From assembly GCF_018320785.1 (NCBI RefSeq), contig NC_054878.1, positions 47,332,061 through 47,396,060 on the forward strand: a stretch of 64,000 nucleotides of DNA. Reading direction: 5' to 3'. The translations under genes were made by a program, and so were the position numbers. Below the pieces are notes generated by a model that was not told where the DNA came from, made no database searches, and was given only the letters and a program-made list of their open reading frames with translations. This document shows positions 1 through 64,000 of this stretch, in pieces; position 1 is the stretch's first letter, and the number at the start of each line of letters is the position of its first letter. This stretch comes from Cheilinus undulatus. Lineage: Eukaryota > Chordata > Actinopteri > Labriformes > Labridae.

Positions 1-560
1 GACAGATGTCCGTGCTCTGTGGGAGTTGTGTTCTCACTCTACAGATATGAAGGATTATTGTCGTTGTAAATAAATAACAGAAACAAATAAAACTAAAATA
101 TTTCTCTACAAAAACATTTGTCTCTGCATTGATGCTAAAAGTGCAAACTGCTCTCTGAAAGGCGAGGATGAGAGGCCTCAAGCAGAATAAAGAATCAGAA
201 AGGCTTAAATGTTAACCCCTTAAACCTGCTGTATCATATTTAATACACACTTTTATTAGACCTCTATCTAATCAACATAATCCATGAATCACTCAAAAAT
301 ATTTTAAATACAATCTGATAAATGATTTTAAAAAAACAGTGGATTATCAGTTGCCTAGTGTAACAAATGTGATACAAAAATTATATATGCTAAATTTTAT
401 GTCAATTTTTCTTTTTTGGATTTCGGTAGAAGGTTAAATAAACATGTCAGTTTAAAAAAGTTAGAATTTTCTGGCTATTATTTGAGTTATCAGGCATCAA
501 AAGGTTAAATATGACCAAAAATAATTGGACACCAACAAAAATATAAAGATTTTCTGATGT
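1..560. other. Unassigned AT-rich sequence, possible 3' UTR
   Basis: No coding exon recognised. Two AATAAA-type hexamers within the first 100 bases, on the plus strand, could belong to the 3' end of a gene lying to the left, but nothing coding is visible to support that. Confidence 0.2.
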
Positions 561-634
561 TTAGACATTTTTGTTGCAGCGGTTTCTGCTTTAGTTTAGG
601 TTTCCGCTTTGTGTGTGACAATGATCCAAGCTCC

Positions 635-636
<2 letters not shown>

Positions 637-666
<30 letters not shown>
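637..666. repeat. (GT)n microsatellite
   Basis: About 15 uninterrupted GT dinucleotides. Open frames across it (poly Cys-Val or His-Thr) are artefacts of the repeat. Confidence 0.97.
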
Positions 667-668
<2 letters not shown>

Positions 669-918
669 GTCCTGCTGGGTGGTCGGACTCTGCAAACAAA
701 CACACGTCGAGCCGGTGGCCACAAAGAGCTCCCAGCCTCCACATTTATCCCATTTATTCCCCCTGAACTCTTTCTAATGGGCCGCAGGGATACATGTGAG
801 GCTGCTGGGAGTTGTCATGGTATTCACCGCAGACCGCCCTCTACATTCATGACCACACACGCTGAGCAGCAGTCCATAAATCCCCACACTTTATTTCATC
901 TGCATTCACAGAATAATA

Positions 919-1112
919 CAGCCACAGTTCCAAAAAAGCTGGGTCGCTGTGTAAATGTAAATAAAAACAACGATGAACCCAAATTTGATTCACAATCGAA
1001 CGAAAACATCCAAATGTTGAATCTGAGACATTTTACCATTTCATGACAAATATGAGCTCATTCTAATTTTAAGGCAGCAACACATCTCAAAAATGTTAGG
1101 ACGGGGTGACAA
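919..1112. mobile_element. Tc1/mariner-type transposon terminal fragment
   Basis: The stretch begins with CCACAGTTCCAAAAAAGCTG and ends near AAAAATGTTAGGACGGGGTG. Both are recognisable as end sequence of a very common fish DNA transposon whose ends read 'ccaaaaaagttggga'. No transposase remains. A related but different copy is at 36.8-37.5 kb. Confidence 0.55.
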
Positions 1113-1169
1113 GAAGAAGTCTGAGCTATCCTGTTCAAGAATATTCTAAAATTCCACTTTTTGGGATAA

Positions 1170-1345
1170 TTAAAGAAAAAACGTTTCCATGATATTCTTA
1201 TTTTTGACATTTTACCTCATAATTTTGATTTTATATCATATTTCGATTTATATCTCATAATTCTGACTTTTTCTCTCATAATTTTTCATTTTTCCCTCAC
1301 ATATGACTTATGATTCTTCTTTAATTGCCTAACTTTCACTTTTCT
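1170..1345. repeat. Degenerate TTTTGAC/TCTCATAATT filler repeat
   Basis: Loose tandem repetition of phrases such as TTTGACATTTTACCTCATAA and CTGACTTTTTCTCTCATAAT. It resembles the internal filler of the hAT-like element at 19.5-20.5 kb, so it is probably a fragment of a related element. Confidence 0.45.
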
Positions 1346-1577
1346 CTTTTTTTTAAGTGGCTGAAACGGGCTTCCATAGATTTCTTCACCTGCAAGTTAA
1401 AAATTGATTTAGGCCTTACTGTCTGTTTTAATTGTCAAATATAAATTTGGAGCTCCGTAGTGCACAGAAAACTGGAGTAGATGCTGAAATAATCACGTTT
1501 ATATGAAACGGGATGTGCTGTGAATCAGGAATCGGCTTGAATCGAGTCACCAGCGCCAGAATCAAAACTATTTAGAG

Positions 1578-2120
1578 CAGTGATACTCGATATGTGGCTC
1601 TTTTAAAATGATCGGTGGCTCTTTTATGTCTTTATTCAAAATATTACACCCCAGAAAACCTTCAAACAGAGAAGCTTGGACCTCAGAAATTATCCATTGC
1701 AAGTCCATTGCCCTTATTTGCAATTTTTTTTGCCACTTTGAATCAATTTTTGCCTCTTTTATCCCGTTTTTGCCCTTTTTAAACCCATTTCCCTCTTTTA
1801 TTCTGCTTTTTGCATTTTTCTTCCTTTCTGCCACTTTTTGCCCACTCATTTTTTGCTGTTTTTGCCTCTTTTTTGACCTTTTTTGCCACCTGTAACTTAG
1901 TTTTTTAGCACTCCTCACCCATTTATGTCACTTATTATTCCCATTTTTGTCACTTTTCAATCATTTTTTATTATGTTTTTGCTGTTTTTTGCCCATTCCC
2001 CACATATATGGTGCTTTTTGCCCATTTAAGTCATGTTACACTCATTTTTTGCTGCATTTTTGCCTCTTTTTAACCATTTTTGCACCTGTAACTTAGTTGT
2101 CACTCCTCAGCCATTATTAT
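1578..2120 (+). mobile_element. Diverged hAT-like element, CAGTGATACTC family
   Basis: Starts with CAGTGATACTCGATATGTGG, the left end shared with copies at 13.7 and 41.6 kb. It continues into degenerate 'TTTTTGCCACTTTT' filler. The right end is too eroded to place and no target-site duplication can be read. Hydrophobic open frames here come from the T-rich filler. Confidence 0.6.
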
Positions 2121-2968
2121 GCCAGTATTATGCCACTTATTGTGCAAAACGTCTTTGCTGCAAAAAAAGTTTGAAACCGGCATTTTGACGTTAATTTCAG
2201 GTTAAAAATATTGCACAGTCTGCGATTTGAAAATTGTAGCAGGCCATATTGTTTTTAAAAAAATAATCTAATTAAATAAAAATTAATCTTATATTGGATG
2301 AATTGCCCAGTCCTATTAACCCTTTAACTCCTTTGTTTCTGGACTCTTTTCTTATTTTAACCATAAAAGGCCCAGAAAATGAAAAGGAAAAATTGCTCAT
2401 TTATCCACAACACTTCAAACTTTTTAATCTTTGGCAGTTATTGACATTTTACTGATTTTACTGCTCAGAGTGTTGAAAATGAAGAAACACAAAAAGGGGG
2501 GGGGGGACTTTATGCGAAATTTTTAATGAGAAAAGGTGACATGACCAAAATAACCACATGTTGGCTGTGAAGTACAATTTCTCAGCTTTCAGAAACTGTT
2601 TGAATTTTTTCCGAGAACACAAACAGTCGTGTATTTATGGAAATGCAAAGTGTGCTTCAACAGCGTTTGGTCCATGACGGTTTAGGTTTTAGAGTTAAAA
2701 ACCCAAACAGGAAAACTGTAATCTCAAAACGCCTGTTTACACAGAAAACTGCAGTTTTTATCAAGAAAGATTGGACCGATAAAATCAGGATTAACATGCA
2801 TTATATCTGCTAATTATGGCTGAAAGGTGGATTTCTGAAATATGGATGAAACAAAGGCATTCCTGATTAAACTGATTCAGTCTCAGTTGTTTTAAAAACT
2901 GTAGGAAGTATTAAAAAATAAATAAAAGAACATTTTTACCTCTGTACATTCTCAACCTGATCATGTTC
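2121..2968. other. Intergenic, no gene seen
   Basis: AT-rich. Around 2,200-2,320 the phrases 'attgcacagtctgcgatttg' and 'gaattgcccag' match the interior and end of the TAGGGCTGGGCAATTA-type elements found at 30 kb and 57 kb, so a hAT-like fragment is likely. The rest is unassigned. Confidence 0.35.
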
Positions 2969-4103
2969 TGGGGGCCGGATGGGGAGATGTGAGCGGCCTG
3001 ATGTGGCCCCCGGGCCACCAGTTGATTATCCCTGGATTATTGTATTTAGATTATAGGTCAGTGATCATCAACTGGCGGCCCGGGGGCCACATCAGGCCCC
3101 CCAAAGCTTCCTGTCTGGCCCCTGAAAGATCATTACATTCAGAAAAGGAGGAAAAGAAGATTTTAAGAGTATCCTTTTGCTTTAAATGTCTGCAGCTGTT
3201 AAATCCATCCCAATTAACATTAAAATAGTTTTACAATGACTAACCATTTGATCTGTTTTTACAGAAATTTACTGTCAAAATTAGTCAACATTTAAAAAAT
3301 GGTTAAAGTTGGCAGAAGTGTTGCAAAAATTGGCAGAAAAAAGATGTGAAAAAAGGTTAAAATGTGTCAAAAATGGTAAAGGAGAAAAAAAGGGGCAAAA
3401 GGTATCAAAAATTCTTTACAAATGACAAAAAATAGTGCAAGAAAGTAAAGAAAAGAGGTTAAAAAGTGGCAAAAATTGGAGAAAGTGGCAAAAATTGATA
3501 ATAGTGTGGCATAAAGGGGATAAAACATGCAGAAAAAGTGGTTTAAAAGGGATTAAAATCTTTCAAAAATTGGGTTAATGAGGCAAAAGGGGCAAAAAGT
3601 ATCAACAATGGGTTAAAAGTGGGAAAAATGGTTTTAAAGTTGCAAAAATGGTTGAACAAATGTAATAAAATGGGCAAAAAGTGGCAAAAATAGAAGAAAA
3701 GAGGCACAAAGGGGATAAAACATGCAGGAAACGTGATTTAAAAGGGCTTAAAATCATGCAGAAATTGGGTTAAAGAGGCAAAAATTATCAAAAACGGGTT
3801 AAAAGTGTCAAAATGGGTTAATATTGGTGCTAAATGACAGTTAGGGAGGGCCCATTCTCTGGGATTTTCAGGGGTCCGGCCAATCCTGTAGTCAGGCCTG
3901 CTGCATTCTAGATAATAGGGATAGATCTCACTGGTAATGACTAAAAATGTCCTGTAGTTTAAAGGAAAATACAAATACTACTGCAGTAATATTTCAATCA
4001 GACCAAAATGTTCATTTAATTTTTGTGTATTTGAAAATCCGGCCCCCAGAGTTTCTGTTGGGACTAAATCTGGCCCTTGTGCAGATGGACTTGATGAGCC
4101 CTG
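2969..4103 (+). mobile_element. Family A hAT-like non-autonomous element, copy 1
   Basis: Main body 3,059-4,103, with ends CAGTGATCATCAACTGGCGG and the reverse complement of CAGGGCTCATCAAGTCCATC. GGCCCGGGGGCC-type sequence sits just inside the left end and 'ggcccccagagtttctgttg' just inside the right. The interior is degenerate GGCAAAAATGG filler. Near 3,840-3,880 lies the phrase CCCATTCTCTGGGATTTTCA, the likely progenitor of the 23-bp minisatellites. An extra inverted copy of the left end (2,969-3,034) lies immediately upstream. No clean target-site duplication was found. The hAT assignment rests on end style only. Confidence 0.8.
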
Positions 4104-5647
4104 ATTTAGTATATTAATGTTAGAATTAGTATTTAGTATATCAAAAGTCTTTCTGACATAGTTGCCACAAAAAAAAAGGTGAATAAATAAAATAAATCAA
4201 ATCATAGCAGTTCAGGAGTCTTTTGGGAATTGACCAGAGAAATTAAAAAATAAAAGCAAAAAACAAAATATGTTTAAAAATATAGAAAGATTTGCAGAAA
4301 CAGAGTATGTAGTGATATTTTAATAAATATATATATCAAGTTAAATATTAGAAGGATGCTCAAATCAATGACTGATACACAGGAGAAAAAAGATGATGAT
4401 GAAACTGAAATTGAAACCATGTTCAGCTGTGACCTTTTAAAAATGCTTATTAATCATAAATCTCACATTTTTACTCTGTTATAACCGGTATTATTAAAGC
4501 CTCCAAAGCTACAGAAACACGGTGAAAATCCATCTATAGTTTCCGGTTTTAAAACCTCCTGAATGAAGCCTTTAAAGGCCTGAATCTGTCCCCCTCAGTT
4601 TAATCCTGAGCTCAGACTGCCCCCTGCTGGCGGACTGAAGAACTCTGAAGGCTGCACCGTCTTTAGAGCGTGTTTTCTACTGATGTTTATTTCTCTTTAA
4701 CTCTTAAATACCCATTAACCTCCTCTCACATATCTTCATGTCTTATTAATATCAAATCACCCACCTTTCTACTGTTTAAATCCAGAGTCTGTGAACTGAC
4801 AGCTGAGCGTTCCCTCATCTTCAGTCCATGTGGATAAAACTGTAATTCAGGTTATCTCCAACAGGAGGCGCCATTGTATTAAAGTTTCAGAATTAAGAGT
4901 CATGTGATCATTCAACCAGGGGGCTCCCAAGAGCGAGGAAGTGAATGTTCACAAGCAGTTTTAAAGCAAACTACAGTGAAATCAAGCAGGCTGGGAAGGG
5001 GAATGAGGTGCTGGGAGTAAAAGTCAGGAGTGAACAGAGGCCCGCCTCAGATTCAGTGGTTTATGTTGATGTTTTACACCGGGGGATTCTTATAACGCTG
5101 TTTTAAGCCGTTTCTCAAGTCAGTTCATTAAATGGAATGTAACGTAATGTACTTGAACGCACCACACCACAGTCAAACAGCGTCTCTGCACTGAAAACTA
5201 TTACAGGCATGAGTCCCGGTAAAGTCCTGGTTTCCTGGTGTTTCTGTTTTTAAATGACTCCAAACACAGTTTAGTCTCTTCTTAGCGGGAAGCTGAGCTA
5301 TACAGAGTCTAACGGTTTTAGTACGGACCGGAAGAAAGGACATAAAGAGGATGAACGTTAGCAGGCTCGTCGTCATGCTTGCATGCACACAGACAGCAGA
5401 GAGAAATACGATCACAGGTAAGACACAGTTTAAGTTATTTATCCAGATTAACATGGTTATACAGTAATGACGTGTCTTTATAGAGCTTAGCCTGTTATTT
5501 TTGCGTTTAAAGAAGAAAACGAAGCTTGCATCAAGTCTCTATGTGTAATATCTGACTATAGGAGGGGGTTTCATGTTAATACTGATCATTAAAGAGCTCT
5601 AAGGTAAATGCTTTTCTATAAAACTAGCTGGCTGGTACTGTAATAGG
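4104..5647. other. Unique-looking intergenic sequence
   Basis: Largely non-repetitive. It holds one candidate first exon (5,351-5,417, listed separately) but no continuation exons that I can recognise. Confidence 0.3.
5351..5417 (+). other. Candidate first coding exon, gene unknown
   Basis: An ATG at 5,351 opens 22 codons plus one base and stops at a strong donor (ACAG|GTAAGA). An ETS-like ACCGGAAG lies about 25 bases upstream, as at many housekeeping promoters. The peptide starts MNVSRLVVMLAC, mildly hydrophobic, matching no family I recognise. No downstream exon was found on this strand, so it may be chance or belong to a gene whose remaining exons are hidden. Low certainty. Confidence 0.15.
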
Positions 5648-6666
5648 ATTTAAATATCTGCAGCTCTTAAATCCATCCCAGTTAACATTAAAATACTTTC
5701 AAGTTTAGTTTATTTAACAGGACAGTGTGTGGTGTCATTAATTATTTAAAAATAAATAAATAAATAAAAAAAGATGGCTGCACCAGATTTAGCAGAATGC
5801 TAATTTCCATCTGTAGTCCCATAAAAATAGTTTTACAATGACTAACCATTTTATCTGTTTTTACAGAAATTTACTGTCATAATTAGTTGATATTTAGAAA
5901 ATGGTTAAGGTTGGCGGAAGTGTTGCAAAAATTGGCAGAAAAATAGACGTGAAAAGAGGTTAAAATGTGTCAAAAATGGCAAAGGAGGAAAAAAGGGGCA
6001 AAAGGTATCAAAAATTCTTTACAAATGACAAAAAATAGCGCCAGAAAGTAAAGAAAAGGGGTTAAAAGTGGCAAAAATTGATAATATATTGGCATAAAGG
6101 GGAAAACATGCAGGAAAAAGTGGTATAAAGGGGGTAAAAATCTTTCAAAAATTGGGTTAATGAGGCAGAAAGGGGCAAAAAGTATCAACAATGGGTTAAA
6201 AGTGGGAAAATTGGTTAAAAAGTTGCAAAAATAGAAGAAGAGTGGCAAAATGGATAAAAGAGTGGAACAAAGGGGATAAAACATGCAGGAAATGTGGTTT
6301 AAAAGGGCTTAAAATCATGCAAAAAAATTGGGTTAAAGAGGCAAGAATTATCAAAAAGGGGTTAAAAGTGTCAGAATGGGTTAATATTGGTGCTAAATGA
6401 CAATTAGGGAGGGCCCATTCTCTGTGATTTTCAGGGGTCCGGCCAATCCTGTTGTCAGGCCTGCTGCATTCTAGATAATAGGGATAGATCTCACTGGTAA
6501 TGACTAAAAATGTCCTGTAGTTTAAAGGAAAATACAAATACTACTGCAGTAATATTTCAGTCAGACCAAAATGTTGATTTAATTTTTGTGTATTTGAAAA
6601 TGCGGCCCCCAGAGTTTCTGTTGGGACTAAATCTGGCCCTTGTGCAGATGGACTTGATGACCCCTG
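5648..6666 (+). mobile_element. Family A hAT-like element, copy 2 (5' truncated)
   Basis: Begins inside the element at 'tttaaatatctgcagctctt' and runs to the normal right end 'gatggacttgatgacccctg'. Relative to copy 1 it carries about 130 extra bases (roughly 5,695-5,825, containing 'tttatttaacaggacagtg'), apparently a later insertion of another repeat. Confidence 0.8.
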
Positions 6667-6692
6667 GTGTAGGACAGCAGGTTTATTTCTGA

Positions 6693-7152
6693 CAGCGGTG
6701 GATAAAGTCCTGGACTATTGTACTAAAGTGAAAGTAAATCTACTTTGGATATATTATACATTTAAGTATAAGTAGAATTAGTAATCTGAAAATCTACATG
6801 AATCTATAACCAGGTTGTTTTTATAGAGTAGACTTAACCTAAGGTCAAATACAACGGCTTTGTTAGGATGAAATGTGGAATCATTCTCTCTCTGCTGACA
6901 GCTGCTGTGAAAGTCAAACTTCTGGTCATTTTCTTGTTGGCTGAAAGCTAGAATCTCCTCATTTTGGCTTTTAGTGTTTTTTTTTTATGTAATGCTTTTT
7001 AAAATTTACTGAGGTACAACACTTTTCTCAAAGTATACCTAAGTAAAAGTAAAAGTAGGGATTTTGAAAAGTACTCAAAAAAGTACTAGTACACAAAATG
7101 CTCCTCAATTACAATAACTTGAGTAAATGTAATTAGTTACTTTCCACCCCTG
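6693..7152. mobile_element. hAT-like element, CAGGGGTGGAAAGTAAC type
   Basis: The right end reads AGTTACTTTCCACCCCTG and the left end CAGCGGTGGATAAAGTCC, an imperfect inverted match. Inside are phrases such as 'aagtaaaagtaaaagtaggg' and 'cttgagtaaatgtaattagt', typical of an abundant fish element of this kind. Flanking 8-mers (ATTTCTGA / ATTTTCCA) match only partly. A fragment of the same type is near 38,560-38,670. Confidence 0.65.
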
Positions 7153-8317
7153 ATTTTCCAGTGTTTTGTAAGTTATTACCATTAACACATTAAAAAGATT
7201 GATTTTATTTTTTTTAGTTTGGATGCTGATGAGGCGGGTCTCCAAAAGAATGACTGACAGATAAGAAAAAGAGGAAGAAGTCCATCTCCTTCACAAGCGT
7301 CCACTCCTGCAGACTTCAGGACCTTAAGAGGCTCCAACACAGCCGTCTCCAGACAGTCCAAAAAGAGAGTGGAGACAGGAAACTTTCTTCATCTGCGTGT
7401 AGGAAGGTAAAACCCAAAACATCCCAGTAGAGACAGAGGAATGGAGGACTTCCTGATCTCCCAGAGACAATCACAGTCCTCTCCAGATCCACAACAGTCC
7501 AGCTCACAGCTCAGTTTACTGCATGCATGCCAGTGGGCCCAGAGTCTGGATCTGATAGTCACTACTATTATGTACAGGGATGATCATCAGTGGACTAAAT
7601 AGATAGGTCATACACACCGGTCAAATACATGAGTCTAGTTTAACTCATTTAAAGAATCAACTGGGACAAATCACTTCAGGTTTAACTAAAGAATATAACG
7701 TGATGTTATATGTTGAATTTCTCTCAATATCTATAATGTGGTTTGAAATAAAATGAACAAAATCTCAAGCTCTGTTACCTCATTTTTTCTCCACTGGGGT
7801 TTAGAGTAGTTGTATATGTAAGATTATCTAGCATTGACTGCATCAGTAACAGTGATCGACTGGAGGGCCCCCAGTCAAACTTTGCTTAGGGCCCCAAGTA
7901 AGCTTGGGCTGGCCCTGTACCGAAAAAGGCCTATATAGAAATAAAAACCTCATAATGCATTAAAGAAATGCCCCGAGCCTCTGTAACTGTGAATGAGAAC
8001 TATGATTGAGTATTTTGGAGCAGTTTTGAGGGGAACTGTTCCTTTACGTTAAAGCTGCTGCAGGTCTGACCCAATCTGACCTTAACCTTTAACTTTAACA
8101 CCTTCAAACAGTCGCCCTGTAACAGTACGGTCACTTTCCTTCTGTTGCAGATAGTTCTGGCAGTAATGAGGAGAATGTTTAGGCTCATTTCAACATTAGA
8201 ACCCAGTAATAGTTTGACACACTTCAGAGCTCCAGAATAAGGTAACTGTAAGGTAGGATGCTAGCACCAATGCTACTGATCCAACATGAATGCACTGATA
8301 TCATTTATACATCATAA
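7153..8317. other. Intergenic, no gene seen
   Basis: No exon or recognised repeat beyond short phrases such as 'agggccccaagtaagcttgg'. Short minus-strand open frames at 7.3-7.5 kb and 8.0-8.2 kb show no domain. Confidence 0.3.
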
Positions 8318-9869
8318 CTAGGGAGGCTCCATTCTCTGGGTTTATCAGGGTCCATTCTCTGGGTTTATCAGGGTCCATTCTCTGGGTTTATCAGGGTCCA
8401 TTCTCTGGTTTTATCAGGGTCCATTCTCTGGGTTTATCAGGGTCCATTCTCTGGGTTTATCAGGGTCCATTCTCTGGTTTTATCAGGGTCCATTCTCTGG
8501 TTTTATCAGGGTCCATTCTCTGGTTTTATCAGGGTCCATTCTCTGGGTTTATCAGGCTCCATTCTCTGGGTTTATCAGGCTCCATTCTCTGGGTTTATCA
8601 GGGTCCATTCTCTGGTTTATCAGGGTCCATTCTCTGGTTTATCAGGGTCCATTCTCTGGTTTTATCAGGGTCCATTCTCTGGTTTTATCAGGGTCCATTC
8701 TCTGGTTTTATCAGGGTCCATTTTCTGGTTTTATCAGGGTCCATTCTCTGGTTTTATCAGGGTCCATTCTCTGGTTTTATCAGGGTCCATTCTCTGGTTT
8801 TATCAGGGTCCATTCTCTGGGTTTATGAGGCTCCATTCTCTGGGTTTATCAGGGTCCATTTTCTGGTTTTATCAGGGTCAATTCTCTGGTTTTATCAGGG
8901 TCCATTCTCTGGTTTTATCAGGGTCCATTCTCTGGGTTTATCGGGGTCCATTCTCTGGGTTTATCAGGCTCCATTCTCTGGGTTTATCAGGGTCCATTCT
9001 CTGGGTTTATCAGGCTCCATTCTCTGGGTTTATCAGGCTCCATTCTCTGGGTTTATCAGGGTCCATTCTCTGGGTTTATCAGGGTCAATTCTCTGGTTTT
9101 ATCAGGGTCCATTCTCTGGTTTTATCAGGGTCCATTCTCTGGGTTTATCGGGGTCCATTCTCTGGGTTTATCAGGCTCCATTCTCTGGGTTTATCAGGGT
9201 CCATTCTCTGGGTTTATCAGGGTCCATTCTCTGGTTTTATCAGGGTCCATTCTCTGGTTTTATCAGGGTCCATTCTCTGGTTTTATCAGGGTCCAATCTC
9301 TGGGTTTATCAGGGTCCATTCTCTGGTTTTATCAGGGTCCATTCTCTGGGTTTATCAGGGTCCATTCTCTGGGTTTATCGGGGTCCATTCTCTGGGTTTA
9401 TCAGGGTCCATTTTCTGGTTTTATCAGGGTCAATTCTCTGGTTTTATCAGGGTCCATTCTCTGGGTTTATCGGGGTCCATTCTCTGGGTTTATCAGGGTC
9501 CATTCTCTGGTTTTATCAGGGTCCATTCTCTGGGTTTATCGGGGTCCATTCTCTGGGTTTATCAGGGTCCATTCTCTGGGTTAATCAGGGTCCATTCTCT
9601 GGGTTTATCGGGGTCCATTCTCTGGGTTTATCAGGGTCCATTTTCTGGTTTTATCAGGGTCAATTCTCTGGTTTTATCAGGGTCCATTCTCTGGGTTTAT
9701 CAGGGTCCATTCTCTGGGTTTATCAGGGTCCATTCTCTGGGTTTATCAGGGTCCATTCTCTGGGTTTATCAGGGTCCATTCTCTGGGTTTATCAGGGTCC
9801 ATTCTCTGGGTTAATCAGGGTCCATTCTCTGGGTTTATCGGCGTCCATTCTCTGGGTTAATCAGGGTCC
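8318..9869 (+). repeat. 23-bp minisatellite array 1 (about 67 units)
   Basis: Head-to-tail 23-bp units built on CATTCTCTGGGTTTATCAGG. Common variants are GGTTTT for GGGTTT, CGGGG for CAGGG, and AGGCTCC for AGGGTCC; a few units are 22 bp. The left border (AACTAGGGAGGCTCCATTCT) resembles the sequence flanking the same motif in family A elements. Because 23 is not a multiple of three and no frame of the unit contains a stop, a spurious 329-codon open frame runs through it. Confidence 0.98.
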
Positions 9870-11240
9870 CAGCTGACTGTGTTTAGACTTACTTTCCCAT
9901 TTTTTTTTTTACATTTGTTTGATTTCAGCCTAAACCTCACCAAATAACTATGTTTTTATTTTACATTTGACTAATTTTATGCATATATTTTTTAAACAAT
10001 GGTAAAACATAGTTTGAAATCATCTAATAATATTCTTAGTTTTCAAAGTCATATGGCAGCCCCATTGGCTCCTTCCAAACACTGAGGAGCACTGACCTAT
10101 AGAGCTTGAATTTTGTCAGTTTTAACAGGTGGTGGTGTTTGCAGAAGTGGGTATATTTATTCTTATTTACTCTCATTGGGTATGCTCTATGGGGACTAAA
10201 AATAAGTGGGTATACTCTGTGTACCAGTGCCATTTCTCATAGTAAGCAGCTTTATCATGGACAGAGAGTCTTTGAGCCCTGAGGACTTTCAGCATTAGTT
10301 TATCATGGTGGTGTTGTTTGGATTTTTCTTGACCAAAAACAAAAATACCCCACCAAAAACCAAAGACTAGCACTGCTCTGCCGCTCATTTGTGCTCACTC
10401 ACACTGCAGGATGGTGGAAGATGAAGTCCAGGATCCCAGGAGTCCCCATCCATGGTTATGTCATCTAGTATCTGGAGTTCAGGGAGCCAGTGAGGTCTCA
10501 GACCAGGACCCTTAAAGCCCATGGTCTTGCTCATCCTCTTGGGGCATCTCAACACTCTGCACAAGGGCTCATACCTGAGTCTACTTGGCCTAGAGGACTG
10601 GTGATCCTGTCCCTACCAGGGGATTCCAGACGGGTCCCAGGTAATGGGGAGGTTTTCCTTCTCTGTTTATGGACACTGTTAAAGGAGTTTCTAACATACT
10701 CCATTAAAATCTGATGGATTTAAAGAAGCGCTCTTCTCTCTAATAGAAAAAGGCTCCTCAGCTTTTCCAACATTACGCAGCAGCTGGTCGTCATCACGAG
10801 TCGTCTCACCTCTGACCACGTCTGAGGGTTTCTGACTTAGAGGGATTTTTCTCTCAGATCCTCAGAGGAAGCAGGCTGAGGCATCGTGCTGCTGAATGCA
10901 CGATTAGAGGGGAGATCTGGGAGGGATGGTGGGATCTGGTCTATATTGGTACTTATTTCCGACTACTGTAACAAAGGATTGCCTCACCTTAGTGCACTGA
11001 AGTTGTATTGTAGTGTTTTGGCCTGCAGGTGGCCCCACCACTCTGTCCATCGTGTACCTTTAGAAGGAAACTGCAGTTTCTGTTGGATATGAGTTCATCC
11101 TGCGGTCACATTTCATCTCTTATCAGTGTGAGAGCTGGAATGTATTTAAAAATATGCATAATCAGATAACTGCTATGACTCAGTATTACACCTGTTTCAG
11201 TACTTATCAATTACCCTGCACAGACAAAACGTTTAATTAG
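9870..11240. other. Intergenic, possible retroelement scraps
   Basis: No intact gene. At 10,490-10,660 phrases such as 'cttggggcatctcaacactc' on the minus strand are loosely reminiscent of the 3' region of fish non-LTR retrotransposons, but no reverse transcriptase motif is readable. Remainder unassigned. Confidence 0.25.
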
Positions 11241-12755
11241 TGGTGTCCAAACTATGGCCCGCAGTCCAATTTCAATTGTACCAAGGAGGATTAGGGCAAA
11301 AAAAAAAAAAAGACGCATTTTTTTTCTTTTTTACTTGTGGGAAATAAATTAAAATTTTTAGATCAAAGTAAGAATTCTAAGATTAAAGACAGAAATCTGA
11401 GATTAAAGACAGAAATCTGAGATTAAAGACAGAACTCTGAGATTAAAGACAGAACTCTGAGATTAAAGACAGAACTCTGAGATTAAAGACAGAAATCTGA
11501 GATTAAAGACAGAACTCTGAGATTAAAGACAGAACTCTGAGATTAAAGACAGAAATCTGAGATTAAAGACAGAACTCTGAGATTAAAGACAGAACTCTGA
11601 GATTAAAGACAGAACTCTGAGATTAAAGACAGAACTCTGAGATTAAAGACAGAACTCTGAGATTAAAGACAGAACTCTGAGATTAAAGACAGAAATCTGA
11701 GATTAAAGTCAGATCTCTGAGATTAAAGACAGAAATCTGAGATTAAAGACAGAACTCTGAGATTTAAGACAGAAATCTGAGATTGACAGAAATCTGAGAT
11801 TAAAGACAGAACTCTGAGATTAAAGACAGAAATTTGAGATTAAAGACAGAAATCTGAGATTAAAGACAGAACTCTGAGATTAAAGACAGAAATCTGAGAT
11901 TGACAGAAATCTGAGATTAAAGACAGAAATCTGAGATTAAAGACAGAAATCTGAGATTGACAGAAATCTGAGATTAAAGACAGAACTCTGAGATTAAAGA
12001 CAGAAATCTGAGATTGACAGAAATCTGAGATTGACAGAACTCTGAGATTAAAGACAGAACTCTGAGATTAAAGACAGAAATCTGAGATTGACAGAAATCT
12101 GAGATTGACAGAACTCTGAGATTAAAGACAGAAATCTGAGATTGACAGAAATCTGAGATTAAAGACAGAACTCTGAGATTAAAGACAGAAATCTGAGATT
12201 AAAGACAGAACTCTGAGATTAAAGACAGAATTGTGAGATTAAAGACAGAACTCTGAGATTAAAGACAGAATTGTGAGATTTAAGACAGAACTCTGAGATT
12301 AAAGACAGAAATCTGAGATTAAAGACAGAACTCTGAGATTAATGACAGAATTGTGAGATTAAAGACAGAACTCTGAGATTAAAGACAGAAATCTGAGATT
12401 AAAGACAGAACTCTGAGATTAAAGACAGAAATCTGAGATTAAAGACCCAAATCTGAGATTAAAGACAGAATTGTGAGATTAAAGACAGAACTCTGAGATT
12501 AAAGACAGAAATCTGAGATTGACAGAAATCTGAGATTAAAGACAGAAATCTGAGATTAAGGACAGAACTCTGAGATTAAAGACAGAAATCTGAGATTAAA
12601 GACAGAACTCTGAGATTAAAGACAGAACTCTGAGATTAAAGACAGAACTCTGAGATTAATGACAGAAATCTGAGATTAAAGACCCAAATCTGAGATTAAA
12701 GACAGAATTGTGAGATTAAAGACAGAACTCTGAGATTAAAGACAGAATTGTGAGT
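11241..12755 (+). repeat. 20-bp tandem array (about 69 units) beside a hAT-like end
   Basis: From 11,381 the unit GATTAAAGACAGAACTCTGA repeats in near-perfect register. Variants are AAATCTGA, AATTGTGA, GACCCAAATC, and a 17-bp form lacking three A (GATTGACAG). The GACCCAAATC variant occurs at about 12,444 and 12,681, 237 bp apart (eleven 20-bp units plus one 17-bp unit), indicating segmental duplication within the array. The preceding GTGGTGTCCAAACTATGGCC at 11,241 looks like the end of a hAT-type element, so the array may be expanded transposon filler. Confidence 0.95.
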
Positions 12756-13677
12756 TTTAAGAGAACGTGAGCTCATGGTGTGATGATGACAGCGCTGTCA
12801 GCTGGAAAGACTCCTGAACTGCTCAGAAACCCTTGAGCTAGGATTGCATTAAGGCTCTGAGTGTTTCTTACATTTGCACAAAAGTTCTGACAATTTCCCA
12901 TATTTTTGCAGTGTCAAGTCTGTATGCAAAAAAGCTTAATTCTCACCCAATCTTTATCAGGACTTTTTTCTCTTAAAAATTTTCAGTGAGTCTGTGGGTG
13001 AATGCAACAGATAATATTCAGTGAGTGAGCTGGTGGGTTAACAGCATTTATATCCAAAGACCAGTGGCGTGCATTAAAGCAGCTTCATATTCTTTTCTGC
13101 TGCTGGTCAGCCTCTGTTCTGTTACACCAAGAATACGTCCAATCACACACAGCGTTGATTTAAAGGCAGTGACGGTCTATGTAGCGTCAGCCACCCTTCA
13201 AATGTTCTCACCTCTGACCAAATCAACCAGATCCCTCTGCGACAATACCAGACCCCAGGCTTAAAAACATTAGCAGCTGGCTCTGTCCACTTCTTACACC
13301 CAGTCTATGAGAAAACAACCTTACCATCACCCTCACAGTAAGCTCAGCGCCATACTGAGTCTTACTGACATGGCACTGGGTAGATTTATCAGAATCTGCA
13401 GGGACTCTGTGCATAAAGCAGCTGGTTTTCTGTAAATGAAGGAGACAGCTGGATAGGTTTTTCTCTCTGTGATCCTCTGAAGATTTTAAGATATGAAGGT
13501 TAAATCCGAGAAGATGCTCAGTGACTTGAGATATCCTCCACCATGATCCACCTGTGTCAGCCTCACCTCTGATAGGAGCGTCAATTAAGACGGGTTTCTC
13601 TCTCAATCAAAGCAGTGATAAAAATGCAAGATAACCCCACCAATCTGACTACGCCTGCAGGCACGTTTACCCTAGAG
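12756..13677. other. Intergenic, no gene seen
   Basis: Mixed composition, not obviously repetitive. The 127-codon minus-strand open frame at 13.2-13.6 kb has no recognisable domain or splice context. Confidence 0.25.
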
Positions 13678-14489
13678 CAGTGATACTCAACGTGTGGCTC
13701 TTTAATGTCTTCATTTTGAATATTATTCCCCCAGAAAACTTTAAAAAAGGAAACTTTTTGCCCCTTTTTACCATTTTTTTTTTGCCATTTTTCATCCATT
13801 TAAACTACCTTTTGTCATTAAACGCCACATTTTTTCCTACTTTTCCCCATTTTTGTCACTTTTTTCCAATTTTTGCCCTTTTCACCATTTTTTGCCACTT
13901 TATGCCCATTTAAGCTACCTTTCGCCATTAAATACTACTATTTTCTTATTTTTTGCCTATTTTGCCACCTCTATTAGTCACTTTTATCCCATTTATGCTC
14001 TTGTCACTGTATTTTGCCCATTTAAGCATCCTTTTGCCATTAAATGCCACTTGTTTCCTATTTTTTTTGCCCATTTTTGTCAATTTTCACTCTTTTTTTT
14101 TGCCTTGTTTTGGCCACTTTTAATCCATTTCTGCTGCTCTAAGGCCATTTTTACCACCTCTTGTAGCAACTTTTCGACCATTTTAGCCACTTTTATCCTG
14201 ATTCTTTGCAATTTTTTTGCCCATTTAAGCTGCCTTTTGCCATTATATGCCCATTTACCCCATTTTCCCCACCTTTTTACAGCCTTTGTGCCCATTTTAG
14301 TCACTTTTTACTCCTTTTTTGCAGCTTTTTGATCACCTGTAGTTACATTTTTTCTGACTTTCCACCCATTTTTGCCATTGTTCACCCACTTTTCTCCATT
14401 GTATGCCTGTTTGCCCCTTTTTCCCTCATTTTTTGCTGGCATTTTTTCAACAAGCGGCCTCTTTGGTTAAGCAGGGTTAAGTAATGCTG
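13678..14489 (+). mobile_element. Family B hAT-like element, 4 internal blocks
   Basis: Left end CAGTGATACTCAACGTGTGG; right end eroded (GGTTAAGTAATGCTG against the expected GTTGAGTAACACTG). The interior is TTTTTGCCACTTTT filler. The block core GCCATTAAATACCACTT recurs about four times (near 13,815, 13,924, 14,037 and 14,236). Target-site duplications are not readable. Hydrophobic Phe/His/Pro-rich open frames on the plus strand are filler translations. Confidence 0.8.
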
Positions 14490-14799
14490 CATTAACCAGA
14501 GCATACTGACAACAACAGAACATGGTCTTCCTAAAAGCACCTCTACAGATAATACTGCACATCAGTTCCAGGCACTCAAAGGGCTTAAACACAAGAGGTA
14601 CAAATATGTACACCTACCTATATATAAATGGATATACATATGATGCATGCACAAAAATGGTAATACTGCTGATTGTACTAGAGAGCAACCTTTACTATGA
14701 CATACATGGGAACTACGTAGCCGTGCATGGTTCTGATGCCACCACTGATGTCCTGGGATCTGAGTTCTTGCTGTCTCATGTTGTCGTTGGGTTACTATC

Positions 14800-15420
14800 T
14801 TGATCAGGTTTTCGTTCAGGTTCTTTAAGTGCTCAGCTCTGTGAGTAGCAATGCCATCTGCAGGATTCTGGAGCTCTGCGGGATCCCGCCTTCACTCATC
14901 CAGCAGATGTCTGTCCTAAATTCTGGTCCAGAGAGTGCTGAAGTGTGGTCTCCTGGACCGAAATATCCAGGTATTACAGGATGCCTTGGATGCTGCCGTT
15001 GAATCTGTGTCTGTGGATGGTGAGAGCATGGAGATTAGGCTTGGTATCGTAATCCATCTATCCGCTGACTGTGAGGCTGAGATCAGCTGCAGACTTGGAC
15101 TCCAGATGGGGCGATGGGTTCACTGAGCAAGACAGTGTGGTGTTCCTGGTGTCTGAGCATGCGGACTAAAGTCAGAGTCTTTGGGTCCTTGGCTCTCCCC
15201 GTCCTAGTGTACTCTTGTGAGGCCTGATCATTGACTGATGGCCAGAGGTGCCTGGACTCCTGGCACCTGGCATGATTTCCTAGACCTGATCCAGCCAGGG
15301 CAACCGCATGCATCGTTTGGGATGAGCTGGGCAGATACCTGGAGAGATGGGGCATGGGCCTGGAGGATGGCTAGAGCGGTACAAGACCAAGGTGCTCCCG
15401 TACCTGAGCTGTTCTGATGA
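14800..15420 (+). pseudogene. Dead non-LTR retrotransposon 3' fragment
   Basis: At 15,163-15,230 one frame reads RTKVRVFGSLALPVLVYSCE, then a stop where Trp is expected, then SLTDGQRCLDSW. This matches the end of reverse transcriptase in fish LINE-type elements (pattern K-R-V-F-x-x-L-V-L-P-V-L-L-Y-G-C-E-x-W). Several stops and frameshifts show it is inactive. Upstream fragments (DGESMEIRLG... near 15,020) fit the same decayed ORF. The LINE clade is not assigned. Confidence 0.6.
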
Positions 15421-17092
15421 TGTTGGGTGTCATTTGTTCGCGGTTCTTTTGTTTGGGTTCTGTTGGTTTTTCTCATGTGTCAAAGCTATTTGTTTTTAAA
15501 AGTGCTACAAATAAAGATTTAGTAATAATTATTAGGGACTGCTTTTATTTTCCTTTGTCTTTACTTCTTTGTGCTAAGTTTTTGCATCATCCCACATGTA
15601 GAAAAGTTGATTTTACATTAAAAACAGTGAATCAGAGCTCCGGGCTGCCATTGCAGTGCTCGAAGTCCCTGTTTTTACCTGGATCTCTCTGGAGAAAAGA
15701 CACACTGAAATAATCTCTGAGATAATCCTTGATAACTGTCGACTCAAAGAAAGCTAAACACCTTTATTTTTCCCCTGCAATGATTGAAAACTCTAATAAA
15801 AGGCTAAAATCGTACTCCGACTCTTTCGCCAGACTAATATTTGTACACTTTGTGTATCTGGAAAGCTTTAATAATCTCCGCTAAAACATTTGAGGGAGCG
15901 TTTGGTGATGGGTGGCCCGCCCTTTTGGCTTTCAAGCAATTAATTCAGCTTTCTGACATCAAACCGTGGGCTCAGCTCGACAGCTTGGAGCTCAAATAAA
16001 AAAATAGAAAAGGCGAGTTCTCCTGGGAACAGAGCAAAGATGGCAGGCTCCTTTCTGCTCTGTTTGCTCAGTGGCTCTGAGAGCAATCTTCCCCCCGACG
16101 TGAAGACAATGAGCGGGCGGAGAGAAAGGCCCGGCGGCGGGAATGAACAGTTTGGAGTATTTACTCAGTGGAGGAGCAACCACAAAGGCAGAGGCGAGGC
16201 GTTCCCATGAATCAAGGCGCCGTCTCAGGCCTCTTTTTGTTTTGCGGCTCTGCTTCTGAGCTATTAGACGACTCTACAGATAACTGGTTTCATGTCATTT
16301 AGATCCTTTTCTCTGTAAAACTGTACCATCAGGTGACCCGCTTCGGTTTGTTTTATTTGGCCGCTTTAACACACGTGGAGCTGTGGATCAGCCCTCCATA
16401 TTCCCCCTGATATTCAGCCTCATTGAGTGTTTCCTCACTTCAGATGTGGGAGAATGAAGTCCACATTCAGGCCAATAACGCTGACGTTTAGCTGTAGTTG
16501 ACCATTGCCCCGCCAAATTTTTATCCCCACGTTAAAAAAAAAAAAAAGCACAAACTCTCTGGGTGGCCGCGCTGGAGGTCTGAAAGGCATCCAGAGTGAC
16601 GCTTAAGCTCTTTTCACCTTAAGAAAGCGTCATTGTACATGTGAGTGAAAGGGAAACTGCTGTCTATAAGATTTTATTAAGTATCTGCTGCTCAAACACC
16701 CATGTTCTCACCACGCAGACGTCCAGGAGGAACAAAGATGAAGATTTTCAACCATGCTCTGAAGGAGATTTAAAGGAAAGTCAAGTGATTTTAATGGGCC
16801 AACCCAACTGTATAAAGCTTTTATTTTTAAAGCGTGTTGTCTGAGCTAAATTTACAAAAATTAAACCAGCCTTGTAATATTCAATATCTTCACCAATTTT
16901 GTTTTGTAATTTGATACTCTAATGTGGTCGTGTCTCTTGTGTGCTTAGTCAAAAGTTGGTGACCGATATTTTTCATCACTTTTTCATCTAACGAATTGAA
17001 AACTGGTCCATTCTGGTAAAACTCATGTCTACATATTTGGACACCAGTAAGGAAATTTTCTCAATTCTCTGAACTTTACTTGACTTGAATGA
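15421..17092. other. Unique intergenic block, candidate conserved non-coding DNA
   Basis: Lacks the repeats that fill the surroundings, and 15,880-16,280 is clearly richer in GC. No exon or long open frame. Contains TGGGTGGCC (15,909-15,917), one mismatch from the Gli consensus TGGGTGGTC, and a homeodomain-like CAATTAATT just after it. It lies about 8 kb 3' of the forkhead gene. Conservation cannot be tested here. Confidence 0.3.
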
Positions 17093-18333
17093 GCCCCTGA
17101 TAAACCCAGAATGGCCCCTGATAAACCCAGAGAATGGCCCCTGATAAACCCAGAGAATGGCCCCTGATAAACCCAGAGAATGGCCCCTGATAAACCCAGA
17201 GAATAGCCCCTGATAAACCCAGAGAATGACCCCTGATAAACCCAGAGAATGGCCCCTGATAAACCCGGAGAATGGACCCTGATAAACCCGGAGAATGGCC
17301 CCTGATAAACCCAGAGAATGGACCCTGATAAACCCAGAGAATGGCCCCTGATAAACCCAGAGAATGACCCCTGATAAATCCAGAGAATGGCCCCTGATAA
17401 ACCCGGAGAATGGACCCTGATAAACCCGGAGAATGGCCCCTGATAAACCCAGAGAATGGACCCTGATAAACCCAGAGAATGGACCCTGATTAACCCAGAG
17501 AATGGACCCTGATAAACCCAGAGAATGGACCCTGATTAACCCAGAGAATAGACCCTGATAAACCCGGAGAATGGACCCTGATTAACCCAGAGAATAGACC
17601 CTGATAAACCCGGAGAATGGCCCTGATAAACCCAGAGAATGGCCCTGATAACCCCGGAGAATGGACCCTGATAAACCCGGAGAATGGCCCTGATAAACCC
17701 AGAGAATGGCCCTGATAACCCCGGAGAATGGACCCTGATAAACCCGGAGAATGGCCCTGATAAACCCAGAGAATGGCCCTGATAAACCCGGAGAATGGAC
17801 CCTGATTAACCCAGAGAATAGACCCTGATAAACCCAGAGAATGGCCCCTGATAAACCCGGAGAATGGCCCCTGATAAACCCGGAGAATGGACCCTGATAA
17901 ACCCGGAGAATGGACCCTGATAAACCCGGAGAATGGCCCTGATAAACCCAGAGAATGGCCCCTGATAAACCCGGAGAATGGACCCTGATAAACCCGAAGA
18001 ATGGCCCCTGATTAACCCAGAGAATGGACCCTGATAAACCCGGAGAATGGCCCTGATAAACCCAGAGAATGGCCCTGATAACCCCGGAGAATGGACCCTG
18101 ATAAACCCGGAGAATGGCCCTGATAAACCCAGAGAATGGCCCTGATAAACCCGGAGAATGGACCCTGATAAACCCGAAGAATGGCCCTGATAAACCCAGA
18201 GAATGGCCCTGATAAACCCGGAGAATGGACCCTGATAAACCCGAAGAATGGCCCTGATAAACCCAGAGAATGGACCCTGATAAACCCAGAGAATGGACCC
18301 TGATAAACCCAGAGAATGGACCCTGTTAATCCG
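17093..18333 (-). repeat. 23-bp minisatellite array 2 (about 54 units), inverted relative to array 1
   Basis: Head-to-tail units read CCTGATAAACCCAGAGAATG on the plus strand, the reverse complement of the array-1 unit. Variants include CCCGGAGAAT, CCCGAAGAAT, GATTAACCC and GATAACCCC, plus 22-bp units (GGCCCTGA). A sub-pattern alternating GGACCC, GGCCCC and GGCCC units dominates the second half. Confidence 0.98.
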
Positions 18334-18359
18334 GATTTTTTGTTTTACTTTCTAAGCCC

Positions 18360-18710
18360 TCCTTACCTTATACGGCCATTTTTGCCACTTTTTGCAAACC
18401 ACTTTCACCATTTTCAAGCCATTTTTGCATTTTTTTAACCCTTGTTGCTTGTATTAACCCCCTCATTACTACTTTTACACCTTTTAACCAATTTTTGCTA
18501 CATTATCTCAACTTTTTTTGCAACTTTTAACATGTTTTTAAAAATTTCAGCCCATTTTCAGCCTCTCTTTTACCCCTTTATGCTACTTTTAAATATTTCT
18601 TTGCCACTTTTTAGCAGCTTGTATCCATTTTCCACCCATTTTTGCCACGTGTAACCTGCTTCCACCACTTTTTTGCTACTTTTAACCCAGTTGTGCCATT
18701 TTTGCACAAA
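18360..18710. repeat. T-rich GCCATTTTTGCCACTTTT filler
   Basis: Degenerate filler of the family A/B kind directly abutting minisatellite array 2. Likely the remnant interior of the element in which the array expanded. Open frames here are low-complexity. Confidence 0.6.
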
Positions 18711-19542
18711 CATCCAGTCTTACTCAGGGATGAACTGGGTATGAGTTGGAGGAATAAGGTCAAAGGTCACTGTGACTGCGAGCCCATAGTTCGAGGATGC
18801 ATGGTAGGATTTTTCTTAAATGTGGCACAAACCTGCAGCACGATAATCTTTCAGTGTGGTTCTCTGTGTTGTCCAGTTCAGATCAAACTTCTGCTAAAGC
18901 CGCATCCCCGCTGATCTCTTCATCAGCCGCCATTGTTTACAGGCCTGCATTCATGTCAACGAAGTCACACCTGTTGCTACTGCCTCTTTCTCCTCAAATG
19001 AGGCTATCTCTATCATGTTATTTTGCATATAGGTGCATCAAACAGTGTAGTGTGTAAACATATCTTTAAAATGAAAATTCCAGGATGCTTCAATAGTGCC
19101 CTCTGAGATGAAGCTTTCACTTTTGACTTTGTCATGGAAAAAAAATCCCAAACTGGATCATTTTTGGCCATTTTCCAAGGTCCTAACTTTTCAAAGTCCT
19201 CCCAGGGTTTCCATCTGATCAACTTATTTTTTGTTGTGCCACTAGATGAGACATTGACGATGAAAACTTACCAAAAACTTTTTTCATTACTCGAAGTGTG
19301 TGTGGCTGTGGCAAGCCCTCAAATTTGCATGATTTTTGGAACAAAAAGGAAGTTATTTATATCTCAGCTGTAAATGGTCCAGCCAGACCACTGGCTTGCC
19401 GTACAACTAAACCTCATCCATGACTACCGCTTCGTTCTGTGCAAACCCCGCTGATTGGTCTGGTCTGTTCTCGGATTGAAATCTGGCCAATCAGTTGGCT
19501 TTGCGAGGTTAGAAATTTGCAGCCTTTTTTATTGCTCTAAGA
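18711..19542. other. Intergenic, no gene seen
   Basis: Not obviously repetitive; no exon with credible splice sites recognised. Confidence 0.25.
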
Positions 19543-20535
19543 CAGGGGTGTCAAACTCAAGGCCGAATCTGACTGGTAGTACAGTTATACCCGGCCCTCA
19601 AGATCATATCATATTCTTATTATAACTGGCCCAAAAATATGAGGTCTGCAGATTTCCTCCAGTATAAAAATGTAAACTTAGCCATGATAATATCAAATAT
19701 CCTTAAGTCATAAAAATGTGAAAAAATAAAGAGTAAAAATAATTAGATTAAAAAGAAATGTGGGTAAAGAAATTCATTTCATATTTTCAATTTTGCATTG
19801 CACAATTATGACTTCAATCTATTCTTTGGACTTTTATCTAATATTTTGAACTTTTCAATTTTTTATTTGACTTTTTATCTCATACTTTGACCTTTTCAAT
19901 TTTATTATTTTAATGTTTTATCTCATATCTTGACCTTTTAAATTTCTTATTTGACTTTTTATCTCGTATTTTGACCTTTTCAATTTATTTTTTGGACTTT
20001 TCATCTCACATTTTGACCTTTTCAATTTTTTATTTGACTTTGTTTCTTATATTTTGACCTTTTCAATTTCTTATTTTGACTTTTTATCTCATATCTTGAC
20101 TTTGTCAATCTATTATTTGGACTTTTATCTCATATTTTGACCTTTTCAAATTATTAATTCAACCTTTATGTCATATTTTGACATTTTATGTGCACCATTT
20201 TAACTTGTAAGTCATATTTCTGCCGTAGAAAACATGGTTGTGACTTTCCTTTTTATATATTTGCCTTTTATAACTATTATTTTAACATCTAATTTTTTTT
20301 TACCTTTCGAAGCAATAAGTTAGACTTTTTATTTCAGATTTTATGCCTTTTAACTAACCATTTTGATTTTTTAAATCTCAGAAATTATTTATCATCATTG
20401 CTAATCTTTTCCCCCAAAATTCATTACTGTTGAAAATGAGGTTAACAGTTTGGTTAAAAGTGGACCCTGTTAGACCCTCAGGTTAGACCTTCATTCAGAA
20501 TCCGGCCCCTGCTGTCATTGAGTTTGACACCCCTG
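19543..20535. mobile_element. Complete hAT-like element, CAGGGGTGTCAAACTCA type (993 bp)
   Basis: Ends CAGGGGTGTCAAACTCAAGG and TGAGTTTGACACCCCTG are inverted repeats. Flanking 8-mers CTCTAAGA (19,535-19,542) and CTCTAAGC (20,536-20,543) are a near-perfect 8-bp target-site duplication, as expected for hAT. No transposase. The interior is a degenerate tandem repeat (TTTTATCTCATATTTTGACC ... TTTTCAATTT) with a period somewhat under 50 bp. Confidence 0.88.
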
Positions 20536-20543
20536 CTCTAAGC

Positions 20544-21780
20544 TGTCATCAGCAAACATTAAGAGAGACACAGCAGAACACCAACAGTGGTTAGAAAGAT
20601 TCACTGAGCATATAAGAGCTTTAGGTCTAGTTTTTATTCTGTTGGCATGTAAACGTCTGTACTTTTTACTATCATGACCTAACCTTTACCTCCTGTAGCA
20701 GAGCAGGTCATGTCTCTCTGTCTCATCTCTAACTAAATCAAAATAAAAAAAACAGTCCCTAGAGTCAGGCGGGTCTCAGGCTGTCTCTCTCTCTCTCTCC
20801 TGATCTTAAAACCAGCAGAGGGTCTGATGAAGCTGAGTGTAAATATGATGAGGAGAGTCGTCGGTCTGTGCAGGTTTACTCAGAGCTCACGCCGTCTGAC
20901 TGCAGCCGGAGAGGAGGCTGAATCTGCAGAAAGAAACACAACACTGAGGTCTAGACCGGTCCGATTGTCTTTGTCCTGAAATCTGCTCAGAGAAATTCTG
21001 AGACATTTGGAGCCATCTTATCAGGCTCACACGAGACTGAACTATCAGCATTTTAATGCTTGATGAAATCACCTCTAGCTTCCCTGCAGGGTGAATAAAA
21101 AGACGAGATTTTCATGTTAATGTTGAGAACAAAATGCATTTATCAGAGAGGTTGGCAGTTCCTCTGTGGCTCTATCATAATAATTAACGACACACTAAGT
21201 TTTTTTTTTTGAATGGATCTGACTTTGCAGAAAAAGAATAACTCTAAAAGAGAACGCTGCCAGAAGGATGTTTTAAATGATTAAATTGACCGATCTGATA
21301 GGACGAGTAAAATAGTCAGGATAAAAAATATGTTTCAATATTTCATTCCCTGTGAATGTCTTAAGCTTATTTATATTATAAAAATAAAAATAATTTTTAA
21401 AAATAAATAAATAAAATAATAAAATAAAATGAATATTAAAATAAGGGAAAAAAGTTTCAGTACAATTTACACCATATTGGTTTTTCTGCCGCATACACAT
21501 TAATAGAAGTTTCCTTTTTTTATATCCGACTTACATTTTTAAGCAAAAAACCTTCATCTTCCTCAAATTTGCTCTAACTGGGTGCAAAAGGAAAAGTTCC
21601 CCTGAGCTGTCTGTGGGTCCTTTTTCCCAAAATTTTAGATGCTAACATTCCTGCAGCAGTTATCCTGTTAGCATGCTAATACATGCATGCAACACAGAAC
21701 ATGTAAGCTTGTTAGCATGCTAATGATGACATGTTTAACAGAGGTTTAGTGGTGAAAAGTAGGATGGCTTTAACCCAGTG
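20544..21780. other. Intergenic, no gene seen
   Basis: Short CT repeats near 20,790 and an A/T-rich stretch at 21,360-21,430; otherwise unassigned. 21,773-21,780 (ACCCAGTG) is the left target-site duplication of the next element. Confidence 0.25.
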
Positions 21781-22059
21781 CAGGGGTTTTCAAAGTGTGT
21801 GAGAGTGAGCCTCCCCTAAGAGAAAATTATTCATTGGGTGGACCCCCACCCACATAAACATTCAGATTTTAAAAAAAAAGTAACCATATTTTCAAACATT
21901 TATGTCTAATTTTAAATATTTTTACATTTTTATATCTTTGATATTTTGGTCTGCAAATGTCCTTAAACATCCATCTTTACCAGGTAATCAGTTATTTGGT
22001 TTCAGTAATGAATTTATTGCCAATACTACCTGATTATTCTGCTCTGATAATCCTTAAAG

Positions 22060-22634
22060 CAGCGTTACTCAACCAGAGAGCCAAACTGTTAAAAAAATAC
22101 CTCTGCAAGAGCCACAATCTAAGAGGTGAAGCAAGAACAGCTTAAAGTAGCAATAACAGTAAGTGAAAGATGGCAAAAATGGTCAAAAAGCAGCAAAAAA
22201 AATGGGTGAAAATGGGCAACAATGGGGATAAAAAGTGAAAAAAGATGGGTGAAAAGTGAAAAAAAAAAAGAGTAACAGGTGGCAAAAACAAGGCAAAAAA
22301 AAGTTTAAAAAAGCAGTTAAGAGTGGCAAAAATGGGCAAAAAGTAGGAAAAAGTGGTATTTAATGACAATAGGATGTTTAAATGGGTGAAAAATGGCCAA
22401 AAAAAAAAGTTTAAAAGGGCAAAAATTGGAAAAAAAAAAAAGTGGCACATAGAAGTGGCAAAGAGTAGGAAAAAAGTGGTATTTAATGACAAAAGGATGC
22501 TTAAATGGATGAAAAGCGCCAACAGAAGGTATAAAAGGGGCAAAAAAGTTTCCCTTTTTAAGGTTTTCTGGGGGAATAATATTTAAAATGAAGACATCAA
22601 AGAGCCACTAATAATCACACATTGAGTATCACTG
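22060..22634 (-). mobile_element. Family B hAT-like element, 2 internal blocks (575 bp)
   Basis: Ends CAGCGTTACTCAACCAGAGA and CATTGAGTATCACTG. A perfect 8-bp target-site duplication CCTTAAAG flanks it (22,052-22,059 and 22,635-22,642). The block core GTGGTATTTAATGACAA appears twice (near 22,357 and 22,480). Shortest family B member here. Confidence 0.92.
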
Positions 22635-22700
22635 CCTTAAAGTAACTGTAAATCTATTCATTTGCTCCATGCACAGCAGAAGTTCGTAAAGCAAATCACT

Positions 22701-22702
22701 AT

Positions 22703-22749
<47 letters not shown>

Positions 22750-22751
22750 TT
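22701..22751. repeat. (ATTT)n microsatellite
   Basis: About twelve perfect ATTT tetranucleotides inside the older hAT element. Confidence 0.97.
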
Positions 22752-22843
22752 CATTCAGGTTTATGGTTCCGTGCCTCCCCTGAAGTTCTGTGGCGCCCCC
22801 CAGGGGAGGCCCGCCTCACACTTTGAAAACCGCTGGCCCAGTG

Positions 22844-24013
22844 GTTCCCAAACTTTTAACTCCTTAACTCCTGTTAATCACATAAAAAATAATGCGTTAT
22901 TTTTTCATGCAAATTAATCCCAGTGATGACATAGGACACTGTTTTCTGCATTTGTCTGCCGTAGCGTTGTAAACCGGATGAAAAAACAAGCCATGCATGT
23001 CGTGGTCTTCTGATGATTATTATTTTTGATAATTATTATTTTAGAGGTCTTTTAAGAGAATAGTAATACCTCTTTATCTCCTAGATGATAAAAGTCCCTG
23101 ATTTTTTAAAAATAGTGTGCCAATTTTGTGATTAAACATATTTGTTTGGCTAATGCATGTTAAACGCCCCTGTTTTTACCTCTCTGGTGGTCCCAGATCA
23201 CCGTAGGAATATTAATGCAGACAGAGCTTCAGTCAGGACATCCCTCATATGTATGCCTCTGTGAGTATGTGTGGTAAACACTCCTTGTCCAAACACAGCC
23301 TCATGGCTCAGCTCTGACCCGGAGTCGCTCTGCATGCAGCCTCCCTATTATCCAGCTCAGAAAAAGGTCATTATTATTCATAACGGGCTGATTGCTTTCT
23401 TAAACAAACAGACACAGAAGGAGAGGAAGAGGCTGAAGAACCTCAGATCCGCTCTGAGTCTCTATTTTTAATGAGAATAAACAACTGGAGGACGGACTTC
23501 TCCCCTCAAATGCCCTGATGAGTTCAATTCATCTGTTTTAAAACATAGATAAGCTGAAAACATTCACAGGGAATGAAATATAGAAACACATTTTTATCAT
23601 GACTGTTTTACTCGTCATATCAGATTAGTCCATTCTGAAAATCTCAACCTTTTTGGAGGACTGACTGTTGTCAGTTATTCTTTGTCTCTGAGGACAAATT
23701 CTTCCCGCTTTGTTAATCCTTTTGACTTTGAGAGATTGACTGCACATTTATAATCTATCAGAACAATCTGCCTTTCATTGACGGCTCTTTCTTACACAGA
23801 TCAGGGTGTGTGCTGACCAGAGGCTTTATCTCTGGAAACCTTAAGATAAAATCTGGCATGCCTTAGGGCTAAATTATGACACCACTGTTTTTCTATCAGT
23901 GGTAATGGTCCAAATGTTCCAAGTGCAAATTTTTATTTATAAACAGTTTTTCTTCTTTTGCTGCAAAGACTTGTTTCAACCACATTTGCCTCTGGACGGA
24001 ATGTCTGACTAAG
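22844..24013. other. Region 3' of the forkhead gene, no exon seen
   Basis: Mostly unique sequence. At about 23,400 CTTAAACAAACAGAC contains a forkhead-type site (TAAACAAACA), so local cis-regulation of the neighbouring gene is possible but unproven. Confidence 0.25.
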
Positions 24014-24230
24014 ACTCAACAGTCATAGAGTTACTCTAAAGACACTCAACAATCACAGAGTTACTCTGATGACCACTCAACAGAGTCACTCTGATGGTCG
24101 CTCAACAGTCACAGAGTTATTCTAAAGACCACTCAACAGTCACAGAGTTACTCTAAAGATCACTCAACAGTCACAGAGTTACTCTAAAGACCACCCAACA
24201 GTCACAGAGTTACTCTAATGACTACTCAAC
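24014..24230. repeat. 31-bp minisatellite (about 7 units)
   Basis: Units are built on ACTCAACAGTCACAGAGTTA followed by CTCTAAAGACC. The first three units carry GATGACC and GATGGTC variants and one lacks several bases. Confidence 0.93.
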
Positions 24231-24492
24231 ATTTGCAGGAATGCAGGTCCACATCTGTACCTTTAAACTCCCTGGAATTGTAAGGTGAACACTACTGTAA
24301 TACTGTAGACTTTTGTGTAGGTTTAAATAAAACATAAAGAAGGTTTGTAGAAAGATTTTTTATCTTTTTAACACACAAACACTCCAAAGACGAAAAGATT
24401 AAAATGTGGAAAACATTTACAAATCTAATAGCACACTCAGTGAGTCCTTCTGTCTTTTTCAGAGTCCACACTGTAAAAAGTCAGGTGTTATT

Positions 24493-27400
24493 TCAGGTGG
24501 AGTTCATGATGGTTCTGCTGTACACTCCACGGTAGTAGCTGCTGTCACTGTGACCGTGATCCAGGCTGTTTCTGCCCGCCATGAGCGCTCCAGAGACAGG
24601 GCAGGAGTACTGACCCATCCCGTACTGACCCACCGGCTCTGACATGAGGGTGTTGATGGAGAACGGGTGGCTGAAGGAGTACTGGTGGGAGTGGGGGTGA
24701 TGGTGGGGCTGGTAGGGGTCTGGTTTGAGGTGAGATGGCTCAGGGAGAAGCAGAGGGTGATGGTGGGAGTAGAAGTGAGGGGAGGGCACACGGATGGGGC
24801 TGGAGGGACGCGGTTTTAGGTCGAGTCCAGCCGTCTTCACATCAGAGGATGAAGGAGAGGAGAGGGAGGTAGAGGAGGAGGAAGAGTGAGGGGAGTCTGA
24901 CCCAGTGGAGGTCACCGAGCTGCCTTCAGAGCCCGCCTTTTCCGCCGCCTCTCCTCCCTCTGCCCCGGCCTTCTTCCCGGTCTTGAAGCGTTTCTGTCTC
25001 CGGAGGTAGCACCCGTTCTCAAACATGTTCCCAGAGTCCGGGTGCAGGGCCCAAAACGAGCCCTTTCCTGGTTTATCCGGTAGGCGGGGCACTTTGATGA
25101 AGCAGTCGTTGAAGGAGAGTGAGTGTCGGATGGAGTTCTGCCACCGCTGCTGGTTCTGCCGGTAAAACGGGAACAGGTCCATGATCCACTGGTAGATCTC
25201 GTTCAGCGTCAGCATCTTACTCTCGGATTGTTGTATCGCCATGGTGATGAGGGAGATGTAGGAGTATGGAGGCTTGGCGTGGGTGTAGCTCCTCCGGTAG
25301 GGGGGTTTGGGCTCTCTGGGCGCAGCCCCGCAGGGCGCCCCGTACACCGGGCTCAGCACTGGGATGTTCCCGTAGGGAGGCGGGCTGATGGGGCTCACCA
25401 GGCCAGTCATCCTAGATCCAGCCCCAGGACTCGGTGAAACTCCGGCAGGCATTGAGGAGTGGTTGACCCCGGCAGGGTTCAGATAGTGGTTCATGTGTCC
25501 GGCAGTGGTCATTCCAGGAGCGTTCATGTAGCTCATAGAGTTCATGGAGCTCAGGCCGCTCACAGTGGGGTAACACTGAAACAGAACAGGACATGGGTTT
25601 AAAGTCAGGGACACATCAAACATTTGTTTAAGGCGTTTTTTTTTATGTGATGATCAAGTTTAGTTTGTTTATTTCCTCTGCCTATGTGCGTAATGACGCC
25701 CATGCCTTCTCTTATCCTCTCTCACCCTGTAGTTGTTTAAAAGATAATAAATGAATACTTCAGTCAGTCAGGATCTAATCATGTGACATAACACTCCAGC
25801 TGCTGAAAATCAGAATCACTAGTATTTGGGCTGTAAATATCTATTTAGGAATTTTACAACAGTGAAACTCCATCCAGCCGTACGCTCATCCACTCTGTTA
25901 TGAACAAGGTACGCACTAGGGCTGGGTATCACCACTGACTGCCTGAATTGATTAAAATCTGATTCTATCTGGTTCGATTCACGTATCGTGTAGGGATGTT
26001 TTAGGCCTCGTCCACACAGAGACGTATCAAGAAACGTCTGCAAAAGCACGAAAACATTCAAAATGATTGAAATGTGGTAGTTAATATGCAAGGCATGCGG
26101 TGCTTTAACACTGCCATGGAAATACACCAAAAACAGAGAAGAAGATTACAGAACAGGCACACAGACTTTTACTTCTACCCAAAACCTTCTCCTGGCTGCT
26201 GCTGTGGTTGTACTCCATGGTGGATCTAGGAACATGTGAGTAATAGCTCGGTAGCTTCTGCTCCTTAAACACAGTCATGCAATTTGGCATTAGTGTTGTC
26301 AATGGCTGGGCTTGTGCATGTAGGCTATGACAATCATTTCAGGAAAGAGGCGTTTGGTTGAACACACCAGGACGAACGGGCCACATACACAGGTTGGTTC
26401 ACTCTGGCCTCTGGTCTCAAAAAGTAGCTAGTCAGGCTCCCAAAACCCTGCTGAAATGCAGATACGATAAAATACTTTTGTGGATACTCCTAAACTCAAA
26501 GTTACAAAACTTTCTTTTGCTTTGACATTAAAGATATCCTCAGAGAACAAAAATATTATTAAAAATATCAAGGTGTGCATTAAAAAATGCCCCCAAACTA
26601 GTAGTTTTTACATTATACGTTACATGTGGCACATCCTGCATATGCATATCCAGCTCATATGGACAAAGCAACCCAAATATCCAAAATAAAAGACGGGGCG
26701 GGTTTAAGAGTCACACCTTGAATGTGAGCCTAAAGGCTTTTAGAGGTGAGAGGTCAGGTTTAAACCTTGACTGGTCACACAAACAGCCTTCAGGAAACGG
26801 AGCAGGCCTGTATGTAAAGATCCAGGGTACAGGGAGAGAGTCACTTTTTGTCCAAGTGTCACTCATCTGTATGTCATAAAATATTTCCGGTATTGGCCAG
26901 AAACATGAAACATGTTTTTATCTTTTGTGGGTCTTATTTGCTGTTTTTAATCACCTTTTACATGCTTCGTTTAAAATGTTTCCATTGAGTTTCTTTTTCC
27001 CTTTGTCATTGTATTTTAATGTCCTGTATGAAGCACTTTGAATTGCCTTGTTGCTGAAATATGCTATACAAATAAACTTGCCTTGCCTTGCATAGTCAAA
27101 GGAGCTGGTTGTCTAACCCAGGGAGCATCTCTAGAGCAGAGCCTTCTCTGCCAAGTAAAAGTGTAGTAGATCCATTTTGCAATAAAATGGTTAAATGTAT
27201 GATGAGTTTCCTGGCTGAATGTAGGCTATAATATTGAATGATTTGTTGCTTGAATTTGTTGAAAAATGCATAAGGTGAGAAACCTAATAATAATCACATA
27301 TTAACTCGCAATTGCAATATTGGGGATAAAAATCACAATAAGATTATTTTTGCAAATCTTTCAGCCATAGTCCTAACTTGAATGTTTGCATGATGTTGTA

Positions 27401-30400
27401 ATAACTGTATTAAACTGTTATTTTGACACACATCAGGTCAAAGAAATATTGCACTTTTGGGATTTGAAGATTGCAATAGGACATGTTGTGATTTAATTTA
27501 AACTCTGATTTATTACCCAGCGCTAGTCACTGCAGCACTCTGGTAAACCTCTGTGTTTTCGAAATATGCTAGGCCGAAATTCAAAATTGAAATTATCTTA
27601 AAATTTCAGAACATTTCACTTTGACTACTAGGAATGTTTAACAGCAGAAGAAAATGTCAAAGCCGTCGTCTCCATGTCTCAATAAACCTCATCTATGATT
27701 GTCAGGGAGGTTGTCCTCAGCAGAGACGTGTTTCTCAGGTGTGTAATAGAAAACAGCATGGCTATAGGACTACTCATCAATAACTCCTGAAAGCATCCTC
27801 ACAGGAAGTAAACAGGACCATAAAAACAGTAAAAACTGCTTCAGAAATCCCCGCTGCCACAGGTACAGGACATTTACACCACTAACTGCAGGAGAACACC
27901 CTCTCTCCTCATACAGGCCTCCACCAGCCAGCACAGTCTGTCCTCACTCCTTCATGAGGGCACGTACCAGCCGACTCCAGGACAGTTTCTATCTCAGTCT
28001 ACAGAACTGCAGCATGTGTGTGTGCAGTATTTGTTTCAGTATAGAGAACTCTATCTGATTAATTTATGTTTGCATTTATTTCTTCTTCTGTTTATTAGCT
28101 CCCGTCTTCGCTCTGTGACTCAGTAACAATATTTACTCGTCGGTCCTGAGATGGGTAAGAGGAGTTTCAGGTTTGCTGCTCCTGCAGGAGGAATCTGGGG
28201 TGAGCCGGTCTCTTTAAATCGTTTTAAAAGCAGATTAAAGATGTTGGAGGAAGATGCATCAGGCTGTGGATGTTTTTATGGATGAATTTCTGCTCTGTGC
28301 CTCAGGATTGGTTAATCTGGTTGTAACTCCTTTAGTTAGTAATAAACAGTTGAATTACCCTTTAATTTCTTCATCTGGATGATGCATTTGTTGTCCCGTT
28401 GGTTAAATCTGACCCACTCTATGTGCCCTTTATATTCACATGTATGCTCACCATGCTTTATTTACATGAATCAGAATTTAGTTGTATTATTTGACGGTAG
28501 TCATGGTCAGAAGAGTTTATTATTATTTTTATTTTTATTAGCATCATAACCACATGTTTCCTTGTTAACCAAAAATGGTTCCATGTGCTTTATTTCTTTA
28601 TAAAGCATATTTAAAGGCTAATTTATCTCCCAGATGTGTGTCAGAGCTCTACCACTAACTCACCTCCAGCAATAACACAGTTTTTACTCTTATTCTCTAA
28701 TCTACAGCCATTAGGCCTCATTTAAGTGCAACTACACCACATTTTAGTGTCAGATTTAGCAGAAATTGTGAATTATCTTGGGCTTAATGCAGGGGTTCTC
28801 AACCTTTTCAGCCTGCGACCCCCAAAATAAAGGTGCCACAGACCAGGGACCCAGACTGTACTTGAAGATCAACACAGCCATGCACTTTCAAGACAGTCGT
28901 CTGCAGACAAGGTCACCAATAAGGGGGCTAAATGGGAGAGCTTTCTGGCGCCTAGCCAAACTGGGGGCCCATGGAGGTCAGGAAATTCATGATCCATTAC
29001 AAATTTAAGTTGTGATAACCATAATATATATCTAACCTAATAAAAACACTGTTATCATAGAAATAAATATATTTTTAATCATTTGCATAGTAAACAGCCT
29101 TCTTAAAAATGTGAATCTGTTTTGTTGGGAAAAAAATTAAAATGGGTTAAAAATGGCTAAAATTGCTTGTCCCAAAAAAGGTGGAAAAGTGGTGAAATTG
29201 GATTTTAAAAGAAGCAGAAATGGGTAGAAGTGGCAAAAATTACATAAAAATGGCAAAAAAAAATCAATGGAAAAAATGGGCATAAATAGTGGAAAAAAGG
29301 GATTTCAAAATTGGCTGAAATGGCTTTAAATTGGCAAAAATGTGGGGAAATTTGGTGAAAAAATGGAATTGAATTAAAAAATTGATATAAACTGGCAAAA
29401 AAGTGTGAACTAAAAAGAGAAAATAGGCAGATATTTGCAGAAATTGGTTAAACTATGGGGTTAACTAAGGGGTTAATAGTGGCAATAATGGATCATCAAA
29501 GGGCAACATTTATCTTGAGTGGCAAGAAATTGTTTAGATGTGGCAAAAACAGGCAGAAAAAAAGAGGTTGAAAGAGTTAAAAAATGACAAAAATAGATGT
29601 TAAATGGCAAAAATAGGATAAAATTGATGGGAAAATTCATGAAAATGGGTTACAATTGGTGTAAAGTGGCAACAGTGTAAATTATGAAATATTCTTAGTT
29701 TTTTTTTTAGGGAATCTGGGGACCCCTTCTTAGTGTCTCCCAACCCCCAATGGGGACCTGACCCCAAGGTTGAGAACCACTGGCTTAATGAGAGCTGGGT
29801 TATTGGTAGAGTTTAATTCAGTTATGGTTTTGGCATCACCACCACCCTCCTAAACATGGCTGATTTATTCTCATTTATATATCACTTTTTTACATCATTA
29901 GTTTTTACATTTTCAATAATATGCATTTTCCTTTACTGCTTGTGTTAAAGTGTTAAGAGTGCATCAGTAAAATAAATGAGTGAGATGCTGTGTAATTATT
30001 AAGTAATCCTGATTAATAAATGTGATCTAAATATCAGTCAAAATTAGGGCTGGGCAATAACTCAAACTTTAGATGTAATCACAGAATGACCTGCTGCCAT
30101 TTTCAAATTATAAAAGGTTCCTTAGCCTGAAAAAATACCAGATTAAAACTGTATTCTAGCAGAGATGTTCAGCTCTACAGCAAACATGCAAGTGTCATTT
30201 TTAGAATAATTTATAATAAATCCTGCTGTCCTCATTCTTGTCGACCTTTTCTCAATCAAAATTAGGGCTGAACAATTTGGGAAAATAATCTAATTGCGAT
30301 TTTATATGCAATTATTTCTCAGGTTCCTCATATCATGCATTTTCAAAAAAAAAAAAAAAAAAAAAAACAAGCAATAATTCATTCTATACAATAACCAACA

Positions 30401-32787
30401 CAATATTAGATGAAACTAGGGCTGGAGAATCATGAAAAGATATTTAATTGTGATGATTTTGACCCATTTTGCAAATTGAATACAAAGTGTTGTATTACAG
30501 GGAGTGATGATTTTAATATAATTCTCGTATTTAACAAGAAAAACATACAAAAATGAAGAAAATAGGATTTTTTTGTACACTATTTTAAAAATATGCCTCT
30601 AAAATGACTGCATGATTTGTCATGCATAACGTCTCGGCTGCGTTATTTGAAAATTGCAGCAGTCCATATTGTGATTTAATCTCATTTGCAATTAATTGCC
30701 CAGCCTTAATCAAAATGAGAATGACATAAAAAATGATCACTCTGCTATGAAACAATTGAAATAGGACTCATGCTGTACTGTGTTACATAGTTTGTATAAC
30801 ATTTATCTATTTGAAATGTTCTTTTTTAAATTTACTCATCTATGGTAGGCCTTTTTTAAAATTTCTTCTCTTTTTAATTTTACATTTGTACGTAGTTTAT
30901 ACAAGTACATTTACTCATCTATTGGTATACATGGCTATATGTATGTTTGCAGGCATATGTATAAATCCATTTGTTTGTATGTATATTTCTGTTTACATAT
31001 ATGTACTTTTATTAGTATTCCTTTTTTAAGCTTTGTTTATTTTTGTTTAATTTGCTTTCATTACAGATCCAAGGACTGCTGGGGTGGGATGGAGGAATCT
31101 CCTCTTTTCATAATAACTTTTGTCGTCATATGTATTATTACTGATGTACTTAAATGTGTAAAAACCCAATAAAATTGTTTGAGCAAAAAGAATAACAATA
31201 ATAATAAAAAAAGGGGAAAAAATTACTTGCTTCAACACAACAATTCATACCAAATTTGCAGTTTGAATCAAAATAATCACAATTAGAAGTTTAAAAAAAC
31301 TGTTTGGCTCTAGTTTAATCTAATGTTGTGATATAAAATGATTTACCTGTAAGGTGAGGAACTTAAAAATACCTGCAAATCAAATCACAGTGTTGGGGTA
31401 AAGAAATCACAATTAGATTATTTTCCCAAATCATTCAGGCCTAGTTGGAATAACGGTGATTATAATTTTGGTCATAACTGAGCAGTCCTGTTGATAGCAC
31501 CCGGGGTCATAAATCGCCATGACGACTAAAACATGGAATTTTATAAAACTCCCATGATTCATAGTGAGTATTGATCAGGGAGGATTGTTGTGAAAGGAAT
31601 TATCTGAGTTGTTTTAGGGCAATAAGATCAACAAATATGAATTTATTACCAAAAAGCTGAACAGAATCCCAAAGTTGGCTTCATGCTTCAGTTAATTTGA
31701 GTTAAATTAACTAGATGTGGTTGTTTGTTACCAATAAAAGCATTTTCCTCCTAAAAGTAGGTCCACAGTTTTCTTTTAAAACTGAGGCCTATATGAAGGC
31801 CTAAATAATGTTTTATAACTGCCACAAAGGACCCTTAAAACTGGACTTAATATTTTCTTATTGTGAAAGATAAAATGTCTAAAATGTCTTCAGTATCAAG
31901 AATAGAAAACATGTTTTGTGCCAGGCTTAGCTGTAGATTTAGTTTAGCAGCTAAATAAAGACATCAAATATTAAATTAGAGCTCTTTGGCCTTTTCTCTT
32001 GTCTTCATTTCTAATCCGCTTTTATTCTTCATTATAACAATAATTAAATTAATGCTGATGAAAAACTTCATTTCAGTTCAATTCTTTCAGTGTTTCATTC
32101 TGCACATTTTAACAGGATAAATCCATCACAGCAAATGTGGAAATTTCTTAAAGACAATAAGGGTGGACATTTATTCAAAGTCTGCTAAATTTTATTTTTA
32201 AAGGCTGAAATAAAATGTTTGAGTGCAATAACTGTTTTTTAAGTTTTGATGCCTTTTATCGACAAATGACATCGAGAATAAAACGGCTTTAAATTTACTT
32301 GAATAAATGCGCAACAATTAAAGTCTTTAGTTTGAAAAATTATCTCTTATAACACGATCCCAATCAAGTTATAAAACACTACCTCAAATAAAATATTTTT
32401 TTAGGAAATGAAGGAAAAGAAATCCTAATTTATATTTCCTGAACGCTTATTTGAAAACGGCAGTATGTTTATCTACAAAAACCCATTTTTACTCGCATGT
32501 ACGTGTGGGGAAACTGAATGTGTTTTAAAGAGTTAACATAATCTAAGCTCATGAAAATATTCACCTGACTTGGTCATTTTTATTTGGCCTTTTTTCCCTG
32601 AAGGAGAACTGATCTCTGATCGATTAATCAATCATCTTTACTCAGGTCTGACCCTCCGTCCGGGGATCAGCGGCTCTCCGCTCAGGCTGTAGCCGCTCTA
32701 CGGTGCACTCACCTCGGCCTCTCCGTAGTACCCTCCGCCGCTCCAGTCCACGTGCTCGTGTCCCTCCATCTTAACGGCGTTCAGCAT
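24493..32787 (-). CDS. foxa: FoxA-family forkhead transcription factor (385 aa, 2 coding exons)
   Basis: Exon 1 is 32,787-32,713 (25 codons, phase 0, donor GAG|GTGAGT). Exon 2 is 25,575-24,493 (361 codons with stop, acceptor TTTCAG|TGT). The N-terminus [15 protein letters not shown] is the FoxA signature. The forkhead domain spans about residues 125-222 (starts [10 protein letters not shown], contains [15 protein letters not shown], ends YLRRQKRFK). The FoxA transactivation motif [10 protein letters not shown] is at 328-337 and the C-terminal [14 protein letters not shown] at 372-385. Ser/Pro/His-rich linkers lie between. FoxA proteins are pioneer factors that open chromatin in endoderm, notochord and floor plate. 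Differences from FoxA1-3 include TLNEIYQW (usually TLSEIYQW), RLPDKPGKG (usually RSPDK) and FWALHP. Family assignment is firm. The paralog is less so: foxA4-like is favoured by synteny, foxa2-like is the alternative. Confidence 0.95.
25576..28789. other. Forkhead gene intron, 3' half
   Basis: Intronic. Contains 'ctagggctgggtatcacc' near 25,917, a hAT-type end fragment; 'taggcctcgtccacacagag' near 26,001, a further dispersed-repeat phrase; and the tail-like repeat at about 27 kb. Much of 27.5-28.7 kb looks unique. Confidence 0.4.
26955..27095 (+). mobile_element. Retroelement 3'-tail-like repeat
   Basis: The phrase 'gaagcactttgaattgcctt' followed by 'aaatatgctatacaaataaa' and TTGCCTTGCC repeats is recognisable as the 3' tail of a widespread fish retroelement, probably LINE-like. 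No coding part is present. Confidence 0.5.
28790..29782. mobile_element. Complete hAT-like element, CAGGGGTTCTCAACCTT type (993 bp)
   Basis: Inverted ends CAGGGGTTCTCAACCTTTTC and AAGGTTGAGAACCACTG, with a perfect 8-bp target-site duplication GCTTAATG (28,782-28,789 and 29,783-29,790). The interior is degenerate GGCAAAAATGGG filler similar to families A and B although the ends differ. Lies in the forkhead gene intron. Confidence 0.92.
30045..31446. mobile_element. Cluster of TAGGGCTGGGCAAT-type hAT-like copies
   Basis: End-like phrases occur at about 30,046 (TTAGGGCTGGGCAATAACTC), 30,256 (TTAGGGCTGAACAATTTGGG), 30,418 (CTAGGGCTGGAGAATCATG), 30,690 (TTAATTGCCCAGCCTTAATC) and 31,425 (CAAATCATTCAGGCCTAG). 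Several copies therefore appear nested or adjacent. Individual boundaries were not resolved. Interior phrases such as 'cacaattagattattttccc' recur in the copy at 57.2-57.7 kb. Confidence 0.6.
31447..32712. other. Forkhead gene intron, 5' part, unique AT-rich
   Basis: No recognised transposon from about 31.5 kb to the exon 1 donor at 32,712. It is adjacent to the promoter, so it is a reasonable place for regulatory DNA, but no specific element is claimed. Confidence 0.3.
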
Positions 32788-33065
32788 CGTGCACGTGCCC
32801 CGGTAATGTCATCCACACACATACACACCTCGGGACCTCTCCGTAGCTCCTGTCTGACGTCTCACCGGACTGACTCTCCTCACCGTGGGCTCTCTCTCAG
32901 TGAGGGGCTGGGACACCTGCGCGCGAGCTGCTGAAACAGCCAGTAACCAATCAGATCGCTCCTTCTGTCCCTCCACGAGCTCTGTAGGCCAAGGATTATC
33001 CAATGAGCAGTCATTAAAGTACGAAAACAGCGAGTTACAACGACAGAAATTACTCTGCACGTTTA
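32788..33065 (-). promoter_or_regulatory. Putative promoter and 5' UTR of the forkhead gene
   Basis: GC- and CpG-richer than its surroundings. An E-box CACGTG at 32,792-32,797 is just upstream of the ATG. Two CCAAT boxes are present (CCAATCAG near 32,947 and CCAATGAG near 33,000 on the plus strand). No TATA box was seen. The transcription start is not determined, and a non-coding first exon cannot be excluded. Confidence 0.4.
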
Positions 33066-33108
33066 CAAAGAATTTAAACAACAAATAAATTATCTGCTCC
33101 AAAAAATA

Positions 33109-33136
33109 TTTATATATATATATATATATATATATT
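33109..33136. repeat. (TA)n microsatellite
   Basis: About 13 TA dinucleotides upstream of the forkhead promoter region. Confidence 0.96.
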
Positions 33137-33206
33137 TACTTAACCCATAAGAGGCCACACCCATTTCTCCTCATAGCAGAATTATGGTGGGGCAGACTCA
33201 GTAGAC

Positions 33207-34250
33207 CAGGGCTCATCAAGTCCATCTGCACAAGGGCCAGATTTAGTCTCAACAGAAACTCTGGGGGCGGATTTTCAGATACACGAAATTAAATGAACAT
33301 TTTGGTCTGATTGAAATATTACTGCAGTAGTATTTGTATCTCCCTTTAAACTACAGGACATTTTTAGTCATTACCAGTGAGATCTATCTCTATTATCTAG
33401 AATACAGCAGGCCTGACAACAGGATTGGCCAGACCCATGAAAAACACAGAGAATGGGCCCTCCCTAATTGTCATTTAGCACCAATATTAACCCATTTTGA
33501 CACCTTTAACCCCTTTTTGATACTTTTTGCCTCTTTAACCTAATGTTTGCATGATTTTAACCCCTTTTAAACCATGTTTCCTGCATGTTTTATTCCCTTT
33601 GTTCCACTCTTTTATCCATTTTTGCCACTTTTCTTCTATTTTTGCCACTTTTTAACCCCTGTTATTACATTCTTTCAACAATTTTTGCAACTTTAAAACC
33701 ATTTTCCCACTTTTAACCCATTGTTGATACTTTTTGCCTCTTTTTGCCTCATTAACCCAATTTTTGAAAGATTTAAACTCCTTTTACACCACTTTTTTTG
33801 CATGTTTTATCCCCTTTATGCCACTCTATTATCAATTTTGCCACTTTTTAACCCCTTTTCTTTACTTTCTTGCACTATTTTTTGTCATTTGTAACCATTT
33901 TTTGATACCCTTTGCCCCGTTTTTCCTCCTTTACCATTTTTGACAAATTTTAACCTCTTTTTACAACTTTTTCTGCCAATTTTTGCAACTCTTCTGCCAA
34001 CCCTAACCATTTTTGAAATATTGACTAATTTTGACAGTAAATTTCTTTTAAAACAGATCAAATGGTTGGTCATTCTAAAACTATTTTAATGTTAACTGGG
34101 ATGGATTTAACAGCTGCAGATATTTAAGGCAAAAGGACACTCTTAAAATCTTCTTTTCCTCCTTTTCTGAATTGAATGATCTTCCGGGGGCCGGACAGGA
34201 AGCTTTGGGGGGCCTGATGTGGCCCCCGGGCCACCAGTTGATGATCAGTG
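33207..34250 (-). mobile_element. Family A hAT-like element, copy 3 (1,044 bp, reverse)
   Basis: Left (inverted) end CAGGGCTCATCAAGTCCATC; right end GTTGATGATCAGTG preceded by GGCCCCCGGGCC-type sequence. Full length and collinear with copy 1 in reverse. The segment matching the minisatellite unit is near 33,447. Confidence 0.85.
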
Positions 34251-34726
34251 GCCAAAAGAGTCTGAAGAGGATGGAGCAGAGTTACATAAAGAGAAGGAGG
34301 GAAAGAAAGTGAACAAGGCCTAACCAGCTCTAATAGGAGGATGGAGCAGTCTTTAGGGAGTTTAAAACAAAGTTTCATGGCTACATATTTAACTGACTCT
34401 TTTAAATAAAATTAAGATCTGACGTTGATTTTGTTAGAAAAACAAAAAGGTCATCTTAGACACCAGCCCGTTTTAGCCTGGCCTGTGGGAAACTTTTTTT
34501 TAGTTAAAACAGGCCACATTTTACTCTCTTACATGAGATTTAAACAGAAATTTAGAGTAAAAACCTATGTGAGGAAATTTAAATCCCACATTTTTATAAA
34601 TCTAAAAATGTGTGGGAGACAGCAAAGCAGAAGGAGAGGTAGAGAAAAACAAGAGAGAGAAAAGAGACGTGAAAAAGGAAAGACAGAGAGGCTGATATTA
34701 ACAGGTACCATGAGATAACAGAGCTC
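34251..34726. other. Intergenic, purine-rich
   Basis: No exon recognised. Contains a strongly purine-rich run near 34,620-34,690. Confidence 0.25.
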
Positions 34727-35250
34727 TGATCATCAGCTGGAGGCCACATCAGACCCCCCACCGCTTCTGTTCCATAGAAGATTGATTCAGAAAATAGGAG
34801 GTAAATGTGTTATGGCATTTACAGTGTTTTTGCATTTTCAAAAGTCCCTACAGCTATTTAAGGAACTCCAAAATTAACTGAGCTTAAATCTTTTTTTTTT
34901 TCTCTGGATTTGCTTGATGCTTGAACAGTTTCACAGAAATCCACCTGTCAGCCATAAAGAAGATACATGATAAACACACACACAACTGCTGGCTACAGCA
35001 TCAACCTACCATTTTCTGTGCCTGAACAGCATGACAGCCCTAGAAATATATGGCTAAAATATCTCAATCGCCCCCTTGTGGCTGGCTGCAGTATAGGTAG
35101 TGAATTTACTGCTAAGGCCTAAAATAAGGCACACTTCAACGGAAATCAAAACATCTATTTAGCTCTGATTTGCTTCATTAACAGTCTGGCCCCCACAGTG
35201 TCTGCCAAGAAAAATCTGTCCCTTGTACAAATGTTGTTGGTCCCTGTAAT
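34727..35250 (+). mobile_element. Diverged relative of family A
   Basis: Starts 'ctgatcatcagctggaggcc' and ends 'cagtctggcccccacagtgt ... ttgtacaaatgttgttggtccctg', paralleling both family A ends with many substitutions. The interior lacks the GGCAAAAA filler. Confidence 0.5.
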
Positions 35251-35329
35251 AGAGAGAGGACAGAGAACAAACCATGCGTTACACTGACTCTCAGCTGGTT
35301 TAGGGCCAAAATGACCAAAAATACCCTAT

Positions 35330-36137
35330 TTAATGTCAAAGTGAAAACAGGTCTCTACAGAGTAGCCTAATGGCAATAAAAATTTGTAATGTAAAATAAG
35401 TGACTGCATAAAAATTCCCCCCTTCTAGTCAGTATTTAGTAGAGTCACCTTGCTGCAATCACAGCTCTGAGTCTGTGTGGATAGGTCTCAGTCAGACTGA
35501 ATAAGACTGTCCTCCAGATTCTCCTGTATTTCACTGCAGTCATTTTACCCTCTACCTTTAGAAGCCTTCCAGGGCTGCCTGCTGAGAAGCATTCCCACAG
35601 CATGATGCTGTCACCACCGTGCTCCTCAGTGGGGATGGTGTGTTTGTGGTGATGTCAGTGTTTGGCGTCTAGTCTGATGGTCAAAAAGCGCCAAGAACTT
35701 TCTTCCTCTTGACCATGGAGTCTCCCACATGCCTTTTGGTGACTTTTCAATAACCTTTTCTCTGAGTTTGCTTGGTGTGTTCTTATGTCTTCATGGTGTA
35801 ATGGTAGCCGTGAATGCTGATTATGCAGTGACACAGGTGTCTTTAATACTACAATCACTCAGGTGATCTCCATTTCACTAACTGTGAGACTACTAGCCCC
35901 AACTGTCTGGACCTCTGTTGGATTAGGTCTGTCACTTTAAAGGGGGGAATATTTATGCAGTCACTTATTTTACATTACAGATTTTTATTTAATTGGCATC
36001 ACTTTGTAGAAATCTGTTTTTACTTCAACATTTAAAAGATTTTTTTTCCATCTAAAAAGCCAAACTGTATTGACCATGATTGATTTATAAAATCAAAAAA
36101 GGGTAAAACATCCAAGGGGGTGAATACTGGCACTATG
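35330..36137 (-). mobile_element. DNA transposon with CAGTGCCAGTATTCACCCCC-like end
   Basis: The right end, read in reverse, is GTGCCAGTATTCACCCCCTT followed by GGATGTTTTACCC, the classic terminus of an abundant fish transposon. 'aaataagtgactgcataaaa' and 'cagtcacttattttacatta' form subterminal inverted repeats. The middle has 'ccacagcatgatgctgtcac', a phrase frequent in fish repeats. No intact transposase. The left end is eroded. Confidence 0.65.
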
Positions 36138-36140
36138 TAT

Positions 36141-36142
36141 GC

Positions 36143-36195
<53 letters not shown>
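36141..36195. repeat. Compound (GT)n(AT)n microsatellite
   Basis: About ten GT units followed by about seventeen AT units, directly at the end of the preceding transposon. Confidence 0.97.
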
Positions 36196-36197
<2 letters not shown>

Positions 36198-36756
36198 TGT
36201 ACATAAAAATAGTTTAAATATTAAATCACAAATTTATTATAGTGTCCCTGTATTTTTCTTGCTCAAGACTTAAGTCTTCCTCCGCTGTCTTTACTACTGT
36301 AAGATTTTAAGATACTTTTGCAATGCATTGTGGTCTAATTTGTGATCTGTATCTAAAAATCAACCTTTGTGCTTCTGTTAAGGCTCTTTCTCTCTGTCGG
36401 GGTCAGAATTAAAACCCCGGACTTCAGGAAAAGCTCTGAGTGATTTTTAGCACTGTTTTCCACAGTTCTGTTCTTCAAGCAGAGAAAAACCTGTGTGGGA
36501 TCCTCCTGGCGTGTGTGTGTAGTGTGTTTACCTGGTGATGAGTGTGAAAAGAGGACAGGACAGTGGGTACACAGAGCTGACATGGAGGAACAAGAGACCC
36601 TCCAGGACCACCGTGATCTCTGCACACACAGTCAGGACGACAAACAACCTGAAATATTTCCACTCCTTTGTGTTCATGTAACGCTCACAAAGACTGTCAG
36701 AGAGGAGAAAGGGGGCTGAAATATCTGTAGGTTAATGTCTGCTAGAGTAAAATCTA
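36196..36756. other. Intergenic, no gene seen
   Basis: Overlapping short open frames on both strands, none with a recognisable domain. Confidence 0.25.
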
Positions 36757-37500
36757 CAAACCTCAACCCCAAAAAGGTTGGGACATTTGTGTAAAATAGA
36801 AATAGAAACAAGAGACAGACTTTTTTCCAACTTATATCCACTTTATTTAAGGTTGAAACTGATAAACTGAATCACTTTCTTTAAAATATTCACAAATTCC
36901 AATTTTATACCTGCAAGGTGTTCCAAAAAAGTCTGGACATGAGAAAATTTCCCACTATGATCCATCACACTTTCTTCTAACAACACAGGACTGAAGACAC
37001 TAACTGTTGAAGTATTAACAGTGGAATTCTTTCCCATTCTTGCTTGACGTACATCTTTAATTGCAACATTGCTCAGTTTTAATTGGTGCATGTTGCATGC
37101 AGGCCAGTCTAAAACCGCCCTCTTATGTCGTGAAGCCATGATGTTGTATCTTTGCAGAATGTGTCTCTGCATTGTCTCTGTGAAATAAGCAGAGATGTCC
37201 CTGAAAAAGAAATCGTTTGGATGGTTGCTCCAAAACCTGTATGTATCAGCATTAATGGTGCTTTGACGGATGTGCAAGTAACCCACTCCATGGGCACTAA
37301 TACACCCCCACACATGTGCTAGTGACCCACTCCATGGGCACTAATACACCCCCACACCACCACAGATGTGCTAGTGACCCACTCCATGGGCACTAATACA
37401 CCCCCACACCATTACAGATGTGCTAGTGACCCACTCCATGGGCACTAATACACCCCCACACCATTACAGATGTGCTAGTGACCTATGCCATGGGCAGAAT
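36757..37500 (-). pseudogene. Decayed Tc1/IS630-type transposase gene
   Basis: The left end CCTCAACCCCAAAAAGGTTG is transposon terminus sequence. The minus strand encodes MWGCISAHGVGYLH and, downstream, AVLDWPAC, both recognisable from the DDE transposase of Tc1-like elements (W-G-x-x-S and V-L-x-W-P-x-x-S-P-D motifs). The SPDLNPIE part is missing and the frame continues into terminal non-coding sequence, so it is internally deleted. The region coding WGCISAHGVG is amplified fourfold in tandem (see next entry). Confidence 0.75.
37270..37490. repeat. 52-bp tandem repeat inside the dead transposase
   Basis: About four copies of a 52-bp unit containing GTGACCCACTCCATGGGCAC and TAATACACCCCCACACCA. 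The first unit is shortened. Fifty-two is not a multiple of three, so it breaks the transposase frame. Each unit read in reverse begins VWGCISAHGVG. Confidence 0.93.
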
Positions 37501-38724
37501 ATATTTGGCATTTTACTGAAAAACAGCTTCGATCTTGACTTTAAACTGTTTTGGCTCTGAATCAGATTCTAAACATTTGATAGCTGAATGTATTTGTGTG
37601 GATTGCTTTTTTCTGTTGGCTGCTGAGGCTCATGGGTAATGTAGTTTTCACTAAATTTCCTCTTAGGAGTAACAACCCACATAACAGTAACTGATAAGTA
37701 TGAAGTATGTATGCCGTACATTTTGGAAGTTATACTGTAGTGTTCAGAAATCCCTGCAGTTTTATTTAGAATACTTTCAATATTTCTTCTTCCTTCATTC
37801 TTCTGCTGTAAAGTTTGAGACTTTGGTGAAACATCAGAGTTTAAGTTTGTGCAGCTGGAGAGATCAGGGATTAAACCTGCAGCAGGTGTGCTCTCACCTG
37901 GGAGAAAACTGAGCTCATGGAGGTAATTGGTGATTTTTTTTAGAAATCCAAGAAAACAAAGAGTCTGGTAGTAGATTTTCTCTTCCTTTGCATGCATTTA
38001 ATCTTCTATTTTGTCAGTTTCTTATGTGAATAAGTCTTTTACTTGTTTTTTAAGCTTTGATATAGATTTTTTAAATTTTTTTTTTCTTTCAAATATTTTC
38101 CTTGAGTGAATAAAGTACCACACTGGGGAATCTTTTGTTTTCTTCTCAGAAACTCCAGTGATCTCTCTCTGCAAATCAGAGTATCTTCATATTATTTCAA
38201 TTTTTTGGTATTTTTGTGAACGTTTTAATTTAAGCATTAGAAGACATGATGCACTCCATATTATAACAGCATCATGTAAACTAAGTTACGATAGAATATT
38301 AAAAATTTTAAAATCTATTTGTTCATAACAGTCTTTTCTTTTTTTTTACCTGTATTTCTTTCTCGGGTAAATCTACCTCTCCTCTGTCGTTTTTCTTCAG
38401 GTTAAAACTAAACTGAAGAATGACAGGAGCCCAGTTTCTGTGCACTTTGTCGCCACACTGACCCCTGCTGGTGAGCTCGGACAAGTACAGCTCCATTTAC
38501 TTGGTGGATTTTTTTCTTTTCTTTTTTTTTTTTTTATTTCATCAGAGGATGGAAGGGTACAGGATTATTATACAGAAGTAAAGGTACAGTGAATTTGGTG
38601 TAAATGTACTGTAAAGTAAAAGTACTGTTCTGTAAATAAAAGTAAAAAGTTTTAAATTTAAAGTTCACTTTAAGAACTGAGCAGATACTAAGGCAGTACA
38701 ATCAATCTAAATTTAGACTCTAGA
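37501..38724. other. Intergenic, no gene seen
   Basis: AT-rich. The short open frames have no domain. At 38,560-38,670 the phrase 'agtaaaagtactgttctgta' is a fragment of the CAGGGGTGGAAAGTAAC-type element. Confidence 0.25.
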
Positions 38725-39352
38725 CCAGTTTTACTCAACCCTGCTCAACCAAAGAGCCAAATTGAAAAATACAGTTGCAAGAGTTACAATCTAAGTCAGG
38801 GGGGCTACAAGTCCATCTGCACAAGGGCCAGATTTAGTCTCAACAGAAACTCTGGGGGCGGATTTTCAAATACACAAAATTAAATGAACATTTTGGTCTG
38901 ATTGAAATATTATTGAAGTAGAATTTGTATTTTCCTTTAAACTACAGGACATTTTTAGTCATTACCAGTGAGATCTATCTCCATTATCTAAAATGCAGCA
39001 GGCCTGACTACAGGATTGGCCGGACCCCTGAAAATCACAGAGAATGGGCCCTCCCTAACTGTCATTTAGCACCAATATTAACCCATTTTGACACTTTTAA
39101 CCCCTTTTTGATACTTTCTGCCTCTTCTAATCATGACATTAAATTTCTGTAAAAACAGATCAAATGGTTAGTCATTCTAAAACTATTTTAATGTTAACTG
39201 GGATGGATTTAACAGCTGCAGATATTTAAAGCCAAAGGATACTCTTAAAATCTTCTTTTCCTCCTTTTCTGAATTGAATGATCTTTCGGGGGCCGGACAG
39301 GAAGCTTTGGGAGGCCTGATGTGGCCCCCGGGCCGCCAGTTGATGATCAGTG
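38725..39352 (-). mobile_element. Family A copy 4 (internally deleted) next to a family B end
   Basis: 38,725-38,796 matches the left end of family B (CAGTTTTACTCAACCCTGCT through 'gagttacaatctaag'). From 38,797 a short family A copy runs in reverse to 39,352 (ends CAGGGGGGCTACAAGTCCAT and GTTGATGATCAGTG). About 490 bases of filler are missing relative to full copies. The rest of the B element is not found on the other side, so A insertion plus deletion, or chance juxtaposition, are both possible. Confidence 0.75.
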
Positions 39353-40139
39353 GTGTAACAGAAAAAATGTTTTGGTTCAGGTACATTGAAAACTTTTCAT
39401 GAAAAAAACAATCTTTCTCTTGTATCTTCATGACTTTTGGAATGTGAGCATTTTGAGTATTTTCTTGAGAGTTAAAAAACCCTCTTTTTAATTTTTTTTC
39501 TTGAGTGGCTCTAATACAGCGAGGTAATAATGGACAGTTTATACATAGATCTTCTGTCAAGAACAAGTGTTTATAGACATTTAATTTAACTTCAGTAAAA
39601 ATATTGCTCATAAATGGGGGATTATGGTTCAAAAATACATTAAAATGCTTAATTATTTGTAAAAATTATGCAGTATTTGTTGCTTGCCAGTAGGTTAAGG
39701 GAAGGGGGGCTGTGTAATATTCTTTCTGGGGGACCAAATTCCCCAGCCACGCCCCTGTGAATGTGTCACAGATTTCCAGGTGTTCAGGTGTGACAGTCAG
39801 GTATGAGTGCCAGGAAGGTCAGAGTCTTTTTCTGCAGAGTGTTTAAATCAGTAAACTGTCGAATATTCACAAAGAATGAGACTAAACCACATTTTAACAA
39901 GGTAGGAAATCATTCAGTAAACTTTTTTTTTATTTTTATTTTTATTTTTTTATATTCACGTACACTTAAAAACATCATAATTCATTTTAGTGTCATTCTG
40001 TTTCCATGTTGGATCCATAAGTGAGTAAAATATCTCCCCCTCTTGTCTTTTTAGTTTAGCTGTCCTTGTCAACATTGTTCTGTGTATATTTAGGGATTGT
40101 GTGTGTCACCGTATGACCTGCATTCACCTCACAGCAGCG
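39353..40139. other. Intergenic, no gene seen
   Basis: AT-rich with T-runs near 39,930. No exon recognised. Confidence 0.25.
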
Positions 40140-40338
40140 TTAAATCTAGGGGAGAAGTCGCGCGTGTTGTTTGTACCATCAGGGCTTCCGTACTCAGGAA
40201 GCGGCGTCCGTGTTCAGCAGCCTCGTTTGCACAACACGGAGCACAAGGACGGGGAACGTTTATCTTTGTTTTGAGTGATTTTTCTTTTCGTTTTTATTCA
40301 TTTAGACTGAAGAGTTTTCTCCTGCCTCGAACCTGAAG
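40140..40338 (+). promoter_or_regulatory. Putative promoter and non-coding first exon of cebpzos
   Basis: CpG-richer than flanks (GTCGCGCG, GCGGCGTCCG), with ETS-like CTTCCG near 40,185. It ends at a strong donor, CTGAAG|GTGAGT, at 40,338/40,339. Joining it to the acceptor at 44,621 places AAG before the cebpzos ATG, giving a favourable A at -3, and that ATG is the very first base of its exon. The transcription start is unknown and the link is inferred. Confidence 0.45.
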
Positions 40339-40876
40339 GTGAGTTTGTTTAAAGATTGTAAAACCGTCTCTAACAGCATAATGATGATTATCACGCCTCT
40401 AGTTATAGGAGGAGGTTTGTTTACGGAGTCAAACAGGGCGACGGTCAGAGAGAACTACAACAGTCACCGCTGATCTAAGCAGTGGTTTTCCCAAGACATC
40501 AGATTAATATCCATGCTAAACATCGTCTGTATCCGTGATAAAGACTGTTTCTGTTTAGTTGTAGTGAGAATGGTTTTATAAACTCCTGTAGGGCACCTAG
40601 ACTCCTCCCAGTGTTCCATGATAACCTCACCGTTTAAAAACCACCATCTAAAGTCACAGTATTAATAATTTAGCTCTTTTCTTGTGGATGAATCAGTCTA
40701 ACATTTCTGTTTTTGTTTTAACCTTTAAAATCTTCCAGCTGTTTTTATGGTAAGCTTCAGTATTTTTACACACACTCAGTGACCAACAAAATGGTTTTAA
40801 ATTATACTGAGAGGTAAGGAAACACCAGAAACACGTTTAATGAGAATCAATCATTGACTAATCGATAAATCAAAAA

Positions 40877-41545
40877 TCTAGAAAAGCACTCGGAGAGCGC
40901 AGACCTCCACCATTAGCCCTATCCTTTAAAAACAGTCCTGGATCCGTCGCCATTTGCCCCCCACCACAGCAGTTACTGATTACTCCCTCCCCAGTGGGGT
41001 GGAGACATGGTAAGGCAAAGAGTATTAGCTTCGCTATGGCTGCCAACAGATGCACTGACAGTCTCACCCATGGTCTCACTGGACGACTGGAAGTCATGTC
41101 AGAGGGTGAATATTCCTCTATTCCTCCCAGCATTGTGAGTATTCTCGCTACGACTGGCTGTCTTTCTCTCTGTTACGCTCCGACTCATCTCCTTGACCGT
41201 GCATGCGTCTTTCAAACTCTATAAACTCCAAAATTTTGAATAGAAACACCCAAAAATGCTGCTGGGATTGAAGTAACTCATGTCCACCATCTCCTGGTGT
41301 AAAGTGGTAACAGCGCAGACCTCCACCATTAGCCCTATCTCCCAATAGTACAGAATCCTTAAAAAAATTCCTGGATCCAGACGATGATCCGGATCACTCC
41401 AAAATCTAATTAGTTCTTTCTTATGCCATTTCTGACATTTCCTAAAAATTTCCTCAAAATCGGTCCACAACTTTTTGAGTTATGTTGCTAACAAACGAAC
41501 AAACCCACCCGATCACATGACCTCCTTAGCGGAGGTAATAAGATT
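40877..41545 (+). mobile_element. Dispersed repeat, probable non-LTR retroelement tail (two partial copies)
   Basis: 'gcagacctccaccattagcc' occurs at about 40,898 and again at 41,314, so two partial copies lie in tandem. The second continues through 'gatgatccggatcactccaa' to 'gacctccttagcggaggtaa', a familiar 3' end of a fish repeat. No coding sequence. Classification uncertain. Confidence 0.5.
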
Positions 41546-41627
41546 ACGCTCAGCTAGTGAAACGGTTCGATATCTGCTGAATTCCTGATAAAATGGTTTT
41601 GTCATGATTATACAGGTTCATCTAAAT

Positions 41628-42378
41628 CAGTGATACTCAACGTGTGGCTCTGGAGCGATTATTTGTGGCTTTTTTATGTCGTAATTTAAAATATTATGCC
41701 CCCAGAAAACTTTAGGAAAGGGAAACTTTGACCTCAGAAATTAATCACATTAATCTGTTTGGTACCCAGACTCATACAAAAGCCTTTAATTGTCAAACTT
41801 AATGTCCAATTTATCCCATTTGCCCTTTTTCACCATTTTATGCCACCTTTTATGCAGGTAATCTGTCTTTGCAATTAAATACCACTTTTTTCCTAGTTTT
41901 TGCCCCTTCTTTTTGACACTTTTTGCCCTTTTTCACCACTTTTTGCCCATTTAAGCTGCGTTTTGCCATTAAATATCACTTGTTTCCTCTTTTTTTGCCC
42001 TTTGCCACTCTTGACTGCTTTTTGCCCATTTGAGTCACTTTTCAATCATTTTTTTTTTTGCCATGTTTTTGCAACTTTTTACCCGTTTTTTTGCCACTTT
42101 TTTATTCCATTTTGCCCTATTTCACCATTTTGTCTCCCAATTTTCACCCATTTAAGCTACCTTTTGTGAGTAAATACCACTTTTTTCGTATTTTTTTGCC
42201 CCTTTTAGCCATTTTTATCCCATTCTCACCCTTTTCACCCATTTTTGTTGCTTTTGGACCATTTTTGCCACCTTTAACTTATTGCTTCTTCAAGCCGTTT
42301 TGCCACTTTTCACCACTTAGACTCAGACTCTTACAAACGTATTTTTCAACAATTTGGCTCTTTGGTTGAGTAACACTG
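41628..42378 (+). mobile_element. Family B hAT-like element, 3 internal blocks (751 bp)
   Basis: Ends CAGTGATACTCAACGTGTGG and GGTTGAGTAACACTG. Flanking 8-mers ATCTAAAT and ATCTAAAA (7 of 8) form the target-site duplication. Block cores near 41,871, 41,966 and 42,167 (TTAAATACCACTT-like). Lies in the cebpzos first intron. Confidence 0.9.
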
Positions 42379-42539
42379 ATCTAAAAATTGTATATAGAGT
42401 AAATTCATTTTTCCTCCTGATCTCCATCAGAAAGTTAAGCTTAAATAAATTCTAGAATAATCTCAGACATAGTGACATTTCAAGACAGTATAAATAAGAA
42501 CAAAGATTATTAACAGTTGAATAATATTCACACACTTTT

Positions 42540-42656
42540 TTGTTTTAATTTTGATTATTACGGCTTACAGCTAGAATACATGGAAGTTTCATTTCTCAAA
42601 TTAAATCAGAGGGGAAAAAAAACTTTTTCATGATATTCTTTTAGATGCACCTGTAT
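42540..42656. mobile_element. End fragment of the AGGTGCATCT transposon
   Basis: 'cttacagctagaatacatgg' through 'actttttcatgatattcttt' to 'tagatgcacctg' matches the right end of the Tc1-like element at 48.2-49.3 kb. Confidence 0.6.
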
Positions 42657-42840
42657 AAGATTTCTATTTTTCCTCTAATGATTATAAAGATGAGACGACT
42701 GAGGAAGAACGGTGGTTTTCTAAACAGAAAAATATCTCAATATCAGTTCTGTGAGAGTAGAAACTTAAAATATCAGTCTTCCCTGTTTAACTTTGTAAAT
42801 AAAAATCACCATATTTTTTAGGTCTTTCCTTCCTCTAGAC

Positions 42841-43344
42841 CAGTTTTCTCACCTGGTTAGGCATCAGGACACACTACAGCCATGGCGACCCAGGTTTTTG
42901 AAATGTTTAACCACTTAACTTTATCTAATACATGTTAGGACCCTACATGGAAAAACACATACTGAATAATGAGAAGACAAAATAAACAGGTTTAAAAGCA
43001 CATCATTACAGAAGAGAAAACACATTCATACACCTTATTTTACTCAATTTTCCCAAGAAAGCATAGGAACATTGTAATTTCCTGAAGGAATTCCTTGTTA
43101 TGGGAAAACCAGAAGTGTTATCCAAAGAAAAGGAGATAAATGAGTAGAAAGCTTGAAAAAAAAATACTGAAATTTGCTCGTAATCAAAGGACGACTTAAA
43201 GAGAACATGTTTAAGTTTAACCTATGTCCACTTAGGGCTTCTGTATTTCTGACTGTTTTTTTTTTTCCTGGCACATATTTGCAACCATTGAAAAGAGCTT
43301 CATGACCCACTTTTGGGTCCCAGCCCACCAATTGAGAACCACTA
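42841..43344. mobile_element. Probable old hAT-like element
   Basis: Ends CAGTTTTCTCACCTGGTT and AATTGAGAACCACTA are imperfect inverted repeats. Flanking CTCTAGAC and ATCTATAC match at 6 of 8. The phrases 'catggcgacccagg' near the left and 'catgacccacttttgggtcc' near the right are seen in related fish elements. Confidence 0.6.
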
Positions 43345-43430
43345 ATCTATACTGAATCTGATCAGCCAGAGCTGTTTTAGCACTCTCTGCTGGTCTAAAA
43401 GAGTACTGCAGTATATATGTAGGTCTATAT

Positions 43431-44464
43431 CAGTGTTAGTCAACCCTGCTCAACCAAAGAGCCAAACTGTTGAAAAATACCTTTGCAAGAGCCACAATCT
43501 AAGCAGTGAAGCAAAAACAGCTTAAAGTAGCTATAAAAATAAATTAAAGGTGGCAAAAATGGTCAAAAAGCAACAAAAAGGGGTGAAAAGGGGGAGGAAA
43601 AGTGGAAAAGGGGTCAGAAAGTATCAAAAAATGAGTGAGAAATGACAAAAAAATAGTTAGAGGTGATATGAAATGGTCCAAATGTGGCAAAAAATGAGTG
43701 AAAAGTGACAAAAATGGGCAAAAAAAGATGAAACAAGTGGTATTTAATGGCAAAAGGTAGTAGAAATTGGTGAAAAGTGGCAAAATAATTGTGAGAAAGG
43801 GCAGAAATGGATAAAGTGGCAAAAAGGATCTGCTAAAATGGGTAAAAAAAAGACTAAACAAGTGGTATTTACTGACAAATGTAGCTTAAATGGGTGAAAA
43901 TTGGGAGAAAAAATGTGAAAAAGGGCAAAAATGGGTGAGAATTGGGAGGGAAAGTGGAAAGGGGGTCAGAAAGTAGCAACAAATGGGTGAGAAGTGACAA
44001 AATAATGAGTTATAGGTGACATAAAATGGTCCAAATTTGGCAAAAAAGAGTGAAAAGTGACTCCAATGAGCAAAAAATAGCAAACAAGTGGTATTTAAGG
44101 GCAAAGGGTAGATGAAATGGATGAAAAGGAGGAAAAATGGGATAAAAGTGGCAAAAATGGGCAAAATTTGTAAAACAAGTGGTAATTAATGGCAAATGAC
44201 GGCTTAAATAGTTGAAAAGTGGCAAAGTAATTGTGAGAAAGGGCAGAAATGGGATACAAGTGGCATAAAGAAGTGGCTAAAATGGGCAAAAACTAGGAAA
44301 AAAGTGTCATTTAATGACAAAAGGTAGGTTAAATGGGTGAAAATTGGGATGGAAAATGGTGAAAAAAGGGGGGAAAAGCTTCCCTTTTTCAAGGTTTTCT
44401 GGGGGAATTATAATTAAAATTTAGACAAAAGAGCCACATGTGGCTCAGATGTTGAGTATCATTG
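43431..44464 (-). mobile_element. Family B hAT-like element, 5 internal blocks (1,034 bp)
   Basis: Ends CAGTGTTAGTCAACCCTG and GTTGAGTATCATTG. Flanking 8-mers GTCTATAT and GTCTGTAT match at 7 of 8. The block core GTGGTATTTAATGGCAA or a near variant occurs five times (about 43,741, 43,866, 44,092, 44,182 and 44,306). Longest family B member here; it ends about 160 bp before the first cebpzos coding exon. Confidence 0.9.
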
Positions 44465-44621
44465 GTCTGTATATATCAGTGTTTGTGTTGCAGACTGTAA
44501 TCTCTGGTCCATAAGATGACTCTTCTAGTGAATGATTGAGAACAGAGCTGTGAAACAGGTAGCTCTGATCAGTCCACTCCTATTGTTAGCTAAGCTGTGT
44601 TTCTTTGTGTCCTCTCCTCAG

Positions 44622-45352
44622 ATGGCTCCTAAATCTCTGAATCCTCTGGCCATGAAGCTGATGAAGGGAGTGATCGTTCTGGAGCTGGTGGGCGTCCTCG
44701 GAGCGTACGGTCTCTTTCAAATGATGAACAGCAGCCGAGGTATTCCAGAAATACTCTTCCGCATCAGAGACAGACTAAAAAGCACTTAGAGTGGCCTTAA
44801 ATGTTCTAATAAACTGTTTTATTTCATCTCAACCTGCAGATTTCAGGAACACCATGAACAGGAGGTTTCCTTCGATACTGGAAGGTGAGTTGGGTTTGCT
44901 GTGATCAGGGCTTCTGTACTATTCATACCTGTTCAGGTGATATTCCAGTATAAAGCTCAAACTCTGTTTTTGTGAAAAGGTCACAGGAAATCCTGTGTTC
45001 AGACTGAAGTAAACCACAAACAGCATCAGAAAGCATTAATTTTAATCTGAGTACTGAGCTCTGTACAGTGTTATAGATCTGCTGTGTATTAAAATGATAA
45101 ACGTATCATAAACATGAACAATGAAAATGTCTTCTCCTGTAAAACAAAGTCTTACAGAAAAATAACCTCAGCTCGTCCTCACATCACATTTCCTCCTGTT
45201 AGAGCTGAAACTCAAACATCAGGGCGTGTTTTTCTGGATTTCACACCAGTTTCTCCCGTCTCCTCCCAGTTTATTACCAGTCCAACGAGTGGGCGGGCGT
45301 CTACGGGATCAGAGAGAGAGACCACGAAGCCTGGTCGGCCAAGCAGGACTGA
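44622..45352 (+). CDS. cebpzos: Cebpzos, small mitochondrial single-pass protein (81 aa)
   Basis: Coding exons 44,622-44,739, 44,840-44,884 and 45,270-45,352, with phases 1 and 1 at the junctions and a TGA stop. The start ATG directly follows the acceptor AG. The protein begins MAPKSLNPLAMKLMKGVIV. A single hydrophobic segment (about residues 15-34) precedes DFRNTMNRRFPSILEVYY and a C-terminal GVYGIRERDHEAW. Length and order match vertebrate CEBPZOS (about 80 aa), reported as a mitochondrial protein of poorly understood role. It is convergent with cebpz: only 56 bases separate the two stop codons, so the 3' UTRs should overlap. Reading through the first coding intron instead gives a 55-residue variant ending DRLKST with an AATAAA 19 bases after its stop. 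Donor 1 is GAG|GTATTC, which is somewhat weak. Confidence 0.94.
44808..44813 (+). terminator. Candidate intronic poly(A) signal in cebpzos
   Basis: AATAAA lies 19 bases beyond the in-frame stop (44,787-44,789) reached when the first coding intron is retained. It would allow a truncated alternative transcript. Confidence 0.35.
45270..45275 (-). terminator. Candidate cebpz poly(A) signal inside cebpzos exon
   Basis: TTTATT on the plus strand reads AATAAA on the cebpz strand, about 135 bases after the cebpz stop. It coincides with the first bases of the last cebpzos coding exon. Confidence 0.45.
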
Positions 45353-45408
45353 AGCCGTCAGTCGGAGTAAAGAAGAAAAAAAAACGCCACTCAGAGAAGC
45401 AGCTGTCA

Positions 45409-48400
45409 CTACTTCCTCTTCCTGTTCCCGAACATTTTCCCTCCCGCCCTCGCTCGGCCAAAAGTCTTCTTCTTGTTGAACATCGTCTTCTTTCTCCGCA
45501 TCGTTTTGGCGTCTCGGTCGTGGATCCAGTCGTCGCGCTGAGCCTCCCACTTCAGCTGCTTCAGACCTGCAAGGACAAAAACACGGGGTTAAAGACTGAG
45601 GACGGATATTTTAGTCCTGGCGTTTCAGGCTTTATGGATCTGACACTAAGCACACAGCTGGAGGAGATTTAAATGATGAGGTTTACTTTGGAAATTTTTT
45701 CTTACAGGCAACAAACTCCACAAAAAGACCAAACCCAGTGACGTGTTAGGGGAATTTTAGTAGACTAAGGCGGTGGTTCTCAACTGGCCTAGCATCAGGA
45801 CCCAGTAACACCTGCGTAATATCGACTAATCTTCAGGCTGCTCTAAATGAAGCTTTTGGAGCAGGATGGATTATTTAGGATTTTTTTGGTCAAATCAAAC
45901 AGTAAAAAGCTGATAGTTGAAAACTTTCCTGATGGTTTTTGGTCATTTCGTGGATTTGTTGATAGGGGAAAATATCCAGGAGAATACCATCACACTTGTC
46001 TCTGGAGAACCTTGGAGTGAAACTGCTGATAAGTAAATGTGTCAGGTTTGATCCAGAGCATTTAAAGAAGAGATGCCTGAGGTAAAGATGGAGTTTCTAT
46101 AAGCGAGTTTGTCTAAATCTGTCTTTTGTTCTGAATGATTTTCTCACTGTGGAGAATAAGAATAAAACAAGCTGGTATCCAGCAACATGAACCAAACACT
46201 TCAGACTTAATCTCATTTTTATTTTAAATATAAGTGAAAGATTTAGTGACTGAGTCTCTGCATGCAAACCCAACATACAGGATATTTCAGCGGATATTGA
46301 ACGTGTTTTACTGACCTGCTTTGTCTCTGTTAGCCATGGCGTTCATTCCAATGTTGTCGAATTTGGAGCCAGCGTTCTCATCCAACAAAGAGCCAAACTG
46401 AAAAACAACCATCCATGTTAACCACAAATATCTGTGGAGCATGAACATCTTTTAAAAATAGCGCCCTGTGATCTCACCTCTTCAGCTGAAGCAAACATGG
46501 CAGCGTTGCTCTTTCCTTTCCTCTTCTTTTCATGTTTAGAGCCTGAAGAAGAAACCATCAGTTTAAGAACTCAACTGGGAGTCATTTAGAAGAGTCAGAG
46601 GCGTTATTTATAATTAGAAACTGACCTAAAGATCCAGAGAAGTCGAGATCCTCTGAGGATTTCCTTTTTCCTTTCTTTGTTTGAGGAGCGATGTCTGGAT
46701 CCTCCATCTCCTCCTCTGAATCTGAAAGATTAAAAAAAGAGGAAAGGTTTAAAGGTCATATATTATACAGGCCATTCTCAGATTTCCCCCCCATGATGTC
46801 ATGTGGGGAGTTAGCCCCGCCCCCTGGTTCGGTTGGCCCTCCCCACTCAGAGGAAAGTTCCGCCCTCCTCTCCTGATCCTCCTCAGTTGCACATCCGAAA
46901 CATCCGTTTCCTGAGAGGGGCGGAGTCAGATAGCTCATTAACATTTAAAGCCACAGACACAGAAACAGCTGGTTCTGAGCAGGGCTGAAACAGAGGAGGT
47001 TTTTAGACATGCAAAAATCCAATACTGAACTTGTCTTAAAGGGGTGAAATATGTGACCTTTAAAAATAGTACATTTAACCGTCTTACCCAAGTGAATTTT
47101 TAGTGTTAATGCAGAAAATTTTCGGATGAGAGTAGAGATGTGGGGCTGTGCTCTTTGACCCACTGCACTGAACATCAAACTTATCACTGACTGTAATCAG
47201 TGCTTTTAGGTGGTAATTAAAATTCAAAATGAACCCAACATGAACTTTAAAATCTTACAATTTTTGCAGTATAACCACTTTATGCTGTACTTAAACAATA
47301 ATCCTTTTAACAAAATGTTGCTAAAATGCTGACTTTTTCGACATGTTGTCAATTAACAGGAAACGGACGTGCTTCACAGGCTTTGGAGGGAGGGTCCTAG
47401 TGACGTTGTTTTGACTTTCTGGTTATTTAACCTGTAAATAATTACCCTTAAAGGCACGAGTAAATTATGTTTGAATAGTTACATTCATAGTTATTTTTTT
47501 TTTTTGTAAATTATATTTTGTAACACTAGATCACTGAAAAAATAAAAACACATGACATCTCCCTTCTCACCCCTGCAAAAAAATGGATTCTTCCAATTAA
47601 AGTAGCACGTGCGATTGTTCAACCAATTGGATTTTGGTAGAATATAAGATCATCGACCAATTAATCAACTTCAGGCTGTCAGCCCTAGTGTTTTCAGCAT
47701 CTCGGAGCAAAGTTTTTATTCTTTCTGCACGCCTTGTGTGCATTTGTGTTCGAGGAAAAACTGAAAGTAGAAATACCCCATTTATCATTATCGTTATTAT
47801 TATTATTATTATTTATTTCCCATGTTTTAAATTATATCATTATTATTTTTTTGTCGGACCACTAAGTGTGAATAATTGTGATTTTTTTATAAACTGTTTC
47901 AGGTGGATGAACCATAGAAAACTGTAAAAAAAAAAAAAAGTGCTCACCATCGAATGCAGCGTCATCGTCCTCCAGCTCTGGAACTAAAAATAAAACACAA
48001 AAAGCACATCATTGGATATCGTGATTTTAAATTGCTTTATTTTTTCCCCCTACACATGTAAATGTTTTTTAACCTATCCAGGTGAATCTGTCATCAGGTC
48101 TAAAATAATCTATTTTAATTCTGACCTGTTGATCCTCTCTGCAGTAATCTTTAAAACAGTGGATATGTGAATGAAATAAGTTAAAATAATGATGAAAATG
48201 ATCAGACGTGTCTTCATTATTGACTCTGGAGCACACAGGTGCATCTAAAATATCTAAAATATCATGAAAAAGTTAATTTTTCACTTATATTCTAGATTAA
48301 ACTCATGCAAAGTGAAATATTTCAAGACTTTTCTGTTTGAAACTTGATGATGACCACAGCTTACAGTTCACACAACCTCAATCATGAGGAAGACTGCTGA

Positions 48401-49540
48401 CTGGACTATAGTGCAGAGGATGATCACTGACATCCTCCAAAGGAGGGTTGGCCACAGAAGGTCACTGCTGAAAGGTCAGGCTGTTCTCAGAGGCTGTCAG
48501 AGCAGATTCATGAAGGTAGACTGAAGGGAAAAGTGTGTAAAGAAAAGAAGACCGACCAACATGATGAGCTCATCCTGCAGAGGACTGTCAAACAAAACAA
48601 ATTCAAGAAGTCAGGGGAGCTTCACAAGGACTGGACTGAGACTGGAGTCAGCGGATCAAGAACCACACAGATGGGTCTTTATCAAGTCCAGAGTCCACAC
48701 TGTCAGCCATCTACCAGGAGATTTTAGAGCCCTTCATGCCTCCATGTGCTGAGAATATTTATGGAGATGCTGATTTCCTTTCCAGTGAAGCCAGAACTAC
48801 CAGAAACTGGTTTACTGACCATGGTGTTACTGGGTTTGATGGGCCAGCCAACTGGTCTGACCTGAACCCCATAGAGGATCTCTGGAAGATGAGAGACTTA
48901 ACAATCTAGACCAGCAAAAGGCTGCCATTAGAGGAACCTGGGCTTCACAACCCCTCAGCAGGACCACGGACTGATCGGCTCCATGACACAAGCAGAGACC
49001 AAGGAACTCATGAAGAAGGAGGTCAGACCAAGCACTGAGAGATATATGAGGAGGATTTACCAGAAGTTCTACATTTCTGGATTACTAATGCTTTTTAATG
49101 GTGTTTTGTGTTATTCTAATATTTAGAGATGGTAGATTTTTTTGATCTGTGAGCTGAAATCATCAAAATTAAAACAAAAATGACTGAAATATTTCACTTT
49201 ATATGAGATGAATCTAGTATATATGGAAGTTTAACTTCTTGAATTAAATCAGGAAAAAAATAACTTTAGCATGATATTCTATTGGGATGCACCAGTATAA
49301 TTAATAGTTTATGTTTCTGCATTTTCCTCCTAAAGTTTCCTGCCATATATGCACATTTTTAACTGTAAGGAAATTAACAAACCTAAATGTTTATCTTTAA
49401 TTTGTGTACAATATGAATCTCCTACATTTTCAGGACACAGATGAAAGTTCAGAGTCAAACTCTCGACTGTAAAAAGCTACAAACCTGATTAAATAGGGCT
49501 CATATTTTAGACCATTTTAAATGTTAAGATGATCTCTACC

Positions 49541-49573
<33 letters not shown>

Positions 49574-52500
49574 GCCTCCATCAGGATCCATGAACGTCCC
49601 TCCTTCCTCCTCCAGCTCGTCTCCAAAGTCTTCCTCGTCCATACTGCCCAGAGAAACCTCCTCATCGTCCAGGTCGTCCATGTCCGAGTCATCCATGTCT
49701 GAATCCGAGTCCTGAGCGTCTTTCTTACCTTTTTTACTCTTCACATTTCTGACAGCGAGCACAGAGAGGATTTTCAGTCAGCTGTTCACAGCTAAGACAA
49801 GAATGAAAAGTGTTTTATCAATGCAGTACATTAGGGGTGTAACGGTTTTTGTATTCGTCCTGAACCATCGCGGTTTGGTGCATGTAGAACTATTAAAAAT
49901 AAGACAAGAAGAAAGAAAGGCAACAGTATTTACCCGCCAGTCTTGGTGGCAGTAATGCTGATAAATGTTTGGTAACTACTATTAAACCACCAACGAAGAA
50001 GAGAAGTAGCTGGCATTTTTAAACAGAGGGTCAAAGATCTTACCGCTGCTAATACATTTTAGAAACTACGTGGATCAGTAGAAGTAGAGAACCCTTGTGA
50101 CAAACGTGTTTTTAAGCGTCGTAACGTCCCATACTGTGTTTACATGAGCGAGTCTGGATTTTACACGACTACTGCACCAGCATTTATGAAAAACGAGTAC
50201 AGCACTCTTTAAAAATTATAAATGATACATTGCTCTAAAAAGCACGCATTTAAATTAGCATATTATGTTGCATTTTTTTTTCCAAATGAGGAGATACTGG
50301 GCTGTTTTTTGTTTTGCCTTTCAGTTTGCATATTTTTTCTTCTTTTCTTGTCTCACAGGCTGCTCCAGCTATCACTGATAGTTCTTCATTACACTGAATG
50401 GGACAAAGGATTGTCTGATTCAAATTTATATTTAAAACATTTAAAAAGTATTTGTTGGTGTCCATTAGTGTCTTTTGTTATGCTCTATTCATGTTCCGGG
50501 TGGAAGCCGACGCCCAGGAACTGGTATAAATAGCCTTAATTAGCGTTTCCATACACTGGCCTTATCACCACCGGAGCAGGTATTATTGAGCATAATAAAC
50601 TACCATCGCTTTGTTCTAGTTATTTTGTTATGACGAGGTTTTAATATAAATGTGTGTGTTTAAGCATGGAGTGCAGTCGCTGTTGGCTCGTGGGCGCGTT
50701 CTCTGTTTGATACGAGTCTCCAACCATGAGTGTAAAAGTTTGTGCTCCTTGGTAAGCGGAGTGAGGTACGTTTGTTTGTTTGTTTGTTTGTTCGTTCGAG
50801 CATGTTATTTCCACTTTGGGATTTAATGAGTGTATTTTTGTACAAGCAGGTTGTGCAATACTGTTTACTGTTGATTTCATGTTTGACAGGATTTAAGGTG
50901 TACCTTTTTAAGGTGAAATGATAAGTCATTAATATAAAATGTTTGTTTAAATGTTAAATGAATTTGTTTATATTGCACTGTTTTGTATATGTCAGTGTAT
51001 GCCTATTTGAGAGGCTGATTGTGATTTTTTTTGTCTTTTAGTTTCACGGTGCTTAATGATTAATAAAAGAAATTGCACCAGTCGAACTCTACGTGGCCTA
51101 TTGGTACCAGGGAGGCAGCTACAGTATTAGCTGCACTAACATTTGTAAACATAATAATAATAATAATAATAATAAGTGAGGGACATCTATAATCATAAAT
51201 CTGGGACTTTCTCTCTCTCTCTCTCTCTCTCTTTTCAAAGATTTATTTTTGGGCATTTTGTGCCTTTTTTGGATAGAGTTGGAAGAGAGCAGGGAGAGAC
51301 ATGCAGCAAAGGGCCACTGGCCGGACTTGAACCCGGGCCGCCCGTGCACATGCCACTAAACCACTTAGCCAGTGTTACTCAACCTTGGTCAACCAAAGAG
51401 CCAAACTGTTGAAAAATACCTTTGAAAGAGCCACAATCTCAGTGGTGAAAAACTGGTTAAAGTGACAATAGAAAAATAAGTTGAAGTGACAAAAAGGTCA
51501 AAAAGCGACAAAGAAGTGGGAAAAAAGGGGTGAAATGGGGCAAAATAGGCATAAAATGACAAAAACTGGATGAAAATGGCAAAAAAAATGGCAGAAAAAG
51601 CAGTAAATGAGACCAAAATGAGGAATAAAGTGTCATTTAATTGAAAAGGCAGCTTAAATGGGTGAGAAGGGGCAAAAAATTGCAAAAAAAGGGGGAGAAA
51701 TTGCAAACAGCAAAAAGTAGGATAAAAGAAAAAACTGGTAAAAATGGGCAAAAAGAAGTGGTAAACTTGGGCTCAAAAAGCAACACAAATGGATCAAAGG
51801 AGGCAAAAATGGGGAAAAATTCAAGTAAGGGCAATGGAAATATACAGACAAAATAAATGACTGACAAGGGTACAAGACTGGGAAAAAAGCTGATGAATGT
51901 GACTTGCAATGGATAATTTCTGAGGTTAAATTTTCCCTTTTTCAAGGTTTTCTGGGGAAAAAATATTTCAAATGACGACATAAAAGTGCCACAAGCGGCT
52001 CTAGAGCAGGGGTGTTAAACTCAAGGCCCGGGGGCCAAATCTGGCCCGTGGTACAGATGTTATTGGCCCACAAGATCATACAATCTTTCTGTTATCTTTC
52101 TATTATATAACGTGACCCCAAAACTGTGAACCGTTACACCTCTACTGTAAATTTATTCAGGCTCTCACCCTGCAAAGTCGAGATCATCTCCTGAGAACTC
52201 GGTGAAGTATGAGTCCGCCTCGCAGGAATCTGTTCAGAACAAAAAAGTAAACATCAGGAGCAAAAACATATGATTACAACCTGTTTCATAATGATCCAGT
52301 CTGCTCTTTAATAGAAGCTTAAAGACATAGAGTCATATCTTTAACAAAACACTGTCTAAATCAGATCTCAGCGGTCTGCCAGGCTATGTCTGCACAGAGC
52401 TTTTCAAAATTAGACCACATTAGGGCTGTAAATCAAGATTTATAATCGAATTTCAATTCTTTTTTTGCAGATTTAGAATAATATTTGAATATTTATGTAC

Positions 52501-55500
52501 ATACATTATTATATTAATCAATAGGTAATGGTGTGTCAGCTGGAATAGGAGGGGAAACTTGGACGCTGCCCACAACAGTCACCCGCTGTCGTGGGCAGCG
52601 CATTTTCACTCTTGGGGATGCATCCTCCCGGGGCCTCCAGAAATTTGTTCAAGCAGAACTAGACAGCAGGTATTAAATGAAACCATAATAAAGCGCCGGC
52701 TGCACAGTTAAAACAAAGTGTGCAGGCCTGTTTGGTTTGCAATTTATCAACGAAACACTAAAATCTGACTATCGTTTGGTATAGTTTTTCTGTGAAGGGC
52801 CTGTTTCCATCTTCCCTGAGTGTCTCGACTCACCAAGTATTTTTTCAAACTCGTCGTCATCCACGTCCTCCACGCTCTCATCATCGCCGTCTCTACGAGG
52901 CCGACGGGTCTGCTTCTCTTGCTGACGCTTCTTGAAGAAACTTTGAAAAGACGAGGCAAACTGCATCAACCCTACGCTGATTTCTGCTCATTTCTTCATA
53001 GAAATAAAAGTCCAAGTGTTTGAATTTCCCCGCAGAACGGCTCGAAACTCACCGATGGAAGAAGATTTCATCCACAGGGATCTGACTCTCCTCTTTAGAC
53101 AGAAACTCCTCAGAGTTCACTAGCAGACAAAAATTCATCATCAAACCATGGATGCAAAAACTAAATGCAAAATAAGGAAGTTAGATCGGAGAGGTAAGTT
53201 ATCGCAGGGCTTTGCCAAGCAGTGAAACGTGCTAGCACAGTTTTACTCAACCCAGCTCAACCAAAGAGCCAAATTGTTGAAAGACACTTTTGCAACAGTC
53301 TAAGTGGTGAAAAGTGGCAAAATGGCTTAAAGTAGCAATAAAAATAAGTTAAAGATGGCAAAAATGGTCAAAAAGCAGCAAAAATGGGAAGAGGCAAAAA
53401 TGGGGAGAAAAAGTGTCAGTAAGTAGCAAAAAATGGGTGAGATTTGGCAAAAAATGAGTGAAAATTGACTAAAATGGGAAAAAAGTAGTGAAGACTGGCA
53501 AAAATGGGAAAAAAATAGGAAACAAGTGGTATTTAATGGCAAAAGATAGCTTAAATAGGCAAAATATGGTGAAAATGGCAAAAATGGGATGGAGGTGGCT
53601 AAAAGAAGTGGCAAAAATGGGCAAAAAACAGGACACCAGTGGTATTTGATGGTAAAAGGCAGCTTAAATGGGCAAAAAGTGGCAAAAAAGGGGGAAAAAG
53701 GAAAAAACCTGGGAAAAAGTGGCGAAAAGAAGTGGCAAAAATGGGCAAGAAGTAAGAAAAAAAGTAGTATTTAATGACAAAACGTAGCTTAAATGGATGT
53801 AAAGTGGCAAGAAATTGTAACAAAGAGCAAAAAAGTTTCCTTTTTTTTAAGGTTTTCTGGGGATAATATTTAAAATTAAGACATAAAAGAGCCACAAATC
53901 ATCACAAAAGAGCCACATGTGGCTCTAGAGCCACGCATTGAGTATCACTGTGCTAGCAGATAAGAACAAGTTCATGTAGTCGACTAAAATCCAGAAAAAC
54001 TCAGAGAAAACACTGAATCTGTGATGAAACTGACCTGGTAGAGAGCTGACAGGTAACCTCTGTTTGGGCTTCAGTGCTGCTGAGTTTGTGTTCTCTAAAA
54101 GAAGAAAAGAAAGGCTAGTCTTTTAGCAGAGATCAATAGACTTCACTCTGACTAAACAGGAAAATGCACATTTTCTCTGCTTTAACCTGTACGCCACATC
54201 TCAATGATAAATCCCTCTCTAGAGACATTTGGTAAAAAACAACAACCAAAAATGTTTCCAAGTGTCTATTTCTTACGTTGTCCTTTGAGCTGTTTGGGGT
54301 TTCTGAAGACAAATCGATCCAGGAATCTGATGAGAGTGAAGTCCTGCAGAGGGTCTCCAGAGTACTGGATGGAGTCTCCCTGAAGAAACAAACATTTGAT
54401 TTACAGAGGAAGAAACTTCTAGAAATGTGAAAGAATACGTCAAACACTAAGAGCTTCATGCATAAGCTCTCTGTAAATGACTTTTAATATATCAGGTTTA
54501 CCTGCAGGATGGTTTTCGCAAACAGCGACACAGACGGGTGGAAATGTAGGGAGAGCTGCAGACAGACAACAGTGAAATCAATTACAGATGCTCACAAAGT
54601 TATATTCAGTTCATTTCCTCCTGAAGGGTTCACTGGGAAGAAAGTTCCGCCCTCCTCTCAGCTGGAAGGAGGATCAAGAGAGCCATAGATATCTATAGAA
54701 CACTAGATATGCCAGCGCACTGTAGCAGCCTGCTAAGTGACGTGCCTACGCGGCGGCCATCTTGGCGGGGGCGACGTTCTCATGTATGTATATGAAAATA
54801 ATATTGTATGTTATACATAATATTGTATGTATATTGAAAATAAATCATAACTTGCATTTCTCAACTGATTTTCATGCGGTTTGCTTTATTGTCAATGTCA
54901 AATCGTGCTATTAATACAGAACATTTTATTTAAAAAAAAAAAAACAAAAAAAAAAAAGGAAAAGGGCTTTCAACCAATGTAGCCTACAATCTTAGTTATT
55001 TTACCCTTTAAGTCCAGAGGTCTGGGAATCGTTTATGTTCAGCCGTTATATATTTATAAATGTATATACATAGACGTATAGTTGTATGTATAAAAATAAA
55101 AAGATAAAGATATACATATATAGAAAACATGTTTTTAGATTTAAAGATTTAATGGTAAAGGTAATCAAATAATCATTAATGTTCATTTATTTGTCTCTCT
55201 CTCCCTCCTTATCTCTCTCTCTATATATATATATGTTTATAGAAACAAACACACTGTGGAGATAGAATAGAATAGACTTTATTGCCATTTGTACCAGTTA
55301 GAAACAGGTACGTTGAAATTGTTGTGCGTGTCACTGCTGATTAAATAGTAACACTTCACTTCACCTTGGACTTAAATAATGTATATAACTATACATATAA
55401 CTCTAACGTATATAATTTATATAACTACTGCTAGTAGTAGTGGTAGTACACCAACTACTGCTGATACTGGCACTGCTACTACAACTGGTAATACTATTAC

Positions 55501-58500
55501 AAATGCTGATACTACTTCTATGACTCTAAATGCTATTTATACTACTACTGCTGATGTACATCTATACTACAGCTACTATTAATCGTCTGGTATTTGGCTG
55601 TCAAGCTGCTAGCTCGCATTAGTGTTTTGCTAGTAGCCACGTAGTTACTGAAGCTCTCAACAAGATTTAATAATGAAAAAAGAGCCAAAAACTATTTTTA
55701 CCTATGAAAGGTTATTTCCAGTTTCCTTGTTTCAACCGTACGGTGTAGTGTGCAACCGTATGCAGCACAATGTGCAGGCATCCTTGTTGTTTTAGTTCTC
55801 GTGCCATCTACAACCATGGGATGCTCCGACACTTTGCCCCACTAGCTTAGCCTCGCCGTAGGCACGCAGCTCAACGGGGCGTGTCCTATCCACTCTTCTA
55901 TATATATCTATGAAGAGAGCCACATCCATTTCCTGAGAGGGGCGGAGTCAGACAGCTCATTAACATTTAAAGCCACAGCCACAGAAACAGCTGGTTCTGA
56001 GCAGGGCTGAAACAGAGGGGTTTTCAGACACGCAGAAATCCAATACTGGAGTGTTTTCACTGCAACAAACTTCACAGGCATGTTTTGGGGACCTCTGAGA
56101 GCGATATAAACTTGTCTTAAAAGGGTCAAATATGTCCCCTTTATCTGAGTTTACTAAAATAAAAAATGTCAAACATGATGGGTTTAAATGTGAAGCTGCA
56201 GGCGTTGTAAACAAACAAAAAAAATCACGCCTCACCCTCTGTAGCTCCCATAACGTTGTGTGGTCGGCCCCACAGAATAACGGGTTTCTGTGCAGCGGGT
56301 CGTAGCTCTGGATGCTCTTCCCTCCTGGAAATAAACAAAAGGAACAAAGACGGTTAAAATCAAACTAAAAGTGATGTGCCTCTGTATGTAATTAAACTGC
56401 AGAGCAGCCTTTCTCAAACTTTAGTATACTGCAGCACAATCACACCTGAAATATTGTAGGGCCTACCAAAAACCCAATGTGGGAAAATGTGGGGTCACAA
56501 AGTAAAATGAATGAGCCACTGCAAGTTTATTCTGTTTGATCAGGGTCACCTAAATTTGGGTATTTGCAACAACTGCAAATTACCATTATAATGAACTTTT
56601 GCTAGTATATTTTAATGTATTTCTTGTAAAGTTAGTGCAAATTTATCAATAATAGACAAAACCTGATTGTTAACACCTTTATTTACCAGAGTTGTATTAA
56701 AAGTCACATTTTTTAAGGAGGTGGACATCGGCTACTTGCGCTGGCCTCTGTCTAAGGTTCAGGGCTGTGTAGGTGTAAAACACGTCTAAGAGATCCGGTT
56801 CACTCCTTCTTTGTAGCGAATCCTTGAATTAATACATCAGAATAATAACAGAGCCTCTAAATCAAAGTGTAAAGGAAATCTATCCACATTAAAGCTGTGA
56901 CTGAACAATGAAACCTGAGTCTCACCGACCTTCTAGGTTCTGATGGTGTACCCATGATGCCGCGGGTTTTGGCTCCGTCATCTCTGCGCTCACCGATTCC
57001 TCCTCCAGTTTGTCTGCGTCCACAAAACGCTCCTCTTCATCATCGTCGTCTTCGTCACCTTCCTTTTCTTCAGCAAGGTCCTTGAACTCCTCCTCATCCT
57101 CGTCCTGGGAGGAAACAGCAGTCACGTTAAATCTATAAAAACTTTTGTTAAAATGTTTAGATTTTTATTTTTCATTCTACAGAGAAAGACAGAAGACATA
57201 GCAGAGGTAAGATAAGAGAAACCACTGATCTTTCAATTAGGGCTGGGCAATTAATTTCAAACTAGATTAAATCACAGCATAGCCTGCTGCAATTTATAAA
57301 TTGCAGAAATTGCAATAGTTTAGAGATTTTATGCACATTATGCGAACATTCAGGTGTTTTGCTTTTAGGATGGTTTACAAAAATCCTTCTTGTTTTACGT
57401 ATATTTTTCTTAATCAAAAAAGTGACATAAAAATGATGATCCTTAATAAAGCAATGGGTAAAAAAAATCTATATGAGCAAAAATAATAGCAATTTGATAT
57501 TTTTAATCATTCTTCTCGAGTTCCTTCAATCTGATATCGATGAAACCTTTGCAATAAAATGGTTAAATGTGTGAGACTGACTGACTGAGTGTAGGTTAAA
57601 ATATAGTGTGATTTTTTTATTGCAATTTGTTGAAAAACTACACAAGATGAGGAACCTACTGATAATATAAAATCACAATATTGGGAAAGAAAAATTGCAA
57701 TCAGATTATTTTTGCAAATTGCTCAGCCCTACTTTAAATGTATAGTGTTAAAAAAGGTCGGCATAGGAAGTGTTCATTATTATCAAATCCAGTCTATGGA
57801 GGCCAACTCCTGCCAAAATAACTAAAAATAATGACATTTTTGGATTACAGATCTAAAAACTCCCAGCAAATTAAAAAAACCTAGATAACTTAGATTGAGC
57901 TATAAAAAGAAAAATGATAGAAAATAGTACATCAAATGTGACGTCATCTTACCCCGCCGTGCTGCAGCAGCACTTTGAGGCTCGGTTTGGCCTTCACGAC
58001 CTCCGACACGAGGAAGAGTGCCCCGCAGGCGAAGCTGGCGCTCTGGTCGGCGCTGACCTGCAGCAGACGCTTCACGAAGGCTTTGACTCGCCGCAGCACG
58101 ATGTCGGCCTTCAGAGATTTGTAGAGCAGGTTGAGGAACATGCTCTGTCTGGAGGACGATGACAAACCGGGGTCGATCAACTTCCTGTCGAAGAGAAGAT
58201 CAAACTGTCAGACTGTAGCTCTGTTTCCATAAAGGCAGTTCAAGCTTTACAACTTCTGAAAGTATTTCAACTTCTAAGTAACACAGTTCATAGTTCATGA
58301 TACTGATGAGTCTAGAGTCTCTCATCTTCCAGAGATCCTCTATGGGGTCCAGGTCAGGATCTAACCCTGGTCAGTAAACCAGTTTCTGGTAGTTCTGGTT
58401 TCACTGTGGGCAGGAGGAAAGGAAATCAGGATCTCCATAAAGCTTCTCAGCAGATGGAAGCATCAAGAGCTCTAAAATCTCCCGGTAGACGGCTGACAGC

Positions 58501-61500
58501 GTGGACTCTGGACTCGATAAAGACCAGAGATGAGATGGTGAGTTTTATTCCAGGAGTGACTGTCTGCAGTAAAGAGGCAGAACCTTTTCCCAGAGGACTC
58601 ATCAAAACAAACAACCTTTTCTTTTTAATAATAAAACCTGCCTGTGATGAAAGAGAAATAAAAATCCTGATCTAAAAGGTTAATGTGTGAAGGAGGACTC
58701 ACTGAAGCTGTCGGTAAAGGTCGGGTTACCTGTACAGGGCGGTGTAGTATCGGTCAGAGATGCTCTGCTGGGAGTCCATGACCTGAAACAGGAGCATGAG
58801 CGCCTGCACCGCTGTGTTGAACTTCACCAGGTGAACCACTTTGAACAGCGTGTCCATCTGCTCCTTCACCTTCTCGTCCCCGGAGCCAGCGTAGGGATAC
58901 GCCCGGTTTACGCCTGACAGCAGCGCGCTCAGCATCTTTGACTCAATGTCCTTCTTCTTGACACAGGCACGGAAGAAGGAGAAGTAGATGGTGATGAGTT
59001 TGGCGGCGAGGTCGGCCTCGCCGTGGCTCAGCATCACCTGGCTGAGGAAGCAGACGGCGTAGTACTGCGCCTTTGCGCTGATGTTGGGTCGGAACATGAG
59101 GCGCTCCACCTCGCAGCACACCACCGCCTTCATGTTGGGGTGTTTGTGCAGCAGCGTCTCCAGCAGGTATGACGCTTTGGCTGCCGTCTTGTACTCGGGG
59201 TCTCCCAGCTTGTTGACCACCTGGATGAGCAACGCCCTTTCCTGCTCTGGGCGGTTGCACAGCATCTCGTGGGCCGTGGCGAGAGCCTTGGCCTTGGTGG
59301 CCGCCACCGTGTCATGAGCCACTGTATCCAGAGCCTCCACGAATTCGGCCACATGATGCTTCAGCAGGTGTTCAAAGTACCAGAGGACAAGGCGGCGGTC
59401 TCGAGTGTCCCTGTTCCCACTGGCCTTCTCCTCCAGCTGGTCAAATGGGTGCTGAGCAAAGGGGCGGAGCTTCCTGTGCTCAGGCAGCAGGTCAGACAGC
59501 AGCAGCTCTCGCAGCGTGTCCAATGCCATCAGACCCATCCGCCGGCTGCCCTTCTTCTTCACCATAGCGACCAGATTCTCCACATGTTCCAGCGTGTGCA
59601 CCGGGGCATCCTGGATCAGAACCGTCATGGCCGCCATCCTGTCAGCCAGCACGCCAGAGGAGACGACCGTCTTCATCCAGTTGGAGTTAGCTCCTTTCTG
59701 CAGGATCTTCTTGCTCTTGTACAGATCCACCTCCGCCTCGTAGAGGCGCTGGGCCAGTGTTTTGTACTGAGACACCACAGAGGGGTCCTGTGGGGTCGCC
59801 GAGCCCTCGGCGCTGTACTCCAGGTCGAACCACTTCCCTCCAGGTTTGATGAGCAGGTTCGGTCTCTGCTGAAACTCAAACACATTCACGTTCTGCTTCG
59901 CCTTTTTCCCCGCGGCGGTCTGAGCATCTTTTATCTTCTTCTTCTTCAGTTGTTCCTCCACTTCCTGTTTGTTTTTAACCATCTGCTGGGAGCTCGTTGT
60001 TTGCTCCTCTGCTGACTCGTTCTTGGGTTTTGTTTTCTTACTTTTCGTCTCATCTGCATCACCGCCCTCCAGTTTGTCTGGGATGACCTGCAGTTCTGAG
60101 AACGCTCTGATGCCGAGTTTGGTGATGAATTTCTCCAGCTCGCCCTCCTCCAGGTCATCTATCGCTCCTTTCTTCCCCCCATCCACCAGCTCATTGGAGT
60201 CATCGATTCCAGCAAGCAGAACATAGTCAGCCTGGAGAGAGACGGGAAGGAAGCGGCTAAATCAGTCAGGGATTTATAGTTGTTATGCTACACGGAGCTG
60301 CTGTGGAAAGACGATAGTAACCCCATAACCATTTTCACTGAGTAGCTCACTGACAGAAAGAGCTGAATTATTAACAGACAGTTATTAATCTTCATGTTTT
60401 GGTTATCTGATTATATTTACTGTATAATGCAATCTCAGTTAGAGTTGTGTTTCTCACGATTATTGTGGTTACTATAATCATTATGAATGCAACTTCAGTT
60501 TTAACCAGTCAATGTTAAAGGTTCCATATATAGGATATAAAGAGTATTATTTGTATGTATAAAGATGCAAACAGGTCTGCCCATCAGGAAGCTCCTGTTC
60601 TGGGATTTATTAAACATCATGTGAGGTTTTAAAGTTAGCATTTTTGCTGGAAAACTTATTTTTTGTCAAATACTTTTTTCTTAATTACTACCAAAAATTG
60701 ACACTAAATATAAACTGGTTAAATGACTTCAATCTGAACTCTCTTCAAAGTTAGAGAATCATAACAAATCATGATAAAATGGTATCATGAACCTAGTACA
60801 CAGATCATCAACTGGTGGCCCGGGGGCCACATCAGGCCTCCCAAAGCTTCCTGTCCGGCCCCCGAAAGATCATTCAATTCAGAAAATACGATTTTAAGAG
60901 TATCCTTTTGCTTTAAATATCTGCAGCTGTTAAATCCATCCCAATTAAAATTAAAATAGTTTCAGAATGACTAACCATTTGATCTGTTTTTATAGAAATT
61001 TACTGAAAAAAATAGTAGATATTTATAAAATGGTTAAGGTTGGCAGAAGTGTTGCAAAAATTGGCAGAAAAAAGTTGTGAAAAGAGGCTAAAATGTGTCA
61101 AAAAATGGTAAAGGAGGAAAAAGGGGCAAAATGTATCAAAAATTGGGTACAAATGACAAAAAAATAGTGCAAGAAAGTAAAGAAAAGGGGTTAAAAAGCG
61201 GCAAACATTGGAGAAAAGTGGCAAAAGTGGATTATAGAGCGGCATAAAGGGGATAAAACATGCAGAAAAAGTGGTTTAAAGGGGGTTAAAATCTTTCAAA
61301 AATTGGGTTAATGAGGCAAAAAGTATCGACAATGGGTTAAAAGTGGGAAAAATGGTTTTAAAATTGCAAAAATTGTTGAAAAAAAAGTAATAAAAGGGGT
61401 TAAAAAGTGGCAAAAATAGAAGACAAGAGTGGCACAAAAAGGATAAAACATGTAGGAAACGTGGTTTAAAAGGGGTTTAAATCATGCAGAAATTTGTTTA

Positions 61501-62410
61501 AAGAGGCCAAAAGTATCAACAAGGGGTTAAAAGTGTCAAAATGGGTTAATATTGGTGCTAAATGACAATTAGGGAGGGCCCATTCTCTGTGATTTTCAGG
61601 GGTCCGGCCAATCCTGTAGTCAGGCCTGCTGCATTCTAGATAATAGGGATAGATCTCACTGGTAATGACTAAAAATGTCCTGTAGTTTAAAGGAAAATAC
61701 AAATACTACTGCAGTAACATTTCAATCAGACCAAAATGTTCATTTAATTTTTGTGTGTTTGAAAATCCGGCCCCCAGAGTTTCTGTTGAGACTAGATCTG
61801 GCCCTGGTGCAGATGGACTTGATGAGCCCTGCTCTAGTATCTTGATGCTTTTCTTACTGTGAATAAATTTACCTTAAAATTGCATCTCTTAGAAATAAGC
61901 ATCTGCCTTTCGTTACGTGGCTTCGGATATTTCACTAATAAGAAGAAAATAAGAATAAGAAAATTGACATTTGGCTAAGGTCATCTGCAGTCCTCGTTCA
62001 GCTTTTAAATATTAGAAAAAATAGTTCACTTACAGTCACAGTGAATGACATTTAAAGATAATCTTATTTTTATTACACATTTACTCAACACTTCTGTCAA
62101 AGACGAGTCGCTACATGTCTGAGAGAGCGGTTTTAACATGCTAACCAGCGTTTATTAAGTAGAAACCTGTAACTGAGCAGTAGTCATGGTTTTTATCTAA
62201 TATTCTCACCTGAGTTCCTCCCAGCCGTAACACCTCTTCTAAACTGAACTCTTCTTCGTCTTTCTTGGCTTTGTCTTCACCTCCACCCGTGTCTGGATCT
62301 TCATCCTCCTCTCCTCCGCTGTTTTCAGCCTCCATGTCGTTCTCTGCATACTGAAATGTCACTTTCTTAGCGCTTTTGGTCTTTTTACGGTGCTTGTTTT
62401 TCGCTGCCAT
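45409..62410 (-). CDS. cebpz: Cebpz, CBF/Noc1 (Mak21) ribosome-biogenesis factor (1,098 aa, 17 coding exons)
   Basis: Exons (high-low): 62410-62210, 60231-58730, 58184-57953, 57104-56930, 56324-56236, 54555-54502, 54379-54277, 54094-54035, 53119-53053, 52940-52834, 52229-52169, 49748-49540, 47983-47948, 46721-46626, 46542-46478, 46397-46316, 45566-45409. Phases agree at every junction. The N-terminus is Lys-rich, then SLEEVLRLGGT at the exon 1/2 border. Exon 2 (about 68-568) holds the helical-repeat body. The CBF domain runs from about 530 (QVMDSQQSISDRYYTALYR) through LLYKSLKADIVLRRVKAF (about 587-605), SWVHHQNLE, YSGDPLQDFTL and RFLDRFVFRNP. An acidic tail has a 10-Asp run (943-952), and the C-terminus is basic (LKWEAQRDDWIHDRDAK...). 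The family acts in nucleolar 60S assembly (yeast Noc1/Mak21); human CEBPZ, of similar length, was also described as a CCAAT-binding activator. Oddity: the exon 4 donor must be the weak GAAG|GTCGGT to keep frame, although GTGAGA lies 4 bases on. The introns hold many transposons. Confidence 0.97.
46161..46166 (+). terminator. Candidate distal cebpzos poly(A) signal
   Basis: First AATAAA on the plus strand after the cebpzos stop, about 810 bases downstream. Using it would make the cebpzos 3' UTR run antisense through the last cebpz exon. Confidence 0.25.
46753..47059. mobile_element. Short TTAA-flanked element (Kolobok/piggyBac-like) in cebpz intron
   Basis: Ends AGGTCATATATTATAC and AAATATGTGACCT, flanked by TTAA on both sides (46,749-46,752 and 47,060-47,063). 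The interior includes 'cctgagaggggcggagtcag' and 'cagctggttctgagcagggc'. A second copy is at 54.6-56.1 kb. No transposase; superfamily inferred from the TTAA duplication. Confidence 0.7.
48236..49294 (+). mobile_element. Tc1/IS630-like transposon with AGGTGCATCT ends, dead transposase
   Basis: Ends CAGGTGCATCTAAAATATCT and TATTGGGATGCACCAG are inverted repeats, with 'atcatgaaaaagtt' and 'actttagcatgatattct' just inside. Within, one frame reads FKKSGELHKDWTETGVSG and another WSDLNPIEDLWK, the hallmark of the Tc1-like DDE catalytic region, with multiple frameshifts and stops. In the cebpz intron between exons 13 and 12. A reversed fragment of the same family lies at 58.3-58.5 kb. Confidence 0.75.
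49544..49573 (-). repeat. In-frame (GAT)10 run encoding ten Asp in cebpz
   Basis: Ten uninterrupted GAT codons on the minus strand within exon 12 (residues 943-952). A pure triplet run is prone to length change, so allele variation in the acidic tail is likely. Confidence 0.95.
51151..51232. repeat. (AAT)n and (CT)n microsatellites
   Basis: About eight AAT units at 51,151-51,175 and about eleven CT units at 51,210-51,232, the latter at the tail of the SINE. Confidence 0.95.
51233..51369 (-). mobile_element. tRNA-derived SINE
   Basis: Read on the minus strand: A-box-like GGTTTAGTGGCA, then B-box GGGTTCAAGTCC about 30 bases later (consensus GGTTCGANTCC, one mismatch), then the tail 'ttgctgcatgtctctccctg' and AAAAAAGGCACAAAATGCCC. 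This architecture is that of a common fish tRNA-SINE. Confidence 0.65.
51370..52006 (-). mobile_element. Family B copy, right end truncated
   Basis: Begins CAGTGTTACTCAACCTTGGT. GGCAAAAATGGG-type filler follows, with one clear block core near 51,627 (GTGTCATTTAATTGAAAAGG). It stops at 'gcggctctagag', lacking the final GAGTATCACTG, where a CAGGGGTGTTAAACTCAAGG end begins. Confidence 0.75.
52007..52116 (+). mobile_element. hAT-like end, CAGGGGTGTTAAACTC type (fragment)
   Basis: CAGGGGTGTTAAACTCAAGG followed by GGCCCGGGGGCC-like sequence, the same end type as the element at 19.5 kb. Only about 110 bases remain before the outer element's right end. Confidence 0.65.
53238..53950 (-). mobile_element. 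Family B hAT-like element, 3 internal blocks (713 bp)
   Basis: Ends CAGTTTTACTCAACCCAGCT and GCATTGAGTATCACTG. A perfect 8-bp target-site duplication TGCTAGCA flanks it (53,230-53,237 and 53,951-53,958). Block cores near 53,530, 53,643 and 53,768. In the cebpz intron between exons 9 and 8. Confidence 0.94.
54625..56143. mobile_element. TTAA-type element copy split by a nested insertion
   Basis: 54,634-54,683 and 55,921-56,143 together match the element at 46.75-47.06 kb ('agttccgccctcctctc', then 'cctgagaggggcggagtcag' through 'aaatatgtcccctttat'). The left end is missing. The two halves are separated by the insertion described next. Confidence 0.75.
54684..55912. mobile_element. 1,229-bp element with CATAGATAT ends and 8-bp duplication AAGAGAGC
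   Basis: Inserted in the preceding element. Perfect target-site duplication AAGAGAGC (54,676-54,683 and 55,913-55,920). Imperfect inverted ends CATAGATATCTATAGAACAC and, in reverse, CATAGATATATATAGAAGAG. Internal phrases 'cggcggccatcttggcgg' near the left, and 'atagaatagaatagacttta', itself a dispersed-repeat phrase, near 55,263. No transposase readable. The 8-bp duplication fits hAT or P-like superfamilies. Confidence 0.85.
57238..57731. mobile_element. TAGGGCTGGGCAATTAA-type hAT-like element (494 bp)
   Basis: Ends TAGGGCTGGGCAATTAATTT and AAATTGCTCAGCCCTA. Flanking CTTTCAAT and CTTTAAAT match at 7 of 8. No coding capacity. In the cebpz intron between exons 4 and 3. Confidence 0.88.
58289..58545 (-). 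mobile_element. Fragment of the AGGTGCATCT Tc1-like transposon (reverse)
   Basis: On the minus strand it matches the middle of the element at 48.2-49.3 kb (shared phrases 'agagtccac', 'ctaccaggagattttagagc' versus 'ctaccgggagattttagagc', 'ccagaactaccagaaactgg', 'gaggatctctggaagatgag'). No ends present. In the cebpz intron between exons 3 and 2. Confidence 0.75.
60801..61831 (+). mobile_element. Family A hAT-like element, copy 5 (1,031 bp)
   Basis: Starts CAGATCATCAACTGGTGGCC, ends 'gatggacttgatgagccctg'. CTAGTA-containing flanks (ACCTAGTA / CTCTAGTA) may be a worn target-site duplication. Collinear with copies 1 and 3. Lies in cebpz intron 1. Confidence 0.87.
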
Positions 62411-62500
62411 GCTTGCTACAGCATGAGGAGGAGATGTAACCCGGAAACGATGGTGACGTCATTACAGCGTTTCCGATTGCAATGAAAAAGACAAAATAAT
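62411..62500 (-). promoter_or_regulatory. cebpz proximal promoter / 5' UTR
   Basis: Perfect palindromic CRE TGACGTCA at 62,454-62,461 and ETS-type CCGGAA at 62,441-62,446 (plus strand), 31-51 bases upstream of the cebpz ATG. No TATA box. This is typical of a housekeeping promoter; the transcription start is not determined. Confidence 0.55.
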
Positions 62501-62534
62501 AATTTAATTTTCTTTATTTTTAATTTAGATCATA

Positions 62535-62761
62535 CGGTGGCGTATTGCATTCACTTGAAAATAAAAAATCCTCCTGTTTTAAGACATAACTATCTCATAA
62601 AAACAGGAAAATCAAAAATGAATAAATTCCTGTTTTTATGAGTTACTATCCCGTAATAACAAGAAATTCAAAAATCAATGAAAAATCCTGTTTTATGAGA
62701 TGGTTACGTTGTAAAAACAGGATTTTTTTTTTTATTTTCAAGTGAATGCAATACGCCACCG
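62535..62761. mobile_element. Palindromic MITE with TA duplication (227 bp)
   Basis: Ends CGGTGGCGTATTGCATTCAC and its exact reverse complement, flanked by TA (62,533-62,534 and 62,762-62,763). The inverted repeats extend about 40 bases (through TTGAAAATAAAAAATCCT, with an indel in the T-run). Internal CCTGTTTT...AAAACAGG pairs form further nested inverted repeats, so the whole element could fold into a long hairpin. TA suggests Tc1/mariner mobilisation. It lies 125 bases upstream of the cebpz start codon. Confidence 0.85.
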
Positions 62762-62763
62762 TA

Positions 62764-63149
62764 AAGATCTCATATCGACTTTTCAATTACTTTAGTTCAA
62801 AATCAATTCATAAAGTTACACATTTTAATCATTTATTTATTTAATATTCAGACTCATGCACTTTTTTCAAAAACAGATCAAAAGAATAAAAGAAATGAAA
62901 ATTTTGCAAATTAGAGGAAAAAGAGAAAAGAGTAAGAAGTTCCAGACTAAAAGTACGTTCAGATTTATAACAACATTTACACGGTCGGGTTAATAGAAAT
63001 ATTTTACTTCATACACTTTGACAATTATTTCTTAAACTGAATATGGGTTTTATTATTTAACACGCCAAATGAGAGCTAAAAAACCGAAGCATTAGGAATC
63101 AGACTGGTTTTATATGAATTTTTAAAAACGAAAGCGGCAGTTTTATTGT
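62764..63149. other. Intergenic between cebpz and ndufaf7
   Basis: AT-rich; no motif beyond background recognised. Confidence 0.3.
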
Positions 63150-63528
63150 GAAATGTTACCCGGAAGTCGTATTTACTCGACGCTCAACACCGTTTGCTTT
63201 AACTGTGAGATGCTTAACCGGTGCTCTGTTGCTTTAACCTTGCGTGATACATAGACTAGAATAGATGCATGTGTATTTTAATCACCTATACCTACAGCTA
63301 ATTAAAAACTTACAGCAGTTTCTTCCCGTTCATTCGCTTAAACGTACTTTCAGCTAAGGTGGCTAATGCTAACCAGTTAGCCACCATCCTGTTAGCAGAG
63401 AGACAGTGGATCAGACAGGAGGTCCATGTGGTTAAAGAGTTTGTTTTATTTACGGTGACACTTGTCTTACCGTTTAATGAAGATTTATAAAGAAACTCGC
63501 TTGTATATGTAAGGAAAATCCCCACAGA
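63150..63528 (+). promoter_or_regulatory. Putative ndufaf7 promoter and 5' UTR
   Basis: An ETS/GABP-type ACCCGGAAGT at 63,158-63,167 lies about 360 bases upstream of the proposed ATG. The intervening sequence is AT-rich and has no TATA box. The start of transcription is unknown, and a 5' UTR intron is possible since ACAG precedes the ATG. Confidence 0.35.
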
Positions 63529-63604
63529 ATGAGGGCCTTTTTTAGTGCTAAAACTCAGCAGTTAATCAGCAGAGTCTTCATTCATCCTGTCAGTCCAGCA
63601 GCAG
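63529..63604 (+). CDS. ndufaf7: Probable ndufaf7 first coding exon (partial gene)
   Basis: ATG at 63,529 opens 25 codons plus one base and ends at a strong donor (GCAG|GTAAGT). The peptide begins MRAFFSAKTQQLISRVFIHP: Arg/Lys and hydrophobic residues, no acidic residue, as expected of a mitochondrial presequence. The call depends on context: in vertebrates NDUFAF7 lies head to head with CEBPZ. NDUFAF7 is a mitochondrial SAM-dependent methyltransferase that modifies an arginine of NDUFS2 during early complex I assembly. The remaining exons would lie beyond the window, so the catalytic domain cannot be checked. Presequences diverge quickly, and the residues alone do not prove identity. Confidence 0.6.
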
Positions 63605-64000
63605 GTAAGTTCACTGACTCTCATTGAGATTTTGATTTACATAATTTACTTCAGATTCCTCCTGTCAGGTATGTTTAACCGTGCACAACAAACTTAGAAG
63701 AATACATCAAAGAGTTTCCAAGTTACATAAGCTACTTCATACTTGAAAACATCACATTTTAAGTATTTTTTCAGTGATCTTACTGATATTTTACTTAGTT
63801 TAACTATTACTTTGCATAAAATGTGATCAGCGTTAGTCCGTAATAGATTTATCTTTAGTTATTGAACCATCACAGTATTATAGGTCACGAGATGAACCCA
63901 TACAACACAACTCACAGTTAGATTTAAGATTCTTTATCAAAACATTAAATCAGATTACAAGTCATGTTTGCTGAAGCAAGCCAGTCTGAATTTAACTGAC
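63605..64000 (+). other. Start of the first ndufaf7 intron
   Basis: AT-rich; no further exon or repeat recognised before the window ends. Confidence 0.4.

What the first reader, a model, noticed from the sequence alone, without database searches (positions are those of the whole stretch)
8318..18333. Two inverted 23-bp minisatellites apparently born from one segment of a dispersed transposon
The array unit CATTCTCTGGGTTTATCAGG closely matches CATTCTCTGGGATTTTCAGG, present once in each family A element (for example 3,852-3,871). Array 1's left flank (TAGGGAGG) also matches the element's flank, and array 2 abuts family-type GCCATTTTTGCC filler. This looks like at least two independent tandem amplifications, in opposite orientation, seeded by the same segment of the same element. 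It is a concrete route from transposon to satellite.
Basis: partly seen in the sequence, partly recalled or inferred. Interest (0 to 1): 0.7.

Follow-up and report, generated by a model that had tools for sequence, protein, structure and literature searches.

The report
Transposon-seeded minisatellites near chromosome ends
In this animal genome a roughly 23-base stretch near the end of an old, widely scattered transposon has become long tandem arrays at many places, mostly towards chromosome ends, and at least one of the two arrays in the window is a clear case.

Summary
In detail: two 23-bp arrays in opposite orientation (8324-9869 +; 17087-18329 -), whose unit resembles a segment carried once by each of five family A copies. 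"Seeded by A" does not hold. The exact 20-mer occurs 16,876 times in the 1.17-Gb genome. Flanks of other arrays point to an older, dispersed, hAT-like family, "D", with the seed about 45 bp from its 3' end. Array 1 is preceded by about 138 bp of D (score 184; best of 200 shuffles 26). Array 2 has only filler. Of 18 arrays not chosen by their left edge, 12 have D on the left. Of 80 D 3' junctions taken without regard to position, 16 were arrays and 64 single seeds, at median distances of 2.2 and 16.9 Mb from contig ends (p=1e-8). A second, distal-only sample (4 arrays of 20) shows that position alone is not sufficient. Origin from D is firm. Whether arrays arose separately or were passed between D copies is open: tree, periods and flanks favour separate births, but the units inside 14 of 16 arrays carry one seed variant that only 23 of 64 single seeds have. 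New variant of a known kind.

The parts
8324..9869 (+). array 1: about 67 copies of a 23-bp unit, AGGGTCCATTCTCTGGGTTTATC
   Evidence: TRF; unit catalogue (two 22-bp units); 63 unit steps of 23 bp
8186..8323 (+). left flank of array 1: 3' subterminal part of a D element
   Evidence: local alignment score 184 against D flank, maximum of 200 shuffles 26; the same sequence precedes other arrays and single seeds
17087..18329 (-). array 2: about 55 copies of the same unit, 22-23 bp, with CTCCGGG variants
   Evidence: TRF
18376..18710 (-). GGCAAAAATGGG-type filler upstream of array 2 in unit orientation; no D flank detectable (score 15, shuffle maximum 24)
3841..3881 (+). single seed segment in family A copy 3056-4103
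6404..6444 (+). single seed segment in family A copy 5820-6672
33429..33469 (-). single seed segment in family A copy 33202-34253
39018..39058 (-). single seed segment in family A copy 38800-39353
61569..61609 (+). single seed segment in family A copy 60799-61847

Best explanation
The arrays belong to one dispersed minisatellite family that arose by tandem amplification, inside copies of D, of a 23/24-bp segment near the 3' end of this old hAT-like non-autonomous transposon. Shown: D is a repeated element with terminal inverted repeats and 8-bp target-site duplications; its seed is the array unit; many arrays, array 1 among them, are flanked by D at this position; a few keep both D ends. Shown in one sample unselected for position: arrays lie near contig ends and single seeds do not. 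Inferred: the first duplication uses the short direct repeat that brackets the seed (offset 24 or 23) by slippage or repair; it happened in a number of D copies; units were then multiplied, homogenised and to some extent exchanged between arrays, most often in the distal megabases. Array 2 is assigned by its unit and filler only. A and a longer D-containing family are relatives that carry the same segment.
For: Flanks: left D flank above the maximum of 200 shuffles in 14 of 21 arrays with a readable left edge, one of them narrowly (L060, 28 against 24); 12 of the 18 not chosen by their left edge. Right D end in 6 of 20 by the test, and L063 by pattern. Element: left end CAAGGCTGCCCATAAGG, right end GTGGGCAGGCCTG; duplication exact in L038 and, by eye, L052; 7 of 8 in L047 and L051. 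L056 has both ends around a 14-unit array, duplication 6 of 8 by eye. Abundance: 4017 first-look candidates, of which the 40 scored are 90-95% identical to a 122-nt 3' piece. Position: 16 arrays (median 2.16 Mb from a contig end) against 64 singles (16.92 Mb), p=1.07e-8; within 3 Mb 11 and 0, beyond 5 Mb 1 and 58; D junctions as a whole are not clearly enriched at ends (11 against 9.0 expected within 3 Mb; 21 against 15.0 within 5 Mb, P=0.061). Separate births: array and single D copies mix on a D tree (11 changes, shuffled mean 10.7, 0% of 200 bootstrap trees with one origin); units more alike within than between arrays (1.12 against 1.65 differences per 17 bases) and 20 right flanks with no shared match; periods 23 and 24; 16 arrays with different right junctions on 11 chromosome arms.
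Against: Array 2 has no D flank; three of 21 arrays (L011, L012, L055) have neither D flank nor clear filler. The right D end is not detected in 13 of 20 arrays, which simple expansion does not explain. Against separate births: the units before the last one are mostly of variant A in 14 of 16 arrays, whereas 23 of 64 single seeds are A (p=2.3e-4), and the three arrays whose last unit is T have A inside (the query pattern carried A, with two mismatches allowed). Genome-wide exact units are 16,876 A, 656 T, 913 G. The one-clade test does not reject a single origin (p-AU 0.087), and starred branches force only 3 changes. Against position as the cause: of 20 left junctions chosen within 5 Mb of an end, 4 are arrays, all of one local group; the G-variant listing gives p=0.042 only. 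Direct repeat: median 6.5 bp in single D seeds, 4 bp in A, but A also looks younger.
Confidence: 0.62

Rival explanations
1. One or a few arrays formed in a D copy and then spread: by conversion between D copies, with single seeds as landing sites, by transposition of an array-bearing element, or by duplication of distal blocks. The D flanks of most arrays would then be those of the recipient copy.
For: Variant A fills 14 of 16 arrays but 23 of 64 single seeds, and three arrays with a T last unit have A inside. Six D left junctions with a private GAACTG variant lie together at C13 2.17-3.32 Mb; of the six, 4 are arrays and 2 single, so local duplication happens. p-AU 0.087 does not exclude one origin. 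Loss of the D right end would fit one-sided copying.
Against: T and G arrays exist too (clusters). Two periods, private common unit variants in 11 of 20 arrays and no shared right flanks among 20; array and single copies interleave on the D tree, though transfer by conversion would also give that.
Confidence: 0.3
2. Family A itself was the parent.
For: A seeds are the best matches to the unit inside the window, and TAGGGAGG matches.
Against: Array 1 is preceded by D, not by A. A seeds differ from the unit at 2 of 20 or more. No exact A-type tandem pair of period 23; five hits with one mismatch lie within 2.3 kb on C2. The 5 copies in the window and the 20 fetched are single, though the 20 were found with a pattern that requires a single seed.
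Confidence: 0.04
3. The reverse: D captured a unit from an older minisatellite.
For: Array and element share the segment, which by itself has no direction.
Against: Many D copies carry one seed, while array flanks at scattered sites are D; a capture would leave arrays in unrelated DNA.
Confidence: 0.03

Closest known systems
Ogre-derived satellites of Lathyrus sativus (Vondrak et al. 2019, PMC7004042; abstract and one results section read)
   Same: Repeats carried by a dispersed transposon expand into long arrays only in certain chromosome regions.
   Different: There an LTR retrotransposon with short tandem arrays already inside, and expansion in the primary constrictions; here a DNA transposon whose seed is single in most copies seen, and expansion mostly within about 5 Mb of contig ends.
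Tetris / TIR-220 of Drosophila virilis (Dias et al. 2014, PMC4079207; abstract read)
   Same: A non-autonomous DNA transposon provides the units of an emerging satellite; the genomic environment is said to have favoured amplification.
   Different: About 220-bp units already tandem in the TIRs of a foldback element; here one 23-24 bp unit.
Minisatellites from SINE B1, Alu and LTRs (Bois 1998, Kelly 1994, Jurka and Gentles 2006; seen only as entries in the reference list and table of review PMC9659126)
   Same: Minisatellites that expanded from a segment of an interspersed repeat.
   Different: Other elements, other segments; those papers were not read.

Membership tests
minisatellite | tandem head-to-tail units of roughly 10-60 bp (range recalled) | tested here: met
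   23-bp units, 55-67 copies in the window
classical satellite DNA | very long arrays in heterochromatin (definition recalled) | tested here: inconclusive
   The arrays read range from 4 to at least 259 units, 0.1 to about 6 kb; chromatin not testable
hAT superfamily (D element) | 8-bp target-site duplication | tested here: met
   Of five single-seed copies with a left end: exact in L038 and L052, 7 of 8 in L047 and L051, none in L049 (L051 and L052 by eye)
hAT superfamily (D element) | short imperfect terminal inverted repeats beginning CA | tested here: met
   CAAGGCTGCCCATA and the reverse complement of the right end, CAGGCCTGCCCACA, 11 of 14 by eye
hAT superfamily (D element) | related transposase in an autonomous partner | not tested
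   no autonomous copy was looked for, so hAT-like only
transposon-derived tandem repeat | arrays lie inside element copies at one internal position | tested here: met
   14 of 21 left edges; 6 or 7 of 20 right ends
family A as parent of the arrays | array flanks match A beyond the unit | tested here: not met
   array 1 flank is D; array 2 flank only filler

The most novel reading that the evidence does not exclude
The scattered D copies are the scaffold of a minisatellite: the same short seed with built-in direct repeats sits at thousands of sites in one genome, and near chromosome ends these seeds are turned into arrays, either again and again in place or by copying an existing array into the seed as a landing site. 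The crowding of minisatellites at chromosome ends would then come from local amplification and exchange acting on a uniformly scattered transposon, not from biased insertion.
Probability: 0.4. Interest if true: 0.7.

Novelty: new variant of a known kind. Interest (0 to 1): 0.5.

Why it matters
That transposons seed minisatellites is established. Here many single-copy seeds and many arrays of the same seed lie in one assembly whose larger contigs are 27-60 Mb long, so the effect of position, age and seed sequence on array formation can be measured. It would make the old question why minisatellites crowd chromosome ends (recalled from human work) directly testable by counting, and separate local birth from transfer between loci.

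Tried and rejected
Parent is family A: rejected for array 1 by the flank. Chance similarity of unit and A seed: rejected by shuffles. Large duplicated distal blocks as the general explanation: no shared right flanks among 20, though local duplication is likely on C13. Position alone decides: rejected by the distal left-junction sample. Array length falling with distance from the end: rho -0.50, p=0.017 over 22 arrays chosen in different ways, but -0.31, p=0.35 in the 11. L047's duplication: the same GTTACAG recurs beside other copies (L014, L043, L167), so it is probably one old insertion of D into another transposon that was later copied. A viral-contig scan with the 20-mer found nothing. One search timed out. 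Gene names in the window are recalled, not searched.

Full report
Observation. Tandem Repeats Finder reports array 1 at 8324-9869 and array 2 at 17087-18329, both period 23, in opposite orientation. In unit orientation the commonest unit of array 1 is CATTCTCTGGGTTTATCAGGGTC; array 2 has CTCCGGG variants and 14 steps of 22 bp. Five copies of family A lie in the window, each with one related segment. A dimer of the unit searched against the rest of the window has these five segments as its best places (35-40 against 24 for the next; 60 shuffled units reach at most 28).

Genome context. The window is C14:47,332,061-47,396,060 of a 1.17-Gb assembly in 46 contigs; C14 is 49.3 Mb long, so the window lies about 2 Mb from its end. 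The exact 20-mer occurs 16,876 times (8365 + 8511), with 0 for the reversed control.

The parent is D, not A. Among six arrays fetched from C1, three (L009, L010, L014) have left flanks shared with array 1 that are not A. A pattern for the left edge of the seed gave 111 hits, 100 listed. Of 20 loci fetched from that list because of a GGG.AGG-type left edge, 17 had a single seed and 3 had arrays. Their alignment shows an element end...CTACTGATCCAACACACATGCACTGATATCATCAATAAATCACAACTGGGGAGGGGCCCATTCTCTGGGTTT(A/T/G)TCAGGGGCCCAGCCAATTCTGTGGGCAGGCCTG, then differing DNA. Left ends CAAGGCTGCCCATAAGG were found upstream of five of the single-seed copies; the 8-bp target-site duplication is exact in L038 and L052, 7 of 8 in L051 and L047, and absent in L049 (partly by eye). 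A 122-nt piece of D gave 4017 first-look candidates, of which the 40 scored are 90-95% identical and scattered. I call D hAT-like from its ends and duplications; no transposase was sought.

Flank test. Twenty-one arrays have a readable left edge: two in the window, six on C1, three picked by the left-edge pattern, and ten of the twelve loci (L064 is open on both sides; L065 held no array). The left D flank scores above the best of 200 shuffles in 14 of 21 (L060 only narrowly), and in 12 of the 18 not picked by the left edge; array 1 scores 184 against 26. The right D end is significant in 6 of 20; pattern matching adds L063. Array 2, L045 and L066 have only filler on the left; L013 has filler on the left and the D end on the right; L011, L012 and L055 have nothing clear. 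The right edge of array 1 gives p=0.18. Array 2 is therefore assigned by its unit and by filler only.

A and other relatives. By eye, A carries about the last 70 bp of D inside an element with other ends. The A seed pattern (up to 3 mismatches, single seed required) has 149 hits; of 98 of the 100 listed (two on C17 left out), 58 lie within 3 Mb and 82 within 5 Mb of a contig end. A-type tandem pairs of period 23 are absent exactly; five hits with one mismatch lie within 2.3 kb on C2; period 24 was not searched. A longer family that contains D, apparently through an old insertion with target GTTACAG, is seen near the ends with single or degenerate seeds.

Position. The pattern of the last unit plus the D right junction has 501 hits. 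I fetched the first 80 of the 100 listed, without regard to array state or position: 16 are arrays, 64 have one unit. Arrays lie a median 2.16 Mb from a contig end, singles 16.92 Mb (Mann-Whitney p=1.07e-8); within 3 Mb 11 arrays and 0 singles, within 5 Mb 15 and 6, beyond 5 Mb 1 and 58; with last-unit variant A only, p=6e-5. All D junctions together are not clearly in excess at the ends (11 against 9.0 expected within 3 Mb; 21 against 15.0 within 5 Mb, P=0.061), while singles are short there (0 against 7.2 and 6 against 12.0). The 16 arrays lie on 11 chromosome arms, five of them on the right arm of C10, with different right junctions. In the first 100 listed places of the T and G seed variants, clusters lie nearer the ends than singletons, p=2.3e-6 and p=0.042.

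Against a simple position rule. Single D copies occur within 3 Mb of ends (C18, C20, C24). Of 20 left junctions chosen within 5 Mb of an end from 100 listed of 983, 4 are arrays, all in one group with a private variant at C13 2.17-3.32 Mb; one more of that group is single, as is a sixth member met in the 80-set (L156); the other 15 are unexpanded, nearly all with the 3' sequence of the longer family by eye. Arrays also exist inside chromosomes: L061 at 22 Mb, L062 at 14 Mb, L063 at 11 Mb from an end. So the ends favour arrays of the classical D family, but position is neither sufficient nor strictly necessary.

How many births. For: 12 array and 32 single D flanks (141 columns) give a tree on which the array label changes 11 times (shuffled mean 10.7; 0% of 200 bootstrap trees with one origin); units are more alike within than between 20 arrays (1.12 against 1.65 differences per 17 bases; shuffled arrays at most 0.04 apart), 11 of these 20 have private variants seen three times or more, and 20 right flanks share no match at E 1e-5; periods 23 and 24 both occur, though the loci were picked by a unit that favours 24. 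Against: p-AU is 0.087 and starred branches force only 3 changes; in the 16 arrays of the unselected sample the units before the last are mostly variant A in 14, while single seeds are T 26, A 23, G 14, C 1 (p=2.3e-4), and three arrays ending in T have A inside; exact units genome-wide are 16,876 A, 656 T, 913 G. Either A seeds expand more readily, or array units were passed between D copies. I keep several births plus exchange as most likely, at lower odds than before this recount.

Mechanism. In 64 single D seeds the unit is bracketed by a direct repeat, longest exact run median 6.5 bp and best at offset 24 in 43 and 23 in 19; in 25 A seeds 4 bp at offset 23 in 24. Slippage or repair between these copies would give units of 24 or 23 bp, as observed. 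Lengthening by unequal exchange or conversion near chromosome ends is inference. The right D end is undetected in 13 of 20 arrays, which I cannot explain; one-sided copying would fit.

Known background. A review lists many transposon-derived tandem repeats, including MITE-derived satellites and SINE- and LTR-derived minisatellites (PMC9659126, passages and one section read). The nearest parallel for position-dependent expansion is Lathyrus, where dispersed Ogre elements with short arrays expand in primary constrictions (PMC7004042, abstract and one section). Tetris is a similar DNA-transposon case (PMC4079207, abstract). The listings of six literature searches showed no paper that I recognise as this case; that is not proof of absence. 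The animal is unnamed; a ray-finned fish is my guess.

Noticed in passing
11360-12762: A third minisatellite, 20-bp unit AGATTAAAGACAGAACTCTG, about 71 copies; an exact 26-mer of it occurs 56 times in the genome, in arrays here and at C6:51.03 Mb (3.8 Mb from the end), plus two single hits. A sequence resembling a hAT end (recalled) lies just upstream at about 11241.
   Followed up: partly
19813-20187: A 41/83-bp tandem array inside a sequence beginning CAGGGGTGTCAAACTCAAGGCC at about 19546, again resembling a hAT end (recalled).
   Followed up: no
13677-14440, 22054-22654, 41606-42384, 43431-44441, 53233-53906: A second repeat family with the same kind of GGCAAAAATGGG filler but another end (CAGTGATACTCAACGTGTGGC at 13680); the filler is shared by several families.
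   Followed up: partly
3056-4103, 60799-61847, 33202-34253: Family A is concentrated near contig ends (82 of 98 listed seeds within 5 Mb).
   Followed up: partly
L177-L181 and L156 (C13:2.17-3.32 Mb): Six D copies with the same private flank variant: three with six or more units in the stretch read, one with three units, two single. A possible local series of array states.
   Followed up: partly
24493-25653 (-) and 58726-60261 (-): Long open frames that look like a FOXA-type forkhead protein and a CEBPZ-like protein (recalled, not searched).
   Followed up: no
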